This document shows positions 1-64,000 of a DNA stretch of 64,000 bases, piece by piece. The DNA is taken from assembly GCA_009760855.2 (NCBI GenBank), contig WPIO01000050.1, positions 2,358,501 to 2,422,500 on the forward strand. Direction: 5' to 3'. The DNA is from Cristatella mucedo. Its lineage: Eukaryota > Bryozoa > Phylactolaemata > Cristatellidae. Position 1 is the first letter of the stretch. The number at the start of each line of letters is the position of its first letter. The notes below the pieces were generated by a model. That model was given only the letters and a program-made list of their open reading frames with translations, made no database searches and was not told the origin of the DNA. The position numbers and the translations under genes are program-made.

Positions 1-174
1 TGCACTGTGCGCCACCATCTGTCGGTGCGACTCCTGGGTCTTCGCCGCCGACCGAATGGCGAGCATCGCACGGACACTCTCGGCCACGGGCTTCTCGCCC
101 AACTCCTTAGCCGGCGCACTGCGAACTTGCACCGGTAACTCTTTGCTCCCCGTCGATGTCTCGTCCGTAACCAT
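1..174 (-). CDS. Partial ORF at window edge, hypothetical protein N-terminus
   Basis: Read on the minus strand, an ATG at 174-172 opens a frame of 58 codons that runs off the left edge without a stop. It begins MVTDETSTGSKELPVQV and continues with an Ala/Arg/Gln-rich, probably helical stretch (ESVRAMLAIRSAAKTQ). A TGA lies in the same frame 12 bases upstream of the ATG, and the ATG is followed by G, which makes this a reasonable start. The composition is mixed, charged and protein-like, unlike the low-complexity ORFs elsewhere. I do not recognise the family. It could be the first exon of a cellular gene or the start of a retroelement gag-like ORF. The rest lies outside the window. Confidence 0.45.
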   Translation of the reverse strand, partial: MVTDETSTGSKELPVQVRSAPAKELGEKPVAESVRAMLAIRSAAKTQESHRQMVAHSA

Positions 175-483
175 CAGCAGTCAACCATAAACACAGGCGA
201 AGACCGGCTCTCCACTGGAAAGGGCTCGCCGGTCGCTGCCACCTATCCGGCGGTAGCCGACACAGCTCTTGTGGACACCGCTCCTTATCTGGCGGACGCA
301 GCCGATTTTCTCGTGGACACAGCCACTTCTGCAGGTTCAGACTCTCTGTCATGTGCCGCCTCTCCTGCCTTCGTCGCCTCTCTCACGGACCCCGCCGCTT
401 CTATGGTTGTCTCCTCATTTTCCACTGAGGCGATTGCTGCTAACGCTTCCAGTCGCACCTGTCGGCCCTCTCAGTCCGACTAG
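139..483 (+). CDS. Open frame, Ala/Ser/Asp-rich, hypothetical exon
   Basis: The + frame is open from 139 to a TAG at 481-483. From about 181 it reads as a GC-rich, Ala/Ser/Thr/Asp-rich peptide with an imperfect internal repeat (DTALVDTAPYLADAADF, then LVDTATSAGSDSL). An acceptor-like CAG lies at 178-180. The frame overlaps the 5' end of the opposing minus-strand ORF, so at most one of the two need be real here. If real, it would be a terminal or single exon. It cannot be joined to exon E1 downstream because it ends in a stop. GC content alone could keep this frame open, so the call is weak. Confidence 0.25.
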   Translation, partial: LFAPRRCLVRNHQQSTINTGEDRLSTGKGSPVAATYPAVADTALVDTAPYLADAADFLVDTATSAGSDSLSCAASPAFVASLTDPAASMVVSSFSTEAIAANASSRTCRPSQSD

Positions 484-1194
484 CTTTTATTGCTTCAGCA
501 TGCAGCCGCATCGTTCCATCCCGCAGTCAGGTGAATGCCCTCTCTAGGGGCCACACGCAGCTTTGCGTAGTCGTCCTGCAATGTCTGCAGAGGATTCGTG
601 ATAAAAAAGTGAAGGCCCCGCCTTGCATCGCAAGGAGCAAGCGAGAGTGTCGCTTACTAGGTTCGTAGCAAACTTTGCTCAATCTCCCTATCGTAACTCA
701 GACACTAGCCAACAAAGTCTCCGAAGCTTCGACAGCTTCGGAGACCTTTGAACGCTTCGACAGACATCTTAAATGCCAAAATAGCTTGTGGCTTGACACT
801 CTGATGACAACACAGCGACGGTAAAGAAACAAATTCATGTCCGAAGCGAAAGAACGACATGCATCGTCCTCTCCTTCGCCGTCTTTCTCACTCATCCGTA
901 ACACAGCCTCAATCCAACATACACTTTTAAGCCCACAATGATCGATAAGCCATGAACTCAGAAATCTATAAACCCCAAAAAAATATGAAACCACCTCCAG
1001 AGATCTCACGAACTGTTGAGGTGTCTTCTTTTGAGCTTTCCACGCTAGTATTATCATGACTCTTGTGCACTTTTGCAATTGTCATCAAGGTATGATATCG
1101 CGGGTGCCAGGAATTCCCGCTTGTTTTTGCTTTTCTCGCATAATGTCACTGTAAACGTTGATAGCTGTGATCAGCCTTACTAGAAAAGTAATAA
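484..1194. other. No gene seen; AT-rich spacer
   Basis: This spacer has no convincing exon or repeat. A minus-strand open frame at 698-1078 has no recognisable domain, no copy elsewhere in the window and no conserved splice borders. Near 717-762 the text repeats itself: TCCGAAGCTTCGACAGCTTC is followed by a related GGAGACC/GCTTCGACAGAC run, a short imperfect local repeat. Confidence 0.4.
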
Positions 1195-1355
1195 CTAAAG
1201 TAATAATAATACACTTTATAAAGTGACCAGAGAAAACTCAAATCTCTTTCTAAGCATTTTCAATCTGCTGTAACAGAAGCACAATCGAATGGTTAGCAGT
1301 AGAATGCTCAATGACAACAAGTATTGCAGGGTTTTGGCAGGACATGCTCAGATAC
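1195..1355 (-). mobile_element. LINE-B 3' tail fragment
   Basis: TAATAATAATAC is followed by a decayed copy of the LINE-B 3' end. In this orientation that end reads as a TTGATAAAG-like start, then CAGAGAACTCAATCTCTTTC-like text and the AGGCGCTTTACATT box. Only the tail is present, as in a 5'-truncated retroelement insertion. The same block recurs at about 5.15, 6.5, 38.37, 42.24 and 50.1 kb. It sits just left of the first E-D unit. Confidence 0.6.
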
Positions 1356-1545
1356 TTGTGGCACTAGTCAAACCAATTAATCCCATCGCACGTGGTGATC
1401 AGATAGGTTTATTTCAGATAGGTTTATTTTATCCAGGGCCTCTCCACAGCAGGTACTAGCGCAGTCTTTCATTAATAGACCAACGCACTTGAGGAGCCCT
1501 GTGGCGAGTTTACACCGCTAGTAATTCGCCATTGGGCATTCTTAG

Positions 1546-1675
1546 GCATGGGCTTTCGCCAACGTCCAGATCCCGGGTCCAGCTCTGCAAAAAGAAGTGC
1601 AACGACTCATGAAAATCTTCCGCGGAAGCATTCGACTCAGGCTCGGAGCAGCTCACGGCCGATTTTGGCGACTGG
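1546..1675 (+). CDS. Exon E1 of tandem-exon gene (unknown family)
   Basis: This internal exon is predicted from comparison with E2 and E3. The acceptor is TTCTTAG before 1546 and the donor is ACTGG|GTGAG after 1675. Its length is 130 bp (2+126+2), entering in phase 1 and leaving in phase 2. The frame starts MGFRQRPDPGSSSAKRSATT, contains LPRK and ends RPILATG. E2 shares TGF.Q, ATT, LPRK and SRPI.ATG in the same frame at the same distances from its splice sites. The peptide is basic, Ser/Thr/Arg-rich and lacks recognisable domains. Open frames in other phases here are not kept in all three copies. The phases match exon D1 downstream exactly. Confidence 0.65.
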
Positions 1676-2319
1676 GTGAGAGATGCAGCAGCGGCAGCGA
1701 TGGCCGGGGTAGTGGCTGCGGTGGCGCCTGCAGCCACTACGCCTCCGAGCGGGCATTATCTGTCGCTCGCACGCCCAAACAAGAGGACAAGTTCACTTGC
1801 TCGGTCGCCGTCAGTGTGCCTTCGTGGGTTGCACGATCGCAAGCTCAGCGATTAAAAAAAATTTGCATTGAAACCTCGATTAAAGACAACCGTTAGTCGG
1901 AAGTCAATGGACTGGGTAGCGAAACTTTCCGTCGGCGGTCGCTCGATTGACTTTTCAATAGTGTTCAGTGAGACGTTAGCGAGCGGCAGGCCTGTATAAG
2001 TGTACGAGTCAAGCTGAGGTTACGCTTGCTATGACTTTAATGCGGACCGCAGGCGACGCTCTTCCGTCGGCCGCTCTTTTACAATGCGCGTGCAAGTCAG
2101 GCTAAAAGTTTTCGCGAACAGATTATAAGTTTTCAATCGCCGACGATTTCATTTGCCGCTAGCTAAGAATAATGCGAGGCATCTTACGAAATAGAAATCA
2201 GAACTAACCAAAGCAAGTATTGTGGTAATTGCTTTGAAGGCATTTAAAGTTGAATGGGTTTCTAGATGTCGCTCACCTCTCTCGACCGGAGAAACTAACA
2301 GGTGATTTCGCATTCACAG

Positions 2320-2606
2320 CTCTGGAGTGGAGCGTGCTGTGCCGCCCCTGAGGACCATCTCGAGCGCACCTCGCGGGCTTTGCTCCGATTCCTCGGACTC
2401 GACGCAACAGGGCGGAGTCCATCAGCTCGGTGGAGCTGTGACGGGAACGGTGGCTGCGAGGCCGTCGTCGTCGCGGCCGATCTCAGACGGCAGGCAGCAG
2501 GCGTCCGCCGAGGCAGCGACTAGTGACCTGGCGGCCCAGGCACTGCTCGAAAGACTGCGCCACCAAGCCTGGAGTGTGCTCAGTGGATTGTGGTACCCGG
2601 TTGCTG
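2320..2606 (+). CDS. Exon D1 of tandem-exon gene (unknown family)
   Basis: The acceptor is CATTCACAG before 2320 and the donor is GTTGCTG|GTAAGCC after 2606. Its length is 287 bp (1+285+1), entering in phase 2 and leaving in phase 1. The peptide opens SGVERAVPPLRTISSAPRG, carries a Ser/Gln/Ala-rich middle (GRQQASAEAA) and ends in a likely amphipathic helix, AQALLERLRHQAWSVLSG, before WYPVAG. D2 at 7,592 keeps the same borders and frame (SGVKRA, RQQASAEAA, QALLERLEHQARSVLSG). Two other open frames overlap it, but only this one is conserved between copies and splices in phase with exon E. No known domain is recognised. Confidence 0.7.
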
Positions 2607-4816
2607 GTAAGCCTTCGTCAAATCGTGCTCTCTCATTGGACACAACAAAGTGTGCAGATCTCGGTCTTGTTGGCTTATTTTAGCTGCACTCATCTAGGAC
2701 CCAAGGTAACGGTTATGGTGTCACCAAGGTTATGGGTCACCATGGGGGCGAGTCGAATCGGCTTTTTTGAGTTACGGCTTTTGAAAACGCCTTACCGGTC
2801 CTGAGCTGCGTCCTCGGGAGGCAGAGTCAGAAGTGGCTTGCTTTCTCGCCTGTGTAATGGCTTCAACGAGATTCAGATTAGCCTTCAAGAGTACGTTTAG
2901 TGCTTAGGTGTTGTATTGCAGTCAAGCTTGTCTAAAGCGGTTGCAGTCGTCAATTTAAGCACATCGTCCTCAAAAAGCTAGTCAGCGAGGTTCTCGCAGT
3001 ATCTTGCCATGTTCTTACCAGTCACTGCATTTCTTAGATTAAGGCACACGCCTTGAAAAAATAGCAGCGATGAAACGCTAAGACTAGCCTGTACATGAAA
3101 CTTATCCGATCTAATTTACTGTGAGCTCCTCTAGAATTAGGAAATTCGTAAGGTGTGCAGGAATATATGCTTCTTTATTAGTGCTCACAATGACCGCACA
3201 CGCTGCACCAATCCAGCAGGCATCTATTGTCATGACTGGTTGACAAAGTGAAGTCATCATTCTTGCTCCGTGTTCCTTTGTGTGCATACGTGTCGTGATG
3301 TCATGCCTATTACCTAACTTAGGTCTACCGATCAGTAGCCATGAGTGTGTGCATAATAACTTTTTCATGCCGATGAAAGCAGTTTAGTTAGTTTAGTATG
3401 CTTGATACAAGGTGTGATGCTAACCTCGCAGGTAATGACAGCCCGGTAGCGAGTTTTAAAGCTCCTAGATAACCATAAAGTTCTCATGGGTTGTTATCAA
3501 ATGCCTGGACAACTACAGCTGCTATAGCCGACACTCATGCAAAGGGGAGTTATTTTCATCGTGTAGCATCTTCCCAATAAATGGATGCTAATACTATCAA
3601 ATTGTCAGTAACTCGCCGACTGCCTTAAATTGTACATATCTTTGGCAATGGCATAGTAATGTTGGGCTAATTTTGCTTAATCTCAAAAGAAGTACGTTAC
3701 TTAGTAAAATGGCAGTACTAAAGAGCAATACGGTTGTCTTGATTTTTACGTACAAGTTATAAGTGCTTGCCTGTATATGCAGCGTATATATTTGGACATT
3801 GTCTTTTTAGCGAGTCTTAGACGAGTGACTTTGGGCTTAAGCTAAAGTGGCAACATGAGCGATTATCATGGCGATTGCACCTACATTGGTGTAGCTGCAG
3901 CGGCAAATCTCTCTGTTTTCTCCAAATTAAACTAGCTTGGTTATCGCACCGAGGCACATTTATTGCTCTTACAAGTCAACCGATTTGAGGAATTCCATAG
4001 TATTTTGCGTCTTTTCTTAGATTCACCGTTGAGGGGGGTGAAGCTGCTTAGCATCTGATCTCTCTTCTGAATGATAAAGTATTGCCTTGTTTAAGTCAAT
4101 TTGTCAAGCACCTATAGTATCTAAGAAATTGCCATACAAAATTACGCCCCTTATTATTTCGTGGCTCTGTAATCACAATTCACTTCTCGACCGATTACTT
4201 CTACCGAATCCCACTGACGACTGCAGACTTAGATCCGAGATTAATTCAATCTTGTGGAACAACCTGACTCTAATCTGTGGGCAGCTAACCAAAAAAAAGT
4301 GTGTTCTGCAGGATTGGTCTCACCTGAGATATATTAATCGGTGACCTTGAGTATTTTCATGTTTGATTCAGCATGCTGGCCAAAAAATAATTCATTTTGA
4401 CCTTCACCTTCTACACGCGAATCTATGGTGAATGACCCAAACGATGCGAGTATTGGTTCTGAATGCAAATTTTAAAGCTTTTGTGTACAGATTGAATTTA
4501 ATTACCATGCTTTGTTAATGACCGTTGAGCTTGAAAGGACTAAACGCATCTGGGCGTGATAGGCAGCCAATTGACATTTCAAAACACCAATCTTCACCCA
4601 CCCCACTCAGTTAGAAAGTGTCAACCTCAATAACAAGAACATGGTCCTATAGGGCAAACAATTTTAGTGGTACTGACTGACAAAAAGTGTTTGACAGCAA
4701 TTGTAGTTCGTCCCTTGCTGGAGTAGGAATAGCTAACGAACGGCAATGCTCGAACGCTGTAATTTCCCGCAGATTTCTTATGCGTGCGTACGTGGGTGCA
4801 TATTTGTGTTCGCGCT
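2607..4816 (+). other. Intron-like DNA between E-D units
   Basis: This AT-rich stretch has no supported exon. The first 1.8 kb is the intron that follows D1 and aligns in patches with the intron after D2 (7,882-9,060). The small open frames at 3,111-3,368 (minus) and 4,087-4,344 (plus) are not kept in copy 2 and show no domain. Beyond about 4,400 the similarity to copy 2 is lost. Confidence 0.5.
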
Positions 4817-4854
4817 CGTGTGTATGCGTGTGTATGTGTGTGTGTGTGTGTGTG
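4817..4854. repeat. (TG)n microsatellite
   Basis: GTGTGTATGCGTGTGTATG leads into about ten perfect TG units. Long open frames on both strands here (Val/Cys or Thr/His runs) are simple-repeat artefacts. Confidence 0.9.
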
Positions 4855-5139
4855 CGTTCGCGTGTGGTGGATTTGTGTATAGCTGCTGTAGCAATCTCCT
4901 ATTTGTGGTAAGGTCTTGGTTGATCTTGAAACTTGAGCAATAGTCATCACAAAATATAAATCATTAGCCGTAATGGATTGCCTCTTGATTTTAAACTATA
5001 TAGTCTCACTAATTTATCAAACCTAGGCATCTTAGATGCTCTTTATAGTCAAAGCACGTGCATGGACCCGAAAAAACGCGTATTTTCTCAAACTTGCCAC
5101 CTAGAAGGCTGTAAGTCGATAGCAAATGATGACTTTTCT

Positions 5140-6060
5140 TGTTATCCTGGTAATAAAAATAATAACAATAGTAATCAATTTGATAAATCGCACTCAGAGA
5201 ATTCAATCTCTTTCTAGGCGCCTTAGAATTGCTGCTGTAAATGAAGCACGATCGAGAGGTTAGTGGGAGCATGCTCAAAAAACAGCAAGAGTATCATGGT
5301 TAGGGATAAAGTGCACAGAGTCAGCATGCATGTGTAGTTAGCAGCATCATGCACTAGTGTCAGCACGCATCCATAAAATGCTGTTATAAATAGAGTTTCT
5401 AATTTCTTTTTAAATGTGGAAAAGTCAGGAGATATCGTGACTCAGGTCGGGAATGAATGTCAGGGTCTGGGAGCATACGAACTAAAGACAAGGTTTTCAA
5501 AAGATTAGAGGTTTGTATGAGGTACAGGTAAACTATTAGATTCAGAAAAGTGGGCGGTACGGTGCTTAGCCTGGTGGGGCAGTAGATCTGATAGGTTATT
5601 TGAACCCAAAGAATGAAGAGATCTAAAGGTGAGTGATAAAACGGTAAAGTCGCTGCGTCGCTTGACTGGGAGCCAGTGCAGGTTGGCGAGATGTGTTGTG
5701 ATGTGGCAACTTTGACGCTCACGACAGACAAACCTAGCTGCAGAGTTTTGCACCAGCTGTAAGCGCCTGAGTGCACAAGTTGGTAGGCCAGCAAGGAGTG
5801 AGTTACCGAAGTCAAGACGGGATGTAATAAATGAATGGACCAACTTAGATTTGATATCCCTCTGTAAACGAACCCAAATTGTAGCAATTTTATGAAGCTG
5901 AAAGTAGGCAGACTTGATTGTGGAGCTTATGGGGTCGTCCAATGAAAGGTCACTTTCAAACACGACACCTAGATTTGGTACAGATATAACACGAGATATG
6001 CTGGCAGAGCCGATTGTGAGCGTTAGCCTTCACAATTTCAGAATCATCCATGGTTTTATA
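5140..6060 (-). mobile_element. LINE-B, 5'-truncated copy (RT C-terminal part)
   Basis: This is a CR1/L2-like non-LTR retrotransposon fragment in minus orientation. The A/T-rich (AAT)n-like end at about 5,150 is followed by the LINE-B 3' UTR. Two overlapping frames (5,399-5,887 and 5,505-5,963) then hold the post-catalytic part of reverse transcriptase. The frame at 5,505-5,963 begins FESDLSLDDPISSTIKSA and includes SRLDFGNSLLAGLP and RRLQLVQNSAARFVCR, the typical region downstream of the YADD box in these LINEs. A frameshift moves the end into the other frame. Its intact-frame relative is at 37,021-37,623 (+). It lies in the intron between D1 and E2. Confidence 0.85.
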
Positions 6061-6499
6061 TTTCTAATAAGTTGCTCCTACTAATCTAGGTCGATTAGTC
6101 GAATGTGTCCAGTCTCATTGTACTCGCTTTTGCATATTAAGTCACGGTAGTTTGATGCCTTGTCAACACGTCCGGCTATCCAGCCAATTGCTTCCATATA
6201 TTACCACTGACGATGTCTAACTTTTTTCACCGACGAATCCAGAAAACCGAACAACGTGGATCCATATGGTAAGGGGCTAACCGACATGAGCGCTTTAAAC
6301 CAGACCCGTTCAAGTTAACCAGAGATACTATTGCCTGTTGAGTGTCTTATTGAACGCATCACACACTAATCTTACATGTTTCTGGCACAACTGTTCAGTT
6401 ATTTAAAGGTACGATACTACACAGGCCACGAATGCCCACTTTTTTTTCTTGCAGTACGCTATTGTACACGTGGATAGCAGTGATCTGCTTCACTTAATA
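6061..6499. other. No gene seen
   Basis: This is AT-rich, intron-like DNA between two LINE-B insertions. No frame, repeat or RNA signal is recognised. Confidence 0.4.
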
Positions 6500-6680
6500 A
6501 TAATTATAATGATAACAATAATAATAAAATAACATTAATCGACTTAATATAGCGCAAGAAAGAACTCAATCTCTTTCTGATTAATTTACATTTGCTTCAA
6601 AAGAAGCTCGATTGAATGGTTCGTGGTAGCGTGCTCAATGATAGCAACCATCCCTTGGTTAGAGGTGACATACAGCACTA
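6500..6680 (-). mobile_element. LINE-B 3' tail fragment
   Basis: TAATAATTATAATGATAACAA-like sequence is followed by GAACTCAATCTCTTTC and the diverged GCTTCAAAAGAAGCTCGATTGAATGG stretch, shortened here to the matching parts. This is a 5'-truncated LINE-B insertion just upstream of the second E-D unit. Confidence 0.65.
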
Positions 6681-6843
6681 CACAATCGAACTACTGGCAT
6701 TGCAAGTGGCGATTAGATTGGCTTCATTTTCCAGGGCTTTTCCTTAGCAGCTAATAGCACAGTCTTCGAATGGTAGACCAACGCATGTGAGGAACCCAGG
6801 GTAACGTTTACGTCGCTAGTAATTCTCTTTCCGGCTTTCTTAG

Positions 6844-6964
6844 GCACGGGCTTTCACCAACCATGGTCCAGGTCTGGGAGAAGAAATGCAACGACTCGTG
6901 CAAAACTGCCTCGGAAGCCGGCGGCGCAAGTACAGACCTGCTCACGACCGATCGATGCAACTGG
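6844..6964 (+). CDS. Exon E2 of tandem-exon gene (unknown family)
   Basis: The acceptor is TTTCTTAG before 6844 and the donor is ACTGG|GTGAG after 6964. Its length is 121 bp (2+117+2), phase 1 to phase 2 as in E1. The frame reads TGFHQPWSRSGRRNATTRAK, then LPRKPAAQ, and ends CSRPIDATG. The nine-base length difference from E1 keeps the frame, which supports coding use. Open frames on either strand that span the donor site are ignored because they are not conserved. It is followed 628 bp later by D2. Confidence 0.65.
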
Positions 6965-7591
6965 GTGAGAAATGCGGCAGCTGTGGCGACCATATCTCCG
7001 ACTGGGCGTGGTCTGTCGTTCCCACACCCAACAAAGAGGAGCGTTCGCTTGCTCGGTCGCCTTCAGTGTGCGCTCGCGGATTGCTTCGTCGGAAAGCTCA
7101 GCGATCAAAATTTTTGCAATAAAACCCTGATTGAAGACAGCCACTAGTCGGAAGTCAATGGACTGGCGAGCGAACCATCCGTCGGCGGTCGCTCGATCGA
7201 CTCGATCGATCGACGGCTAGAGTATTGACTGAGACATTGGTGAGAGGCGAAGCTGCATAAATGTACGAGTCAACCTGAGGATAGGCTTGCTTAGACTTTA
7301 ATGCGGGCCACAGGCGAAGCTCTTCCGTCTACCGCGCTGAGTACTGCTTTTACAACGCGTGCGAAAGTCAGGCTAAGAGTTCTCATGAACAGCTTAGAAG
7401 TTTTCAAGCAGCCACGATTTCATTTGCCGCACGGTAAGAATAATGCAAGGCATTCACAATAAAGAAATCAGAACTAACCCTAAGAAACTATTGTGGCACT
7501 TGTTTTGAAGGCTATTTAAAGTTGAACGGATTTCTAGATGCTGCCCATGTCTCGACCGGATAAGCTAATAAGTGGTTTTTCACATTCACAG

Positions 7592-7881
7592 TTCTGGAGT
7601 GAAGCGTGCTGCACCGTCCCCTAGGAGCGTCTCGAGCGCTAGGGGGCGGTGCTCCGAACCCTCGGATTCGACACGACAAGGTGGAGGCCACCCGCTAGGC
7701 CGAGCGGCGAAGAGAACTGTAGCTGCGAGGCAGACGTCGTTGCCGATCTCGGACAGCAGGCAGCAGGCGTCCGCCGAGGCAGCGTCGAGGCAGACTAGCC
7801 ACATCGAGAGCCAGGCACTGCTTGAGAGACTTGAGCACCAAGCCCGGAGTGTGCTCAGTGGATCTGGGTATCCGACTGCAG
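7592..7881 (+). CDS. Exon D2 of tandem-exon gene (unknown family)
   Basis: The acceptor is CACATTCACAG before 7592 and the donor is ACTGCAG|GTAAGCC after 7881. Its length is 290 bp (1+288+1), phase 2 to phase 1. The frame begins SGVKRAAPSPRSVSSARGR and holds EPSDSTRQGGGHPLGRAAKR in its first half. The middle is RQQASAEAASRQTSHIESQ, and the helix ALLERLEHQARSVLSG leads to GYPTAG. It is three bases longer than D1 with the frame kept. The PSD.TR..G.H.LG.AA motif also appears in the diverged exon at 61.6 kb. Function is unknown. Confidence 0.72.
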
Positions 7882-9369
7882 GTAAGCCTTTGTCAAGTCG
7901 TGCGCTCTCATCGATCACATCGGAGCGTGCCTTGGTGGCTAATTTTGGCTGCACTCATCTTGTTGCCAAGGTGTGGTGCTCTGCGCACGTGAGTCGAATC
8001 GGCTTTTCTAAGCTACGGGTTTTGACATACGTCCTGCCGGTCGTGAGCTGCGTCATCGGGAGGCAGCATTGGAAATAGCTTGCTTTCTTGCCTGCTTAAG
8101 ATCTTGAGATTAGCCTTCTAGAGTAAGTGTCGTGCTTTAGCATTGCATTGCAATCGAACTTGACTAAAGCGTTTGAAATCTCGTGGATGCTTATAGTCTG
8201 AAGGCGAGTTTTAAAGCTCCTGGGGTACTAGAAGTTCTCTTAGGTTGTCATAAAATGCCTGAATAGCATCAACTGATTGAGCAGAAACTCGTTCGAGGGG
8301 AAGCTGCTTTCATCATGGAGCGTCTTTCAAAGCCCTTTAAAGTTTTTACTGGTCTAACGTCAATAACACGCCCCACCCTTGAATTGGAAATACCGTTGGC
8401 GATGACGGACTAAATGTGTTTACTGTCGAAATAAGTAATTTACTTCCTGCAATAGCAGTACCAAAGAACGATGCGGTTGTCGTTATTTGTACGCACAAGA
8501 TAAAAGCACTTGCTTATACAGGTAGCGCATGTAATTGCATAAAGTCTCTTTAGCGGGTCTTGGAGGAGTAACTTCTTACTTAAGCTACTTAAGGGAACTT
8601 GGATGGTAGTCACGGCGATGATCGCATTTACATCAATAGCTGCAGTGGGGAATCTCTAAATTTTTCTAAAGTAATCTAGCTTTGTTATTACATTGAGGCA
8701 CCTTTATCACCCTTCAAAATCAGCAGCAGGGAGAAGACCCACTATACATCGCATCTTCCCTCAGATTCATCGACAAGAGGGCTATTACTTCTCAGCAACT
8801 GAGCTATTGTCTGGCGAACATAGTAACGCCTGGTTTAGGTCGTCTTTTAGAACCTTTTTAAAATATTGCCATAATTGGCGAAAATTAACGGACTACGGTA
8901 TTTTGCAGTCCTGCAATCGCGAGTGAATACATGACTAGTTAAATCTGTCGATTCTCGCTGATGAGCGTAGACCCGGTTATACGGTGAATCGGAGCTTAAG
9001 GAAACACTCCAGGCTTGGCTTGAAATTACGGACCGCGAGCTTTCGTGACCCTGCAAATTATAAGTGGCTGCTTTGGTCTTCCTTGGTACTCATGGAATTC
9101 TCATCTAGGCGTGACAACGTGCATCCTGGGAACGATCCATTGTTGTTATATCTCTTGTCGAGCGTTCTAACGCTCCCAAATACAATTTACTTCACTGAAG
9201 GCGCTTTACAAAAGATATACTGTCTTTGCTTGTGGCGACTGAATGGGTCCGTGTCCTGGGCTTCTCCTCACAAGTGGCTCTCTCAGCCCCATAAATGACA
9301 GACCGACACAGCTTGCGAAATCCAGGGTGGTCTTAACGTCACAGAAAATTCGCATTTTGAATCTCTTAG

Positions 9370-9505
9370 GCACCGGCATTCTCCAAAGTACGGCGACCGG
9401 GTCTCACTATGCAAGACAGGAAGCGTCGAACTGTGGTGCGACAACCATGCAGCGGAAGCTGGCGACGCCGGGGCAGAGCACCTCCCAACCAATCTCGGAG
9501 ACTGA
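9370..9505 (+). CDS. Exon E3 of tandem-exon gene (unknown family)
   Basis: The acceptor is ATCTCTTAG before 9370 and the donor is ACTGA|GTGAGTG after 9505. Its length is 136 bp (2+132+2), again phase 1 to phase 2. The frame reads TGILQSTATGSHYARQEASN, then GATTMQRKLATPGQ, and ends STSQPISETE. It aligns with E1 and E2 through TG..Q, ATT, RK and PI..T. No D exon is found after it: the copy is interrupted at about 9,895 by a LINE-A insertion. Its phase-2 donor would nevertheless join exon B0 (15,744) in frame. Confidence 0.6.
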
Positions 9506-9894
9506 GTGAGTGTCGAGGCGTCAGCAACAACGACGTCACAGTCACTGTGCCCGTTAGATGCACCCTGGTAGGAGTTAGTAGGCCTCTTTGACTTCTACTT
9601 AAGGAGCTAAATCCTGACTTTGCATTTCGGACTGACGGTAAGAGTTAATCGGAAGTCGCTCGTCTGGTGAGTGGAAGCCTCAATTGGCGGTGGCTGTCCA
9701 GACCTTGAAATCTCAATTTGAGGGAGGAGAGTGGCACAGTTACATACGAGTGCGTGTCAAGGTTATGTTACTTGTTAAGATGCGGCTGTAAAGTGGGTCA
9801 CAAACCCATAGTGCCCTTACTGCATGCTTTTCAGTGCGGCTAACACAATTTATCTATGGCTATACATGTGCAAAGCCATACAGATTAATCAGGT

Positions 9895-10900
9895 GTTTGG
9901 TGGGAGAGCTTTGTATAGCCTGCAGAAAGCCTAAGCAGGTTTTGGTAGCAGGATTGCAGAAAGTTTTAACGTATGCAACGACGAGGAAGGGATAAATAGC
10001 ATAAATAAGTCAAACGAACTGTATTCAGAGAAGTAAGTAGCAGAAGTGGCATCTCTAGATGGCTGGAAAGAAAATGCCGTAGTCGACAGCTGGAGAGTCA
10101 TGCATTAGAATTGTGAAGTGAGTTCCACAGTCTAAGACTCAACAGTGCGAAAACTTCTGTTGCCAACTGTTTTTAAGCGTAGGAGTGGAACAGCTAGTTT
10201 ATGGTCCCTTGAGAAACTGAGGTCACGAAGAGGCTGACACTGGCGCAGTTTAGCTATGGGTTTTAATTAAATTTGTCCAGTTTTCACTTTTGGGATGTCC
10301 TGCAAGTAGGAGTTTAATATTACCATTGTTTGGACATTCGTTTGTTTTTAGTTGTCCATGATCGAATTTCTTCAGGGCAAATATTTATTTTTTTGATCAC
10401 TGTGGCATATACCGACGGTTTAAACTTCAAATACAACTAAATACGTCTTCAGCAAAGATCTTACAGCCGATCCGATGGGCCCGAATCAGTTAATGGAGAA
10501 TGGCAAAGAAACAATAACTGGCCGTAGAGGGTCTCGACAGGTGCATAGCATAGTCATTAGTGTGAGACTGGCCGCACCGCACGACTCGGATTAAAAGCCA
10601 CCTGCCCAGGACGATTTGGGCTACGCCGTTACTTCATCTGCGAGACCGCACCTTGTTCTCAGTTGTTCAATGAGGATACTATGACCACTATTAAAAAAGA
10701 CTGTTGATAGATCCAAAATCGTAAGGGTAGTAACATTCATGTCATTGTTGCTACATAAGATGCTGTTGGTTACAAGGAGGAGAGCTGCTTTAGTGGAGTG
10801 ATTGTCGCTTGAATGCCGACTGAAATACATCTTAAAATAATTCATTCTTGTCAAAGCGTGCTACTATAGGCTAAAATGCTCGCCAATAGTTAAGCGCAAA
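9895..10900 (-). mobile_element. LINE-A fragment (RT and 3' end), decayed
   Basis: This fragment is in minus orientation. The 3' end near 9,900 matches the LINE-A end at 45.37 kb (GGAGAG.TTTTGTATAGC, then GCCTAAGC.G.TTTCGGTA). Further in, the fragment matches the GAGTTCCACAGTCTA block and ends in an RT frame at 10,621-10,854, whose LDLSTVFFNSGHSILIEQLR corresponds to the DLS.AFDTIDH.vLLE.LR motif of the element. The copy has many indels. It disrupts the third E-D segment. Confidence 0.75.
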
Positions 10901-11479
10901 AAGCCACAATTGTATGGGTCAGCCCAAAGCATGATGCCTAGAATTTTATAAACCTAGCAAGAACTAACCCGATCACAATCATTTTTATGAATGCAAGTTA
11001 AGCAAACTTGAGTACTTTTTTCGAATTCATTAACATTAAAAAGGAAAAATAGCACGACTAGCTTCCTGATTTGTCAGAGAGATTCAATGTGGATGAAGAG
11101 CCCGGTGTTAAGTAAATATTCACAGAGCTACTGTCGAATAAATATTTATACAGTCTCTGTTACTGATATTCAAATACTGACAAAGTTAATGTTTAGTTAT
11201 TGCTACTGCCTCAGTTCTCAATAACCTATGGCTTGAGAAGTTCTCACTGTATTAGTGAAGACGTTTATTCCATATCGAAAGAACTGGCTGGCGTCCATTA
11301 AAAGGTTCTTTGAAATATTGATTCTTTTTTTGTTGCGATCAAATGCTCTTGGATGGAGCACAAATCAGTCGCTGTTCAAAATCCACTAAGTTGTGTACAT
11401 TTCACGATGGACTGAAATGATAGAATTGTAGGAATTAGTTTTAATTGGTAAGTAAAAGCAATGTATATGCGAGCACTTT
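10901..11479. other. No gene seen
   Basis: AT-rich DNA between two LINE fragments. No exon, repeat or hairpin worth naming is recognised. Confidence 0.4.
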
Positions 11480-12405
11480 TTATCATGCTCACTCAAGAGA
11501 CTGAGGTTTGTCAGAGGTAAAGCTACATGAGTTGAGTCAGAATAGCTAATGGTACGATGACTTGAAAGAAGTTATTATAGGTAGGATGAAGCTAGAGAAT
11601 GAAGGAAATTAAACGCGAGTGACAAAACCATTTAAGTGAATACACTGCTTGATTAAAACTCAGTCAAGGTTTGTGTAAAGTGGTGTGATGTGGCAATTGC
11701 TACGCTCACGATAGAGAGCTTAGCTGGAGAGTTTGTACCAACTATAAGTGCCCGACTGCGTACGCCGGTAGTCTAGCAAATGAAGCTGAAGAAGTGTAGA
11801 CGGTATTTTCAAATACATGAACGAATTTATATATCATGTCAAAGCACGCCCGGCTGAAGAAAAGTTAAGTAGCTCTAAGTAATCAGACTTGACTGTGTAG
11901 TTAGCGTTGTCACTAGTGAAGGTCACTTTTCCAGTTGAAACCTTAATTTCGGGCAGATTCAACAGGAGATATGCTGGCAGAATTCATTCTCAGACTTAAG
12001 ATTTTCAGTTTATGACACTTTCGCACATAGCGAGTAATTTGGCTATATCGTCAGTGAGTTAAAGAAGGCTTACTGCCATTAATGTGGAGATATCGGCAAT
12101 ACATGCAGCATGGAGTTAAGAGAATTCAACGTATTTGAGAACTCGAGGGATCAATTCATAGGTGCGACTGAGTCAGCTGCATAAAAGCGTAGAATTTTCT
12201 TTGCGATATGATCCTCGAAAGGGCGACTTAAAAAGAAGTGGACCAAGCATTGAGCTCTGAGGTACCCCCTACTTCAGGGAATCTTAGGATGGCCGCTATG
12301 TTGTCGAGTAAATACTCTGGAGTCTTCCACTGATATAGATTGTGAATCATTGCAATTCAATTCCAGAGATGCAAAGCTAGATTGAAGGCACTCGAGAAGA
12401 CCTTG
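11480..12405 (-). mobile_element. LINE-B fragment, decayed, left part of a split copy
   Basis: This fragment is in minus orientation. Blocks such as GTGATGTGGCAATTGCTACG, TAGCTGGAGAGTTTGTACCA and TGCTGGCAGAATTCA correspond to the RT C-terminal half of LINE-B at 5.7-6.0 and 42.8-43.1 kb. No frame survives. The element continues at 12,741 after an inserted LINE-A piece. Confidence 0.65.
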
Positions 12406-12409
12406 GAGA

Positions 12410-12740
12410 TGTAATGTATCTCCGTCAGTAACTCCACAAAGTCATAAAGACCATGTGGGTGTTATGCAGGAGAGTTTTGTATAGCACTCACAGCCTAAGC
12501 GGCTTTCGGTACGCATTCGGTAGCCAACCGACTTTGTCTCACGCAACAAAGAGAAAGTTGGAAGCATAGCAGAGTTAGGAGAGCAGTTGAGGTAGTGAGT
12601 AGCAGTTCAGGACCGTTGAAAAAGATGTGCCATAGTCGGCAGTTGGAGAGTAGATGTCGTTGCGTCAAAAAAATTAAAAGCTGTGGATCGATCAAGCCAA
12701 CTAAGAGGAAAGAGTTCACCTAATTCTTCTCCGTTTCATA
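12410..12740 (-). mobile_element. LINE-A 3' fragment nested in LINE-B
   Basis: TGTATCTCCGTCAGTAACTC and the following text to about 12,740 match 45,313-45,590 closely, including TTATGCAGGAGAGTTTT, GGCTTTCGGTACGCATTCGG and GATGTGCCATAGTCGGCAGT. This is a 5'-truncated LINE-A insertion. LINE-B sequence flanks it on both sides, so it is the younger event. Confidence 0.8.
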
Positions 12741-14450
12741 AGGTCTCTATTTACCTGAAACAATTCTGACTGTTAATTGATTATATCTAAAACCAGACTG
12801 GAAATTTCTGGGTAGGTTTTCTTAGCTTTTTGGAAAGAGTTCAGATTTTATACTACAACTCGTTCCAGTGTCTTTGATAGGAACCGCAGGAGAGTGGGCA
12901 AAAGTCACTCAAGCCATCTTGGTCTAGCGTTACTTTTTTAATTGTTGGCAAAGTGACAGAATTTTTTTGAAACTTTCAGATATACGACCTGAGGCTAGTG
13001 ACACACTTTTCACAATAGCAGCGCACGACTGTAGCATATATGAGCATCATACAAGGTGCACAGTGACAATAGAAGGCTCTAGAAGATTGGTATTTTTCTT
13101 TGACTGGTTGCTGAATTTCTTCTGGATGAGGTCTCTCTTGGCCTAATTTAACGTAGACACCGAGGTGCTGCACATAAATGTGGTAGAGGAGTGTCGTGCA
13201 TGCATCTTATGTAGGAACACGAGTCTAGTAGGAAGGCTGCTTCTTTATGGATGGCTCTCTTATCTTGTCTACTTTGCTGACAACAAAGCTAGACTAGTGG
13301 TCAGCAATTTCGCAGCAAGGATGACTCGGTAAGGAGATAGCGAAAGAGTTGTAACGAGATGGCTGATCGTAGAATGAAAGAAATTCTGGATTGTGTATCT
13401 GTGATTAAACCATATTTTCGTAGAGGCTAGATTTGGTCTGCGCTAGGATCGACTGATTATTATCTACAGTAGCCCTCGTATACCTTGCAATGGGCAGGCC
13501 ATCCTAATAATTAGTATAATTTCTCAAGCTTGCGCTTAGTAGACTTAATTAATTGCACCACAGTCTGTCTGCACGAGGCGGCTCAGTGCCCTTAGTTAGA
13601 TTTGCATATTAGTCAGGTGCCAACTCGCATGTCAGCCAGTGTCGTGTTGGATCATTCTGCTGGCGATGGCAGGACGGAAGGGGGATTGAGCAGCCGGGGC
13701 TAAGAAGATTTTGTCGCGCGGACAGCATCCATGTCAAGAGTTTTGAAGTTTCACGATTAACGGATGATTTTGAATGTGAATGAGGCACACACTACAGACC
13801 CTACGGGATCCGCATGTGGTCAGATGAGCAGAAGCTTTGTAAGAAAAGAAGACGAGAGCATACACTGGTGGAAAAAAGAACCGATTGAAAGTGTGATGCT
13901 TGTTAAGAGTAGGGTCATGCAAAGAAGCCATGAGAGAAAACGAGCCAGTCATTGCACGCAATTTGGCACCGAAGGTGGTCTGAAAAGCTTTCAAATGCAT
14001 ATTCAAATCACTCATGGCTAGAAAAACATTCATTCACGCATGCAAAATCTAAATGAGATAAGAGAAACCTGAGAAACGGGGACGTTTTACTTGGGCGGGG
14101 CATATATTTTCGTGACCATTGGAAGCTTATTGTCGCATTAACTCAAATAAAGAGATTCAATACACAGATTTGATGCGTCAAAAAAGGATAGAAATTGAGG
14201 AAGGAACGAGTGGGCAATGGTGACCTCTCCCAAATTTCCGAGATCGTCTCCGATAGAAATGATATACCTTGCTACTCAACTATGTTCCGCTCTTTCACTT
14301 TGCTTCGTGAAACGCATCGAATGGGCTACACAAAACTCTGCTTCGTAATACCCGCACAGTCTTTCTGGCTTTGCCGAGATACACGTCAAGATATAATACG
14401 TTAAATCGTATTACGTATGATTAGGGGTTTATTGCACATACTGAGTGAGA
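12741..14450 (-). mobile_element. LINE-B fragment, right part of split copy (RT N-terminus to endonuclease)
   Basis: This continues the LINE-B copy from 11,480-12,405. TCTTTGATAGGAACCG..GAG, then AGTCACTCAAG, match 43.27-43.33 kb. The part at about 13,590-14,020 matches the endonuclease-encoding part at 43.95-44.37 kb (GTCAGCCAGTGTCGTGTTGG, CATGTGGTCAG, AGTAGGGTCATGCA). The + frame at 13,764-14,021 is antisense to the element and is not a gene. No LINE-B frame is intact. Confidence 0.7.
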
Positions 14451-14487
14451 ATTCCAATGAACAGCTATAAGATGGTCCGCAGGGGTT

Positions 14488-14525
14488 ATAGCAGGTCGGA
14501 TTTATAGCAGGTCGGATTTATAGCA
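14488..14525. repeat. 16-bp tandem repeat
   Basis: ATAGCAGGTCGGATTT is present twice perfectly, followed by a partial third copy (ATAGCAG). Confidence 0.85.
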
Positions 14526-15743
14526 GCTGATCTTGAGGCAGATCATGCACGGCCGCTAGCTGCAAAGCCCTCAATACCTAACATACGAGCTTCCGTCTGA
14601 GGCATGTTTACGCACGCCTTCGCTTGGAGACACCAAATTAACATACCATAGCAACAGCATCCACATCTAAGAATAAATTTGAAGGAATAGGGCGCACCAA
14701 TGATTGACACGTAAGATGAAACCTAACGGGCAGATAATAATTAGTCTGCGAAACTAAAGCTGAGGGCGGCGTGGTGGGATAGTTCACGGTACACGAGGAC
14801 ACAAGATTTCAGACATCCATGGACGCGTAATCTCTTGCACGGTGCATTAAAAGAGGACACGCTTTAGGCCGGTCTCAGCTTTATTCGGTTACGTGAACGA
14901 TGTTGGCGAAAAATTTGATTGAAGGAATGGAATCCTGTGAAGGCGAGAAATGCTAGTAGCGCTTGATTCTCTAGCAGCAGTGAAAGGCACTGGTTAGTAA
15001 GTTATATGCTTTGAATTTTTGAAGACAGTGCAGGTAAGTAGCTAATTTAACAGAATTTCGGCTCGTAGTTTTTACTTCCAATTCCTTGAAATGGGAGAGG
15101 AGCGAATCGAAGTCAACGTTTTTTTTCTTCAAATTAGCCTGCTGAATTATCTAGCAGCTCGACTAGTAGTTTCAAATGGATTTGCCAGCCTATTATGGAA
15201 TCAAATTAAAATACAGGTACATTAGTTTTTTTAAGGATAATCAGTGAATCAGCACTGAAGTGCACTGCAATGATAATAGTGAACGTAAATTGTGCAGTAA
15301 GAGCTTATCCTGAAGCTGCACCGAAAGTTGCAGGACAGCACTCAGCAAACTTTGCCTTCAATATTTGAAGTAACTCGGGGAGAACCGGCAATCAGCTGAT
15401 TGCCGGTTCTACCAGAATCATGTTGGTCAATATGAAAAGTATTTGCTGCTGATACAAAAGGTAAGGATTACTTGCAGACACTTTCCTTAACTATTCGATT
15501 ACAGCTCTACGCATTTATCTACGGCTGCACTTCAGCAAAAGCTAGTTGAGGTCACAGCTCGGCTTGTGCAAGTAATCAAGGTGCCGAGCCGTCGGTGGGG
15601 GGATATCGCGATTCTTCGGTGCTTAAGTCCTAACGGTTAGTGTTAGGACCTTCATTCTTTGACAACTAAACTTCTGACCGGAGGTTTTGTAAACTTAGAT
15701 TGGGGAACTACATTGTTGCTGTCTAATTCGGTTTCAATTTTAG
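14526..15743. other. Intron-like DNA upstream of exon B0
   Basis: No supported exon was found. A search of the 110 bases upstream of B0, where an exon A would be expected from the later units, gave no GTAAGT donor and no exon A peptide. The stretch contains the palindrome listed separately. Confidence 0.45.
15381..15410. repeat. Perfect 30-bp palindrome
   Basis: The left half AGAACCGGCAATCAG is followed immediately by its exact reverse complement, with no spacer. The next base on each side no longer pairs. It could form a cruciform or a 15-bp hairpin in RNA. Confidence 0.95.
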
Positions 15744-15938
15744 TTGCGTTGAGGAATTACGAAATACATTGGGCGTCAACTCGTGGAGTCAGGCAGAACA
15801 ATTACTGTCGAGCGTCGCTAACAGCTTTCGAGAAGATAGCGAGCTCGTCGCAGCAGGATTTATTTCAAGCGGTGATGTACCCTCAGTTGCAGCTGCTGGC
15901 AAGACATCTTATTTGATGGCACCGTCGGAAGTCGATAG
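15744..15938 (+). CDS. Exon B0, diverged member of the exon B family
   Basis: The acceptor is CAATTTTAG before 15744 and the donor is GTCGATAG|GTATGG after 15938. Its length is exactly 195 bp (1+192+2), phase 2 to phase 2, identical to exons B1-B5. The frame includes VEELRNTLGVNSWSQAEQ, then LLSSVANSFREDSELVAAG, and ends APSEVDR. It aligns without gaps to B: QAEQLLSSVANSF against EADEYLSSLVNNL, and EVDR against LDDR. Its unit seems otherwise decayed. At 17,036, after a CTTACAG acceptor, a weak exon C-like frame (NEIRPESFG against DEIDEAFVQ) meets a TAG after about 23 codons. Exon B0 links the E-D and A-B-C arrays. Confidence 0.65.
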
Positions 15939-17649
15939 GTATGGTCAAATGCAAACGTACGAGCCTTCGTTCTAAGCTTACCGGTTACTATCTTTAGCTC
16001 GGGCTATTAGGCTCACTTGGCTTAGTCGCCGTGATCAAGCTCCTTACTTTTAATAACGCTGCTAGTCATGAGTGCAAAAATCCACGCAGTCTCTCATGAT
16101 CGCACTGAATACGTGACACACTAATTTCTACTATCCTTCGCTAGAGTTTAGCTGAAGCGGAACACTTCCACTGCCATTATGAATGCTACAAATGACAAGA
16201 AGACGCCGAGCATAACTCAGCTCCTTTCTAACTATTTTGAACGTAGAGTAAATGATGAACGACGTTACTAAAGTAACGGATCTTTTTGGGAGTGTGTCAT
16301 GCCATTCTTAGTTGCCATGAAAGCATGGATAAGCTAGAGCTCTCCTGAGAGCCATTTTTCCATGAGCCCTAACTCGAGAACTTGTGCAATGAGATATTAT
16401 GTGACATTGACGTTACAGTTGGCGCTCATTTGCGGGAATACCAATAAATTCAATTAAATTTCTTAAGTGCTTTAGAAAAATTTAACCTCATTATTGTTAC
16501 TTCGCACCAGATGGTGTAGCAGCCTAATACTAGCAGACTAGTGGAGATGATTTGAGTGATGTGAGTGCACTATAAATCTCTTGAATCTATATAAGTCTCG
16601 TGAATAAAAACCGCATAGTATGTGTGGCTTTGTGCAGTAAAAGACGGAGATATATTAAATTTTCAAAAGTATAGTGTGCACCAAAATGGTGAGAAGACTC
16701 GTCGATGTAATCTTGAATCTTGCTAGTTTTTAGTCTCCTTTGAAATGTTATGTAATGACGCCATTCGGCAAACAGTTTATGTTTTGTGCACACAGATACT
16801 GCAAGCATCATAGCCTAAGCAATGGAGTTGAGTTAGATACTCATGTAAATTAAAATTATTTGTATTCGCTTAGGAATCCTAAAAATATCTAGGCTTCTTT
16901 GAAAAAGGCAGATAAGTAGCTCCACTTTAGAGAGCTTTAGTACAGTCGTATCATACTGCATGAATTCGGATAGACAATTCTCTAGAATTTAAGTGTTGAA
17001 GGGACATTAAAAAAAGCATTCATTAACACTTACAGCCTATTTATAAAGAAGTCTTCACATAATGAAATTCGGCCGGAAAGTTTTGGCAGCAGAAACCATG
17101 ATTAGGGCTGACACCATTTATGCTGGCCTTTCCATGTTTTACTGGAATGAGACTAAGGTGCACGTAACTGCATGATAGCTCATTACCAGTGTCCTCTGAG
17201 CACATATATAGGCAAACCTTCGTTTGATGCCGATGACGTAAATTATGTAGAAGTACCGTTAATTTTTGTATAGTGATTAACCTTTTTATTTTTTAGCCGT
17301 TCCAAAGAGCTAATAATTTTGCGTATCTCCAATAAACACTTTCTATGTGTTAGCATCACACTTAATGTGTCGCGAACGGTTCCATTTTTGATAGTAATGA
17401 TACGTCTAGAGAAAGCAGCTCAAGTTAATTTGCCTCAAACAAGTTTAAGCATTCATCCCTGAACTCGGGTTTAGCTTATCGCACCTAGCAGCTTCGAGCC
17501 CAATCCTCCTATCCTGACGGGGAATTATTGTTATATTATATGCCGAGTTTGCATTTCAATGAGATAAGTAGCTGACAAGTCTCAATGTTATAAATTGCAC
17601 GTCGGTATTCCTTGGTATCCAGAGCAAGTGGCTTAGTGAGCTGAGCTTC
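15939..17649. other. Intron-like DNA between B0 and unit 1
   Basis: AT-rich DNA with no convincing intact exon. A possible dead exon C lies at about 17,036-17,105 (see B0). The minus-strand frame at 16,587-16,811 has no copies or domain. Confidence 0.4.
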
Positions 17650-18026
17650 AGCAGCCATCATATGTTTTCCTATTTTCAGCTACTGTGGTTAGAGATTTAG
17701 TTCACAGAAGGCGTACAGAGATCCTAAAATATTTTAATAGTGACTACATCGGCTCTTGATACGGTTCTTTCTAAAAAAAGAATAAAGAATGTCGTGAGCT
17801 ACATCAGCTCCGATTCATGAATGTGAATTCTTTAAATTTTATATGTGAACCGACATCAAAACAAGAAAGTCATAGACACTTAAATATAGAGAACCTAAAA
17901 GTGACCCATGCTGTTTTACAAATACAATACACGATACATTGTTTAGATTTCATGGCTGCAGTGTGCAGTAGCTTTAATGCTTACGCTCGACTTAGTTTGC
18001 AGTGAATTTGTATTATTATTGCATTG

Positions 18027-18119
18027 ACTTATAAATGCCGACAACGATATGGAAGCTGATTACTCGGTTCAGAATAACGAGTTGTGTTCTTATCGACCTA
18101 ATACTAAATAAACTAATAA
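18027..18119 (+). pseudogene. Dead exon A of unit 1
   Basis: It aligns with exon A of units 3-5 (NADNDMEADYSVQNNELCS), but the acceptor AG is lost (ATTGACTTATA where the others have TTTAGGGCTGTG). An in-frame TAA also lies near the end. The GTAAGTG donor survives. A transcript would go from B0 to B1 directly, which keeps the frame because both are phase 2. Confidence 0.75.
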
Positions 18120-18221
18120 GTAAGTGAACTCCTTTGGATAATCCAGTACTAATACAATTATTTCTACTGACTTGACGTCTCAATTCTGCAAAGTTTGTGA
18201 GGACTGCTACTTTTGTTTCAG

Positions 18222-18416
18222 ATTGCCAGACAAGATACTGAAGCAAAGTGAGGAAGACGACACATTTATTGAGGCGGATGAGTATCTTAGCAGCTTGGTG
18301 AATAATCTTAAAGGTTCCTGTCAGCCTGATCCACGGGCGGCTGTAGAAAAGAGTTCAAAAGCTGCCAGTTCCGCCAACCAATCTACACTGTCACAGTTGC
18401 TCGGACTCGACGACGG
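18222..18416 (+). CDS. Exon B, unit 1
   Basis: The acceptor is TTTGTTTCAG and the donor is GACGACGG|GTAAAG. Its length is 195 bp, phase 2-2. The variable acidic start LPDKILKQSEEDDTFIEA leads into the family core DEYLSSLVNNLKGSCQP. A Ser/Ala-rich linker and the end QLLGLDDG follow. Compared with B2-B4, it differs most in the first 15 residues and in the linker (EKSSKAASSANQ against DTGSRALSPTNQ). Function is unknown; it is probably a disordered linker around a short helix. Confidence 0.8.
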
Positions 18417-19493
18417 GTAAAGTACTGAACTCTGTGGAATGTGTCCCGAGAAGCCACACATGGATTTTCATTACGGCATCGACTATTTGTCTTTTCGTTA
18501 CGCACGATTAATCTCGGAAAAGATGTGCACTGAGCTGTACAAGAATTGCAGCTCGATCATTTGCAATTCTTAAAGATGCCACGACTGCAATACTCCGTTT
18601 GGCTGAGAGTAAAAACAAATATGTAATTCTTTGCTAGCGGTTTCTTGGTTTTGAGAATAATCACATTTCTGCGGACGCTACAATATGCAGTGGTTTACTG
18701 AGAGCTAGGATACATTGGTGTGAAGATACAAATTGAGAGGAGGTGATGACTCATCACAGATTGCAAAAAAAAATAAGAGATTGCTTTGACGAGTAAAATG
18801 TCAAGAAAATAATATCATATTTGGTCATTGAGGTCCTAACTTGCTGAAGCTAAGGTTAAACAGTCTCAAGATGGAAGAAACAGCTATTCCACGAGTACGT
18901 TGGTTCAAGACAGTTAAGAAACTAGCTTCAAACATTTGACATACCATATCACGTATGACTAGAATGTCACTTTTAGTTGACAGAATGTAACCAGTTTGAT
19001 AGTACCTCAATTGATCAAGTCCCTACCGAAGCTAATACTTTTGCAGCTGAAACATTGCAATTCTAGAAAAGTCGAACGATGTCACTGCAGATACAAATTG
19101 CTCTCCAAAATTTCCACTGCTATTTAAAAACGTAGCCCACGAATGTCACTATCGGTATTAGGTCCGTTTTAAAAAACCTCAACAATTTATTTCATGAGCT
19201 GGATAATTATTTTGGTTGAAAAATTACTTTTAGCTAAGGCAGGACAGCACTATTTGGATAGCAAGACTTGTCTGCAGCACTAAATTAAAGGACAGACGGC
19301 AGACCTGAATCGCATTAGAGTGCTGCCCTGGTTAATGCAATTATTTTGCTTGCTCGGTCGTGCAAGTGCTACAGTGCAGCAAGTTTGTAATTCACCTCAT
19401 GTGACAAAGATGGTCATACTTGTACACACACGCATGCACACAAACTTAAGGCACATGCACACCTACTGTTTTATTTATTTATTTATGTGATAG

Positions 19494-19604
19494 CCATCTG
19501 GAGGTAGCATACGATGACGAAATCGATGAAGCATTTGTCCAGTCACTGAACGTTCACTCGGCTTTGAGTTTCGACGGACTTACCGATCATGATGGCAACC
19601 AAAG
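19494..19604 (+). CDS. Exon C, unit 1
   Basis: The acceptor is ATTTATGTGATAG and the donor is AACCAAAG|GTAGGCG. Its length is 111 bp, phase 2-2. The frame reads HLEVAYDDEIDEAFVQSLN, then VHSALSFDGLTDHDGNQR. The peptide is acidic, with a likely helix (DEIDEAFVQSL) and a closing DG.xxHDGNQ motif shared by all units. It lies about 1.08 kb downstream of B1. Its upstream flank has a short, interrupted CA-rich tract, the counterpart of the long (CA)n in units 2 and 3. Confidence 0.8.
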
Positions 19605-21036
19605 GTAGGCGAGGCCTCGAACTCTACTTGCTTTCAAATATCACAGTTACTCGTCAAATGTGCATGTAGTCTTTAAATTATTGCCAAAGGAAACCCCTGA
19701 CCAAAGAACATAGAAAATCATTATTTTATTAAAAGAATTACATTTTCAATTGATTTAATATTCGCTAGATCTAACCTGAAAGATATTTTTTAGGAAATAC
19801 AATGCACAGTAAACAAGCTGATTAATTTTATGAGTAGCAACTGTGACCACATCTCCCTATCTGAAAAGTAGATAATTTGTAGATGATACTTAATATTTTT
19901 TTTTATAACCAACGGAGATGCGAAACGATAGATAGAGTGTGGCCATCGGAGTTTTCCAGTTCTTCGCGGTCCAGTAAACCAAACTTGAAGCAGGCAGCAG
20001 CTAGTAAGTTCAGGTGAAAAGCTTGCTTGAATGAAATATAACGTCAATGGCCTACTTTTACTTAATCTAACGATCAACCTAGCCGTACGGTTCAGCTCTT
20101 GATGACCAACATCGAGTCAGTATTTTCTCAAAGGCAAAGGTCTTTTGAATATGCTAAAGTTAATTGCTTTAATTTGTTTTGATATGCACTCGATTTGAAC
20201 TTTTAGCTGACCCCATACGTCGAGAAAGTGAACGGTATTTTGAAGTGATTACTGGCATTGCAACGTGCAAATGGATGTCTCATCCGTTATTTGGAATAAT
20301 AACCCAAAATAACGTAGCAGCAAAAGACTGCTAAGGAAGTTTTCAGTTACAAACGCTGTGGTTGTAGCATACGTTCGCACTAACAATCTATTCAATGGCA
20401 ATACAAATACCAAATGGACTTTTGCTTAGTGCCCTGAGAGAACTTGATCTCGAGTCAGGTAATTCAAAATTCGCAGCTAATGAATGAAAAAAAAGGTCAT
20501 GCTAAATGCTTCATGCTAAATTTTGATCATATAAAAGCAAGCGTGTATCGTTATACACGAAGTGTTCTTAAGCAAAAATGGTGAAAAATTGCAGCACTTT
20601 ATTACGGTACCTAACCGACATATAATCAAGAAAGTGGCTTAGTTGCATTAGCTCCCGAACCGATTATATGTTTTCCTATATCGCCACTTGTAAACTACTC
20701 TGGTTAGAGATTTAGTTCTCATATGGCGCTACAGAGATTTCATAATACTATAATCAATAATACCTCGGCTGTTCAACCTGGTATTTCTCAAAAAGAATAA
20801 GGAATGTCGTGAGCTACATCACCTTCAATTTTGGAATATAAGTTCTTTATCTTTTCAGGTGAACATATATCAAAAAAAGCAAGTTATAAACTCTTTAATG
20901 GACAGGACTTCAAAAGAATCAATTTTGTTTTACTACTAAAGTGCTAAATTAATTTTTTAGATTTCCTTGTACAGCGTGCTGTAACTTTGATGCCTACTGT
21001 CGCAATGACTAGCAGTGACGTTTTATCTTTATTTAG

Positions 21037-21129
21037 AGTTGTAAACGCCGACACTAATGTGGAAGCTGAGTGATAGGTACGGAATAATAAATTGTGTTTT
21101 TCTCTAGCAGTAGCTGAAGTAGTTGATAA
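21037..21129 (+). pseudogene. Exon A, unit 2, with premature stops
   Basis: The borders are intact (TTATTTAG|A and GATAA|GTAAGT) and the length is 93 bp, phase 2-2. The frame VVNADTNVEAE, however, runs into TGA (21,071-21,073) and then TAG. Intact copies have TAC CAG at these codons. The exon can only be used if it is skipped, which the symmetrical phase would allow. Confidence 0.8.
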
Positions 21130-21236
21130 GTAAGTAGGCAAATTTCCATGGTTAAGTAATGTCTATTTAAGTAATTCAAATACACTGGTTGGTTCATTTA
21201 TGCCAAACTTTTTGGACACTGCTACTTTTATTGCAG

Positions 21237-21431
21237 ATTACCAGAAAAGGGAAATAAGAAAACTGACAGAGACAACACATTTAATGAGGCGGATAAGTAT
21301 CTTAGCAGCTTGGTGAATAATTTTAAGAGTTCCTGTCAGCCTGATCCGGGTGAAGCTGTAGATACGGGTTCAAGAGCTCTCAGTCCCACCGACCAATCAG
21401 CTTTGGCACAGCTGCTCGGACTCGACGATAG
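21237..21431 (+). CDS. Exon B, unit 2
   Basis: The acceptor is TTTATTGCAG and the donor is GACGATAG|GTAAAG. Its length is 195 bp, phase 2-2, with no stops. The frame starts LPEKGNKKTDRDNTFNEADK, then YLSSLVNNFKSSCQP, and ends ALAQLLGLDDR. DTGSRALSPTDQSAL is shared with units 3 and 4 apart from single changes. With exon A of this unit dead, C1 to B2 splicing still keeps the frame. Confidence 0.82.
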
Positions 21432-22474
21432 GTAAAGTGCTGCACTCTGTGGAATGGGTCACCGGAATCCAAGCCCTAATTTTCATTAAATAATTGGCTA
21501 TCTCCGTTTTCGTTACTTACGATTAATATTAGGAAAGAATGCCTGTGGAGCTGTGCAAGGATAGCAGCTTGATCCATTGAAAAACTCGTAAGTGCAACGA
21601 CTAGGATACTGCACATGGCTGAGAGTAAAAAAATATGTTATTCTTTGCTAGCTTTTTCATCGATTCGAGAATAATCAAATTTATGTGAAAGCTACGATAA
21701 GCGTTGGTTTACTCAAAGCTAGGATAAATTAGTGGGAAGACACAAATTGAGAGGTGATGAATCATCACAGATCGCCAAAGGTGATAAGAAATCCTTCAGG
21801 AGTTTAACATGTAGCCAAAACGTGCGTTCCCAGTTGAATGCTTGGACGAGGAAAATGTCACAAAACCATCTTGTTATTGAGGTCCTAACTTGCTAATTTC
21901 AAACAGTCTCTAGACGCAAGAAACAGATATTCCATGAGTACGTTGGTTCAAGTCAGTTTAGAAATTAGCTTCAAACCTTTGACATCCTATGTAACATTTG
22001 ACTAGAACGTCACTTTTAGTTGACAGAATGTAACCAGTTTTATAGAATCTCAATTGATCAAGTTACTACCGAAGCTAGTATTTTCGCAGCTGGAACATTA
22101 CAGTCGCATTCACCAGAACGATGTCACCGCAGATAGAAATATCTCATGAATGTCTGCTGACCTTAACAGACGTAGCACTACGAAATTTTCTATCCGTATT
22201 AGGTCCATTTTAGATATCAGAGAAATTTATTTCATCAGATGGATAGTTATTTTGGTTAAAAAGTGACTTTTAGCCAAGGCAAGGCAGCACTATTTAGATG
22301 GCAAGAAATGCCTACAGCGCTCAATAAAAGAACAGGTGGCAGAGCTGAATCACGTTAGAGTGCTGCAATAGCTTATGAAATTAATTTGCTTGCTAGTTCG
22401 TGCAACGTGCTACAGCTCAGCAAGTTTGCAATTCATCTCCTGTGACAAAGATGGTCATACTTGTACAAACACAT

Positions 22475-22475
<1 letters not shown>

Positions 22476-22512
<37 letters not shown>
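22476..22512. repeat. (CA)n microsatellite in unit 2
   Basis: About 18 uninterrupted CA units lie some 60 bp upstream of exon C of unit 2. The same place in unit 3 has another pure tract. Units 1 and 4 have interrupted versions. Confidence 0.95.
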
Positions 22513-22518
<6 letters not shown>

Positions 22519-22573
22519 TCTCAAACTTAAATAAATGCACACATAAGGTTTTATTTCTTTATTAATATGATAG

Positions 22574-22684
22574 CCTTCTGGAGATAGCATACGGTGAAGA
22601 AATCGATGAAGCATTCGTCCAAGCACTGAACGTTCACTCGACTTTGAATTTCGACGGACTTGATCGTCATGATGGCAACCAAAG
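22574..22684 (+). CDS. Exon C, unit 2
   Basis: The acceptor is AATATGATAG and the donor is AACCAAAG|GTAGGCG. Its length is 111 bp, phase 2-2. The frame reads LLEIAYGEEIDEAFVQALN, then VHSTLNFDGLDRHDGNQR. It is nearly the same as the exon C of units 3 and 4. The joint from B2 forms an AGC (Ser) codon across the splice. Confidence 0.82.
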
Positions 22685-24311
22685 GTAGGCGAGGCCTCGA
22701 ACTCTACTTGCTGCTAAATGTCACAGTTACTTGCCAAATATGCCTGCAGCCTTGCAATTAATGAGAAACGAAACGCCTGACCTAAATAAATAGAAAATAT
22801 TTGTGGTTTATTTAAAAATGGCATGTTTTCAATTGATTCACTATTTGCTAGACCTAACTTCAAGACAGCTGTTTGTAGAAAATGCAATGCACAGTAATTA
22901 AGTTGATTTATTCTAAGAGTAGCAACTGTGACCACAATCTTACTATCTGAAGTGGTATTAGATATATTGAAGATGATACTTATTATTTTGTCATAGAACG
23001 AATGGAGATGCAAAACAATAGATAGTGTGTGGCCATCGCAGTTTGTCAGTTCGTCGAGCTCCAGTAAACCAAACTTGAAGCAGGCAGCAGTTTGTAAATT
23101 CAGGTGAAAAGATTGCTTGATTGAAAGGTAACTCTGAACTTCAATGAATTAATAATATGAATAATCCTGAGCATTATTTGATAATCTCAACCCAATAGCA
23201 CAAGCTTATTTGAATAATAGATCACGTTCTATGACATTGCAAAGAGTTTCATTTTTACCATTCAAGCTGCACATTGCAGCATATTTTTAGAGCTAGTCCG
23301 TGATACCGATTAGAGATCCCGCTGGATTTTGTCAATGGCTTACTTTATCTTACCCTAAGGGTTAACCTTGGAGTACGGTTCAGCTCTTAATGACTAACGT
23401 TGAGTCACTGTTTTCTAAGAGGCGAAGGTTTTTCGAATATGCAAAAGTATAGTGTTAAATTTGATTTGATTTACATTCGATTTTACTTATTTTGGTGTCC
23501 AAATACGTTGAGAAAGTGAACAGTATTTTTCGGTGATTTCTGGCATCGGACATACAAATGGATTTCACGTCCATTATTCGGATTAATAACCCTTATGTAG
23601 CACTGAAAGACCACTAAGGCAGTTTTCAGTTTAAACGCTGCGGTTGTAGCTTACGTTCCCACTAATAATCTAGTAAATGGCAATACAAACACCGAATGCA
23701 CTTATGCTTAGTGCCCCGAGAGAACTTGATCTCGAGCCAGGCACTTCAAAATCTGTCGCCAAATGATGAAAATCGAGATCTGGCTTCATGCTGAATGTCG
23801 ATCATATGAAAGTAAGCATGTATATCATCATACATGAAGTGTGCTAAAGCTAACATGGTCGACAATTGTGACACGTTATTAAGGTACCCAAATGGTGCAT
23901 ACCCGAAGGAAGTTGCTTAGTTAGTTTAAGTCCCACAACAATTATAGGATTCCCTATATTACCACTTGTCAACTACTGTGAATAGAGATTTAGTCCTCAT
24001 AAGTCGCTATAGAAATTTCAAAATACTATAATCGTTAATAACTTCTCTGTTCAACCTGGTAATATCAAAAAGAATAACGAATGTCGTGAGCTACATCAGA
24101 TCCAATGTAGGAATATGAGTTCTTTTTTTCCACTTGAGCCGATATCAAAACAAGCAAGTCGCAGACACTTCAACGTACAGGAATTCAAAAGGATCAATTT
24201 TGTTTTAATAATAGAATACACAATTAATCCTGTAGATTTTCTCGTACAGCGTGCTGCAACTTTGATGCCTACGGTCGCTATGATTAGCACTGAGATTTTA
24301 TTTTTATTTAG

Positions 24312-24404
24312 GGCTGTGAACGCCGACTTGAATGTTGAAGCTGAATACCAGGTACGGAATAATGAATTGTGTTTTTCTCTGAGAGGAGCTGAAGTAGTTG
24401 ACCA
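24312..24404 (+). CDS. Exon A, unit 3
   Basis: The acceptor is TTTATTTAG and the donor is GTTGACCA|GTAAGTG. Its length is 93 bp (1+90+2), phase 2-2. The frame reads AVNADLNVEAEYQVRNNEL, then CFSLRGAEVVDQ. This is the best intact exon A together with unit 4. A longer open frame (24,115-24,408) includes intron sequence upstream of the acceptor, and that part is not conserved as coding. Exon A contributes about 31 residues to each roughly 133-residue protein repeat. Confidence 0.8.
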
Positions 24405-24513
24405 GTAAGTGGGCACATTTTCATGGTTAAGTAATAATATCTATTTAAGTAATTTAAATATACTGGGCGTTTCATTTTTGCCGAACTTAGGGACATTGCT
24501 ACTTTCATTGCAG

Positions 24514-24708
24514 GTTACCAGAAAAAGGAAATAGGCAAAATGACGGAGGCGACACATTTAATGAGGCAGATGAGTATCTTAGCAGCTTGGTGAATAATCT
24601 TAAGGGTTCCTGTCAGCCTGGTCAGGGTGAAGCTGTAGATACAGGTTCAAGAGCTCTCAGTCCCACCAACCAATCAGCTTTGGCACAGTTGCTCGAGCTC
24701 GATGATAG
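24514..24708 (+). CDS. Exon B, unit 3
   Basis: The acceptor is TTTCATTGCAG and the donor is GATGATAG|GTAAAG. Its length is 195 bp, phase 2-2, exactly 110 bp after the end of exon A (the spacing is the same in units 4 and 5). The frame starts LPEKGNRQNDGGDTFNEADE, then YLSSLVNNLKGSCQPGQGE, with RALSPTNQSALAQLLELDDR at its end. No stop codons. Confidence 0.83.
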
Positions 24709-25754
24709 GTAAAGTACTGCACTCTGTGGAACGGGTCCGCAGAATATACGCCGTAATTTTTATTAAAGCGTTGACTGTCTTTCTTTTTTGTTACTTGCGG
24801 AAAGAATGTGTGTGACCTGTGCAAGGATATCAGCTTGATACATTGAAAAAATTGAAGGTGCCGCGACTAAGATACTGCACGTGGCTGAGAGTGAAACAAT
24901 ATGTTATTATTTGTTAGCGGTTTCATCGGTATGAGAATAATCAAATTTGTGTGGAAGCTAAGCTAAGCTAAGCAGTGGTTTACTGAAAGCTAGGATAAAT
25001 CAGTGGGAAGGCAGAAATTAGAGGAGGTGATGACTCATCACGGATCGCCAAAGGAGATATGAAATCCGTCACCTGTTTACTATGTAGGCAAAACGTGCAT
25101 TCCAAGTTGAATGCTTGGACTAGTAAAATACCAAGAAACCATCTTGCCATTGAGGTCCTAATATGCTGAAGCTAATTTCAAACAGTCTCTAGATGCAAGA
25201 AACAGCTATTCCACGAGTACGTTGGTTCAAGTCAATTTAGTAATTAGCTTCAAACATTTGACATCCTATATCACATGTGACTAGAACGTCACTTTTAGTT
25301 GACAGAATGTAACCAGTTTGATAGAATCTCAATTGATCAAGTTACTATCGAAGCTAGTATTGTCGCAGCTGGAACCTCACATTCACATCAAGTAGAACGA
25401 TATCACTGCAGAGAAAAATATCTCTAGTAAATGTCTGCTGATCTTAAAACAAATTGCACCACGAAATTTACTGTCGGTGATATGTCCGTTTTATATTATC
25501 AGAGAAACTTAGTCCATGAGCTGGATAATTAGTTTGGTTGAAAAATTACTTTTAGCTAAGGCAAGACAGCACTATGTTGATGGCAAGACTTGTCTACAAC
25601 ACTAAATGAAAGGACAGGTGGCAGGGCTGAATCGCATTAGATTGCTGCATTGTTCATGCAATTACTTTGCTTGTCACTTTGTACAACGTGCTACAGCTTA
25701 GCAAGTTTTCAATTCACCTTCTGTGAAGAATATGGTCGTACTTGTACAAACGCA

Positions 25755-25756
<2 letters not shown>

Positions 25757-25793
<37 letters not shown>
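25757..25793. repeat. (CA)n microsatellite in unit 3
   Basis: About 18 CA units at the position equivalent to 22,476-22,512 in unit 2, upstream of exon C. Confidence 0.95.
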
Positions 25794-25795
<2 letters not shown>

Positions 25796-25856
25796 GCACA
25801 CCCTCAAACTTAAATAAATGCACACATAAGATTTTATTTATTTATTGATATGATAG

Positions 25857-25967
25857 CCTTCTGGAGGTAGCGTACGGTGACGAAATTGACGAAGCATTCG
25901 TCCAAGCACTGAACATTCACTCGACTTTGACTTTCGATGGACTTGATCGTCATGATGGCAACCAAAG
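25857..25967 (+). CDS. Exon C, unit 3
   Basis: The acceptor is TTGATATGATAG and the donor is AACCAAAG|GTAGGCG. Its length is 111 bp, phase 2-2. The frame reads LLEVAYGDEIDEAFVQALN, then IHSTLTFDGLDRHDGNQR. It differs from unit 2 at only a few codons. Confidence 0.82.
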
Positions 25968-27690
25968 GTAGGCGAGGCCTAGAACTCTAACTGCTGCTAA
26001 ATGTCACAGTTACTCGTACATGTACGTAGCCTTACAAATAATGCGAAACAAAACGCCTGACCTAAATAAATAGAAAATACTTTTATTTAATTAAAAATGT
26101 ATATTTTCATTTGATTTACTATTCGCTAGACCAACATTGAAAGCTATTTGTAGAAAATGCAATGCACAGTAATTAAGTTGATTTATTCTAAGATTAGCAA
26201 CTGTGACCACAATCTTACTATCTGAAGTGGAATTAGATATATTGTAGATGATACTTATTATTTTGTCATAGAACGAATGGAGATGCAAAACAATAGATAG
26301 TGTGTGGCCATCGAAGTTTGCCAGTTAGTCGAGCTTCAGTAAATCAAACTTGAAGCAGGTAGTAATCAGTACATTCAGGTGAAAAGCTTGATTGATTGTA
26401 TGGTAACTCTGAAAGTCTACACGGTTAGTAGCATTATAACAAGTTACACGACGTGCCAAGCCTGGATAGCCATTCAGCCAAATAAAAATGCCTGTGATAA
26501 CAGTGTTAAACGAATATCAATGATTTAATAATAAGAATAATCCTGAGCAATATTAAAAAAAACTCAAGCCAATAGCACAAGATTATTGGAATAATAGGTC
26601 ACGTTCTAAGAAATTGCGACGAGCTGCATTTCGACCCTTCAAGCAGCACATCGCAGCCTATTTTTAGAGCTAGTCCGTGATACCGATTAGAGATCCTGCT
26701 GGATTTTGTCAATTGCAAACTTTATCTTACCCTAACGATCAACATTGGAGTATGGTTCAGCTCTTAATGACTAACGTCGAGTCACTGTTTTCTCAGAGGC
26801 AAAGGTTTTTCGAATATGCTAAAGTCAAGTGTTTAAATTAGCTTTGATATGCCCGTGATTGTAACTTTTAGGTGACCCTATACGTTGTGAAAGTGAACAC
26901 TTTTTATGGTGATGGGTAGCATTCCATCATGCAAATAGATTTGAAATCCGTTTTATGGACTAACAATACTTTTGTAACGCAAAAAGAAGGCTAAAGCAGG
27001 CTTCAGTTTTCAACACTTTGGTTGTAGATTTCGTTCTCACTAACAATCTTTTTAATGGCAATACAAATACCGAATGGACTTTTGCTTAGTGTCCCGAGAG
27101 AACTTAATCTCGAGCCAGATACTTCATAATTCGCAGCAAAAGAATGAAAAACAAGATCTGGCTTCACGCTGAATGTCGATCATATAAAAGTAAGCATGTA
27201 TCGTCATAAATGAAGTGTGCTTAAGCAAACACAGTCCAAAATTGCAGCACTTAATTAAGGTACCTAACTGACGTATACCCGAAGGAAGTGGCTTAGTTAG
27301 TTTAGCTCCTACAACAATTATTTGATTCCTTATATTGCCACTTGTCAACTACGGTAGATAGAGATTTAATTCTCATAAGGCGCTATAGAGATTTCATAAT
27401 ACTGTAATCATGACGACCTTGGCTGTTGATCCTGGTATTTCTAAAAAACGAATAAGGAATGTCGTCACTACATCCGCTCCAATTTAGGAATATGAGTTCT
27501 TTATTTTCTTCACGTAAGCCGATATCAAAACAAGCAAGTCGCAGACACTTCAATGTACAGGAATTAAAAGTATCAATTTTGCTTTACAAATAGAATGCGC
27601 AATAATTTTTATAGATTTTCTGGTACAGCGTGCTGTAACTTTGATGCTTACCGTTACTATGATTAGCACTGAGATTTTATTTTTATATAG

Positions 27691-27783
27691 GGCTGTGAAC
27701 GCCGACATGAATATGGAGGCTGACTACCAGGTACAGAATAATGAATTGTGTTCTTCTCTAGCCGGAGCTGAAGTAGTTGACCA
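27691..27783 (+). CDS. Exon A, unit 4
   Basis: The acceptor is TTTTATATAG and the donor is GTTGACCA|GTAAGTG. Its length is 93 bp, phase 2-2. The frame reads AVNADMNMEADYQVQNNEL, then CSSLAGAEVVDQ. It is intact and close to unit 3. The C3 to A4 joint makes an AGG (Arg) codon. Confidence 0.8.
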
Positions 27784-27892
27784 GTAAGTGGGCAACTTTC
27801 AATGGTTAACTGATGATGTCAAATTGAGTAGTTGAAATTGACTGAGCTTTTCAAGTTTGCCCAATTTTTGGACACTGCTACTTTCATTGCAG

Positions 27893-28087
27893 GTTACCAG
27901 AAAAAAGAAATAAACAAAGTGACGGAGACAACACATTTATTGAGGCGGATGAGTATCTTAGCAGCTTGGTTAATAATCTTAAGGGTTCCTGTCAGCCTGA
28001 TCCGGATGCAGCTGTAGGTACGGGCTCAAGAGCTCTCAGTCCCACCGACCAATCAGCTTTGGCACAGTTGCTCGAGCTCAACGATAG
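27893..28087 (+). CDS. Exon B, unit 4
   Basis: The acceptor is TTTCATTGCAG and the donor is AACGATAG|GTAAAG. Its length is 195 bp, phase 2-2. The frame starts LPEKRNKQSDGDNTFIEADE, then YLSSLVNNLKGSCQPDPDA, and ends ALAQLLELNDR. As in the other units, the first 15 residues vary while the YLSSLVNNLK core is fixed. Confidence 0.83.
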
Positions 28088-29188
28088 GTAAAGAACTGCA
28101 CCCTGTGGAATAAGTCCCATAATCCACGCCTTAATTTTTTTTAAAGCATTGACTATCTTTCATTTTGTTACTTAGTATTAATTTCGGAAAGAATGTGTGT
28201 GAAGCTGTATAGTTGTTGTAACTTGATCCATTGAAAAAATCGAAGGTGCCACGACCAGGATACTGCACATGGCTGTGAGTGAAAAAATGTGGTATTTTTT
28301 GCTAGCGGCTTCTTCGGTTTGAGAATAATCACATATCTGTGGAAGCTAGGCTAGGCAGCGGTTTACTCAAAGCTAGGATAAATTAGTTCGAAGACAAAAA
28401 TTGAGAAAAGGTGATGACTCATCACAGATCGCGAAAGGAGACAAGAAATCCGTCGCCAGTTTACCATTTAGCCAGAACGTGCGTTCTCAGTTGATTGCTT
28501 TGACGAATACATTGTTACAAAAAATCTTTTCAGTGAGTTCCTAACTTGTTGAGTTTTTTTACCGCCTTTACATTCACGCAACAGCTATTCCTGGAGTACG
28601 TTAGTTCAAGTCAATTTAGAAATTAGCATAATATATTTCACATCCTATACCATATATGATAAGAATGTCACTTTCAGTTGACATAACATAATTAGTTTGA
28701 TAGATTCTTAATGGGTCAAGTTACTACCGAAGCTATTTTTTTCGCAGTTCAAACGTCACATTTCCTAATAACTCGAATGATGTCACTGCAGATATAAATT
28801 GCTCTCCTAAATGTCAACTGGTCTTAAAAAACGTAGCACCACGAAAGTCAGTATCGGTATTAAGTTCTTTTTTAGAAGACCATAGAAATTTAGTTCTTGA
28901 GCTAGATGGTTATTGTTTTGAATTACTTTTAGCTAAGGCATAACCGCACTATTTAGATGGTAAGACTTGTCTACAACACCGATTTAAAAGATAGGCGGCA
29001 GAGGTGAGTCGCGTACGAGTGCTGCAATTGTTTACACAATTATTTTGCTTGCTCGTTCGTGCAACGTGCTACACTACAGCAAGTTTGTAATTCACCCCAT
29101 GTGACAAGCATGGGCATGTTTTTACACCCACACATACACACGCACAAACACAGTTACATGCACACATATAGTTTTATTTATGCGATAG

Positions 29189-29299
29189 GCTTCTGGAGGT
29201 AGCATACGGTGACGAAATTGATGAAGCATTTGTCCAAACACTGAAAGTTCAATCGACCTTGAGTTTCGACGGACTCGATCGTCATGATGGCAACCAAAG
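29189..29299 (+). CDS. Exon C, unit 4
   Basis: The acceptor is ATTTATGCGATAG and the donor is AACCAAAG|GTAGGCG. Its length is 111 bp, phase 2-2. The frame reads LLEVAYGDEIDEAFVQTLK, then VQSTLSFDGLDRHDGNQR. Its first base is G instead of C, so the joint with B4 becomes AGG (Arg) and not AGC (Ser). Confidence 0.82.
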
Positions 29300-31026
29300 G
29301 TAGGCGAGGCATCGAACTCTTACTTTCTGTCATATGTCTCAGTTAATCTAAAATATGGATGTAGCCTTTAAATTTATGCGAACCAAAACTCCTGATCCAA
29401 AGATCTAGATAATAGGTATTTGTTTAAATAATGTGCATTTTCAATTGATCTACTATTCGCTAGACCAAACTTGAAAGCTATTCGTAGGAAATGCAATGCA
29501 CAGTGAACAAGTTGATTTATTTTGCGTGTAGCAGCTGTGACCACAATCTCCCTATCTGAATTTGAACTAGATATTTTTTTGAGATAACGCCTAATATTTT
29601 TTCAGAAGTAATGGAGATGCAAAACGACAGATAATGCGTAACCATTACAGTTGGCCAGTTCGTTGAGCACCTGTAAAACATACCTTAAAGGAGGCTGTAT
29701 TCAAGAAGCTCAGGTGAAGTAGTTGCATGGTTGAATCGTATCACTAAAAATCTAGCTGGTTCAGTAATATTAAAAACAGGGCCAAGACGTGCCTAAATCG
29801 GATAGCCATCAAGACAATTTTTCACTGCTTGTGATACAAAAGTGTAAAATGAACTTCAATGATTTAATACTTCGAATACTCCTGAGTTTTATTTTATTAA
29901 GTGAGTCCAGTAGTACAAGCACATATAACAATGCGTCGCATTTTATGAAATTGTAGCGAGTTGCATCTTGATCCTTCAGGCAGGGCATTGCAACACATTT
30001 TTAGAGTTAGTCCATTAAAAAAATTAGAGATACTCGCAAATTTTGTCAATGAGCTACTTTACCTACCCTAAAAATCAACCTTCGAGAACATAGTTCAGCT
30101 CTTTATGATCAACGCTGAGTCTATAATATCTCAGAAGCTAAAGTTTAACGAACATGCTAAAGTCAATTGTTTAAATTTGTTTTAATATGCACTTGATTTT
30201 AACTTTTAGCTGACCCTATATGCAGAAAAAGTGAAAAGTATTTTGCGGTGATTACTTGCATCGCAACATGCAAATCGGTTTCACATGCGTTATTTGGACA
30301 GACACCCTTATGTAGCACTAAAAGACGGCTAAGGAAGTTTACAGTTTTAAAGACCACGGGTTGGGCCTACATGCCCACTAATAATCTATTTAATGACAAT
30401 AAAAATACCAACAGAGCTTTCGTTCAGTGCTTTGAGAGAAGTAGATCTCTAGCCAGGTACTTCAAGATGCATGGTGAAAGAATGTAAACCAAGATATGGC
30501 AACATGCTAAATGTCGATCATATAAAAGCAGGTATCGTCATTTATTAAGTGTTCTTAAGTAAAAACGGTTACAAATAGCCACACGTTATTAAGGCATCTA
30601 CCCGACATATACCCAAAGCAAGTGGCTTAGTTAGGTTAGCTCCAGCAACGATTATATGTTTTCCTATATAGCCACTTGTCAACTTCCGTGGATAGAGACT
30701 TGTTCTCATAAGGCGCTATAGAGATTTCATAATACTATAATCATAACTACCTTTGCTGTTGATCCTAGTAGCTTCTCAAAAAAGAATAACGAATGTCGTG
30801 AGATATATCAGCTCCAATGTGGGAATATGAGTTCTTTATTTTTACATGTGAACCGACATCAAAACAAGCAAGTCATAGACACTTGATTGTAAATGAATTG
30901 AAAAGGATCAATTTTGTTTTACAAATATAATGCACAATTGATTTAATAGATTTTCCGGTTTTAGTATGCAATAACTTTGATGTTTATGGTTTCTATGATT
31001 AGCAATGACATTTTATTATTAAATAG

Positions 31027-31119
31027 AGCTGTGAGCGCCGAAACTAATATGGAAGTGGAGTACCCTGTACAGAATAATGAAGTATTATCTTCACTATCGG
31101 GAACTGAAGTAACTGACCA
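31027..31119 (+). CDS. Exon A, unit 5
   Basis: The acceptor is TTATTAAATAG and the donor is ACTGACCA|GTAAGTG. Its length is 93 bp, phase 2-2. The frame reads AVSAETNMEVEYPVQNNEV, then LSSLSGTEVTDQ. It is intact and more diverged than units 3 and 4, and the single Cys of the other copies is lost. The acceptor has only a short pyrimidine tract. Confidence 0.75.
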
Positions 31120-31228
31120 GTAAGTGAGCAAGTTTTGATGGTAATGTAATAATGTCTAATATAGTAATTTAAATCGGCTGGGCGTTTTGATGATGCCGAA
31201 TTTATGGACACGGCTCTTTTTATTTCAG

Positions 31229-31423
31229 CTTACCAGAACGGGGAGATAAGGAAAGTGACGACGATGACACATTTCATGAGGCTGCTGAGTATCTTAGCAG
31301 CTTGGTGAATGATCTTAAGCTGATCCGGCAGCCTGATTCGGGTGCCAATGTAGGTACGGGTTCTAGAGCTCCCAGTCCCACCGACCAATCAGCACTGGAA
31401 AGGTTGCTTGGACTTGACGATAG
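31229..31423 (+). CDS. Exon B, unit 5, with GC donor
   Basis: The acceptor is TTTATTTCAG. The donor reads GACGATAG|GCAAGTA: GC replaces GT, but the rest matches the strong AG|GCAAGT pattern typical of functional GC-AG introns. Its length is 195 bp, phase 2-2. The frame starts LPERGDKESDDDDTFHEAAE, then YLSSLVNDLKLIRQPDSG, and ends ALERLLGLDDR. If the donor is not used, the frame reads on from the splice point for 25 more codons to a TAG at 31,512-31,514. That gives a possible alternative C-terminus, QVLHSVECVPKAALNVFVKK onward. Confidence 0.75.
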
Positions 31424-31504
31424 GCAAGTACTGCACTCTGTGGAATGTGTTCCCAAAGCCGCTCTAAATGTCTTTGTAAAAAAAATAATAGCTGATTTAA
31501 AAGC

Positions 31505-31680
31505 CACTGTATAGCGAAAGAAGATGAGAATTTATGGTCATCGCCGCCCCTTTCCTTGGCGATAAAGAAGTGTTCACCACAGGATAAGAACCTACGATCT
31601 CTGGATCGAAGTCGAGAAAAGGAACCGCCTTACCGCCCTCACAGTTATCTATTATCTCTATCGTTGCTTTATGCAATAAC
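31505..31680 (-). mobile_element. SINE-1 copy
   Basis: This is in minus orientation. CACTGTATAGCGAAAGAAGA, ATCGCCGCCCC..GGCGATAAAGAAG, a tRNA B-box-like ATAAGAACCTACGATCTC, then AACCGCCTTACC correspond to the SINE copies at 34.8 kb (minus) and 58.3 kb (plus). It inserted 80 bp after exon B of unit 5, in the intron before exon C. Confidence 0.75.
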
Positions 31681-32614
31681 AATCAGAAACAACAGGTGTC
31701 TAGCTGTACACGGATGAAAGTGGATCCATCCAAAAAAGTCCAAGTTGCTTGAACTAAATTACTCTGCTTCAGTGAGAAAAGAGCGATTAAATTTGAAATA
31801 AGCGGCTGCTCTGATTTCAGAATGAACAATTTACTATGTGTGAGGCGAAGAGCGTTGGTAACTGAGAGCAAGGCTACAGCAGTGAAAAGACTGGAATTAA
31901 ACGAATGTGAAAACCCTCATCCTAACTTACTGAAGTGGTTTAAAACCCGTCACCACTTTACAATACAGGTGTTATATGTATTCCTAGGAGTTTTCTTAAT
32001 CAAGTATAATGCCACGAAGATCACGTGACAATGAGATCATAAGGACTCGATATAAGACTTAAACAACCTCGGCATGCAAGGAGTATTCTACGAATACGTT
32101 AGTTCAAGTAAATTTTAAATAAGGTTCTACATTTCAAAGATCAAAGGTCATATATAACTATAATCTAACTTAAAATTTAAAGAATTTAGTAAATTTGATT
32201 TACTAGCAATTGTCCAAATTTTCATAGAAGCTAGTTCTCTGATAACTGATACCTCAAAATTCTCTTAGAATTGGACTATTTCACTTTAGTTATAAATTGC
32301 CCACCTAAATTTACGCTACTCTTCAAAAACATTGCACCTCGAAAGTCGCTCTCAGTACTAGGTCATTTATACACAACCTCGTAATTTTACTATATAATGG
32401 ATTAAAAAAGTGGGGTGAAAGATTAGTGTTAGCTGAGGCAGGGCAACGTTCTGCTGACAGTGATAAGAACAATCAGTACTGGAAGCAAGTTGCATTCGAA
32501 TGCTACACTTCTGTAAATAACTGTTTTGCTTGCCCGCTCGTGCAACCTACTACAATCATATTTTTAGCATGCCTCCTATGACCTGCATGGGTATGTTTTT
32601 ATTATAAATTCTTT

Positions 32615-32616
<2 letters not shown>

Positions 32617-32656
<40 letters not shown>
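32617..32656. repeat. (AT)n microsatellite in unit 5
   Basis: Twenty AT units just upstream of the exon C of unit 5, where the other units carry CA-rich tracts. Confidence 0.95.
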
Positions 32657-32662
<6 letters not shown>

Positions 32663-32673
32663 TTACATTACAG

Positions 32674-32788
32674 CGTTATGGAGGTAATGTGCGACCTACA
32701 AATTGACGAAGAGTTTTCCCAAGCGCTGAGCCTTCCTCCACTTGTGAGTTTTGACGTACCGTCAGTTCATGATGACGGCCAAAGGAAG
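32674..32788 (+). CDS. Exon C, unit 5, last recognised exon of the array
   Basis: The acceptor is TTACATTACAG and the donor is CAAAGGAAG|GTAAAG. The frame reads VMEVMCDLQIDEEFSQALS, then LPPLVSFDVPSVHDDGQRK. Compared with the other C exons, four extra bases lie before the donor. The length is therefore 115 bp and the exon ends in phase 0 instead of phase 2. The next exon must therefore differ in phase from A, which fits the array ending here. No following exon could be placed with confidence. Confidence 0.7.
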
Positions 32789-33039
32789 GTAAAGCTTCGA
32801 GATTGTACTTGCTGTTAAATTAATCAGTCGTGAAATGTATAGCCTTCGCGATTTTTTACGTGGACCAAACTGCCTGGCCCATAGACATATAAATTAACTG
32901 TTAAAGTATATTTGTTAAGCCCCTTCAGGCAATTAAATTTAGTTCTAGGCACGTTACGTATAATGTAAGAGAAACATGTAAATGTTGTCTGTGATAAAAT
33001 TCGCGCGGTGCTAAAGTTTAAGCACAAAAAGGACAAACA

Positions 33040-33610
33040 GCTAGTATCCAGTGATTACTCTGAACAACAGATTTACTCATACTTCTTTTCAAATGACTTC
33101 GCAGCAAGGATTTCACGATGACAGCAGTCCGTGTTAACAATGACATTTTACGTGGCGATGATAACGGGAATGTTACTGCCCGATCTCCGCTAGATCTGTC
33201 AGCTGCCTTCGACGCATGGGTCACAATGTTCTACTTAAACAACTGAGAACAATGATCGCGCTGGCAGACGAGGAACTGGCGTGGTTCAAATCGTACTTGT
33301 CTGATCGTGTTCAATCCGTGTAGTGTGGGGGTCAGGTCGCATACGAGTTGGGTCACCTGTGGAGTCCCTCAAGGATCCTTCCTCAGTCCCTTGCTGTTAT
33401 CCACTTATACTCAACCTCAGGGAAATGTGACTTATGCCCATGGAGTAGGATATCAATTTTATGCTGACGATGCTCAGCTCCAGTTGTACTCAAACAGTCG
33501 TAATCTGCTGCAGTAAATATAAACTGAATGCTTACAATGCATACATTCCATCCTGGATGTCGAAAAACTTCTGAAACTAAATGACGATAAAATCGTAATT
33601 GATCGATAAT
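33040..33610 (+). mobile_element. LINE-A RT fragment, decayed
   Basis: In plus orientation this matches the RT core of the LINE-A at 45.3-48.75 kb. GVPQGSFLSPLLLSTYTQPQ is followed by GVGYQFYADDAQLQLY, with an intact YADD catalytic box. Upstream are LSDRVQSV-like and DLSAAFDAWVTMF-like pieces in other frames. The copy is truncated at both ends and frameshifted. Confidence 0.8.
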
Positions 33611-34784
33611 TTAAATGATTTGACTTATATGGAAGTCAATTCAAAGTTAAATAAAACAGTTTTGATGAAAATCTTTCTTAAGTATGGGTATCATTTCGAT
33701 CATACGTAAATATTTTTTATTCAAGAAGAGAATGTCTTCTTTCGCTTAAAGACACGAGTAAAAATGTCTCACATCGAACGCTAAGCTTCTTTTGTGGAGG
33801 GAGGCATGGAATTAAATGACAGCGGTTTTCTGCTAGACCAAGAATCTTGGCTGTAGCTATGAAACTGAAGATTTCTGGAGTTTGGATTATGTAGATACTA
33901 AAACAAAAATAAAGCGTTAATCATGGAGAGGCTAAGAAATTAGGAACGTTGTGCATTCAGATTACTATCAATAATAATATATTCGACTAGATTTAAGCTA
34001 TGCGAGGGTAATGTGCTTAATTTCAATATAATTCTTGAAAACTCTATATATTAGGTTCATTTTGACAAGATACAACAGTAGTTACGGTTAGATAAGACAT
34101 CGAATAGCTGCGACTGCACAGCTCAAGCTGGGCCAAAACCACCCGTATAAGTAATGTCTCTTTCAGGAGTGAAATTGTGCTTGAAAGTACTTACTTTGTT
34201 CAAGCCAATATGTGCACTTGAATCACGTGGCCACGTTCGTTTCGTTACCAATATTTTAAAGGGTCAAAGGCTCTTCACAAGTCATGCGAAATCATTAAGC
34301 CATCATACCATGACTGACAATGTGATCGCCTCGAATTCTCAGCAAGAAGATGTCAGAGGACTGAGTGCAGAGACGCCTTCTCTCCCCCGACGATCTTCGA
34401 GACTAGCTGAAAGACGACTCTGGTCCACAAACTATCTATGGTTTCATCAGAAATGAAGGACCAGCAGGACCTGTAAACGAGGCTGGGCATAAGGCTCTGA
34501 CAGCTGTGATGACTAAAGTTATCAGTGAGATGCCTTTCTGGTGAAGCAATATCTAGATGGTGCTGCACACGGAAGCTTCTACTGCGGTTGCCTTGCGAGC
34601 TTATAAAATAATTTTAAATAATATTGTATCCTAGATTGATTTAATTTCTTCAGTAGTACACGGATTAAGGCAATGCACTAGGAATGCAGCCACTATTTAG
34701 TCCACTTCGTTAGTGAACCCTCTTGCTCGGTCTCTGAAGTTATCCCTAAAGCGGATCTCTAGTAAGATGGACGGAGCCTCTAAA
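33611..34784. other. Mostly featureless; one weak open frame
   Basis: AT-rich DNA. The + frame at 34,154-34,456 (100 codons, with ETPSLPRRSSRLAERR near its end) is preceded by a good acceptor-like TGTCTCTTTCAG at about 34,167. It could be a terminal exon of a cellular gene or of the tandem-exon gene, but nothing else supports it and no domain is recognised. Confidence 0.3.
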
Positions 34785-34960
34785 TAAATAAATACTAGCT
34801 GTTTAAACAGCCTCTTTTTGTATAGCGACAGAAGAGCCTCGACGGCTATCACTACCGCTTGCAGTGGCGATAAAGGATCGCCCACCGCAGGAATCGAACC
34901 CACGACCTCGGGACCGAGGTCATGAAAGAAACCGCCTTACCGAGTGAGCCTCTACCAGGA
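34785..34960 (-). mobile_element. SINE-1 copy, well preserved
   Basis: This is in minus orientation. AAATAAATAAATACTAGCTG (3' tail) is followed by AACAGCCTCTTTTTGTATAG, CGACAGAAGAGCCTCGACGG, CTATCACTACCGCTTGCAGT and GGCGATAAAGGATCGCCCAC. Then GGAATCGAACCCACGACCTC is the complement of a tRNA T-arm/B-box, and AACCGCCTTACCGAGTGAGC the complement of a D-arm/A-box. This is a tRNA-derived SINE. Confidence 0.88.
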
Positions 34961-35344
34961 GTAGGACACAGGCTCACATAGAGCAGCGAGCGGAAGTTAG
35001 CTTCATCGGATCAAGTCAATGGAATCAGCAGTGACAGTTCGTAAACGGAGAGTTTTTTGTGAATGCTGCACGTGAAAATTAAGCTGGGGAAGTGCTCCAT
35101 CGTATTAGGGAATCAAATGCACCGATAGGCAGGCCCAGTACTGCCTACGGTGCTGAGTGAGTAAATATCGGTCAATTTCTCCACTAAATAGAAAACCAGC
35201 TACAATATAGCCTATTTTAAGTAAGGCGTTACTGTATAACAGTAAAACATTTCTTTTAATTTACGGTTGTCATAGAGCACTACAAATCTCCCTCTTCTAC
35301 TCCACAAAGCCCTAAAGACAAAGTGAAAGCTACGAAGTACAGTT

Positions 35345-35480
35345 TAGGCCCAGTGGTTAAGGTGCTTGCCCCCCACCAAGGTCCTGGAGAGCTCATGAGC
35401 TCGAGCCCCCTTGGCATACTGTGAAGCGCCTGATTAGCTGTTAATTTGTCTTAGGGCGCTGTAATAAGGAATTTTTTGTT
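35345..35480 (+). mobile_element. SINE-2 copy
   Basis: A tRNA-like head (CCCAGTGGTTAAGGTGCTTG, then GAGCTCATGAGCTCGAGCCC) is followed by a tail reading GTGAAGCGCCTGATTAGCTG and GTCTTAGGGCGCTGTAA. The tail resembles the LINE-B 3' end. Related copies lie at 50.8 kb (minus) and 59.2 kb (plus). Confidence 0.75.
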
Positions 35481-35599
35481 ATATTGTTAATATGGTGTTC
35501 TCTAGCCTACGACACTACTTTTGGTGGGCATACAGCAGCGAACAGACTTCAGCCCACGTGTCAAAGAGAAAGCGAGAAAAATAATCAAAATAAGAATCA

Positions 35600-35945
35600 G
35601 AAGCATTGCAGAATCGAAGGGGACGAGGAGTTTGCGATTATCGTGGCATTAGCAACTTATGGCAGATGGAAAAAAATTATCATGGTCTTCAGCTAAAGAG
35701 CTGATGTCGTTGCATACGATTTTTGGAAGTGAGTCCCACAGTCTAGGACCACCCGGACGAATGCTTCTGTTGCCAAGGGCCTACGAGCAGATGGATGAAA
35801 CAGCTAACTTATTGTTCATGGAGGAGCTACGAGCTATAGAAGGCTGTAAATGGTGCAGGAAGTTAACTAGTTATGAGGGAGGAAAGCAAATGCATCCCTT
35901 GCGCGTCAGAAAAGGAAATTTACGTAGAACCAGTTGATCAAACGC
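35600..35945 (-). mobile_element. LINE-A 3' RT fragment
   Basis: GAAGTGAGTCCCACAGTCTA, then GCTTCTGTTGCCAA and ACAGCTAACTTATTGTTCAT, match 45.59-45.69 kb. The + frame across it is antisense to the element and is not a gene. Confidence 0.7.
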
Positions 35946-36104
35946 ATGCCATTGAAGCTCTTTCAGGAATCGAGATTCGTCGTCGAACCTATAAAAATTG
36001 TTAACTAGCCTTGTAGCCACATGCATGCCACCAGGTTAGACAGTTCTAAACCTCGATTCTTAACGAAAATTTCAAAAATTGATAAGCAGTTGTCAAATAT
36101 GTTA

Positions 36105-36270
36105 GTGAGCCGCGATGGCACGTTAAGTAAATTGGCTGCATTTCAAGACCTCAGTCCATAAGTGGTTGGTTCGAATCCTGCAGTGTGCACTTCTTTACTG
36201 CCACTGAAAGCGGTGGTGATAGCCGTCAAGGTTCTTCTTTCAGTATATTTAAAAAGAGGGTTTTTAATCA
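36105..36270 (+). mobile_element. SINE-1 copy
   Basis: GTGAGCCGCGATGGCACGTT leads to GTTGGTTCGAATCCTGCAGT (B-box). Then come TTACTGCCACTGAAAGCGGT, GGTGATAGCCGTCAAGGTTC and AAAAAGAGGGTTTTT. This is the same family as 58.3 kb. Confidence 0.8.
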
Positions 36271-36439
36271 GTTAATATTGTATTTACCGTAATTACGAGC
36301 AAGCCGTGACAGTCGCCAAGTAGCATCTCATATAATGACAGCAAAGTGTCCGAGTCAAGCGTCATGCTTACGGCGTCTTATGAGTAACAATTCCATTTTA
36401 TGGTTTTTAAATGTAAGGAAATTTTCCGAAATACAGGAT

Positions 36440-37870
36440 TGAATGTCTGTGAAGCAAAACATTAACTTTATCCAATGCTGCAGCAGATTTCAATGGTATA
36501 AATGACTATCACAGCAATGATTTCTGGCACCTATCTAAGGTCTTAGAATTGTGGCTCGCAGAAACCATGAAGCGAGAAATGATTACGGCTAGGTCCTATC
36601 TCAATGGGAGACTCCAAAGTATTGAGGTGAATGGACAAAGATCGTCCGAGGTACCTTTGAAATATGGGATACCTCAGGGCTCTGGACTAGGTTCGGTTCT
36701 TTTCTAAGTTTATACTCTCCCTATTGCTTACGTGATTGCCATGCACAATCTAGGCTTTCACTTCTATGCGGATGACACAAAGTTGTACATTTGCTTTGAT
36801 CCCTCCCAGCCTTCGAGCACCTCAAATTCTCTCAACTCCCTTGCTGCATGTATTGATGATATCCGCACGGATGGCAGCAAATTTTCTAAAAGTAAACGAT
36901 GATAAAAATAGCCTACCATTTATGGGCAAACCCAGTGTGATTCAGACACGAGAAAGGCTGACGCTCAAAATTGGCTCTGCCAGCATATATCCTGTTGAAT
37001 CAGCTTGAAATCTAGGCATCATGTTCCAAAGCGACCTCTCGTTAGACGACAACACAGTCAAATCTGCCTACTTTCAGCTACATAACTTTGCTAAAATTCG
37101 GGCTTGTTTAGATAAGGATACCACGTCCAAGTTGGTCCATGAGTTCGTGACGTCCCATCTCGACTTCTGCAACTCACTGCTTACTGGCCTACCAGCATGT
37201 GCGATCAGGCGATTGCAGCTGGTGCAAAACTCGGCAGCTAGGCTTGTCTGTCGTGAGCGTCGCATCACACATTGCCACATCACACCACTTCTCGCCGACA
37301 TGCACTGGCTCTCTGTCAAGCAATGGATTGACTTCAAGGTTTTGCCGCTCACTTTTAGGTCACTTAATTCTTTGGCTCCAGCCTATCTTTCAGATCTACT
37401 CCCCCACCAGGCTAAGCATCGTACCACCTGCTTTTCAGAATACAACAGTTTACCAATACTTCGTACAAACCTCAAATCCTTTGGAGACCGTGCATGTAGT
37501 TCGTATGCTCCCAAAGCCAGAAAATCCCTCCCGACTTGCATCAGAACATCCCCTGACTTGACCACATTTAAAAAGAACTTACAAACACACCTATTTAGGA
37601 CAGCATTTAGTGGGTCCCTGTGATTCGTTCTTCACGTGCTTATGCGTGCTGACACTGTGCATGCTGCCACTAACCACATTTGCATGCTGACCCTGTGCAT
37701 GTCACCCCTAACCATGCTAATCAAATTGTTTGTTTATCAAGCATGATCTTACTCACCATTTAATTGCATTTCACTTTGCAGCAAATTTAAAGCGCCTAGA
37801 AAGAGATTGAGTTCTCTGAGGGCGCTTTATCAAGTGCATTATGATTAATATTATCATTACTATTATTACA
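36440..37870 (+). mobile_element. LINE-B copy with the best preserved RT C-terminus
   Basis: In plus orientation, RT motifs appear in order: YLNGRLQSIEVNGQRSSEVP, GIPQGSGLGSVLF and FHFYADDTKLYICFDPSQP (YADD box). The continuous frame at 37,021-37,623 then starts FQSDLSLDDNTVKSA, includes SHLDFCNSLLTGLPACAIRR, HWLSVKQWIDFKVL and LAPAYLSDLLPHQAKHRT, and ends in a TGA. The 3' UTR ends AAAGCGCCTAGAAAGAGATT, then GAGTTCTCTGAGGGCGCTTT and an ATTATTATT-like tail at about 37,870. The upstream part has stops and frameshifts, so the copy is dead. It is the reference for the tail fragments elsewhere. Confidence 0.88.
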
Positions 37871-38219
37871 CCAAATCCACGTTAAATAATACCTAAATTG
37901 TCCTGTCAGCCTTTCTCTTAGAGGAAGTTGTAAAAGTGATATTTATAGCACAACTGTTCTGTTTTGGGCGAAGAAAACCTAGTCCATATCCCAGTGCTTT
38001 ACAACTCAGTGCTAGGAAGCCGATAACAAGGGTCAATAAAAATCGTGGTTTACGCTTGTAATACGTGCAAAGCATACGAGTCTAATTGTGAGACGACCGT
38101 ACAAGATACCGCAAGCCGATGCTCTCGGCCGGCGGTCAGTAGGAATACTAATTAGTAGCATTTTCTGAATCAAGCTCAGGATAGCATCCCCAGCGTACCT
38201 GCATAGATGGAGACAGGGC

Positions 38220-38416
<197 letters not shown>

Positions 38417-38484
<68 letters not shown>

Positions 38485-38570
38485 AGGGAGAGAGAGAGAG
38501 TGAGAGAATGAGAGATAGAGTGAGAAAAAAAGTGTGTGAGAGAGAGAGAGGGAGAAAGATAAAGAGAAAG
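38417..38570. repeat. (GA)n microsatellite, second part, with degenerate purine-rich end
   Basis: Pure GA to about 38,479, then interrupted GA, GGGA and GAAA purine-rich text to about 38,570. Confidence 0.9.
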
Positions 38571-39741
<1,171 letters not shown>

Positions 39742-40243
39742 AGAAACTGAGAGAGGGAGAGAGAGAGGTAGAAAGAAAGAAAAGTAGATTAATATATAGA
39801 TAGGTAGAGAAGATAGTGAGAGGCAGGGACGTAAGTAAATACGTTCTCACACTTTAGGAAAAACGATTCCAGCATTTGGTGATGCCAAGGAAATTTGTCG
39901 AAATTTTAATAAAAGAAGGTAGGAATTTTTAAGCGTAATGGACTCTAATCGTCCGATGCTAATAATGCAGCTTTCAAGCTTTGCTATCTTTGTATGGGTG
40001 TAGTTTATTTTATTGAATTTGCAGTTCAATTTCCAGATGTTACATCAATAGGCAGTTCTTCCGTTTCATGCAAGCAGATGATAGCAAGATAACAAGCTCC
40101 TCCATCCTCGCTATAAAAATAGGGCTCTTCAATCATTTAACCTTTACTCTCCGGCTTCACTATCATTACTGCCTGTCGTAACCGTCAAACGAAAGATGGC
40201 CTAAACTGGTGACCACACAAGGTCAGCCGTCAAGGTCAGCTGA

Positions 40244-40443
40244 GTGATCCGAAAGTTAATGCATGTGTTTCGTTCGTTAAAATCAAAGGTAAATTCACCG
40301 ATTCGTAGATTCAGGGACAAGCTATCGTCGCAGCAAACCGAGTTCAACAATGCTCTTGCAATGCTAGAGCGACTTATTGCCAAAAGGCTGCCAATGAGAC
40401 TCCATAAAGCACACATGCCAAGATTCGAACGAAACACATGCTA
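40244..40443 (+). CDS. Basic, helix-prone open frame inside an inverted repeat; doubtful
   Basis: The 66-codon frame (VIRKLMHVFRSLKSKVNSPI, RRFRDKLSSQQTEFNNALAM, LERLIAKRLPMRL, ending RFERNTC) looks protein-like and helical. A TGA lies just upstream, so a spliced start would be needed. Acceptor-like AAG/CAG sites nearby lack a close pyrimidine tract. It could serve as a phase-0 terminal exon after exon C of unit 5, but that is only phase compatibility. The frame lies mostly between two exact 16-bp inverted repeats, which suggests that a small mobile element is just as likely. Confidence 0.2.
40261..40441. repeat. 181-bp segment with exact 16-bp terminal inverted repeats
   Basis: GCATGTGTTTCGTTCG at 40,261-40,276 and its exact reverse complement CGAACGAAACACATGC at 40,426-40,441 flank 149 bases. 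The outer flanks do not show a clear target-site duplication. Confidence 0.7.
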
Positions 40444-42234
40444 GGTACTTCTGCTGTGTGCGTACAAATGCATTTACATTTTTCTTATTGCTGCACTTTG
40501 GATGTCGTCTAAGGCAAGGACATGGACCAAGTAGATTCCCAAGCTGTAACCGTACATTCAATCACAATTCGTTATATTTTTTCTTACTACGACTGCACCT
40601 CATTGTACATGAAGGCTCTGTCATATTCTTTACTGTAAATTTACTTACAGTTATGGGAATGTTAACCGGTCGATTGATTGATGTGAATGCAGTCTTGATC
40701 ATATTTGCTTAAAAGTTATAGCTCGTTTCTCTTCTTGTTTCTCTATCTGTATTGTCAAATCTTTTTTGAGCTTAAAAAACAAGAATGCATTACAAAAAAT
40801 GCAACGGTCTTTAGCAGATGTGATTTTAAAGACCAGTTGTTTGTATTTTCAAGCAACGATCAATATAAAGTTTTACTGTTTCATATTTAAGAGGCAGCTA
40901 TTATCTTCTATATTATAAACAACTTATGCACAGTCTACTTATATTAATTTTAGTAATAGTAAGTCAATAACATTAACGTTACTCTAAACTGCTGATTTTT
41001 ACTAATACTTAGCTGAACCGTTTTCCTGTTTAAAGTATGTCATTAAAATAATAACATGATATCATAGTTATAGGAAGACAGTACATGCAAACCCAGAGTA
41101 ATCACACTCAAAAATGTGACTGAGAAACCAAAATCGAATCTTATTTCGGATCCCTTGGTCTCTAGATGTCTCACGTTATCAGCTGAACACATTCCGACAA
41201 CAAACGCTTTAACAGAAATCGTCTCTTTAAGTGCACAGAAAGGGTGTGCATCTTGAATCTTTGAGCAGTGCTCTATACAGGTTCACTCGAATAAATTCGT
41301 TCTGCTGAATGGAGAATATATCGAGTTTCTTATGCAGCTAATTTATAACACTGTCTTTTCAACTCTAGAATTGATGGTTAGGTACTGAAAACGGATCCAG
41401 CCGCATTAATAATCGTTGGGAAAAGCGTTTCTTGCCAAGGATTTCTGAGTAAGTTATCGCACGTGGTTGAAACGAATCATGTTTTTGTAGACGCATAGCC
41501 TCTACTTCATTTATCAATGTGGAAATATAGTGACAGAGTACAGAATTTAACCACTACTAGTATTTTTACACCAAAAACATTTCCTCGATTTCTGAGTAGT
41601 TAGCAATAGCTTTTGGAGCTCGGCGGAAAGGCTTATGAAGTTCCTACTTGAAAAATGCCTTCATTTAAGCCAGAAAGATACAAGTAATAGTAATCAGGAT
41701 AAATGCTTTATCTAGCATCCTAAAACAATTTAATCTCTCGTTGACCGTTTAGAAACTTTCTGCAAAAAATGAACGGCATTGTTTTGTGAAATTAACAAAA
41801 CTGAGCATGCACAGAAAAAGTATCGTGGTTTCACGATCTTGTTTGGGCAAACCTCGACAATTAATACCCCCAGTTAACCAGACCTTCGGAAAGTAGCATG
41901 CACTTAACCAAGGATAGCTTCGGGGTCTGTCCATTTCCCTCTTGTGTGCGGCATCGTATTATCCTAAGAGGTATATTACAGAAAGTATGCTCAACGAAAT
42001 TCACTCGGAAGGCTTTTCTTGGACACCAGAAGTAACAAGTGCTGGTTTAAACTGCATAAGCATCGGAATCTGTAGCCTGAGAATGAAAGGACCTACAAAT
42101 AGGCGATGGAATCTTGAAACATTTGATCTGATTAGCTGGGAGCCAGTGCAGGTCAGCTTCAAGTGGCGTGATGTGGCAACTGCGACTCTCAACAAAAGAC
42201 AAGCCTAGCCTCGATATTTTGCACCAATGCTATC
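40444..42234. other. No gene seen
   Basis: AT-rich DNA. Small open frames at 40,458-40,890 and 41,749-41,934 lack domains, copies or splice support. At about 42,075-42,215 a decayed piece resembles the antisense LINE-B RT region (GGGAGCCAGTGCAGGTCAGC, GTGATGTGGCAACTGCGA) and probably belongs to an older LINE-B fragment. Confidence 0.4.
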
Positions 42235-44950
42235 ATAATATTAATATTAACACACTTGATAAAGCTACCTCAGAGAACTCAATCTATTTCTAGGTGCTTT
42301 ACATTTTCTGCAAAGAGAAACACGATCGAATGGTGAGTTATCATGTTATCAATGTTATCATGCTGGATAAACAACATGGATAATATGGTTAGGGGTGATA
42401 TGCACAGTGTCAGCATGAAAGTGTGGTTAGTGGCAGCATGCCCAGTGTCAGCACACATAACACACATAAGGGACGAATCACAGGGACCCAATAAATGAAT
42501 TCCTAAATAGGTGCGTTTTAAGTTCTTTTAAAATGTGGCAAAGTCGGGGGATGTTGCGAAGCAAGTCGATAGTGAGTTCGGCGTTTGGAATTATACAGAC
42601 TAAATGCATGGTCTCCAAATGATTTGAGGTTGTATGAGGTATTGCTTCAATGTTAGATTCCAAAAAGCTGGCACTACGATGCTTGGCTTGGTGGCAGAGT
42701 AGATCAGAGAGATAGGTTGAAACCAAAGACTCAAGTGACCTAGAAGTGAACAACACAAACTTGAAGTGGATCCTTTGCTTGACTGGTTGCCAGCGCAGGT
42801 CCGTGAGAAGTGGTGAGATGTATCAGCTGTGACGCTCAATACAGTGAAGCCTAACTGCAGAGCTTTGCATCAGCTGTAAGCTCCTGATTGGTTATACCGG
42901 TAGGCCATCAAGCAGAGAGCTGCAGAAGTCAAGACGGAATGTCACAAACGCATGGACCAGCGTAGATATGATACACCTACGCAAACAAGCCCTGATTTTA
43001 GCAATGTTATGCAGCTGAAAGTTGGCAGACTTAACTGTGGAGCTGACACGGTCGTCTAATGAAAGGTCACTTTGGAAAATGACGTATAAATCTTGTGCAG
43101 ATTCAACAGGAGAAATGCTGACAGAGCCAATTTGAGAGTTACCTTTTCCAATTTCCGAATCACACTTGGTTTTCACATAAAAAGTATAATAGTTTATCAT
43201 CATTTAATTTACACAAGTTTACTAGTTGTAGTAATTTACATTTTAGTTCAGCTGCTCTGCCACGACTAGTTCCAGTATCTTTGATAGGAATGGTAGAAGG
43301 GAGGCTGGGCGGTAGTTGCTCAAGTTCTCTTCGTCTAGTGTCGCTTTCTTGAGAAGTGGTCTGACTACAGCTTTTCTGAAAGGTGCTCGGAAATTATCTG
43401 AGACACATAATTGATGTTAGTTATGCAAGGCAGCAGCAGATCGGTGCAACGTAGGAGCAGGGCAGTGGGAATAGGGTCCAAATGACTTGTTGTCTTCCTT
43501 GATTGGATTTTAAACTTTCGGACGAGATCAATAGTGACCCGGTTAAATGTAGACGTTGAGGTGCAGCCCGGAATCGAGGGATACCATTCAATGGAGGATG
43601 CTGCTATAACAGAGATGGACTACCTGATCTTGTTTATCTTCTGGAAAAAGAATCGAGAGAAGCGATCGGCTAAACCATTGCAAGAATCATCAGGTACGTA
43701 CCTAATCTGGGAGCGGTATTGATGGTTGATCGTCGACATCTGCATATTTGGATTGTGCATGTGTCATTCAACAATGTTTGTATAGAAGCCAGACTTGGTC
43801 TTTGCTACGGTCGATCGGTATGACCTACAGTTGTCCTCGTTTGCCTGTCGATGGAAAGTCAGTCCTGATCTTTTGCATGCTTTTTCAAGCTCGGGCTAAG
43901 TAGACCTAGCTAGTTTAATGTCTGTGTAAACCATTGTGTGCCATCTGGGCGATGGCACACAATGCGCTCAGTCAGCTGTGCAAAGTCGTCGAGTGTATCA
44001 GCTAGTGGCGTGTTGTAGCTATCTACCAACGACGGCAGAGCAGAGAGGGGACTGAGCAGCAGAATAAGGCAGATATTCTCGCACGGACAGCATCGATGTC
44101 AAGGGTCTCGAGTTTTCGCGATTCAAATGCGATTGTAGAGAAGGAAGAGAAAGAATCGCACACGTTGTTGGCTGAATTAGATCTGCACGTGGTCAGGTAA
44201 GCAAGATTTGGAAATAATTGGTGATGACAAAGTGCATTTGCTCGAGGAAATATGGTTGACTGTGCGATCCTTGACGTGAGTAGGGCCATGCATATGACCC
44301 ACAAGAGACGATGGGTGATTCAGTGAAAGAAATTCAGTGCTGTAGGCGTCACGTAAGTGATCAAATATTGAAATCACCTATAATGACGAAGAATCAATTT
44401 ACTGCACGCAGATATGAAATGAGACCGAAGAAATATGAGATAAATAATCATTGTGTACCTGTTGGACGATAGACTACTGCCACCGTCGGTAGCTTGTTTT
44501 CGAGTGAAATCAATACGACCGATTTCAAAGACTGCTCCGAGAGTACTGTAAATGCCTTGAAGTTGAATTTCGAGCGCACGTTAAGAGAAAATCTACCTCT
44601 AGTTTAGATTGATCTTGAGGTGTGATAGAATGAAAAACTGTTGTATAGCAGTTGCTCTGGTGGCAGCTATTCTTTCGCATTCTCACTGAGACACAAGAAT
44701 GGAAGTGGGTGGTGAAACAGACTCAATCTTCATTCCCTCAGCAGGTACATATACGAGCTGGTTGACTCACTGCAGATGGGGAATGCATCTGTGGGTGCCA
44801 CACCCATACATCTAAGGCCGGAAGCCGTACCGATACAAATTCCCAACCTGCTGTAGGTGATGCATACATTAGTGTCCCAAGCTGCTCCACTAATTGCAAT
44901 AGAAGAACCAGCTTGCTCACACAAAAAATTCGGGTAGAGTCTTTAATTGT
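42235..44950 (-). mobile_element. LINE-B, long decayed copy (endonuclease to 3' tail)
   Basis: This copy is in minus orientation. The tail at 42,235-42,330 (ATTAATATTAAC, then CAGAGAACTCAATCTATTTC) is followed by the 3' UTR and RT frames at 42,478-42,839 and 42,892-43,203 (FQSDLSLDDRVSSTVKSANF, FRLDFCSSLLDGLP). RT N-terminal sequence follows at 43.25-43.4 kb, then endonuclease-region sequence to about 44.9 kb with no intact frame. It is the longest LINE-B in the window and abuts the LINE-A at 45,310. Positive-strand ORFs across it are antisense shadows. Confidence 0.8.
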
Positions 44951-45344
44951 TGGGCAGTTTAAAGTAGTCTCCTGTTTAATGTGAAGCTTGAACCTGAAAA
45001 GTTTGTGCACACTAGCTAGTGGGTGTGTACTAACCGGAACTCACAAAATGCCTCATGGTTTGATCGGAATATCCAAAGAAACAGCTTATACTAAGGACCG
45101 ACATTGCTCAGCTCCTTAGTCTAATCAAGCAAAAGCTTGGATGGATGTAGGAATCTGTTGGAAGTGGTTCAAAAGGAGGTGTTTTTTCGGTAGAGAAAAA
45201 ACGAAATGTACAAGCTGGAAACAGCTATGTGGCATATAAATAATCGCAGCTCTGAAAAAATGATACAAATATTTGTATCTCAAGGATGTTCTTGACTTTT
45301 AAGAACTTAAATGTCAGTGTATCTCCATCCGTAACTCCACAAAG

Positions 45345-46940
45345 TCATACAGACCATGCGGGTGTTATGCAGGAGAGTTTTTTTATAGCACACTCACTGC
45401 CTAAGCGGCTTTCGGTACGCATTCGGTAGCCAACAGACTTCGTCTCACGCAACGAAGAGAAAGTGGGAAGCATAGCAGAGTCAGGAGAGCAGTTGAGGTA
45501 GAGAGTAGCATAGAAGTAGCAGTTCAGGACCGCTGAAAAAGATGTGCCATAGTCGGCAGTTGGAGAGTAGACGTCGTTGCGTAAGAATTGTGGAAGCGAG
45601 TTCCACAGTCTAGGACCTGCAGAACTAAAGCTTCTGTCGCCAACTGTCTTTAAGCGGAGGAATGGGACAGCTAATTTATTGTCCACACAGGACCTGAGGG
45701 CGCGAACAGGCTGAAACTGATGCAGCAGTTCAGCTAGGTACGATGGAGCCAAGCAGTACTGGACCTTGCGGGTCAGCGTAAGAACTTTGCTCTGTATCCT
45801 TCGCTCAACCGGCAACCATCCTAGCTCTTTCAGCAGAGGTGACACGTGCTCAAACCGCTGGGACTTGAAGACCAGCCTTGCGGCCGTATTCATAGTCGGC
45901 TGTAGTGGCATAATAGCTTTCTTTGGCAGCCCAGCCAAAAGGGAATTACAATAATTAAGCCGAGACAGAACTAAAGACCTAGTTAAATTTTTTACAAGCC
46001 ACTCTGGAAGACAGCTTCTAATCTTGGATAGGAATCGGATGTGATGGCTAGCTGTAGAGGCAGTCTTCTGAACGAAGCTTTTGAAATTGAGGCAGCTGTC
46101 GAACACGACACCTAAATTTTGAGCACGTGGTGAAGGTCGCACAATAGCATCACCTATTAGAATAGCAAAGCCTTTTAATCCAGCCACACGCTTAGGGTGT
46201 CCTATGAGAAGCAGTTCGGTTTTATCGCCATTTAATTTCAGGAAGTTTTCCGACATCCAGGATTGAATATCGGCAAGGCAAGCATTCAGTTTCTCAGTTG
46301 CTGCAGCAGATTCCGACGGATTAAATGACAAATACAACTGAGTATCGTCAGCATGGAAGTGATATCCTATTCCGTGGGCCTTAATTAATTTTCCCAGAGG
46401 TTGTGTATAAATGGAAAACTGCAAGGGACCGAGTACAGACCCTCGAGGGACTCCACAGGTGACCGTTCTTATGTCTGAGACCTGACCCCCAGACGAAACG
46501 GATTGAACACGATCAGACAAGTATGATTGAAACCACGCCAGTGCTTCGTCTGCCAGACCGATCGTTGTCCTCAATCATTCAAGCAAAACTTCGTGATCAA
46601 TGGTGTCGAAGGCAGTAGACAGATCTAGCAGAGCTAGGGAAGTGACATTCCCGTCGTCGTTGCTACGTAGAATGTCATAGTTACCACGGAGGAGAGCAGT
46701 TTCAGTAGAGTGCTGCCTCTTGAACCCTGATTGAAATGTTTCTGACATTCCATTATTTTCAATATGTTCAACTAGCCGCTTAGCAACAGCTTTTTCAAGA
46801 ATCTTTGATAGGAACGGAAGAAGGGAAACTGGACTATAGTTTGCTAGGACCTCTGTGTCTAATCTAGGCTTTTTAAGAATAGGTCTAACGATTGCCGATT
46901 TAAAGGACTTGGGGACGACCCCTTTTTCCCAAAGAAGCAT
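45345..46940 (-). pseudogene. LINE-A reverse transcriptase, one stop and altered catalytic box
   Basis: The frame begins at 46,940 (LLWEKGVVPKSFKSAIVRPI, LKKPRLDTEVLANYSPVSLL), includes FQSGFKRQHSTETALL and DLSTAFDTIDHEVLLE, and meets a TGA at 46,574-46,572. It then continues in the same frame with LRTTIGLADEALAWFQSYLS, GVPRGSVLGPLQFSIYTQPL, the palm motif YHFHADDTQLYLSF and the thumb region GWLPVERRIQSKVL. The catalytic box reads HADD where the 33.4-kb copy and the family have YADD. The TGA is one C-to-T change from CGA. The C-terminal part is likely read through to 45,345. Confidence 0.88.
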
Positions 46941-47454
46941 TAAAAGTCTTGGTTATGGCAGGGCTAAGTTGGTCTGCCAGTGAAGACCACAGAGATGAAG
47001 GTATAGGGTCTTCAGGAGACGAGCTCTTTTTGCTAGACCTTATTAAGGCAGCCACATCACAGGCAGAAACACCGGAGAACCTTTAAAGAAAGGTAACAGG
47101 TTGAGGAACGGCGATTGATTTGGTCTGAGGGGGCTTAATAGAGGTACGAATGTGCACAATTTTTTTTAGTAAAGAAGGCTGAAAACATTTCGGCTGAGCC
47201 CTTAATATCTGGGGATTCAGACCTCAAAGCATTGTCCAGTAAATGGTTTACCGTCTTATAAATCTGTTTAGTGTCCGACTGGCAGGAATTCAGCTTTCTA
47301 ATGAAAAAAGAAGCCCTGGCTTTTTTTAAGCTTTTGGGTGTAAACTCGAAGGAAGTCTTTAAAATTGACTAGGTCTGCCTCAGACCCCGATTTCTTGAAA
47401 CGACGTTGCAGCCTGTGCTTAACACGGCACATCTTAAGGAGTTTTTTTTGTAAA
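46941..47454 (-). pseudogene. LINE-A linker between endonuclease and RT
   Basis: A minus-strand frame at 47,519-47,298 (FNLQKKLLKMCRVKHRLQRR, ADLVNFKDFLRVYTQKLKK) is typical of the region between the endonuclease and RT domains in CR1/L2 elements. It ends at a stop. The remaining 350 bases up to the RT have lost the frame. Confidence 0.6.
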
Positions 47455-48745
47455 TTAAAAGGAATCTCGACGACTTTGAACACGGATAGAGCGAACGGAA
47501 GCATGCCTGTCAAGAGCACTCCTGAGTGTCATGTTCATCGCATCAGTGAGGGTATTGCTGCTGCCGGTCGAGTCTGAATGCAGATCAAGAAGACCTGCAT
47601 CACAAACAGTTTTCAAAAAATTGTCCATGTCAATGCTTTGTAAGTTACGTCGTTTGGCAAATTCGACATTGCTTTGTACGTACGAGGTAGCAGGAACAGT
47701 AAACGAGACCGAACAATGATCTGAGAGGGTCAGTTGGCACACCACAAAGGCAGTGGGGAGGACATCCTTAGTGATCACGAGATCTAGAATGTGGCCACCG
47801 ACGTGGGTGCTATGATTAACGTGTTGGGCCAAACCAAAATTCTCCAGACAGTCAAGAAATGAGCGGCCTGGCGGTTGCTAGGGTTGTCAACGTGAATATT
47901 TAAGTCTCCTACAATCAGTAACGGCCTATCACACACAAATATTTTAGCGAGGAACTCTGAAAACTCCTCTATACAAAAGTTTGGACAGCCAGAAGAAGGC
48001 CAGTATATCGGAACGGTGAGAGGCATTGTCTTTGATGAAGACCTGATAGCAAAAGATTCAAACGGTGACCCATGCGAGAAACTGCACATTTTATCGCCAA
48101 AAGATTCGCGAGCAACAATTGCAACCCCGCCACCAACCTTGTCAGAACGCATGGACTGATAAAATGAGAACCCGGGTGGGGTGGTCTCGGAAATACAGCT
48201 ACTGGAACAAGGCGTAATCCAGGTTTCGGTAAGCAGAAAAACATCTAGCTTCTCCTGGACCACCTGATCGCGGATGAGTAAACCCTTGGTTTTTAGCGAG
48301 CGGACATTTAGTAGGCGGAATTTAAGAGGCTGTCCATCAACTGGGCGACGGCGATGAAGTGGCTCGTATTCTCTACCGTTTGTGTCCGGCCCGGCGGACA
48401 CTGGCTCTTCAAATTTGAATTGGACCTTGGTAACGGCCGTCGGACGACATTTCACAGCGTGCTGGGCTACGGCGGGTGGGCTACTACCAAAACAAGTACT
48501 ATTTAGCGCTTTAAACTTACGAATCGTAGGTTTGATAGCCGAGCTTTTGATAGGGCGAACGCAGGATGCAGGAAGGTTCTCACTGACCCGCCGGAGAAGG
48601 CCAGCCGGTAGGTATCGACTAATGGCGACATCGCATATAACTTGACGAGGAGACGAACAGTAGAAAGAAAGGTCAGAGGCTAAAACCATGACGAGGTGTT
48701 GCACGGGTCCCTTACAGGAACCCAGCACACGTGCTCGGTACTGCA
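47455..48745 (-). pseudogene. LINE-A AP-endonuclease, frameshifted
   Basis: The frame descending from 48,745 contains LKFRLLNVRSLKTKGLLIRD, LDVFLLTETWI (catalytic Glu), VGGGVAIVARESF and LLIVGDLNIHVDNPSN (GDLN motif). Near 47,870-47,840 the frame slips. The C-terminus continues in the frame at 47,832-47,455 with HVGGHILDLVITK and LTLSDHCSVSF (SDH motif). All usual apurinic-endonuclease-like motifs of non-LTR elements are present across the slip. An N-terminal extension rich in Pro/Thr/Lys precedes them. Residues encoded above 48,745 are antisense transposon sequence, not LINE. Confidence 0.85.
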
Positions 48746-49397
48746 AGTTATGTGAAAGAAACTGGGATTCTATTTCACCAAGCTCGATCAAAAATGATTT
48801 TGTCAAGGCCGAACTAGTGAATTTCTTGCCAGAACCGGAGACTGATAACTATGTTGAAGATGTGGGCACCGAACCTGCGAAGGCTTTCGAAACGTTGAAT
48901 TAATCCATTGCTTCATCAGAACTGAAATAATTATTCACGTTGATAACGAGAACCATGAAGAATATGTTGCTTCAGTATGGGAAGATGTTGACGAGCTTTT
49001 GCAGTCAACGAAGATTGTTGAAAATGAGATGGATGATGACAAGGACGACGTAAACCCTCAAGATCTCACTGTCGGTTAAGAAAGTCGAGTTGCATTTCTG
49101 GGGTTTGAATCCATTTATAAGCAGGTTCTCGACATCGACGATCAGATGCTCGGCCGTGAAGTTCAAACTGATGCTGATGGTACATTCAATGATCTTAAGA
49201 AATAGTTTGAATCATTTTAGAGCAAGATCCGGGCAGTCTCCCTCAAAGCTAAACGCAAGAAACTTCATAACCTCCGCCAAATAAAAATTCGTGACATTTT
49301 CAGCTAATAAATCTTGAACCCAGAACTGTACTGAAAAATATGCATACTTAGCCGGATGCATACTTAAACGGGTGCTTACCTAAGCGGGAGGCTACTG
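48746..49397 (+). mobile_element. pogo/Tigger-like DNA transposon, 3' half
   Basis: A transposase C-terminal frame begins RYCKLCERNWDSISPSSIKN, then DFVKAELVNFLPE. The NWDSISPSSIKNDF pattern matches the AW..V...TI.NCFRKAGF-type motif of Tigger transposases. Downstream, EYVASVWEDVDELLQSTKI and NEMDDDKDDVNP are acidic C-terminal remnants in a shifted frame. The segment ends with a candidate terminal inverted repeat (TAAGCGGGAGGCTACTG, preceded by AAACGGGTGCTTACC) followed by TA, the target dinucleotide of this superfamily. The 5' part is missing: LINE-A sequence begins there. Confidence 0.65.
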
Positions 49398-49399
49398 TA

Positions 49400-49800
49400 C
49401 AGATTGTAACCAAGTTTCAGTTAAGGCGAGTATGTTGAGACCATTTTCAGAAATAAGGTCGCTTATTGCTATAGGTTTATTGCACATTTAGAGATGATTC
49501 CAAAGGCAAGGATTAACCTGGGCCTAATGACCACTAAGTTAGAGAGATTTACTGTGACTCATGTGGGAGAGAGTGCTGAGCGGTTGGCGACGATGCTAGG
49601 AGGGCCAAACGAGCGGCTAATTAGCTCTCAGTTACCGCCAAACCTGCAGTGTCTAAACTGGCAGCTCCATTCATCGTGCGGTGGCTCCGGGTTATTTTCA
49701 TTTGTTAATGCATTATTTACGAATCGTAGAAACAGAAGTCACATTTAGGAATGCATTTGATCTACAATGACGAAACGATAATAGCTGCGCACGATCATAA
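49400..49800 (-). mobile_element. LINE 5' (endonuclease-region) fragment, probably LINE-B
   Basis: GTAACCAAGTTTCAGTTAAG resembles the antisense endonuclease-region text at 48.21-48.23 kb (CAGGTTTCGGTAAGCAG). GGTTTATTGCACAT resembles 14,426-14,440, next to the LINE-B copy there. The + frame at 49,494-49,748 is antisense. No intact frame. Confidence 0.5.
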
Positions 49801-50069
49801 CTGACATGTAAGTTTCTAGCTGCTGGCATTACTAAGGCCACCGCAATCATGGGAGACCCAGCAACCACAAGCAATTAGCGTGTAGATATCCACAGGCACG
49901 TAATTTCTAACGCACTACGGTTAAGTAAACAGTCAGAATAACTTTAAATAGGTGTATCTTTATCGTTTCTGTACACAATGTTCGTTCGCAGGAACTCCAA
50001 TTTTCGGAAGAATTCTGCAAGAACAAAGAGCGCGGATTGGGGCGCTTAATGTCGGGAGGCGAGAATGAG

Positions 50070-50215
50070 GGTCGTAATAATGATAATAATAATAATAATA
50101 ATAATGATAATGCACTTGATAAAGCGAACTCGGAGAACTCAATCTCTCTCTAGGCGCTTTACATTTGCTGCAAATGGAAATGCAATTGAATGGTCGTATA
50201 CCACTTAGGCTCTGT
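50070..50215 (-). mobile_element. LINE-B 3' tail with (TAA)n
   Basis: TAATGATAATAATAATAATA leads into TGCACTTGATAAAGCGAAC, GAGAACTCAATCTCTCTCTA and GGCGCTTTACATTTGCTGCA. This is one of the best preserved copies of the LINE-B terminal block. Confidence 0.85.
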
Positions 50216-50799
50216 AAAGGCCTTACTAGTTCCATAGTTATGTATAGGCTGGACTAATACTGTAGTTAGTTTTCGACTGGAAAAGTGACGGAAGCCACTA
50301 AACCTATGCTTGGTAAGACAGAGAACGCTCCAAAAAACCGTCAGGCTTAGAACCCTATAAATTTAGTTTGCCGCAGCAACAATTGTTGTAGATCGTTCGT
50401 AGAATCGTTGTAGACGAGGATGAAAAGAGAAAATAATATAAAATAAAAGTAAGCTTCGATGAAACGTTTTTCAGGAAAGTGTACGGTGATCGGTAATGCT
50501 CAACGTAAACGGTCGTACACGTGATGGTGCATTCTATATGGCAAGACACTTTCTATGTGGAAGAGGGTGAAACCATGGCTAAATGAGCAAACAAATGCCA
50601 TGTTCAAGAGGTTGTTCATAAACTCTGTCGCTTGTATACAAATATATTATAATCATTTCTCATGCGTTAATAAAAATTGTGCTTATGAACGTCAGGTAAT
50701 GTTATTTTGGCAGGGTTGCATGCATCTGGATTTCTATTGGTCAGCTGGTACAGCTGCAGTCAAAAGTAAATAACAGTACAGTTACAATTTATTTAATGA
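50216..50799. other. No gene seen
   Basis: AT-rich DNA. A 72-codon + frame at 50,555-50,773 has no domain and no splice support. Confidence 0.4.
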
Positions 50800-50935
50800 A
50801 ATGTATTTGTATAGCGCCCAGAGAAAACTTAATCTATATTCAGGTGCTTCATATATGTCACGGGACTCGAGCCCACGTTCTTAGCCAGGCCTTTCCCGTA
50901 GGGAGCACCTTAACGGCCAGGCCAATTACACACAA
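50800..50935 (-). mobile_element. SINE-2 copy
   Basis: This is in minus orientation. TGTATTTGTATAGCGCCCAG, AGAAAACTTAATCTATATTC and AGGTGCTTCATATATG (tail) are followed by GGGACTCGAGCCCACGTTCT (complement of the tRNA B-box) and GCACCTTAACGGCCAGGCC (complement of the A-box). Confidence 0.75.
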
Positions 50936-50939
50936 GCCA

Positions 50940-51520
50940 GCCAAAAATAATAATAATAAAAATAAGACATTTGTAGTGAACCTACAGAGAACTTAATCTC
51001 TTTCCAGACAATTTGCACACGCTTTAAAAAAGCAGGACCAAACTACTAGTGGCAAAATTCGCAACGTCATCAAGCTTAACATTTTTAGATGCGATGTCCG
51101 CAGGATTAGCACATACAAATGGTTAGTAGCATCAGACGCAATGTCAGCACACATGAGCACGCAAATAAATAAAATCTCAAGGAACCGCTCAAAGCTATCA
51201 TAAGCAGGTGTATTTTGAGCTTCCTTTAAATGTCGTCATGTCATTGGATGTCTGTAGGGAGTGACCTCCAAGCTTTTGGAGATTACGAATTAAAGGTTAG
51301 GTCTCCAAAGGTTTGCAGGCTTGAGCGAGGTTTATCCAAGGAGGACGACATTATCAGAGGCTTCAATTTCTATTAATAGTGATACTGAGATGTCTACCGA
51401 AGACCTGCAAACTTATCATTCCTACACTTAAAAGTAGCGCCATAGTGTCGAAATAAAGTCCGGCGGCTGCAAAGGTTGATCGAGAGTTCTTAAGTTAGAA
51501 GGGTTCAACCAGAATAATGG
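50940..51520 (-). mobile_element. LINE-B 3' fragment, decayed
   Basis: AATAATAATAATAAAAATAA is followed by GAGAACTTAATCTCTTTCCA, a diverged 3' UTR (TGTCAGCACACATGAGCACG) and RT C-terminal remnants (GGTCTCCAAAGGTTTGCAGG, compare 42,610). No frame is left. Confidence 0.7.
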
Positions 51521-52264
51521 TTTCCAGCCACAGTGAGCCAGCCGCTGCTATAGCTAGTTGCTAAAGTAGCTAAGCATTTACATGCTGGAACATTAAATTT
51601 ACTCTCGCAAGGGGAGCATCCTTTTTCGAAAAATCTGCTGTCTACTGCGAGCAGGAATCTCTAAGCGTTTAGAGTGCACGAATACTAGCGCGTACTTGGG
51701 GAAATAATAACACCTGCAAATCACGTGATTGTCAGACACAGTAAACAGAATCCCAGACACATGCACACCAATCGATCGATGTCGTCCACACCCGTAAAAC
51801 CGATGTCCGCCATTCAATGCACATCCTGTTCTGTTTTTAAGCAGTACCTAGTTACAGCAGCAGAACCATTACCGCACGCTCAATTTAGTTAGAGACTAGC
51901 TAGAGCATCTCAGACACTAGTGCATTGCTATCGCCTCGGCAGAACTCCACAGGGCCACCGGTACGCTGCTTGAGGATAATCCTGCAAACGGTGCCAATAG
52001 CTAAAACTTATTACGTCAGGTGGCAAAGAGAGTTTGAATTTGTCCGCAGTAGTGGAATACGGCGGCTGCGTTTTAATAATAACGACTCTGGTATTGCACG
52101 ATTTTCATCAGCAAGAGGTGATGCACTTTCTGCAATACAGAATTTCGCCTACTGATGAAGCCGGCTTATCATACTGAAAGTACGAGGCTCTCTCGTTCTA
52201 TCTGCTAGTAATGCACCTACACCCGTGTTTAAATTACCAGGTGTAATCCAAACCGTTTCATCTA
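51521..52264. other. No gene seen
   Basis: Mixed-composition DNA. A 76-codon + frame at 51,925-52,155 and a minus frame at 51,599-51,817 have no recognisable content. Confidence 0.4.
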
Positions 52265-52640
52265 AAAAAATTATATATCTCCATCTGCAATTCTAGAACA
52301 CTACAAATACCGTCTCAGAATTATGCTGGAGAGTTTTCCACGGCACAGTTAAGGTTAGACAGCTTTCAGCTCACACAATACAAAGCCAACCAGAGCCCGT
52401 GCCAGGAAACAGAGATAAAGTGAGAAGCAAGCTGAGTCAGGAGGGCAGTTGAGGAAGTGAGTAGTGTCGCAGAGGCATTTCGGGACGCCTATAATGGATG
52501 TGCAATAGTGAGCAGCAGATGGGAGAAAGTCGTTGCATGATAATTGTGCGAGTGAGTTTTAGAGTCTAGAACATACAGGCCTAATGAGTCAGACTCCAAC
52601 GGTCTTAAATCATGGAGTTGGAAAAGCCATGTATTGTTTA
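52265..52640 (-). mobile_element. LINE-A 3' fragment, decayed
   Basis: ATATATCTCCATCTGCAATT is followed by TTATGCTGGAGAGTTTTCCA, GTGAGAAGCAAGCTGAGTCA, GGAGGGCAGTTGAGGAAGTG and GTGAGTTTTAGAGTCTAGAA. This is the same order as the LINE-A 3' end at 45.31-45.62 kb. Confidence 0.75.
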
Positions 52641-52654
52641 AAGAGAAACAGGGT

Positions 52655-52815
52655 TAGCCATGACGGTACAGTAGGTAAGGTGGATGCTTTTTGACCTTGG
52701 TCCCGTGGTCGTGGGCTCGAATTTGTGGTAGGTGTTTATTTATTATCGCTGCAAACGGTGGCGATAACCACTGAGGCTCTCCTGTCGCTGTACAAGAGAG
52801 GCATTGAATTCAGCT
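52655..52815 (+). mobile_element. SINE-1 copy
   Basis: GGGTTAGCCATGACGGTACA leads to GTGGGCTCGAATTTGTGGTA (B-box). Then come TTATTATCGCTGCAAACGGT, GGCGATAACCACTGAGGCTC and TCCTGTCGCTGTACAAGAGA. The 3' end carries CAGCTAGTA. Confidence 0.82.
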
Positions 52816-53199
52816 AGTACAGATGCATTTATTAGAACCTGATGGCAAGAGGAGCCCGAGGGCTCAGCCTCCTCGCCGTGGTGGGCGAACTATGCCAACG
52901 AGCTAGTGACGACAGATTGCCTATCTTCAGGAGCTGACTCTATCAGCTTTGTTCAGCTTCGGCCTATCCAGGGCACGTGAGCAGGTCCTAAAGTGAAGCA
53001 CCTTTATTCGAGAGCAGAGCGAAATCGTGTCTAAACGTCAGCCTAAGTTTTTTGAGCGCACAATTCGGCTCTTCACAATAAGCAAAATAAGCTTGAGTGG
53101 AAACCTCAATAGAGGAAGCACTAGTGAGTTGACTTACAGCCAACATAACCACTAGAAAACTCATGCAGAAAATTAAACATTCAAAGCAGCCGTGTGAAG

Positions 53200-53900
53200 A
53201 TGTAGAGATGGTTTAAATAAGAGTCTGCTAAAGCTATGGAAACTGCTGCTATAGGCATGGAGCAAATTGAATGTAATATCCCAGTCTAAGCAGGCCAGAA
53301 TTTTTTGAGACTACAAGTACCTGCTGTTAAGCAGACTTGTATCTGGAGCTAGTGTGGTTATCTAGTGAAAGCTCATTTTGGAACAAGGGACATTGGTTTC
53401 GTGCGGGTGCTACGGGAAATCGGCCGGAAGAGCTTACTCTGCGTGTTAAGCTTTCCGATTTCTGAGTCTCGCAGGTTTGCTCTTAACTAATAAGTTGATC
53501 ATTCAGCTGGAGAAACTTTTCACCATCCAAGTGCGAATTTCAAAATTGCACGTAGCAAGGTAGCGAAGTTGACATGCTGGAGGGCTGGAAGGGATCTAAG
53601 CAAAGGCACGGCTTTGTGTCATCGGCGTAAAAGCGAAAGCCTTGATTGTTCACGGAGGTGACATCTGTAAGAGGCAGAGTATATTTTGCGAAGGTAAGCA
53701 GGCCAGGCACAGAGCCCAGGTGTACCCTGTACTTTAGAAACTCCCCAGATAACTGCTGCCCTGGGAATCAATGATTCGGATACTCCAACTGCGATGGGGT
53801 CTAAGCCACACAATAAAGACTGGAAGTATATTTCAAGTCATTTTCAGGTAACTGCAAGGTTCAGAAGTTGAAAAGTAAATGGCCGGAGGGACGAGAAGAT
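53200..53900 (-). mobile_element. LINE-B RT core fragment
   Basis: On the minus strand, the complement of 53,650-53,605 reads GFRFYADDTKPCLCLDP, matching the FHFYADDTKLYICFDP catalytic region at 36.76 kb. Flanking text matches the LINE-B RT on both sides (for example GTATCTGGAGCTAGTGTGGT, GTGAAAGCTCATTTTGGAAC). The minus frame at 53,619-53,813 is this RT in a shifted frame. Confidence 0.75.
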
Positions 53901-54389
53901 ATGCTTGTGCTGCTATCAACACCTAGATACAAGTTTCACGTACCCTCAGAGAAGATTTTTACATTCGTAATAATGTTTTCTGTTACTTTTGTAGAGCATC
54001 TTTCAGCTTGAACTATACGTAGTGTAAAAATTTACAAGGTACAAAAGCCCGAGCCCATCATTTGGCCTGTTGCATTAGTTGACTAATCACACGATATGTG
54101 CATTTTACTCTGAGAAAAATGTCTCTGAGCACTCTAACACGCGTCAATGGAAAAGTATCAATTGGTCGGTGACTGCAAGTGCAACTTCTGTATGCTACGC
54201 TCATCACACGTGCGAGGCATAGATCCAACGCCAACGGTAGACGCGCCCTGTTTGGACTCATTCACCATTCGCAGACTCTTCCGGCGGCCACAGCCTATCC
54301 CTGAGCAGCAGTACACAATCCCGGAGCCGCAATAAAGTTACAGGGAAATTCTGCACCCCTAGGGCCCCAGTGGCCGCTCGTGGCACAGA
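53901..54389 (+). other. Flank of the CpG island, with one weak open frame
   Basis: AT-rich to about 54,150, then rising GC. A + frame from an ATG at 54,147 to a TAA at 54,335 (MEKYQLVGDCKCNFCMLRSS, then RLFRRPQPIPEQQYTIPEPQ) is protein-like but has a poor start context and no known domain. Confidence 0.3.
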
Positions 54390-55096
54390 GTGCTTACCTG
54401 GCAATGTCGCCGGTCGCGGCAGCCACCGTAGCGCCCGAGGAGCGTTGCTCCACTCTCCGTCGCCGGGCGCGATTTAGGCTGACGTTTGCATTTCTAACAG
54501 CGGCGGCAATCGCAGCGGCGGTGGCCGCCGCCGCCTCGGCAGCTAGCTGCCACCACAGCGGCAGCTACGACCGTATGCTGCACGGCCGCCGCCTCGGCGG
54601 CGGCGGCGGCGGCCAGCGTCGCCCTCTTTCTCACGCTCGCCTTCTGCCTCTCGCCCGTCCTGCCTCTCGCCACGGCCGCACGTTGGCCGCCGGAATCGAC
54701 ACGGCCGAATGCTGCTCGCGAAAGGGAGAGCAAGCCTTGTTCGGAGAGGGTCAACTTGTCGTCGTCGTCCTCGCTTTCGGCTTTGTCGTCCCGTCGCTCG
54801 CCTCGCGCAGGGGGAGTACATACAGACCGTCGGTTTCCGTCGGGCTACTTCCTCTCTTTTGTGACGAGCTTCCGGCTCTTTCGAGCTTCCGGCGATCTCG
54901 GGCTCGCGTGCTTGTCGCTTCTCTCCGCGAGACGGCGGTCGCCGCCGCCGCCAGCTCAGCCGCCACTCGCTCGCCCATAATGCTGCCGAAGTGCGGGACC
55001 GGTGGCGCCGACGACGGCAGTGCAGAAGAAAGCGCCGCTCCGTGCGTGAGACGCAGCGGAGCGACGCCGCCACAGCAGGTCGCTAGCCACAGCTGA
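54380..55096 (+). CDS. Candidate first exon/ORF in CpG island, with hydrophobic segment
   Basis: This is a 238-codon open frame. The ATG at 54,404 (MSPVAAATVAPEE) may be a better start than the first one. An Arg-rich stretch (LRRRARFR) precedes about 23 hydrophobic Ala/Leu/Phe residues (LTFAFLTAAAIAAAVAAAAS), the layout of a signal-anchor. Glycine, arginine and low-complexity runs follow. The frame ends at TGA 55,094-55,096 with no domain recognised. Ala runs are also what GCN/CGG repeats give by chance, and two minus-strand frames (54,751-55,584 and 54,543-55,073) are just as long. I would not rely on it without transcript data. Confidence 0.25.
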   Translation: MAQSAYLAMSPVAAATVAPEERCSTLRRRARFRLTFAFLTAAAIAAAVAAAASAASCHHSGSYDRMLHGRRLGGGGGGQRRPLSHARLLPLARPASRHGRTLAAGIDTAECCSRKGEQALFGEGQLVVVVLAFGFVVPSLASRRGSTYRPSVSVGLLPLFCDELPALSSFRRSRARVLVASLRETAVAAAASSAATRSPIMLPKCGTGGADDGSAEESAAPCVRRSGATPPQQVASHS

Positions 55097-55600
55097 AGCG
55101 CTCGTCGCGTTACTCTGGCCGGCGTTCTCCTCTTTCGTCGAATCGCCCGCCGCTTTGGCACACCGGTCGACGAGTGGGAGACCCAGCGGCAGCAGCGGCG
55201 GCGGCTGCTTGAGGACTGTGATCGCGGCCGCGTGCATCTTGGACGTCTGCACCGGCTACGCGGTGGTGGCGCTGAGGGCGCCCGAACCTCCGCCGTTGCG
55301 TTCCCCTGCTGAGCCGAGCGATCGGCCAGGTCGCGACGACGTCGTTTCGCGTCTGGACAGTCGTGCGGCGGTAGTTGGCGATCGAAATCGCTACCGACGT
55401 AGCGGCCTGCCCTTTCGTTTCGTGCTGCCAACTGGTCGTCCACGGCTGAGGAATGGCGGCTGACTGTAGTCCGGAGGTCTACGGACTGGCTGGGCGGGAA
55501 AGGGCGCCAAGCAAGCGCATGCGCCGGTCGAACGAATCGATATTGGCGGCACCGGCAGGATCGGGTTAGATGGTTCCGCCGCAATACGTAATGCTACTCC
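54390..55600. promoter_or_regulatory. CpG island, likely promoter and first exon(s)
   Basis: About 1.2 kb is strikingly GC-rich and dense in CpG, within a roughly 40% GC, CpG-poor neighbourhood. It includes CGG/GCC triplet runs (near 54,595-54,615). Long frames are open on both strands because stops are rare in such DNA. A match to the splice donor consensus on the minus strand, GCCAG|GTAAGC (exon end at 54,398, intron leftwards), suggests leftward transcription. A TM-like frame on the plus strand suggests the opposite. The island itself is the safe call; gene direction is open. Confidence 0.7.
54751..55584 (-). CDS. Competing minus-strand open frame in CpG island; doubtful
   Basis: This 277-codon frame has Arg/Ser/Thr-rich composition. 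The most protein-like part is GERVAAELAAAATAVSRREA and onward to DGLYVLPLREASDGTTKPK. It ends at 54,751, well before the minus-strand donor at 54,398, so the two do not belong to one coding exon. It is recorded because it is the longest frame in the island. High GC alone can explain it. Confidence 0.15.
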   Translation of the reverse strand: MRRNHLTRSCRCRQYRFVRPAHALAWRPFPPSQSVDLRTTVSRHSSAVDDQLAARNERAGRYVGSDFDRQLPPHDCPDAKRRRRDLADRSAQQGNATAEVRAPSAPPPRSRCRRPRCTRPRSQSSSSRRRCCRWVSHSSTGVPKRRAIRRKRRTPARVTRRALQLWLATCCGGVAPLRLTHGAALSSALPSSAPPVPHFGSIMGERVAAELAAAATAVSRREATSTRARDRRKLERAGSSSQKRGSSPTETDGLYVLPLREASDGTTKPKARTTTTS

Positions 55601-56549
55601 CGCTTAATTCTTTGTGCTATTTCTAGGGACGATCGCGGCAACTAGACCCGTCTTGGGAGGTGGAGTCTTGACTAATTGGCCACCTCACAGGTCGCGCGAA
55701 TGTCAACTAATGACCGAGACTATGCGGAACGACTACTCAGAGAGAGTCCGAAGGGGATAAAGTAGTTCCATTCCCTGCCCGATAGACTGATTTTCGCCCG
55801 CCTAACTCAGCGGGATAGCCTCTTGGAGGTGGATAAATAAGCTAGCGCTTGCTGGATAGAGGACGGTGAGTATTCCCGAGGTCAGACAGATGTAACTCGA
55901 TCCGAATTTATAGGCTCCACGGAGAAATGTAGTCCGGCCAGGGATTTTTAATTATCGGTGGGTTACTAAACCGATTCATGGAAGCACTTATGATGTTAGA
56001 AGGCTGCTTGTCGTTGTAACGCGGCTGCTAATTCAAGTTATCACGCCCCCACGGAGCAGGCTCAGAGCTATCGCAGTATTTTGATTTTGAATATTTGTCG
56101 ATCGTAGATAGCTACTTGAGCAGATATCTAATTATGTATGGTTTTTCTCAGCAGTGAGGTACTCGCCTGAACAAAGCTGGCCGTGAGCTCGAGCCCTAGA
56201 CTGCTACTACTTCTACTACTACAAATACATTTGATAAAGCCACCTCAGTGAACACAGCCTTGCAGCGTCCGCAAAGCGCCTAAGTAGAGATTAAACACTT
56301 CTAGGTGCCACGTGAATGAATATTTATCTACTATTTAACCTAGCGACGGCTGCGTCCACTTAACGGGCAGGCATGGTTCATCGTGTAATATTCCTCATGG
56401 GCATCGAAGGTCGCTCGCCTCGGTAGTGCTAAAATGTGGGTCTCGTATACCTAACCGCTACATGATTTAAGCCGCCGACTTTTTAGTTACACATTTATGC
56501 TCACATTTTCATTAGTAAATTACGCACTCGGGCTATGCATACAATTAAA
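55601..56549. other. Mostly featureless; SINE/LINE scraps near 56.17-56.32 kb
   Basis: After the island the sequence returns to average composition. GGCCGTGAGCTCGAGCCCTA at about 56,178 looks like a SINE-2 B-box. ACATTTGATAAAGCCACCTC at about 56,226 and GCGCCTAAGTAGAGATTAAA at about 56,275 resemble the LINE-B/SINE-2 tail. No exon was found. Confidence 0.4.
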
Positions 56550-56665
56550 GTGCTCCATCTTTGAAACCTAGGTCGTGAGTTTAAGACCTTGCAAAAAAAA
56601 TCTGTTATTGCCAACTGCAAATGAGAGCACTAGCCGCCAAAGCTCATTTGCCATTATAGAAAAAC
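56550..56665 (+). mobile_element. SINE-1 copy, degenerate
   Basis: CTAGGTCGTGAGTTTAAGAC (B-box-like) is followed by CTGTTATTGCCAACTGCAAA and TGAGAGCACTAGCCG, in the order of the SINE-1 body (TTTATCGCCACTGCAAGCGA, GGTGATAGCCG at 58.4 kb). Confidence 0.5.
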
Positions 56666-57264
56666 GATGCTTCTGCATCATCTGACCATTACTTTTCAGC
56701 TCCTGGTTTTAGTGGAGGGGTAAGACTCTCACATTTATTGATCGGTTTGTTGATTGAGACCTCCAGTGGGCAATCCTGAACAGCCCACTGCTGGCGAAAC
56801 GGATCACAGTCAAGAATACTTACTTGCCACTCAACAAATGCGCTGGTTGAATCGACCGTCCTTTATTTGCGCTTGTTCTCAACGATCCGAGTTCTGGGCG
56901 AGCGTGCTGCTGAAATTAATTCTTCGCCTTGAAAACATGTTTATTTCTGTCAAAGTTCTTTTATCACTAGGTTAATGAAGCTTTTGAATGATCACTTTTG
57001 CGGTTTTGCGAGTAGAGAGCATGTCTTTACTTCAGCCCATGTTGATCACATTTTTAGCAGCACGTACGATTCCTGTTACGATATTGGCAGCTAATCTTGC
57101 TTGTAAATAAAAAAAATAATGTTCCATACCTCAACCAATCCAATTTTAAATGTCCACGACGGGCTTGCGTTTACTCAATATATGGAAGTCACCCTAACCA
57201 TGTTTATCTCGTCGTTTATTAAGCAGGCTACCGATTGAACATTCGACCATGCTTTCTTAACCGC
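56666..57264. other. No gene seen
   Basis: AT-rich. A 73-codon + frame at 56,754-56,975 has no support. Confidence 0.4.
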
Positions 57265-57335
57265 TGATCTTTAGTGCTTAGAAAGAGATTGGGTTATCTA
57301 TATAGTTGTTAAATTAAATATTATTATTATTTGTC
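57265..57335 (+). mobile_element. LINE-B 3' tail fragment
   Basis: CTTTAGTGCTTAGAAAGAGA is followed by TTGGGTTATCTATATAGTTG and ATATTATTATTATT. This is a short, diverged plus-orientation copy of the LINE-B end (compare 37,795-37,868). Confidence 0.55.
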
Positions 57336-57751
57336 AATGTCAATTCCCAAGAGGGCGATGAACCATTGGAAAATATGCAAGCCTTAGCTACATATAAATA
57401 TGCACAGTAAATAAGGTTTGATAATGCAATTATAAGATCTGTTTTGAAATCAGTTTTTTCTTTCCTATGTATGATGGTGAATGCAGAATACTCACAGGTT
57501 GGTAAGGTCATTATGACCTTGTGACGTTGGTGATATCATACTTTAAGATGCAACAGCTTAATTTTCTCATAAAGGCTACGAGCAATTTGAGCATTCCCAT
57601 GACCGTTTAACGTGAAGAAGCTGCAACCGTGTACGGAAGCAGGGCAGGCTCAACAGCTTGGTCAGCGAACACTCATACGCGTGTGCCTGATTGCATATGG
57701 AGTTACTCGTGTATTTTCAAGGGTATCGGCTGCTGCTCCATGATTGCACAG

Positions 57752-58173
57752 AGATCTCTTTGTAGAGCCTTGGTTAGAGACCTATGGTAACATTCCCTAT
57801 AGTAACAGACATCCATGCAACTATCAACTTCAGCCCTGGATGATTGAACAGTTTTATTTTGCCAATACTCGTGTGTTGAAAGCCGCGTCTGAAATTTCTG
57901 CTGCTACTGAAAGGCCCTCAGGCTCCGAGAAATCAACTGATCCCAAGAGTCAGTAGTTATGAGGTGAGTTAGGATCCAACCTGCGCATCCTTGCGCTTGC
58001 TGCCAAGGCACTTGATAATCCTGCAATGATGCCATACTCTAGAAATAAAGCTGGAAGCAGCGAGAGCAGCAACAGCGTCGGCGCCGACAGTGGCGGTGGC
58101 GGCGGCTGCATCAGTGGCAGCAGCAGCACTAGAACTGTCCTAAACAGATTCGCACCTGAAAATACATGCAGGC
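57752..58173 (+). pseudogene. Coding-like frame with two in-frame stops, unknown family
   Basis: A single + frame shows protein-like sequence on both sides of two stops. Upstream, after an acceptor-like CCATGATTGCACAG, it reads DLFVEPWLETYGNIPYSN, NYQLQPWMIEQFYFANTRVL and ATERPSGSEKSTDPKSQ. TAG, TTA and TGA (57,954-57,962) then interrupt. The same frame continues GELGSNLRILALAAKALDNP, AMMPYSRNKAGSSESSNSVG and TRTVLNRFAPENTCR, with a poly-Gly run between. Each stop is one C-to-T change from a sense codon. The composition (acidic/Ser-rich, Gly run, LRILALAAKAL helix) suggests a nuclear or regulatory protein. It may be an inactivated exon or a processed copy. The frame runs on into the (CA)n repeat. 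Confidence 0.4.
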
Positions 58174-58215
58174 AAGCACACACGCACGCACGTATGAACG
58201 CACATATGCTAGCAT

Positions 58216-58216
<1 letters not shown>

Positions 58217-58256
<40 letters not shown>
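58217..58256. repeat. (CA)n microsatellite
   Basis: Twenty CA units inside a longer CA-rich zone (about 58,170-58,300). Cys/Val and His/Thr repeat ORFs over it are artefacts. Confidence 0.95.
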
Positions 58257-58258
<2 letters not shown>

Positions 58259-58304
58259 AACACATATGAAAGCACAGAAGAGCACATACACACGCATGCA
58301 AAAG

Positions 58305-58490
58305 TCGTAACGGCTCACTACGTAAGGCGGTTTGCTTTTCACGACCTCGGCCCGAGGTCGTGGGTTCAAATCCTTTGGTGGGCGATCCTTTATCGCCACT
58401 GCAAGCGATGGTGATAGCCGTAAAGACTCTCCTGTCGCTATACAAAAAGAGGCTGTTACAGCAGCTAGTATTTATTTATTTATTTCATTT
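58305..58490 (+). mobile_element. SINE-1 copy, best preserved plus-strand example
   Basis: The A-box-like GTAACGGCTCACTACGTAAG and B-box GGTCGTGGGTTCAAATCC form the tRNA-like head. The body has GGGCGATCCTTTATCGCCAC, TGCAAGCGATGGTGATAGCC, TCTCCTGTCGCTATACAAAA and AGAGGCTGTTACAGCAGCTA. The 3' end is GTATTTATTTATTTATTT. Use it with the 34.8-kb copy as the family reference. Confidence 0.88.
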
Positions 58491-59164
58491 AAGCACAGAT
58501 GAGCACACACGCCTACATGCGAAAACACTACTATGTCAAAATTTAATGCTCGTTCTGTTAGCTGAGAAATACCCAGATAGTTCAAACCAGTCTTGATTTG
58601 CTGCAAGGAGTCCGATACTCTCAGGAAGCTCCATTATATATTTTCTAGGCTCGGAGTTAGCAAGGGGCACTCCATTCCGATAAGCAAGGTTAAAAAAGCA
58701 ATGCAATCTAGTCTCCTCCGTGTGACAAGGGAGATTATAGAGACTGGTTTTGGCACATGCAACAAGTTTGAAATCGGACGGAAGTAAAAATGTGTCCAAC
58801 ACTTTTACTTTTCAAAGGTTTAATAAATTGAACGGGTACTAAGCCTCGATGGGACCGGCAGCTAGTATTTCTGTGGTGCAGCACTCAAGCCATAGCCATT
58901 TTTGACTTGCACGAATGACAGACTTCATCACACTCAGAACGGGACGAGTGAAAAGTATAGCTGAAAAAGGAGAACATTCGATGAAGTATGCAGCTTAAAC
59001 CTAATAGTTTAAAAAAGAAAGAAGTTGAGAAGTCAGCAGCATGAGAAACGATGAGTTCAGTGTAAAATGATTATTGCAGAAGCAAGGCCGACTTTCAAAA
59101 GTCCTGCCAGTTTGAGCTACAGTTGCCTATCTAATGAAAAGAGACGCCAGAAAATAATAAGATG
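58491..59164. other. No gene seen
   Basis: AT-rich. Open frames at 58,536-58,802 (minus) and 58,593-58,787 (plus) overlap on opposite strands and neither has a recognisable motif. Confidence 0.4.
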
Positions 59165-59310
59165 CTATACGTCATGCTGATTTGGCCTGCTGGTTAAGAT
59201 TCTCGTCCGATCATGGCCTCGCTGAGGTCGTGGGCTCGAGCCCCGGGGCATTTGTGAAGGCCCAAATAGAGACTAATTTCTCTTAGGGCACTAAACAAAT
59301 GAAATATGAA
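59165..59310 (+). mobile_element. SINE-2 copy, well preserved
   Basis: GGCCTGCTGGTTAAGATTCT (A-box) and GAGGTCGTGGGCTCGAGCCC (B-box) form a tRNA-like head. The tail is AGGCCCAAATAGAGACTAAT, then TTCTCTTAGGGCACTAAACA. It closely parallels the LINE-B end (AGAGATTGAGTTCTCTGAGG, then GCGCTTTAT). Confidence 0.82.
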
Positions 59311-59489
59311 TAATACATTTATTTACTACCGTATACCTAATATAAAAAGGAGCTTGATTTCCAGATCAGTAATTTTGCTTAATGACATCCTTTGCAGGCA
59401 ATCTCCAGAATAAAAAAATATCGAAACTAGTATATTTCATCAGCAAGAGTGTTTTAACTGAAATGACGAGTGGTCGTAATTCAGGTAAT

Positions 59490-60060
59490 TCAATGCAATG
59501 TATCTCCATCTTCAAATTCAAAAAGTCACAAGGACTGTGTAGGTGTTTCGTAGGAGAGTTTTGCATAGCTCATTTACAGCCTAAGCGGCTATCGGTTGGC
59601 ATTTGGTTATCCGATAAACTACTTCTAAATCAACGAAGAGACATTGGGAAGCGTAGCAGAATCGGGAGAGCAGTTGTGGTAGTGAGTAGCATGAAAGTAG
59701 CAGCTCAGAGCTGCTGGAAAAGATGTGCCATAGTCGACAGCAGGAGAACGTGTCCGTGGCCGAAGAATTGTAAAAGTGAAATCTTCAGTACAGGATCTAC
59801 ACACCAAAATCTGTAGTCGTTAACCAGTCGAGGAACGGCTCAAAAGAACGTCCCACCGTCGTCAGCAGGAGAATGATCTCGTTGCCTAATAGTTGTACTT
59901 TGAACTTCTTAGTCGAGGATCTGCCCAGCGAAAGTAATGGTCGCCAACAGCATTAAACGCCCAAAGCATTAAGCGGAAGAGGTAATTTATTGTCAATGAG
60001 AAACCTGAGGGGTCAAAAAGGCTGCAACTGGTGCAGCACCTCACTTATGAAATAAGGAGA
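59490..60060 (-). mobile_element. LINE-A 3' fragment, decayed
   Basis: CAATGTATCTCCATCTTCAA is followed by GTAGGAGAGTTTTGCATAGC, GCCTAAGCGGCTATCGGTTG, GGGAGAGCAGTTGTGGTAGT and GATGTGCCATAGTCGACAGC. This is the same order as 45.31-45.57 kb, and RT C-terminal remnants follow to about 60,060. The + frame at 59,382-59,816 is antisense. Confidence 0.75.
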
Positions 60061-60364
60061 AAAGCCGTTGCTAACCTTTTTGGTCATTGTATGAACTCGA
60101 CAGTCTCCGTAGATCAACCTGGAGCTATTAGCGTAAACGAGCGGTATCAAAACGCATGATCGCACAAAGAGAACATTAACTTTCTGCTAACGGAATCTAT
60201 TTCGGAAAATAACGTTAGCAGAAAGAACGTTTAAGCTAATTTTTAAATGTCCCCAAGGCAGGGGAAGTCATGACGTCTGCCGGGAAGAATTCGAATACTT
60301 TGAAAGCGCAAGGACTAAATTTAAGGTCGCCAAACTATTTGAACACGTGAAAATGGTAAGCTGA
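60061..60364. other. No gene; contains a 13-bp stem hairpin
   Basis: CTTTCTGCTAACG at 60,180-60,192 and its exact complement CGTTAGCAGAAAG at 60,213-60,225 can pair around a 20-base loop. It has no terminator-like U tract or other context. Confidence 0.5.
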
Positions 60365-60520
60365 TTTAGTAGCCTCTTGTGTATAGTGGCAGAAGTCTTC
60401 ACAGCTATCACCTTGGCTTGCAGTAGACAATTCAGAATCGCTGCTCACAGCAGGATTTGCACCCTCAGCCTGGGTCGCGAGGAGCAAGCACGTTACCTTG
60501 TAGGCCAAGAACATGAAACT
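60365..60520 (-). mobile_element. SINE-1 copy, decayed
   Basis: This is in minus orientation. TAGCCTCTTGTGTATAGTGG is followed by CAGAAGTCTTCACAGCTATC, ACCTTGGCTTGCAGTAG and AGGATTTGCACCCTCAGCCT (complement of the B-box), then GAGCAAGCACGTTACCTTGT. Confidence 0.65.
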
Positions 60521-61480
60521 TATACCCTATGTTATCTTGTCTAAGCGTGATAAACTGCACGATCGCTGGTTTTTTCTCTGGCAGCAATTTTTGAATCAAT
60601 CGGATCAGTTGTGGGTTCCCTTACTGAAAATGAAACGCTTGCTCTTATAGCACTTACTTCATCCTAAAAGAAGTTATGCAGGAATTTCTTTTACTGTCTT
60701 CTGAAAACCTGTGAAATGGTGCAACAAATCTTATCCCATTTTCGCAATGCCACTCAAATTAATCACATAACGTAATTCGTGAATCGGATGAGTACCTCAG
60801 GGCTTGAAGATATAGAAAACTGAAATTGATGGAGAGCTATGACCACAGACGCCTGTCCTCGTTGCTTTAATTCTATTGTCACCCTATCCTAGTCCTCTCC
60901 TTGCATTGGCCTACACGAATCCTTTACCTTTGCATATTATATCCCGGCTCTATTGAATTTGTAAGTATTTTTAATTTAGTTATTTCATACAATATTTATT
61001 TTTCTGTTGGCTCCTTATCCAAATTAACATATGTTATTCAATCAGATGACTCTGGTGCACTTCCCTCCATTTTACACTATCAGCGAACAGCAGTTACCAA
61101 CTGAATATGTTCAAAACTGAAGTGGCCGCACGCCTAGCATACAAACCGTGACAGGCTTGAAGACGAGTACGAAGTCCTCGGGCATTAAATGAAAGGAGGT
61201 GCATTATCTAATAACTGTCTCATGTCTGCTTGAGCCTTACAGAATAGCCTGCCTCGGTAAATCAAAGCCGTGATAGTCTATAGAAGTTCAAAAGACCCTA
61301 CCAGACTCACAACTAAATGTGCTAGCATTACGTGACTTGCGGGCGGCTGGCTACGCTAGATCTACTCAGAATAAAGCTGCATTTCTAGTTTAGTGGTAGT
61401 GTCACAGCCCGCCGGCTGTCACTCAGTCTTGGCCAATCACTAGACTCTCTCATATCGGTCGCACGTCGCCAAGGCGATAC
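60521..61480. other. No gene seen
   Basis: AT-rich to about 61,100, then more balanced. A 67-codon + frame at 60,901-61,104 is unsupported. Confidence 0.4.
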
Positions 61481-61820
61481 ATGCTTGAGCTCTGTTGTGA
61501 CTGCTTGTCAGAGGATGACGATGGGAGGATGGCACCGCCAGATGAGTGTGCCTCGCGGTCAACCGGGATAAGTCAACGGCAAGTACTCAACTCTTTAACT
61601 TGTGGAGGCCTCGCCGAACCGTCAGACAAGCCGTTGCCCGCCTATAGCTTCCAGGGCGCTCACGAGCAGCCCTCAGGACCTTCGGACGCTACGCGACCGT
61701 GCGGCGAGCATGCACTCGGAGAGGCAGCGTACAGAGAGCTCGCAGCAGCCGAGTCGCTGCTAGAAAGTCTAGGCTACAAAGCACAGAATGAGTGGAGAGA
61801 ATCTGGGTACACGACTTCCG
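61481..61820 (+). CDS. Exon D3, distant and diverged member of the exon D family
   Basis: The open frame from ATG 61,481 reaches a donor TTCCG|GTACGTC after 61,820. Its C-terminal half matches D1 and D2: GPSDATRPCGEHALGEAAYR against EPSDSTRQGGGHPLGRAAKR, and ESLLESLGYKAQNEWRESGY against ALLERLEHQARSVLSGSGYP. The donor falls in the same place and phase (phase 1). The intron that follows also keeps traces, for example TGTGTCATCGGAAGGCAGGG against TGCGTCATCGGGAGGCAGCA. The start is uncertain. It may be a true first exon from the ATG, or an internal exon entered at one of several CAG/AAG sites (61,534 or later). It shows that the E-D gene family extends about 54 kb beyond the first array. Confidence 0.6.
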
Positions 61821-62339
61821 GTACGTCGTCGCTGAAAGTTTTGGGCTCCAGTCAGTCACAGCAACGCATGCCGATCGTAGACTAGTTTTCGGTGGTTTTT
61901 GCTGCACCAATCGTGCGCCGAGGCTCTGTACTGGCCTCGGCACTTGCAAGCTAAATCAAACCACGGTTTCAGCTTTACTCACTGTTCCTGCTTCACATCC
62001 GCGGCTTTATGCTTTATGCGCTCATAGTACTAAGATGTGTCATCGGAAGGCAGGGATTTCGGTAAATTGCTCGCCTTCCAATATGTGGTATTTAACCGAA
62101 GTGTGCCTTAAGTCAGTTACTGGCTGGGCGTCGCATTGCTATCAGAAGTACCGGAAGCGTTTCTAATCGATTGTTGATTTAACAGCGCCTTTTAGTAAAT
62201 TGCCCTAATGGCAAGTGCCCAAGATTCCGCTCATTTATTAGTTTTGCTAGATCATTTATTAAATTTTCCCGGCCATTGCTAACAGTTGGGCTTACTTAGA
62301 CAGGGATTCCATGTTGAAAACGGTTCCATGCATTTGTGA
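61821..62339 (+). other. Intron-like DNA after D3
   Basis: It shows patchy similarity to the introns after D1 and D2. The + frame at 61,792-62,166 runs across the donor in another phase and is not conserved in the other copies. Confidence 0.45.
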
Positions 62340-62720
62340 TAACCGGTCTCGACTTATATAACTCATTGGTTGCTAGTCTACCGGCCTGAGCAATCAGGCG
62401 TAAACAGTTGGAGCAAAACTTTACAGCTAGGCATGCCTGTCATTTGCGTTGCTATTGCCACATCAAACCACTTCTCGTTGACCTGCACTGGTTATTAATT
62501 GTTAATCAGTGCATCGTATTCATGGTTCTGTCATTCGCTTTAAGGCCCAATCATGCTTTGGCTCGAGCCTAGTTATCAGATCTAATCACCCGCCATACTA
62601 AGCATCGTACTGCCTGATTTTCGGAATCTAATCGGTTAAATATATTTAGCCTCAAGCATTACATCCTTTGGATACCGTGCTTTTATTTTCTATGCTCCAA
62701 AATACCAGGAGACTTATGCA
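62340..62720 (+). mobile_element. LINE-B RT C-terminal fragment, decayed
   Basis: GCTAGTCTACCGGCCTGAGC is followed by AATCAGGCGTAAACAGTTGG, CTTCTCGTTGACCTGCACTG, CATACTAAGCATCGTACTGC and TTTCGGAATCTAATCGGTTA, in the order of LINE-B at 37.18-37.45 kb (plus). No frame survives. Confidence 0.7.
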
Positions 62721-63794
62721 CATGAAAACGTCCCGTGACATGTAAGGATGTAGCTGCACTTTGATTTCAAAGGCAGCACCGCAGCCTGCCAGCTTAAAAA
62801 AATTATCGATGACATTAGCTTAAAACCCACTTATTCATTACAGCACGTACTTGGTCATTGATACTCGTCCTTTATGCGTATCCGCCTGCAGATTACTCTA
62901 TGAGTGCTGGATGCAGATGTTACCACAAATCGTGTAGTAATGCTTTCTATAATGAGTCTGTAACACTTAAAGAAATATATTCAGGTCTCTAAGAGTGCTG
63001 TAAGAACGTATTATTTTTAATTGTCCTTGGTTGCAATTAGTATATTGAATCGTAAGTAATCCATCACATTTACTTAAGGAAAGAGCCCCGGTGCAATGCC
63101 GAGCTGGGTCTATTGAGTACACATATTTAATCTCAGTGCTTTTAACCTCAGGTACCACGAGGAAGTTTTTAATCTGCCCCAGAATGTCTACTTCTTTATA
63201 AGTGCTTACAATTACCAGGCCCAGACGTCACATCGATCATACTTGCCGTTAACGTCGTCGCCGATGCGTGGAACGTTGCTGGTTATTCAGCCTTTCTTTG
63301 CATGCTCACCAATGCATGTGTAACGCCGAAGGCTCGGCGGAGTAAGCTTAACCTGCCGCTTACCTAGTGGCGTAGCCTACCGCCTGATGCTGTTCGGTGC
63401 GCGCCTACGCCCAGTAAGCTGGCCCCCACGAAACGGGCGTTTCTGGGGCTGACCTACTTACCGTTACTAAAGGGGGTCGTGAGTCCGCGGCGTGAGTTGG
63501 AAAGCGAGAAACACAAATTGGGGATTTTACTTAACTTTTATTCGCAAGCGCACAAAGTCGCTGCGCGTCTGGCTCAGTTTTATCTCCACAATCCTCACAC
63601 GCACTCTACAGAGCAAGCACTCTTGCGGAGGAAACACGTCTCCACACTTACGTCTCTACAGTCGGGAATGACTCAAATAAACTGAGCCCAAACCGGAGCC
63701 TAAACCCTGACCGGTGAACTAGGACTCCGTTTCCACTTTGCGGCACGAATACCCTACACACACCAACTACATCTTGCTCACACCGGCAACTCCT
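62721..63794. other. No gene recognised; GC-richer block at 63.3-63.75 kb
   Basis: The first 600 bases are AT-rich and featureless. From about 63,320 composition changes (GGCTCGGCGGAGTAAGCTTA, then GCGCGCCTACGCCCAGTAAG) and stays balanced to 63,780. A 68-codon + frame (63,479-63,685) has no domain. The block could be the edge of an unrelated mobile element that continues to the right; I cannot name it. Confidence 0.35.
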
Positions 63795-64000
63795 TATGCC
63801 GAGACCACTGTGCGTGTGTGTTTGTCTGTGCTTGTGAGCAGGAGCTCAGTGTATCTGTTTGTCCACGTGTCTCTGACACCTGTGTGTATGTGTGCTTGTA
63901 TGCGTGTATATGGGTGTGCGCATGTGTGTCTCTGTGTCGATGTTTCTACGTGTGTCTTTTCTCTTTGTGTGTGTGTGTGTTTGTTTGCGTGAGTGCAAGT
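63795..64000. repeat. Degenerate TG-rich simple sequence
   Basis: Alternating TGTG, TGTC and TGCG text, ending in GTGTGTGTGTGTGTTTG. The Val/Cys-rich frame over it is an artefact. Confidence 0.85.

Follow-up and report, generated by a model that had tools for sequence, protein, structure and literature searches.

A five-copy array of phase-symmetric exons in Cristatella mucedo that probably encodes an unrecognised acidic repeat protein

In contig WPIO01000050.1 of the bryozoan Cristatella mucedo (assembly GCA_009760855.2) three exon-like segments, referred to here as A, B and C, recur in the same order five times over. The locus raises the question of whether these copies belong to a single gene that grew by internal duplication and, if so, which of the segments make up the repeat of its protein. 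The window analysed is a stretch of 64,000 nucleotides (positions 2,358,501 to 2,422,500, forward strand), and all positions below are given within it. A sequence-only reading had described the locus as five tandem three-exon units, regularly spaced, each encoding an unrecognised repeat of ∼133 residues.

Comparison of the window with itself shows a segment of 3.0–3.4 kb present as five head-to-tail copies between ∼17.6 and 32.8 kb. The repeated entity extends beyond the exons: it is the whole 3-kb segment, introns included (for example, 20043–23138 matches 23331–26413 at 83% over 3125 columns). Both the five tandem units and the regular spacing thus hold, successive B exons lying 3015, 3277, 3379 and 3336 bp apart. 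Intron identity between units ranges from 57 to 83%. Likeness is highest among inner copies 2–4 while the outer copies, 1 and 5, are the most diverged: the pattern expected from unequal exchange.

The lengths of the segments are constant or nearly so (Table 1): the five A-like segments each span 93 bp, the five B exons exactly 195 bp, and four of the C exons 111 bp, the last reaching 115 bp when read up to a shifted donor. Reading of the exons confirmed the phases previously proposed. All begin and end in phase 2 (one base finishes the preceding codon and two remain) with the sole exception of the end of C5, which is in phase 0 or runs to a stop; the symmetric arrangement therefore holds for five of five B and four of five C exons. 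Together these observations fit an intragenic tandem multi-exon duplication: a head-to-tail segment containing both exons and introns, the exons of which are phase-symmetric, such that copies add in frame.

Table 1. Features of the array and of its surroundings (positions within the window).
Feature	Position	Strand	Basis
B0, possible older B-like exon, 195 bp, phase 2-2; weak	15744..15938	+	
A1, dead A-like segment; AG acceptor missing, in-frame TAA	18027..18119	+	
Exon B1, 195 bp, phase 2-2	18222..18416	+	splice/phase reading, gap-free open window test
Exon C1, 111 bp, phase 2-2	19494..19604	+	splice/phase reading, gap-free open window test
A2, dead A-like segment; in-frame TGA TAG	21037..21129	+	
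Exon B2, 195 bp	21237..21431	+	splice/phase reading, gap-free open window test
Exon C2, 111 bp	22574..22684	+	splice/phase reading, gap-free open window test
A3, open 93-bp candidate exon; indistinguishable from neutral	24312..24404	+	
Exon B3, 195 bp	24514..24708	+	splice/phase reading, gap-free open window test
Exon C3, 111 bp	25857..25967	+	splice/phase reading, gap-free open window test
Non-coding block 5′ of A4, similar in all five units	27280..27680	+	
A4, open 93-bp candidate exon; indistinguishable from neutral	27691..27783	+	
Exon B4, 195 bp	27893..28087	+	splice/phase reading, gap-free open window test
Exon C4, 111 bp	29189..29299	+	splice/phase reading, gap-free open window test
A5, open 93-bp candidate exon; indistinguishable from neutral	31027..31119	+	
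Exon B5, 195 bp, GC donor (gcaagt)	31229..31423	+	splice/phase reading
Exon C5, 115 bp, shifted GT donor (phase 0); unspliced frame stops at 32818	32674..32788	+	

Judged by their sequence, B and C behave as protein-coding exons, as had been claimed: in all five copies both lack gaps and have a common frame open, a combination found in no intron window of equal length. The control windows were drawn from the five-copy alignment (unit-4 coordinates 27300–29420, exons removed) by sliding one base at a time, and hence overlap and are not independent. None of 1104 windows of 195 bp was gap-free in all five copies; 65 of 1281 windows of 111 bp were, but none of these was open in any of the six frames in all five. 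In each of the ten pairs of copies there are no indels in 399 bp of exon, compared with 17–27 in 1654–1761 bp of intron. Nor is there a stop in any copy of B or C, whereas neutral simulations with equal numbers of differences produced one in 69–97% of runs. The identity of B across the five units exceeds that of all 111 sampled intron windows. For C, the identity among units 1–4 is reached by none of 129 intron windows; that of all five units is matched or exceeded by 10 of the 129. C5 is no closer to C2–C4 (0.613–0.640) than is the intron (0.652–0.657).

Splice sites are less uniform than first supposed. AG acceptors precede four of five A, and all B and C segments; GT donors stand at the common position in all A, and in four of five B and C segments. 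Contrary to the first description, conserved splice sites around A, B and C are not a feature of every unit: the exceptions are A1, A2, B5 (where the donor is GCAAGT) and C5 (where GT lies 4 bp further on), leaving units 3 and 4 as the only two of five with fully canonical sites. Segment A is open in units 3–5 only: A1 has “tg” in place of its acceptor AG as well as an in-frame stop, and A2 has two in-frame stops. Across the five copies A is gap-free, yet no frame is open in all of them.

Two further possibilities concern how the exons are used. The array could consist of several short genes, or of a gene ending within the array, rather than of one frame running through five units; the frame of B5 does continue to a stop at 31514 and that of C5 to 32818, but symmetric phase-2 ends suit serial joining, and we regard this arrangement as very improbable. 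Alternatively, the copies could be cassettes, each mRNA taking one or a few units, so that the array would yield a range of isoforms instead of one long repeat protein. The B exons and C1–C4 are divisible by three and symmetric, so that any number of copies keeps the frame, and a conserved non-coding block 5′ of A in every unit could serve splice choice. However, with B and C exons interleaved on the DNA, whole B–C blocks would have to be skipped in concert for the choice to be exclusive, and the distinct ending of the last unit (C5) suits serial joining; use as cassettes is in our view unlikely.

The constraint on B and C appears weak. dN is lower than intron divergence in all ten pairs of units, and dS is within 20% of intron divergence in seven. 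Pooled pN/pS for B and C is 0.63, against simulated neutral medians of 0.82–0.87, and against 0.90 and 0.95 when the same exons are read in the other two frames. In the neutral simulation only three of ten pairs, which are not independent of each other, gave p<0.05 (0.0225, 0.0355 and 0.0385), and pair 1–2 is at the neutral level (0.85 versus 0.82). Variable columns fall evenly on the three codon positions: of the 64 columns at each position in B, 27, 23 and 27 vary, and of the 36 in C, 15, 17 and 17. The variable start attributed to B is seen as a trend: pooled pN is 0.214 for codons 1–15, 0.072 for codons 16–30 and 0.177 for codons 31–64.

Such figures bear on an alternative in which the array is either a pseudogene in decay or a tandemly duplicated non-coding segment, and B and C resemble coding sequence through ancestry alone. 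In its favour, two of the five A copies are dead, the B5 donor is not GT, seven of the ten pairs show no significant reduction of pN/pS relative to neutral, and variation is about equal across codon positions. Yet B and C have remained free of stops and indels in all five copies in spite of intron divergence between copies of 0.19–0.66, and gcaagt at B5 agrees with the consensus of functional GC–AG introns. Decay is in our view an improbable explanation.

Segment A is another matter. Among its open copies (A3–A5) pN/pS is not below neutral (p 0.29–0.35), and the view that A is a constrained exon was rejected on this ground and on that of its broken frames; by these measures it is under no detectable constraint, although identity between A3 and A4 (0.882) exceeds that of their introns (0.781), which points the opposite way. 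The earlier proposal that dN/dS near 1 across all exons would indicate a non-coding repeat thus divides the unit: B and C are not near 1, while A nearly is. Given two dead copies of A and the lack of detectable constraint on it, the data support a repeat made up of B+C (102 residues, 306 bp), to which A is an optional or decaying addition, and not a uniform three-exon unit of 133 residues. Of the proposed exon-triplet amplification, the amplification of a multi-exon unit with symmetrical phases stands; the uniform triplet does not, given the stops in A.

Our preferred explanation, to which we assign a probability of roughly 60%, is an orphan gene grown by intragenic tandem multi-exon duplication and encoding a multi-unit, acidic, mostly disordered repeat protein. 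A spliced gene on the forward strand would have expanded in this region to five copies by tandem duplication of a 3-kb genomic segment, probably through unequal crossing-over. Each copy would add 102 residues by way of phase-2 exons B and C with the frame intact, and exon A (31 residues) could drop out, by loss or by skipping, since symmetric phases would allow either without a frameshift. The copies would be joined in a single mRNA; if every open exon were joined, ∼604 residues would be encoded. We infer from this organization that the product may be, as previously suggested, a modular, length-variable protein.

Several other parts of the region were considered. The block upstream of A4 has a mean pairwise identity of 0.74–0.79, compared with 0.55–0.75 between B and C (100-base windows); a coding reading of the block upstream of A was rejected, since single-base indels separate its copies. 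The B-like interval B0 has a helix at the same place as in B, and its score was reached by 72, 0, 4, 2 and 78 of 1000 shuffles against B1–B5, respectively. It was not accepted as a firm exon: it scores only −1.6 bits against the B profile, open AG–195–GT intervals arise by chance (11 on the forward strand, including B1–B4 and B0, and 9 on the reverse) and it is missing from an exon scan. That scan had B, C and X1 as its training set, making its ranking of these circular; among exons on which it had not been trained it recovers X2, X3 and A3, but not A4, A5 or B0, and it shortens B5, being restricted to GT donors. An origin of the exons from a transposable element was rejected: among the 120 of 153 protein-level self-matches listed, from which pairs with both ends inside 17.4–32.9 kb had been excluded beforehand, none overlaps A, B or C. 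The ratio of observed to expected CpG in the window is 0.87, which makes a vertebrate source improbable, vertebrate genomes being poor in CpG.

No family was recognised in Pfam or PDB, in keeping with the sequence-only reading. Pfam returned nothing above the curated cut-offs for five joined A–B–C peptides, six B members and five C members, the only two sub-threshold matches being DUF7341 (E 0.12) and EspA_EspE (E 0.098, one of six members). A PDB sequence search with the repeat gave no match up to E 10; a PDB profile search gave a single match for B (tektin-1, E 0.37) and none for C. In viral contigs 13 stretches fit the pattern of the unit peptide, none of which codes for a relative, scanning the window with Rfam and ARAGORN gave no match, and a search of the literature for strings of the repeat peptide yielded no paper. 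A LINE tail pattern had no hit in either genome or viral contigs. The best reading is of an orphan gene in which the mode of growth is familiar and, by comparison with Pfam and PDB, the sequence alone is unfamiliar.

What might such a protein look like? Predictions suggest that the repeat is acidic and for the most part disordered, with short amphipathic helices: DEYLSSLVNNLK and a C-terminal LxxLL-type helix in B, and DEIDEAFVQAL in C. All 14 exon peptides carry a net negative charge. Against this reading, three of them (A3, B0 and C5) lie on the folded side of the charge–hydropathy line. AlphaFold2 models, of low confidence for both exons, lack a compact fold: B (mean pLDDT 67.4, pTM 0.30) is modelled with helices at 11–32 and 50–59, and C (mean pLDDT 59.6, pTM 0.23) with helices at 12–22 and 29–32. 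LxxLL occurs in all of B1–B5 and a clathrin-box pattern in four of the five, B4 being the exception; of 5000 shuffled versions of B2, 391 contain the former and 179 the latter. Neither is present in B0. The absence of LxxLL from B0, together with its frequency in shuffles, makes it weak evidence of function. A tentative proposal is that the repeat acts as a chain of short helices, each a binding motif, connected by variable linkers: a multivalent scaffold whose valency would be set by copy number.

The kringle is a known folded domain and nebulin an actin-binding repeat of a known family; by analogy with these, the architecture of the array is already known. LPA (lipoprotein(a)) kringle IV type 2 has a multi-exon unit in tandem within one gene, with two exons per kringle and units of ∼5.6 kb, and nebulin a large tandem protein-coding repeat unit of >10 kb (PMC11201333). 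Kringle copies are, however, highly homologous, whereas the units here are 57–83% alike in intron, are modelled as isolated helices and lack a Pfam match, and nebulin showed no similarity to the array in Pfam and PDB searches. NBPF genes carry Olduvai triplets, ∼1.6 kb tandem units with a repeated protein domain in threes (PMC9313022); the sequence differs, and there three units form a higher-order repeat, while here each unit has three exon-like segments. The zinc-finger exons of teleost Piccolo are amplified in tandem, shift in number by exon duplication and loss, and have divergent stretches between conserved motifs (PMC3484663), but there each repeat is a single exon and the zinc finger is a known one. 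Schistosome micro-exon genes are described as coding mostly through symmetric exons of 6–36 bp, with a phase-2 exon start and poorly understood products (PMC5825161). The array was rejected as a micro-exon gene: its exons are of 93, 111 and 195 bp and are tandemly duplicated together with their introns.

The mode of growth being well known, the interest of the locus lies in its sequence, which forms an unrecognised repeat and bears a clear signature of coding. It also provides a natural example of how a set of symmetric exons tolerates the absence of one of them from certain copies. A more speculative and distinctly doubtful extension is that the array represents a lineage-restricted repeat protein of no described family, built of B–C pairs of short acidic amphipathic helices, with copy number varying between individuals or species, and in which the phase-2 rule let one exon die in two copies and left the remaining exons functional, so that exon composition, too, would be free to vary within a single polypeptide. 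Should copy number be polymorphic, the array would constitute a coding VNTR.

Self-comparison of the window reveals a segment of 3.0–3.4 kb that occurs in five head-to-tail copies between ~17.6 and 32.8 kb, with the introns repeated as well as the exons. Intron identity among the copies ranges from 0.565 to 0.832 (10 pairs): the inner units 2, 3 and 4 are most alike (0.775–0.832), units 1 and 5 most diverged. A tree of whole units splits 2 and 3 from 4, 1 and 5 with a support of 0.999 and leaves the order of 1, 4 and 5 without resolution (0.292); support in a tree built from exons only is low (0.80 and 0.14).

Per unit there are up to three exon-like segments, A (93 bp in all five copies), B (195 bp in all five) and C (111 bp in four; C5 measures 115 bp and ends at a GT shifted by 4 bp). 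B is flanked by an AG acceptor in every copy and by a GT donor in four, and the C acceptor is AG throughout. The donor of B5 reads gcaagt, which agrees with the consensus of GC–AG introns; splicing at the GT four bases downstream would give the exon a phase-0 end, mismatched to the phase-2 start of C5. A1 lacks an AG acceptor and contains one stop, while A2 contains two. The sequence-only reading had described five three-exon units with conserved splice sites. Because A1 and A2 are broken and the B5 donor and C5 end are non-standard, such a unit is intact in units 3 and 4, non-canonical in unit 5 and without a usable A in units 1 and 2. Read-through of B5 meets a stop at 31514 and that of C5 at 32818, both possible alternative gene ends. 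CA or AT microsatellites, tracts of a kind able to affect splicing in other systems, lie upstream of the C acceptors in units 2, 3 and 5 (22465–22518, 25757–25801 and 32617–32662).

The best control on whether B and C are coding is a set of intron windows from the core of the five-copy alignment; these overlap and hence are not independent. None of 1104 windows of 195 bp is gap-free across all five copies; 65 of 1281 windows of 111 bp are, and in no frame is any of these 65 open throughout the five copies. B and C are both gap-free and open in one shared frame; A is gap-free but does not stay open in every copy. Exons carry no indels in any of the 10 pairs, versus 17–27 per pair in introns. 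Identity of B over the units exceeds that of all 111 sampled intron windows; that of C over units 1–4 is reached by none of 129 windows and over all five units by 10, because C5 has diverged. For A the figure is 47 of 136.

In all 10 pairs dN lies below intron divergence, from which dS departs by no more than 20% in seven. Against this, variable columns are evenly distributed over codon positions and pN/pS is only mildly reduced. The sequence-only reading had proposed estimating dN/dS between units: pooled in-frame pN/pS for B and C is 0.63, mildly under neutral expectation, and these exons give 0.90 and 0.95 when read in the remaining two frames; A in units 3–5 is not distinguishable from neutral in any of three pairs (p 0.29–0.35). 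In simulations matched in number of differences, three of the 10 pairs depart from neutrality at p < 0.05 and pair 1–2 sits at the neutral value. A3 and A4 share an identity of 0.882, above the 0.781 of their introns. Within B, codons 16–30 evolve slowest (pN 0.072, ratio 0.42) and the end portion is intermediate (pN 0.177, ratio 0.61); the variable start noted earlier is borne out by the first 15 codons, which have the highest pN (0.214) and a ratio (0.79) near neutral, not above it. From these sequence comparisons we conclude that B and C are coding exons on which constraint is weak or patchy.

Upstream of A lies a non-coding block (27280–27680 in unit 4, with counterparts in units 1–3 and 5) whose likeness among all five copies exceeds that of most of the B–C intron and equals that of parts of exon C. 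Splicing control and recent exchange between copies are both possibilities.

Joining all open exons of the array would give ~604 residues (1813 bp, the sum of open-exon lengths). As first supposed, no known family was recognized in Pfam or the PDB: array peptides returned nothing above threshold in Pfam, and a PDB search gave a single match at chance level (tektin-1, E 0.37). In a literature search, four peptide strings from the array turned up in no paper. All 14 exon peptides are negatively charged (net −4 to −9) and 11 are classed as disordered by the charge–hydropathy line, the exceptions being A3, B0 (a possible older B-like exon) and C5. AlphaFold2, applied to exons singly and unjoined, yields models of low pTM with isolated helices and without a compact fold. 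Conservation within B is highest in DEYLSSLVNNLK. Close to its end B has a second helix, which carries an LxxLL pattern in all of B1–B5 and a clathrin-box pattern in four; both are leads only, because they are common in shuffles of B2 (391 and 179 of 5000, respectively). Short helical motifs strung on flexible linkers would be the most economical mechanism.

Exon-like segments and mobile-element fragments outside the array exons
Feature	Position	Strand	Remark
X1	2320–2606		exon-like, upstream of array
X2	7592–7881		exon-like, upstream of array
X3	near 61512–61820		exon-like
B0	15744–15938	+	weak B-like exon candidate
LINE-like reverse-transcriptase or endonuclease fragments	45348–46574, 46578–46952, 47787–48848	−	Pfam for two of the set, else similarity
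LINE-like reverse-transcriptase or endonuclease fragment	37009–37620	+	same set
LINE-like reverse-transcriptase or endonuclease fragment	42481–43203	−	same set
LINE-like reverse-transcriptase or endonuclease fragment	5508–6029	−	same set
LINE-like reverse-transcriptase or endonuclease fragment	33128–33595	+	same set

The segments X1–X3 may be 5′ exons of the array gene and of a neighboring paralogue. X1 and X2 differ in length by three bases, are both open and have a pN/pS of 0.56 (neutral 0.88, p 0.0335). X2 and X3 are related at the protein level (score 80, reached by none of 1000 shuffles, the best scoring 60), X1 and X3 weakly so (score 44, reached by six of 1000). The exon scan places a GT donor at the end of X1 and of X3, both in phase 1; the same end in X2 was read by eye, the scan favoring a longer interval, to 7970. 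A phase-1 end does not match the phase-2 start of B0 and B1, so at least one further exon would be needed. Among the matches listed in the self-comparison, X3 has no DNA match of at least 150 bases at E 1e-10; together with its protein likeness to X2, this may point to a paralogous gene starting near the right end of the window.

Across this window of eukaryotic DNA CpG observed/expected is 0.87, and GC varies from 36 to 60% by 2-kb block. Two open frames match RVT_1 and Exo_endo_phos in Pfam, and similarity links further reverse-transcriptase/endonuclease fragments to them; one LINE-like fragment lies directly downstream of C5. In unit 5 the intron that separates B5 from C5 contains an insertion (31500–31682); it is similar to 34700–34936 and 58270–58593 (E ~1e-5) and is probably a dispersed short repeat. 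The GC-rich region at 54300–55600 (60% GC over 54001–56000) has long open frames on both strands; neither of two tested had a Pfam match above threshold.

Tandem multi-exon units within a single gene are also known from NBPF. They are described for LPA and nebulin (the latter for unit size only; PMC11201333), Piccolo grows by tandem exons (PMC3484663), and tandem exon duplication is often tied to mutually exclusive splicing (PMC9013439). What sets the array apart from LPA, nebulin, NBPF and Piccolo is its sequence and the fact that some copies have lost one exon. We class it as a new sequence of an already known kind, that of tandem multi-exon units inside one gene.
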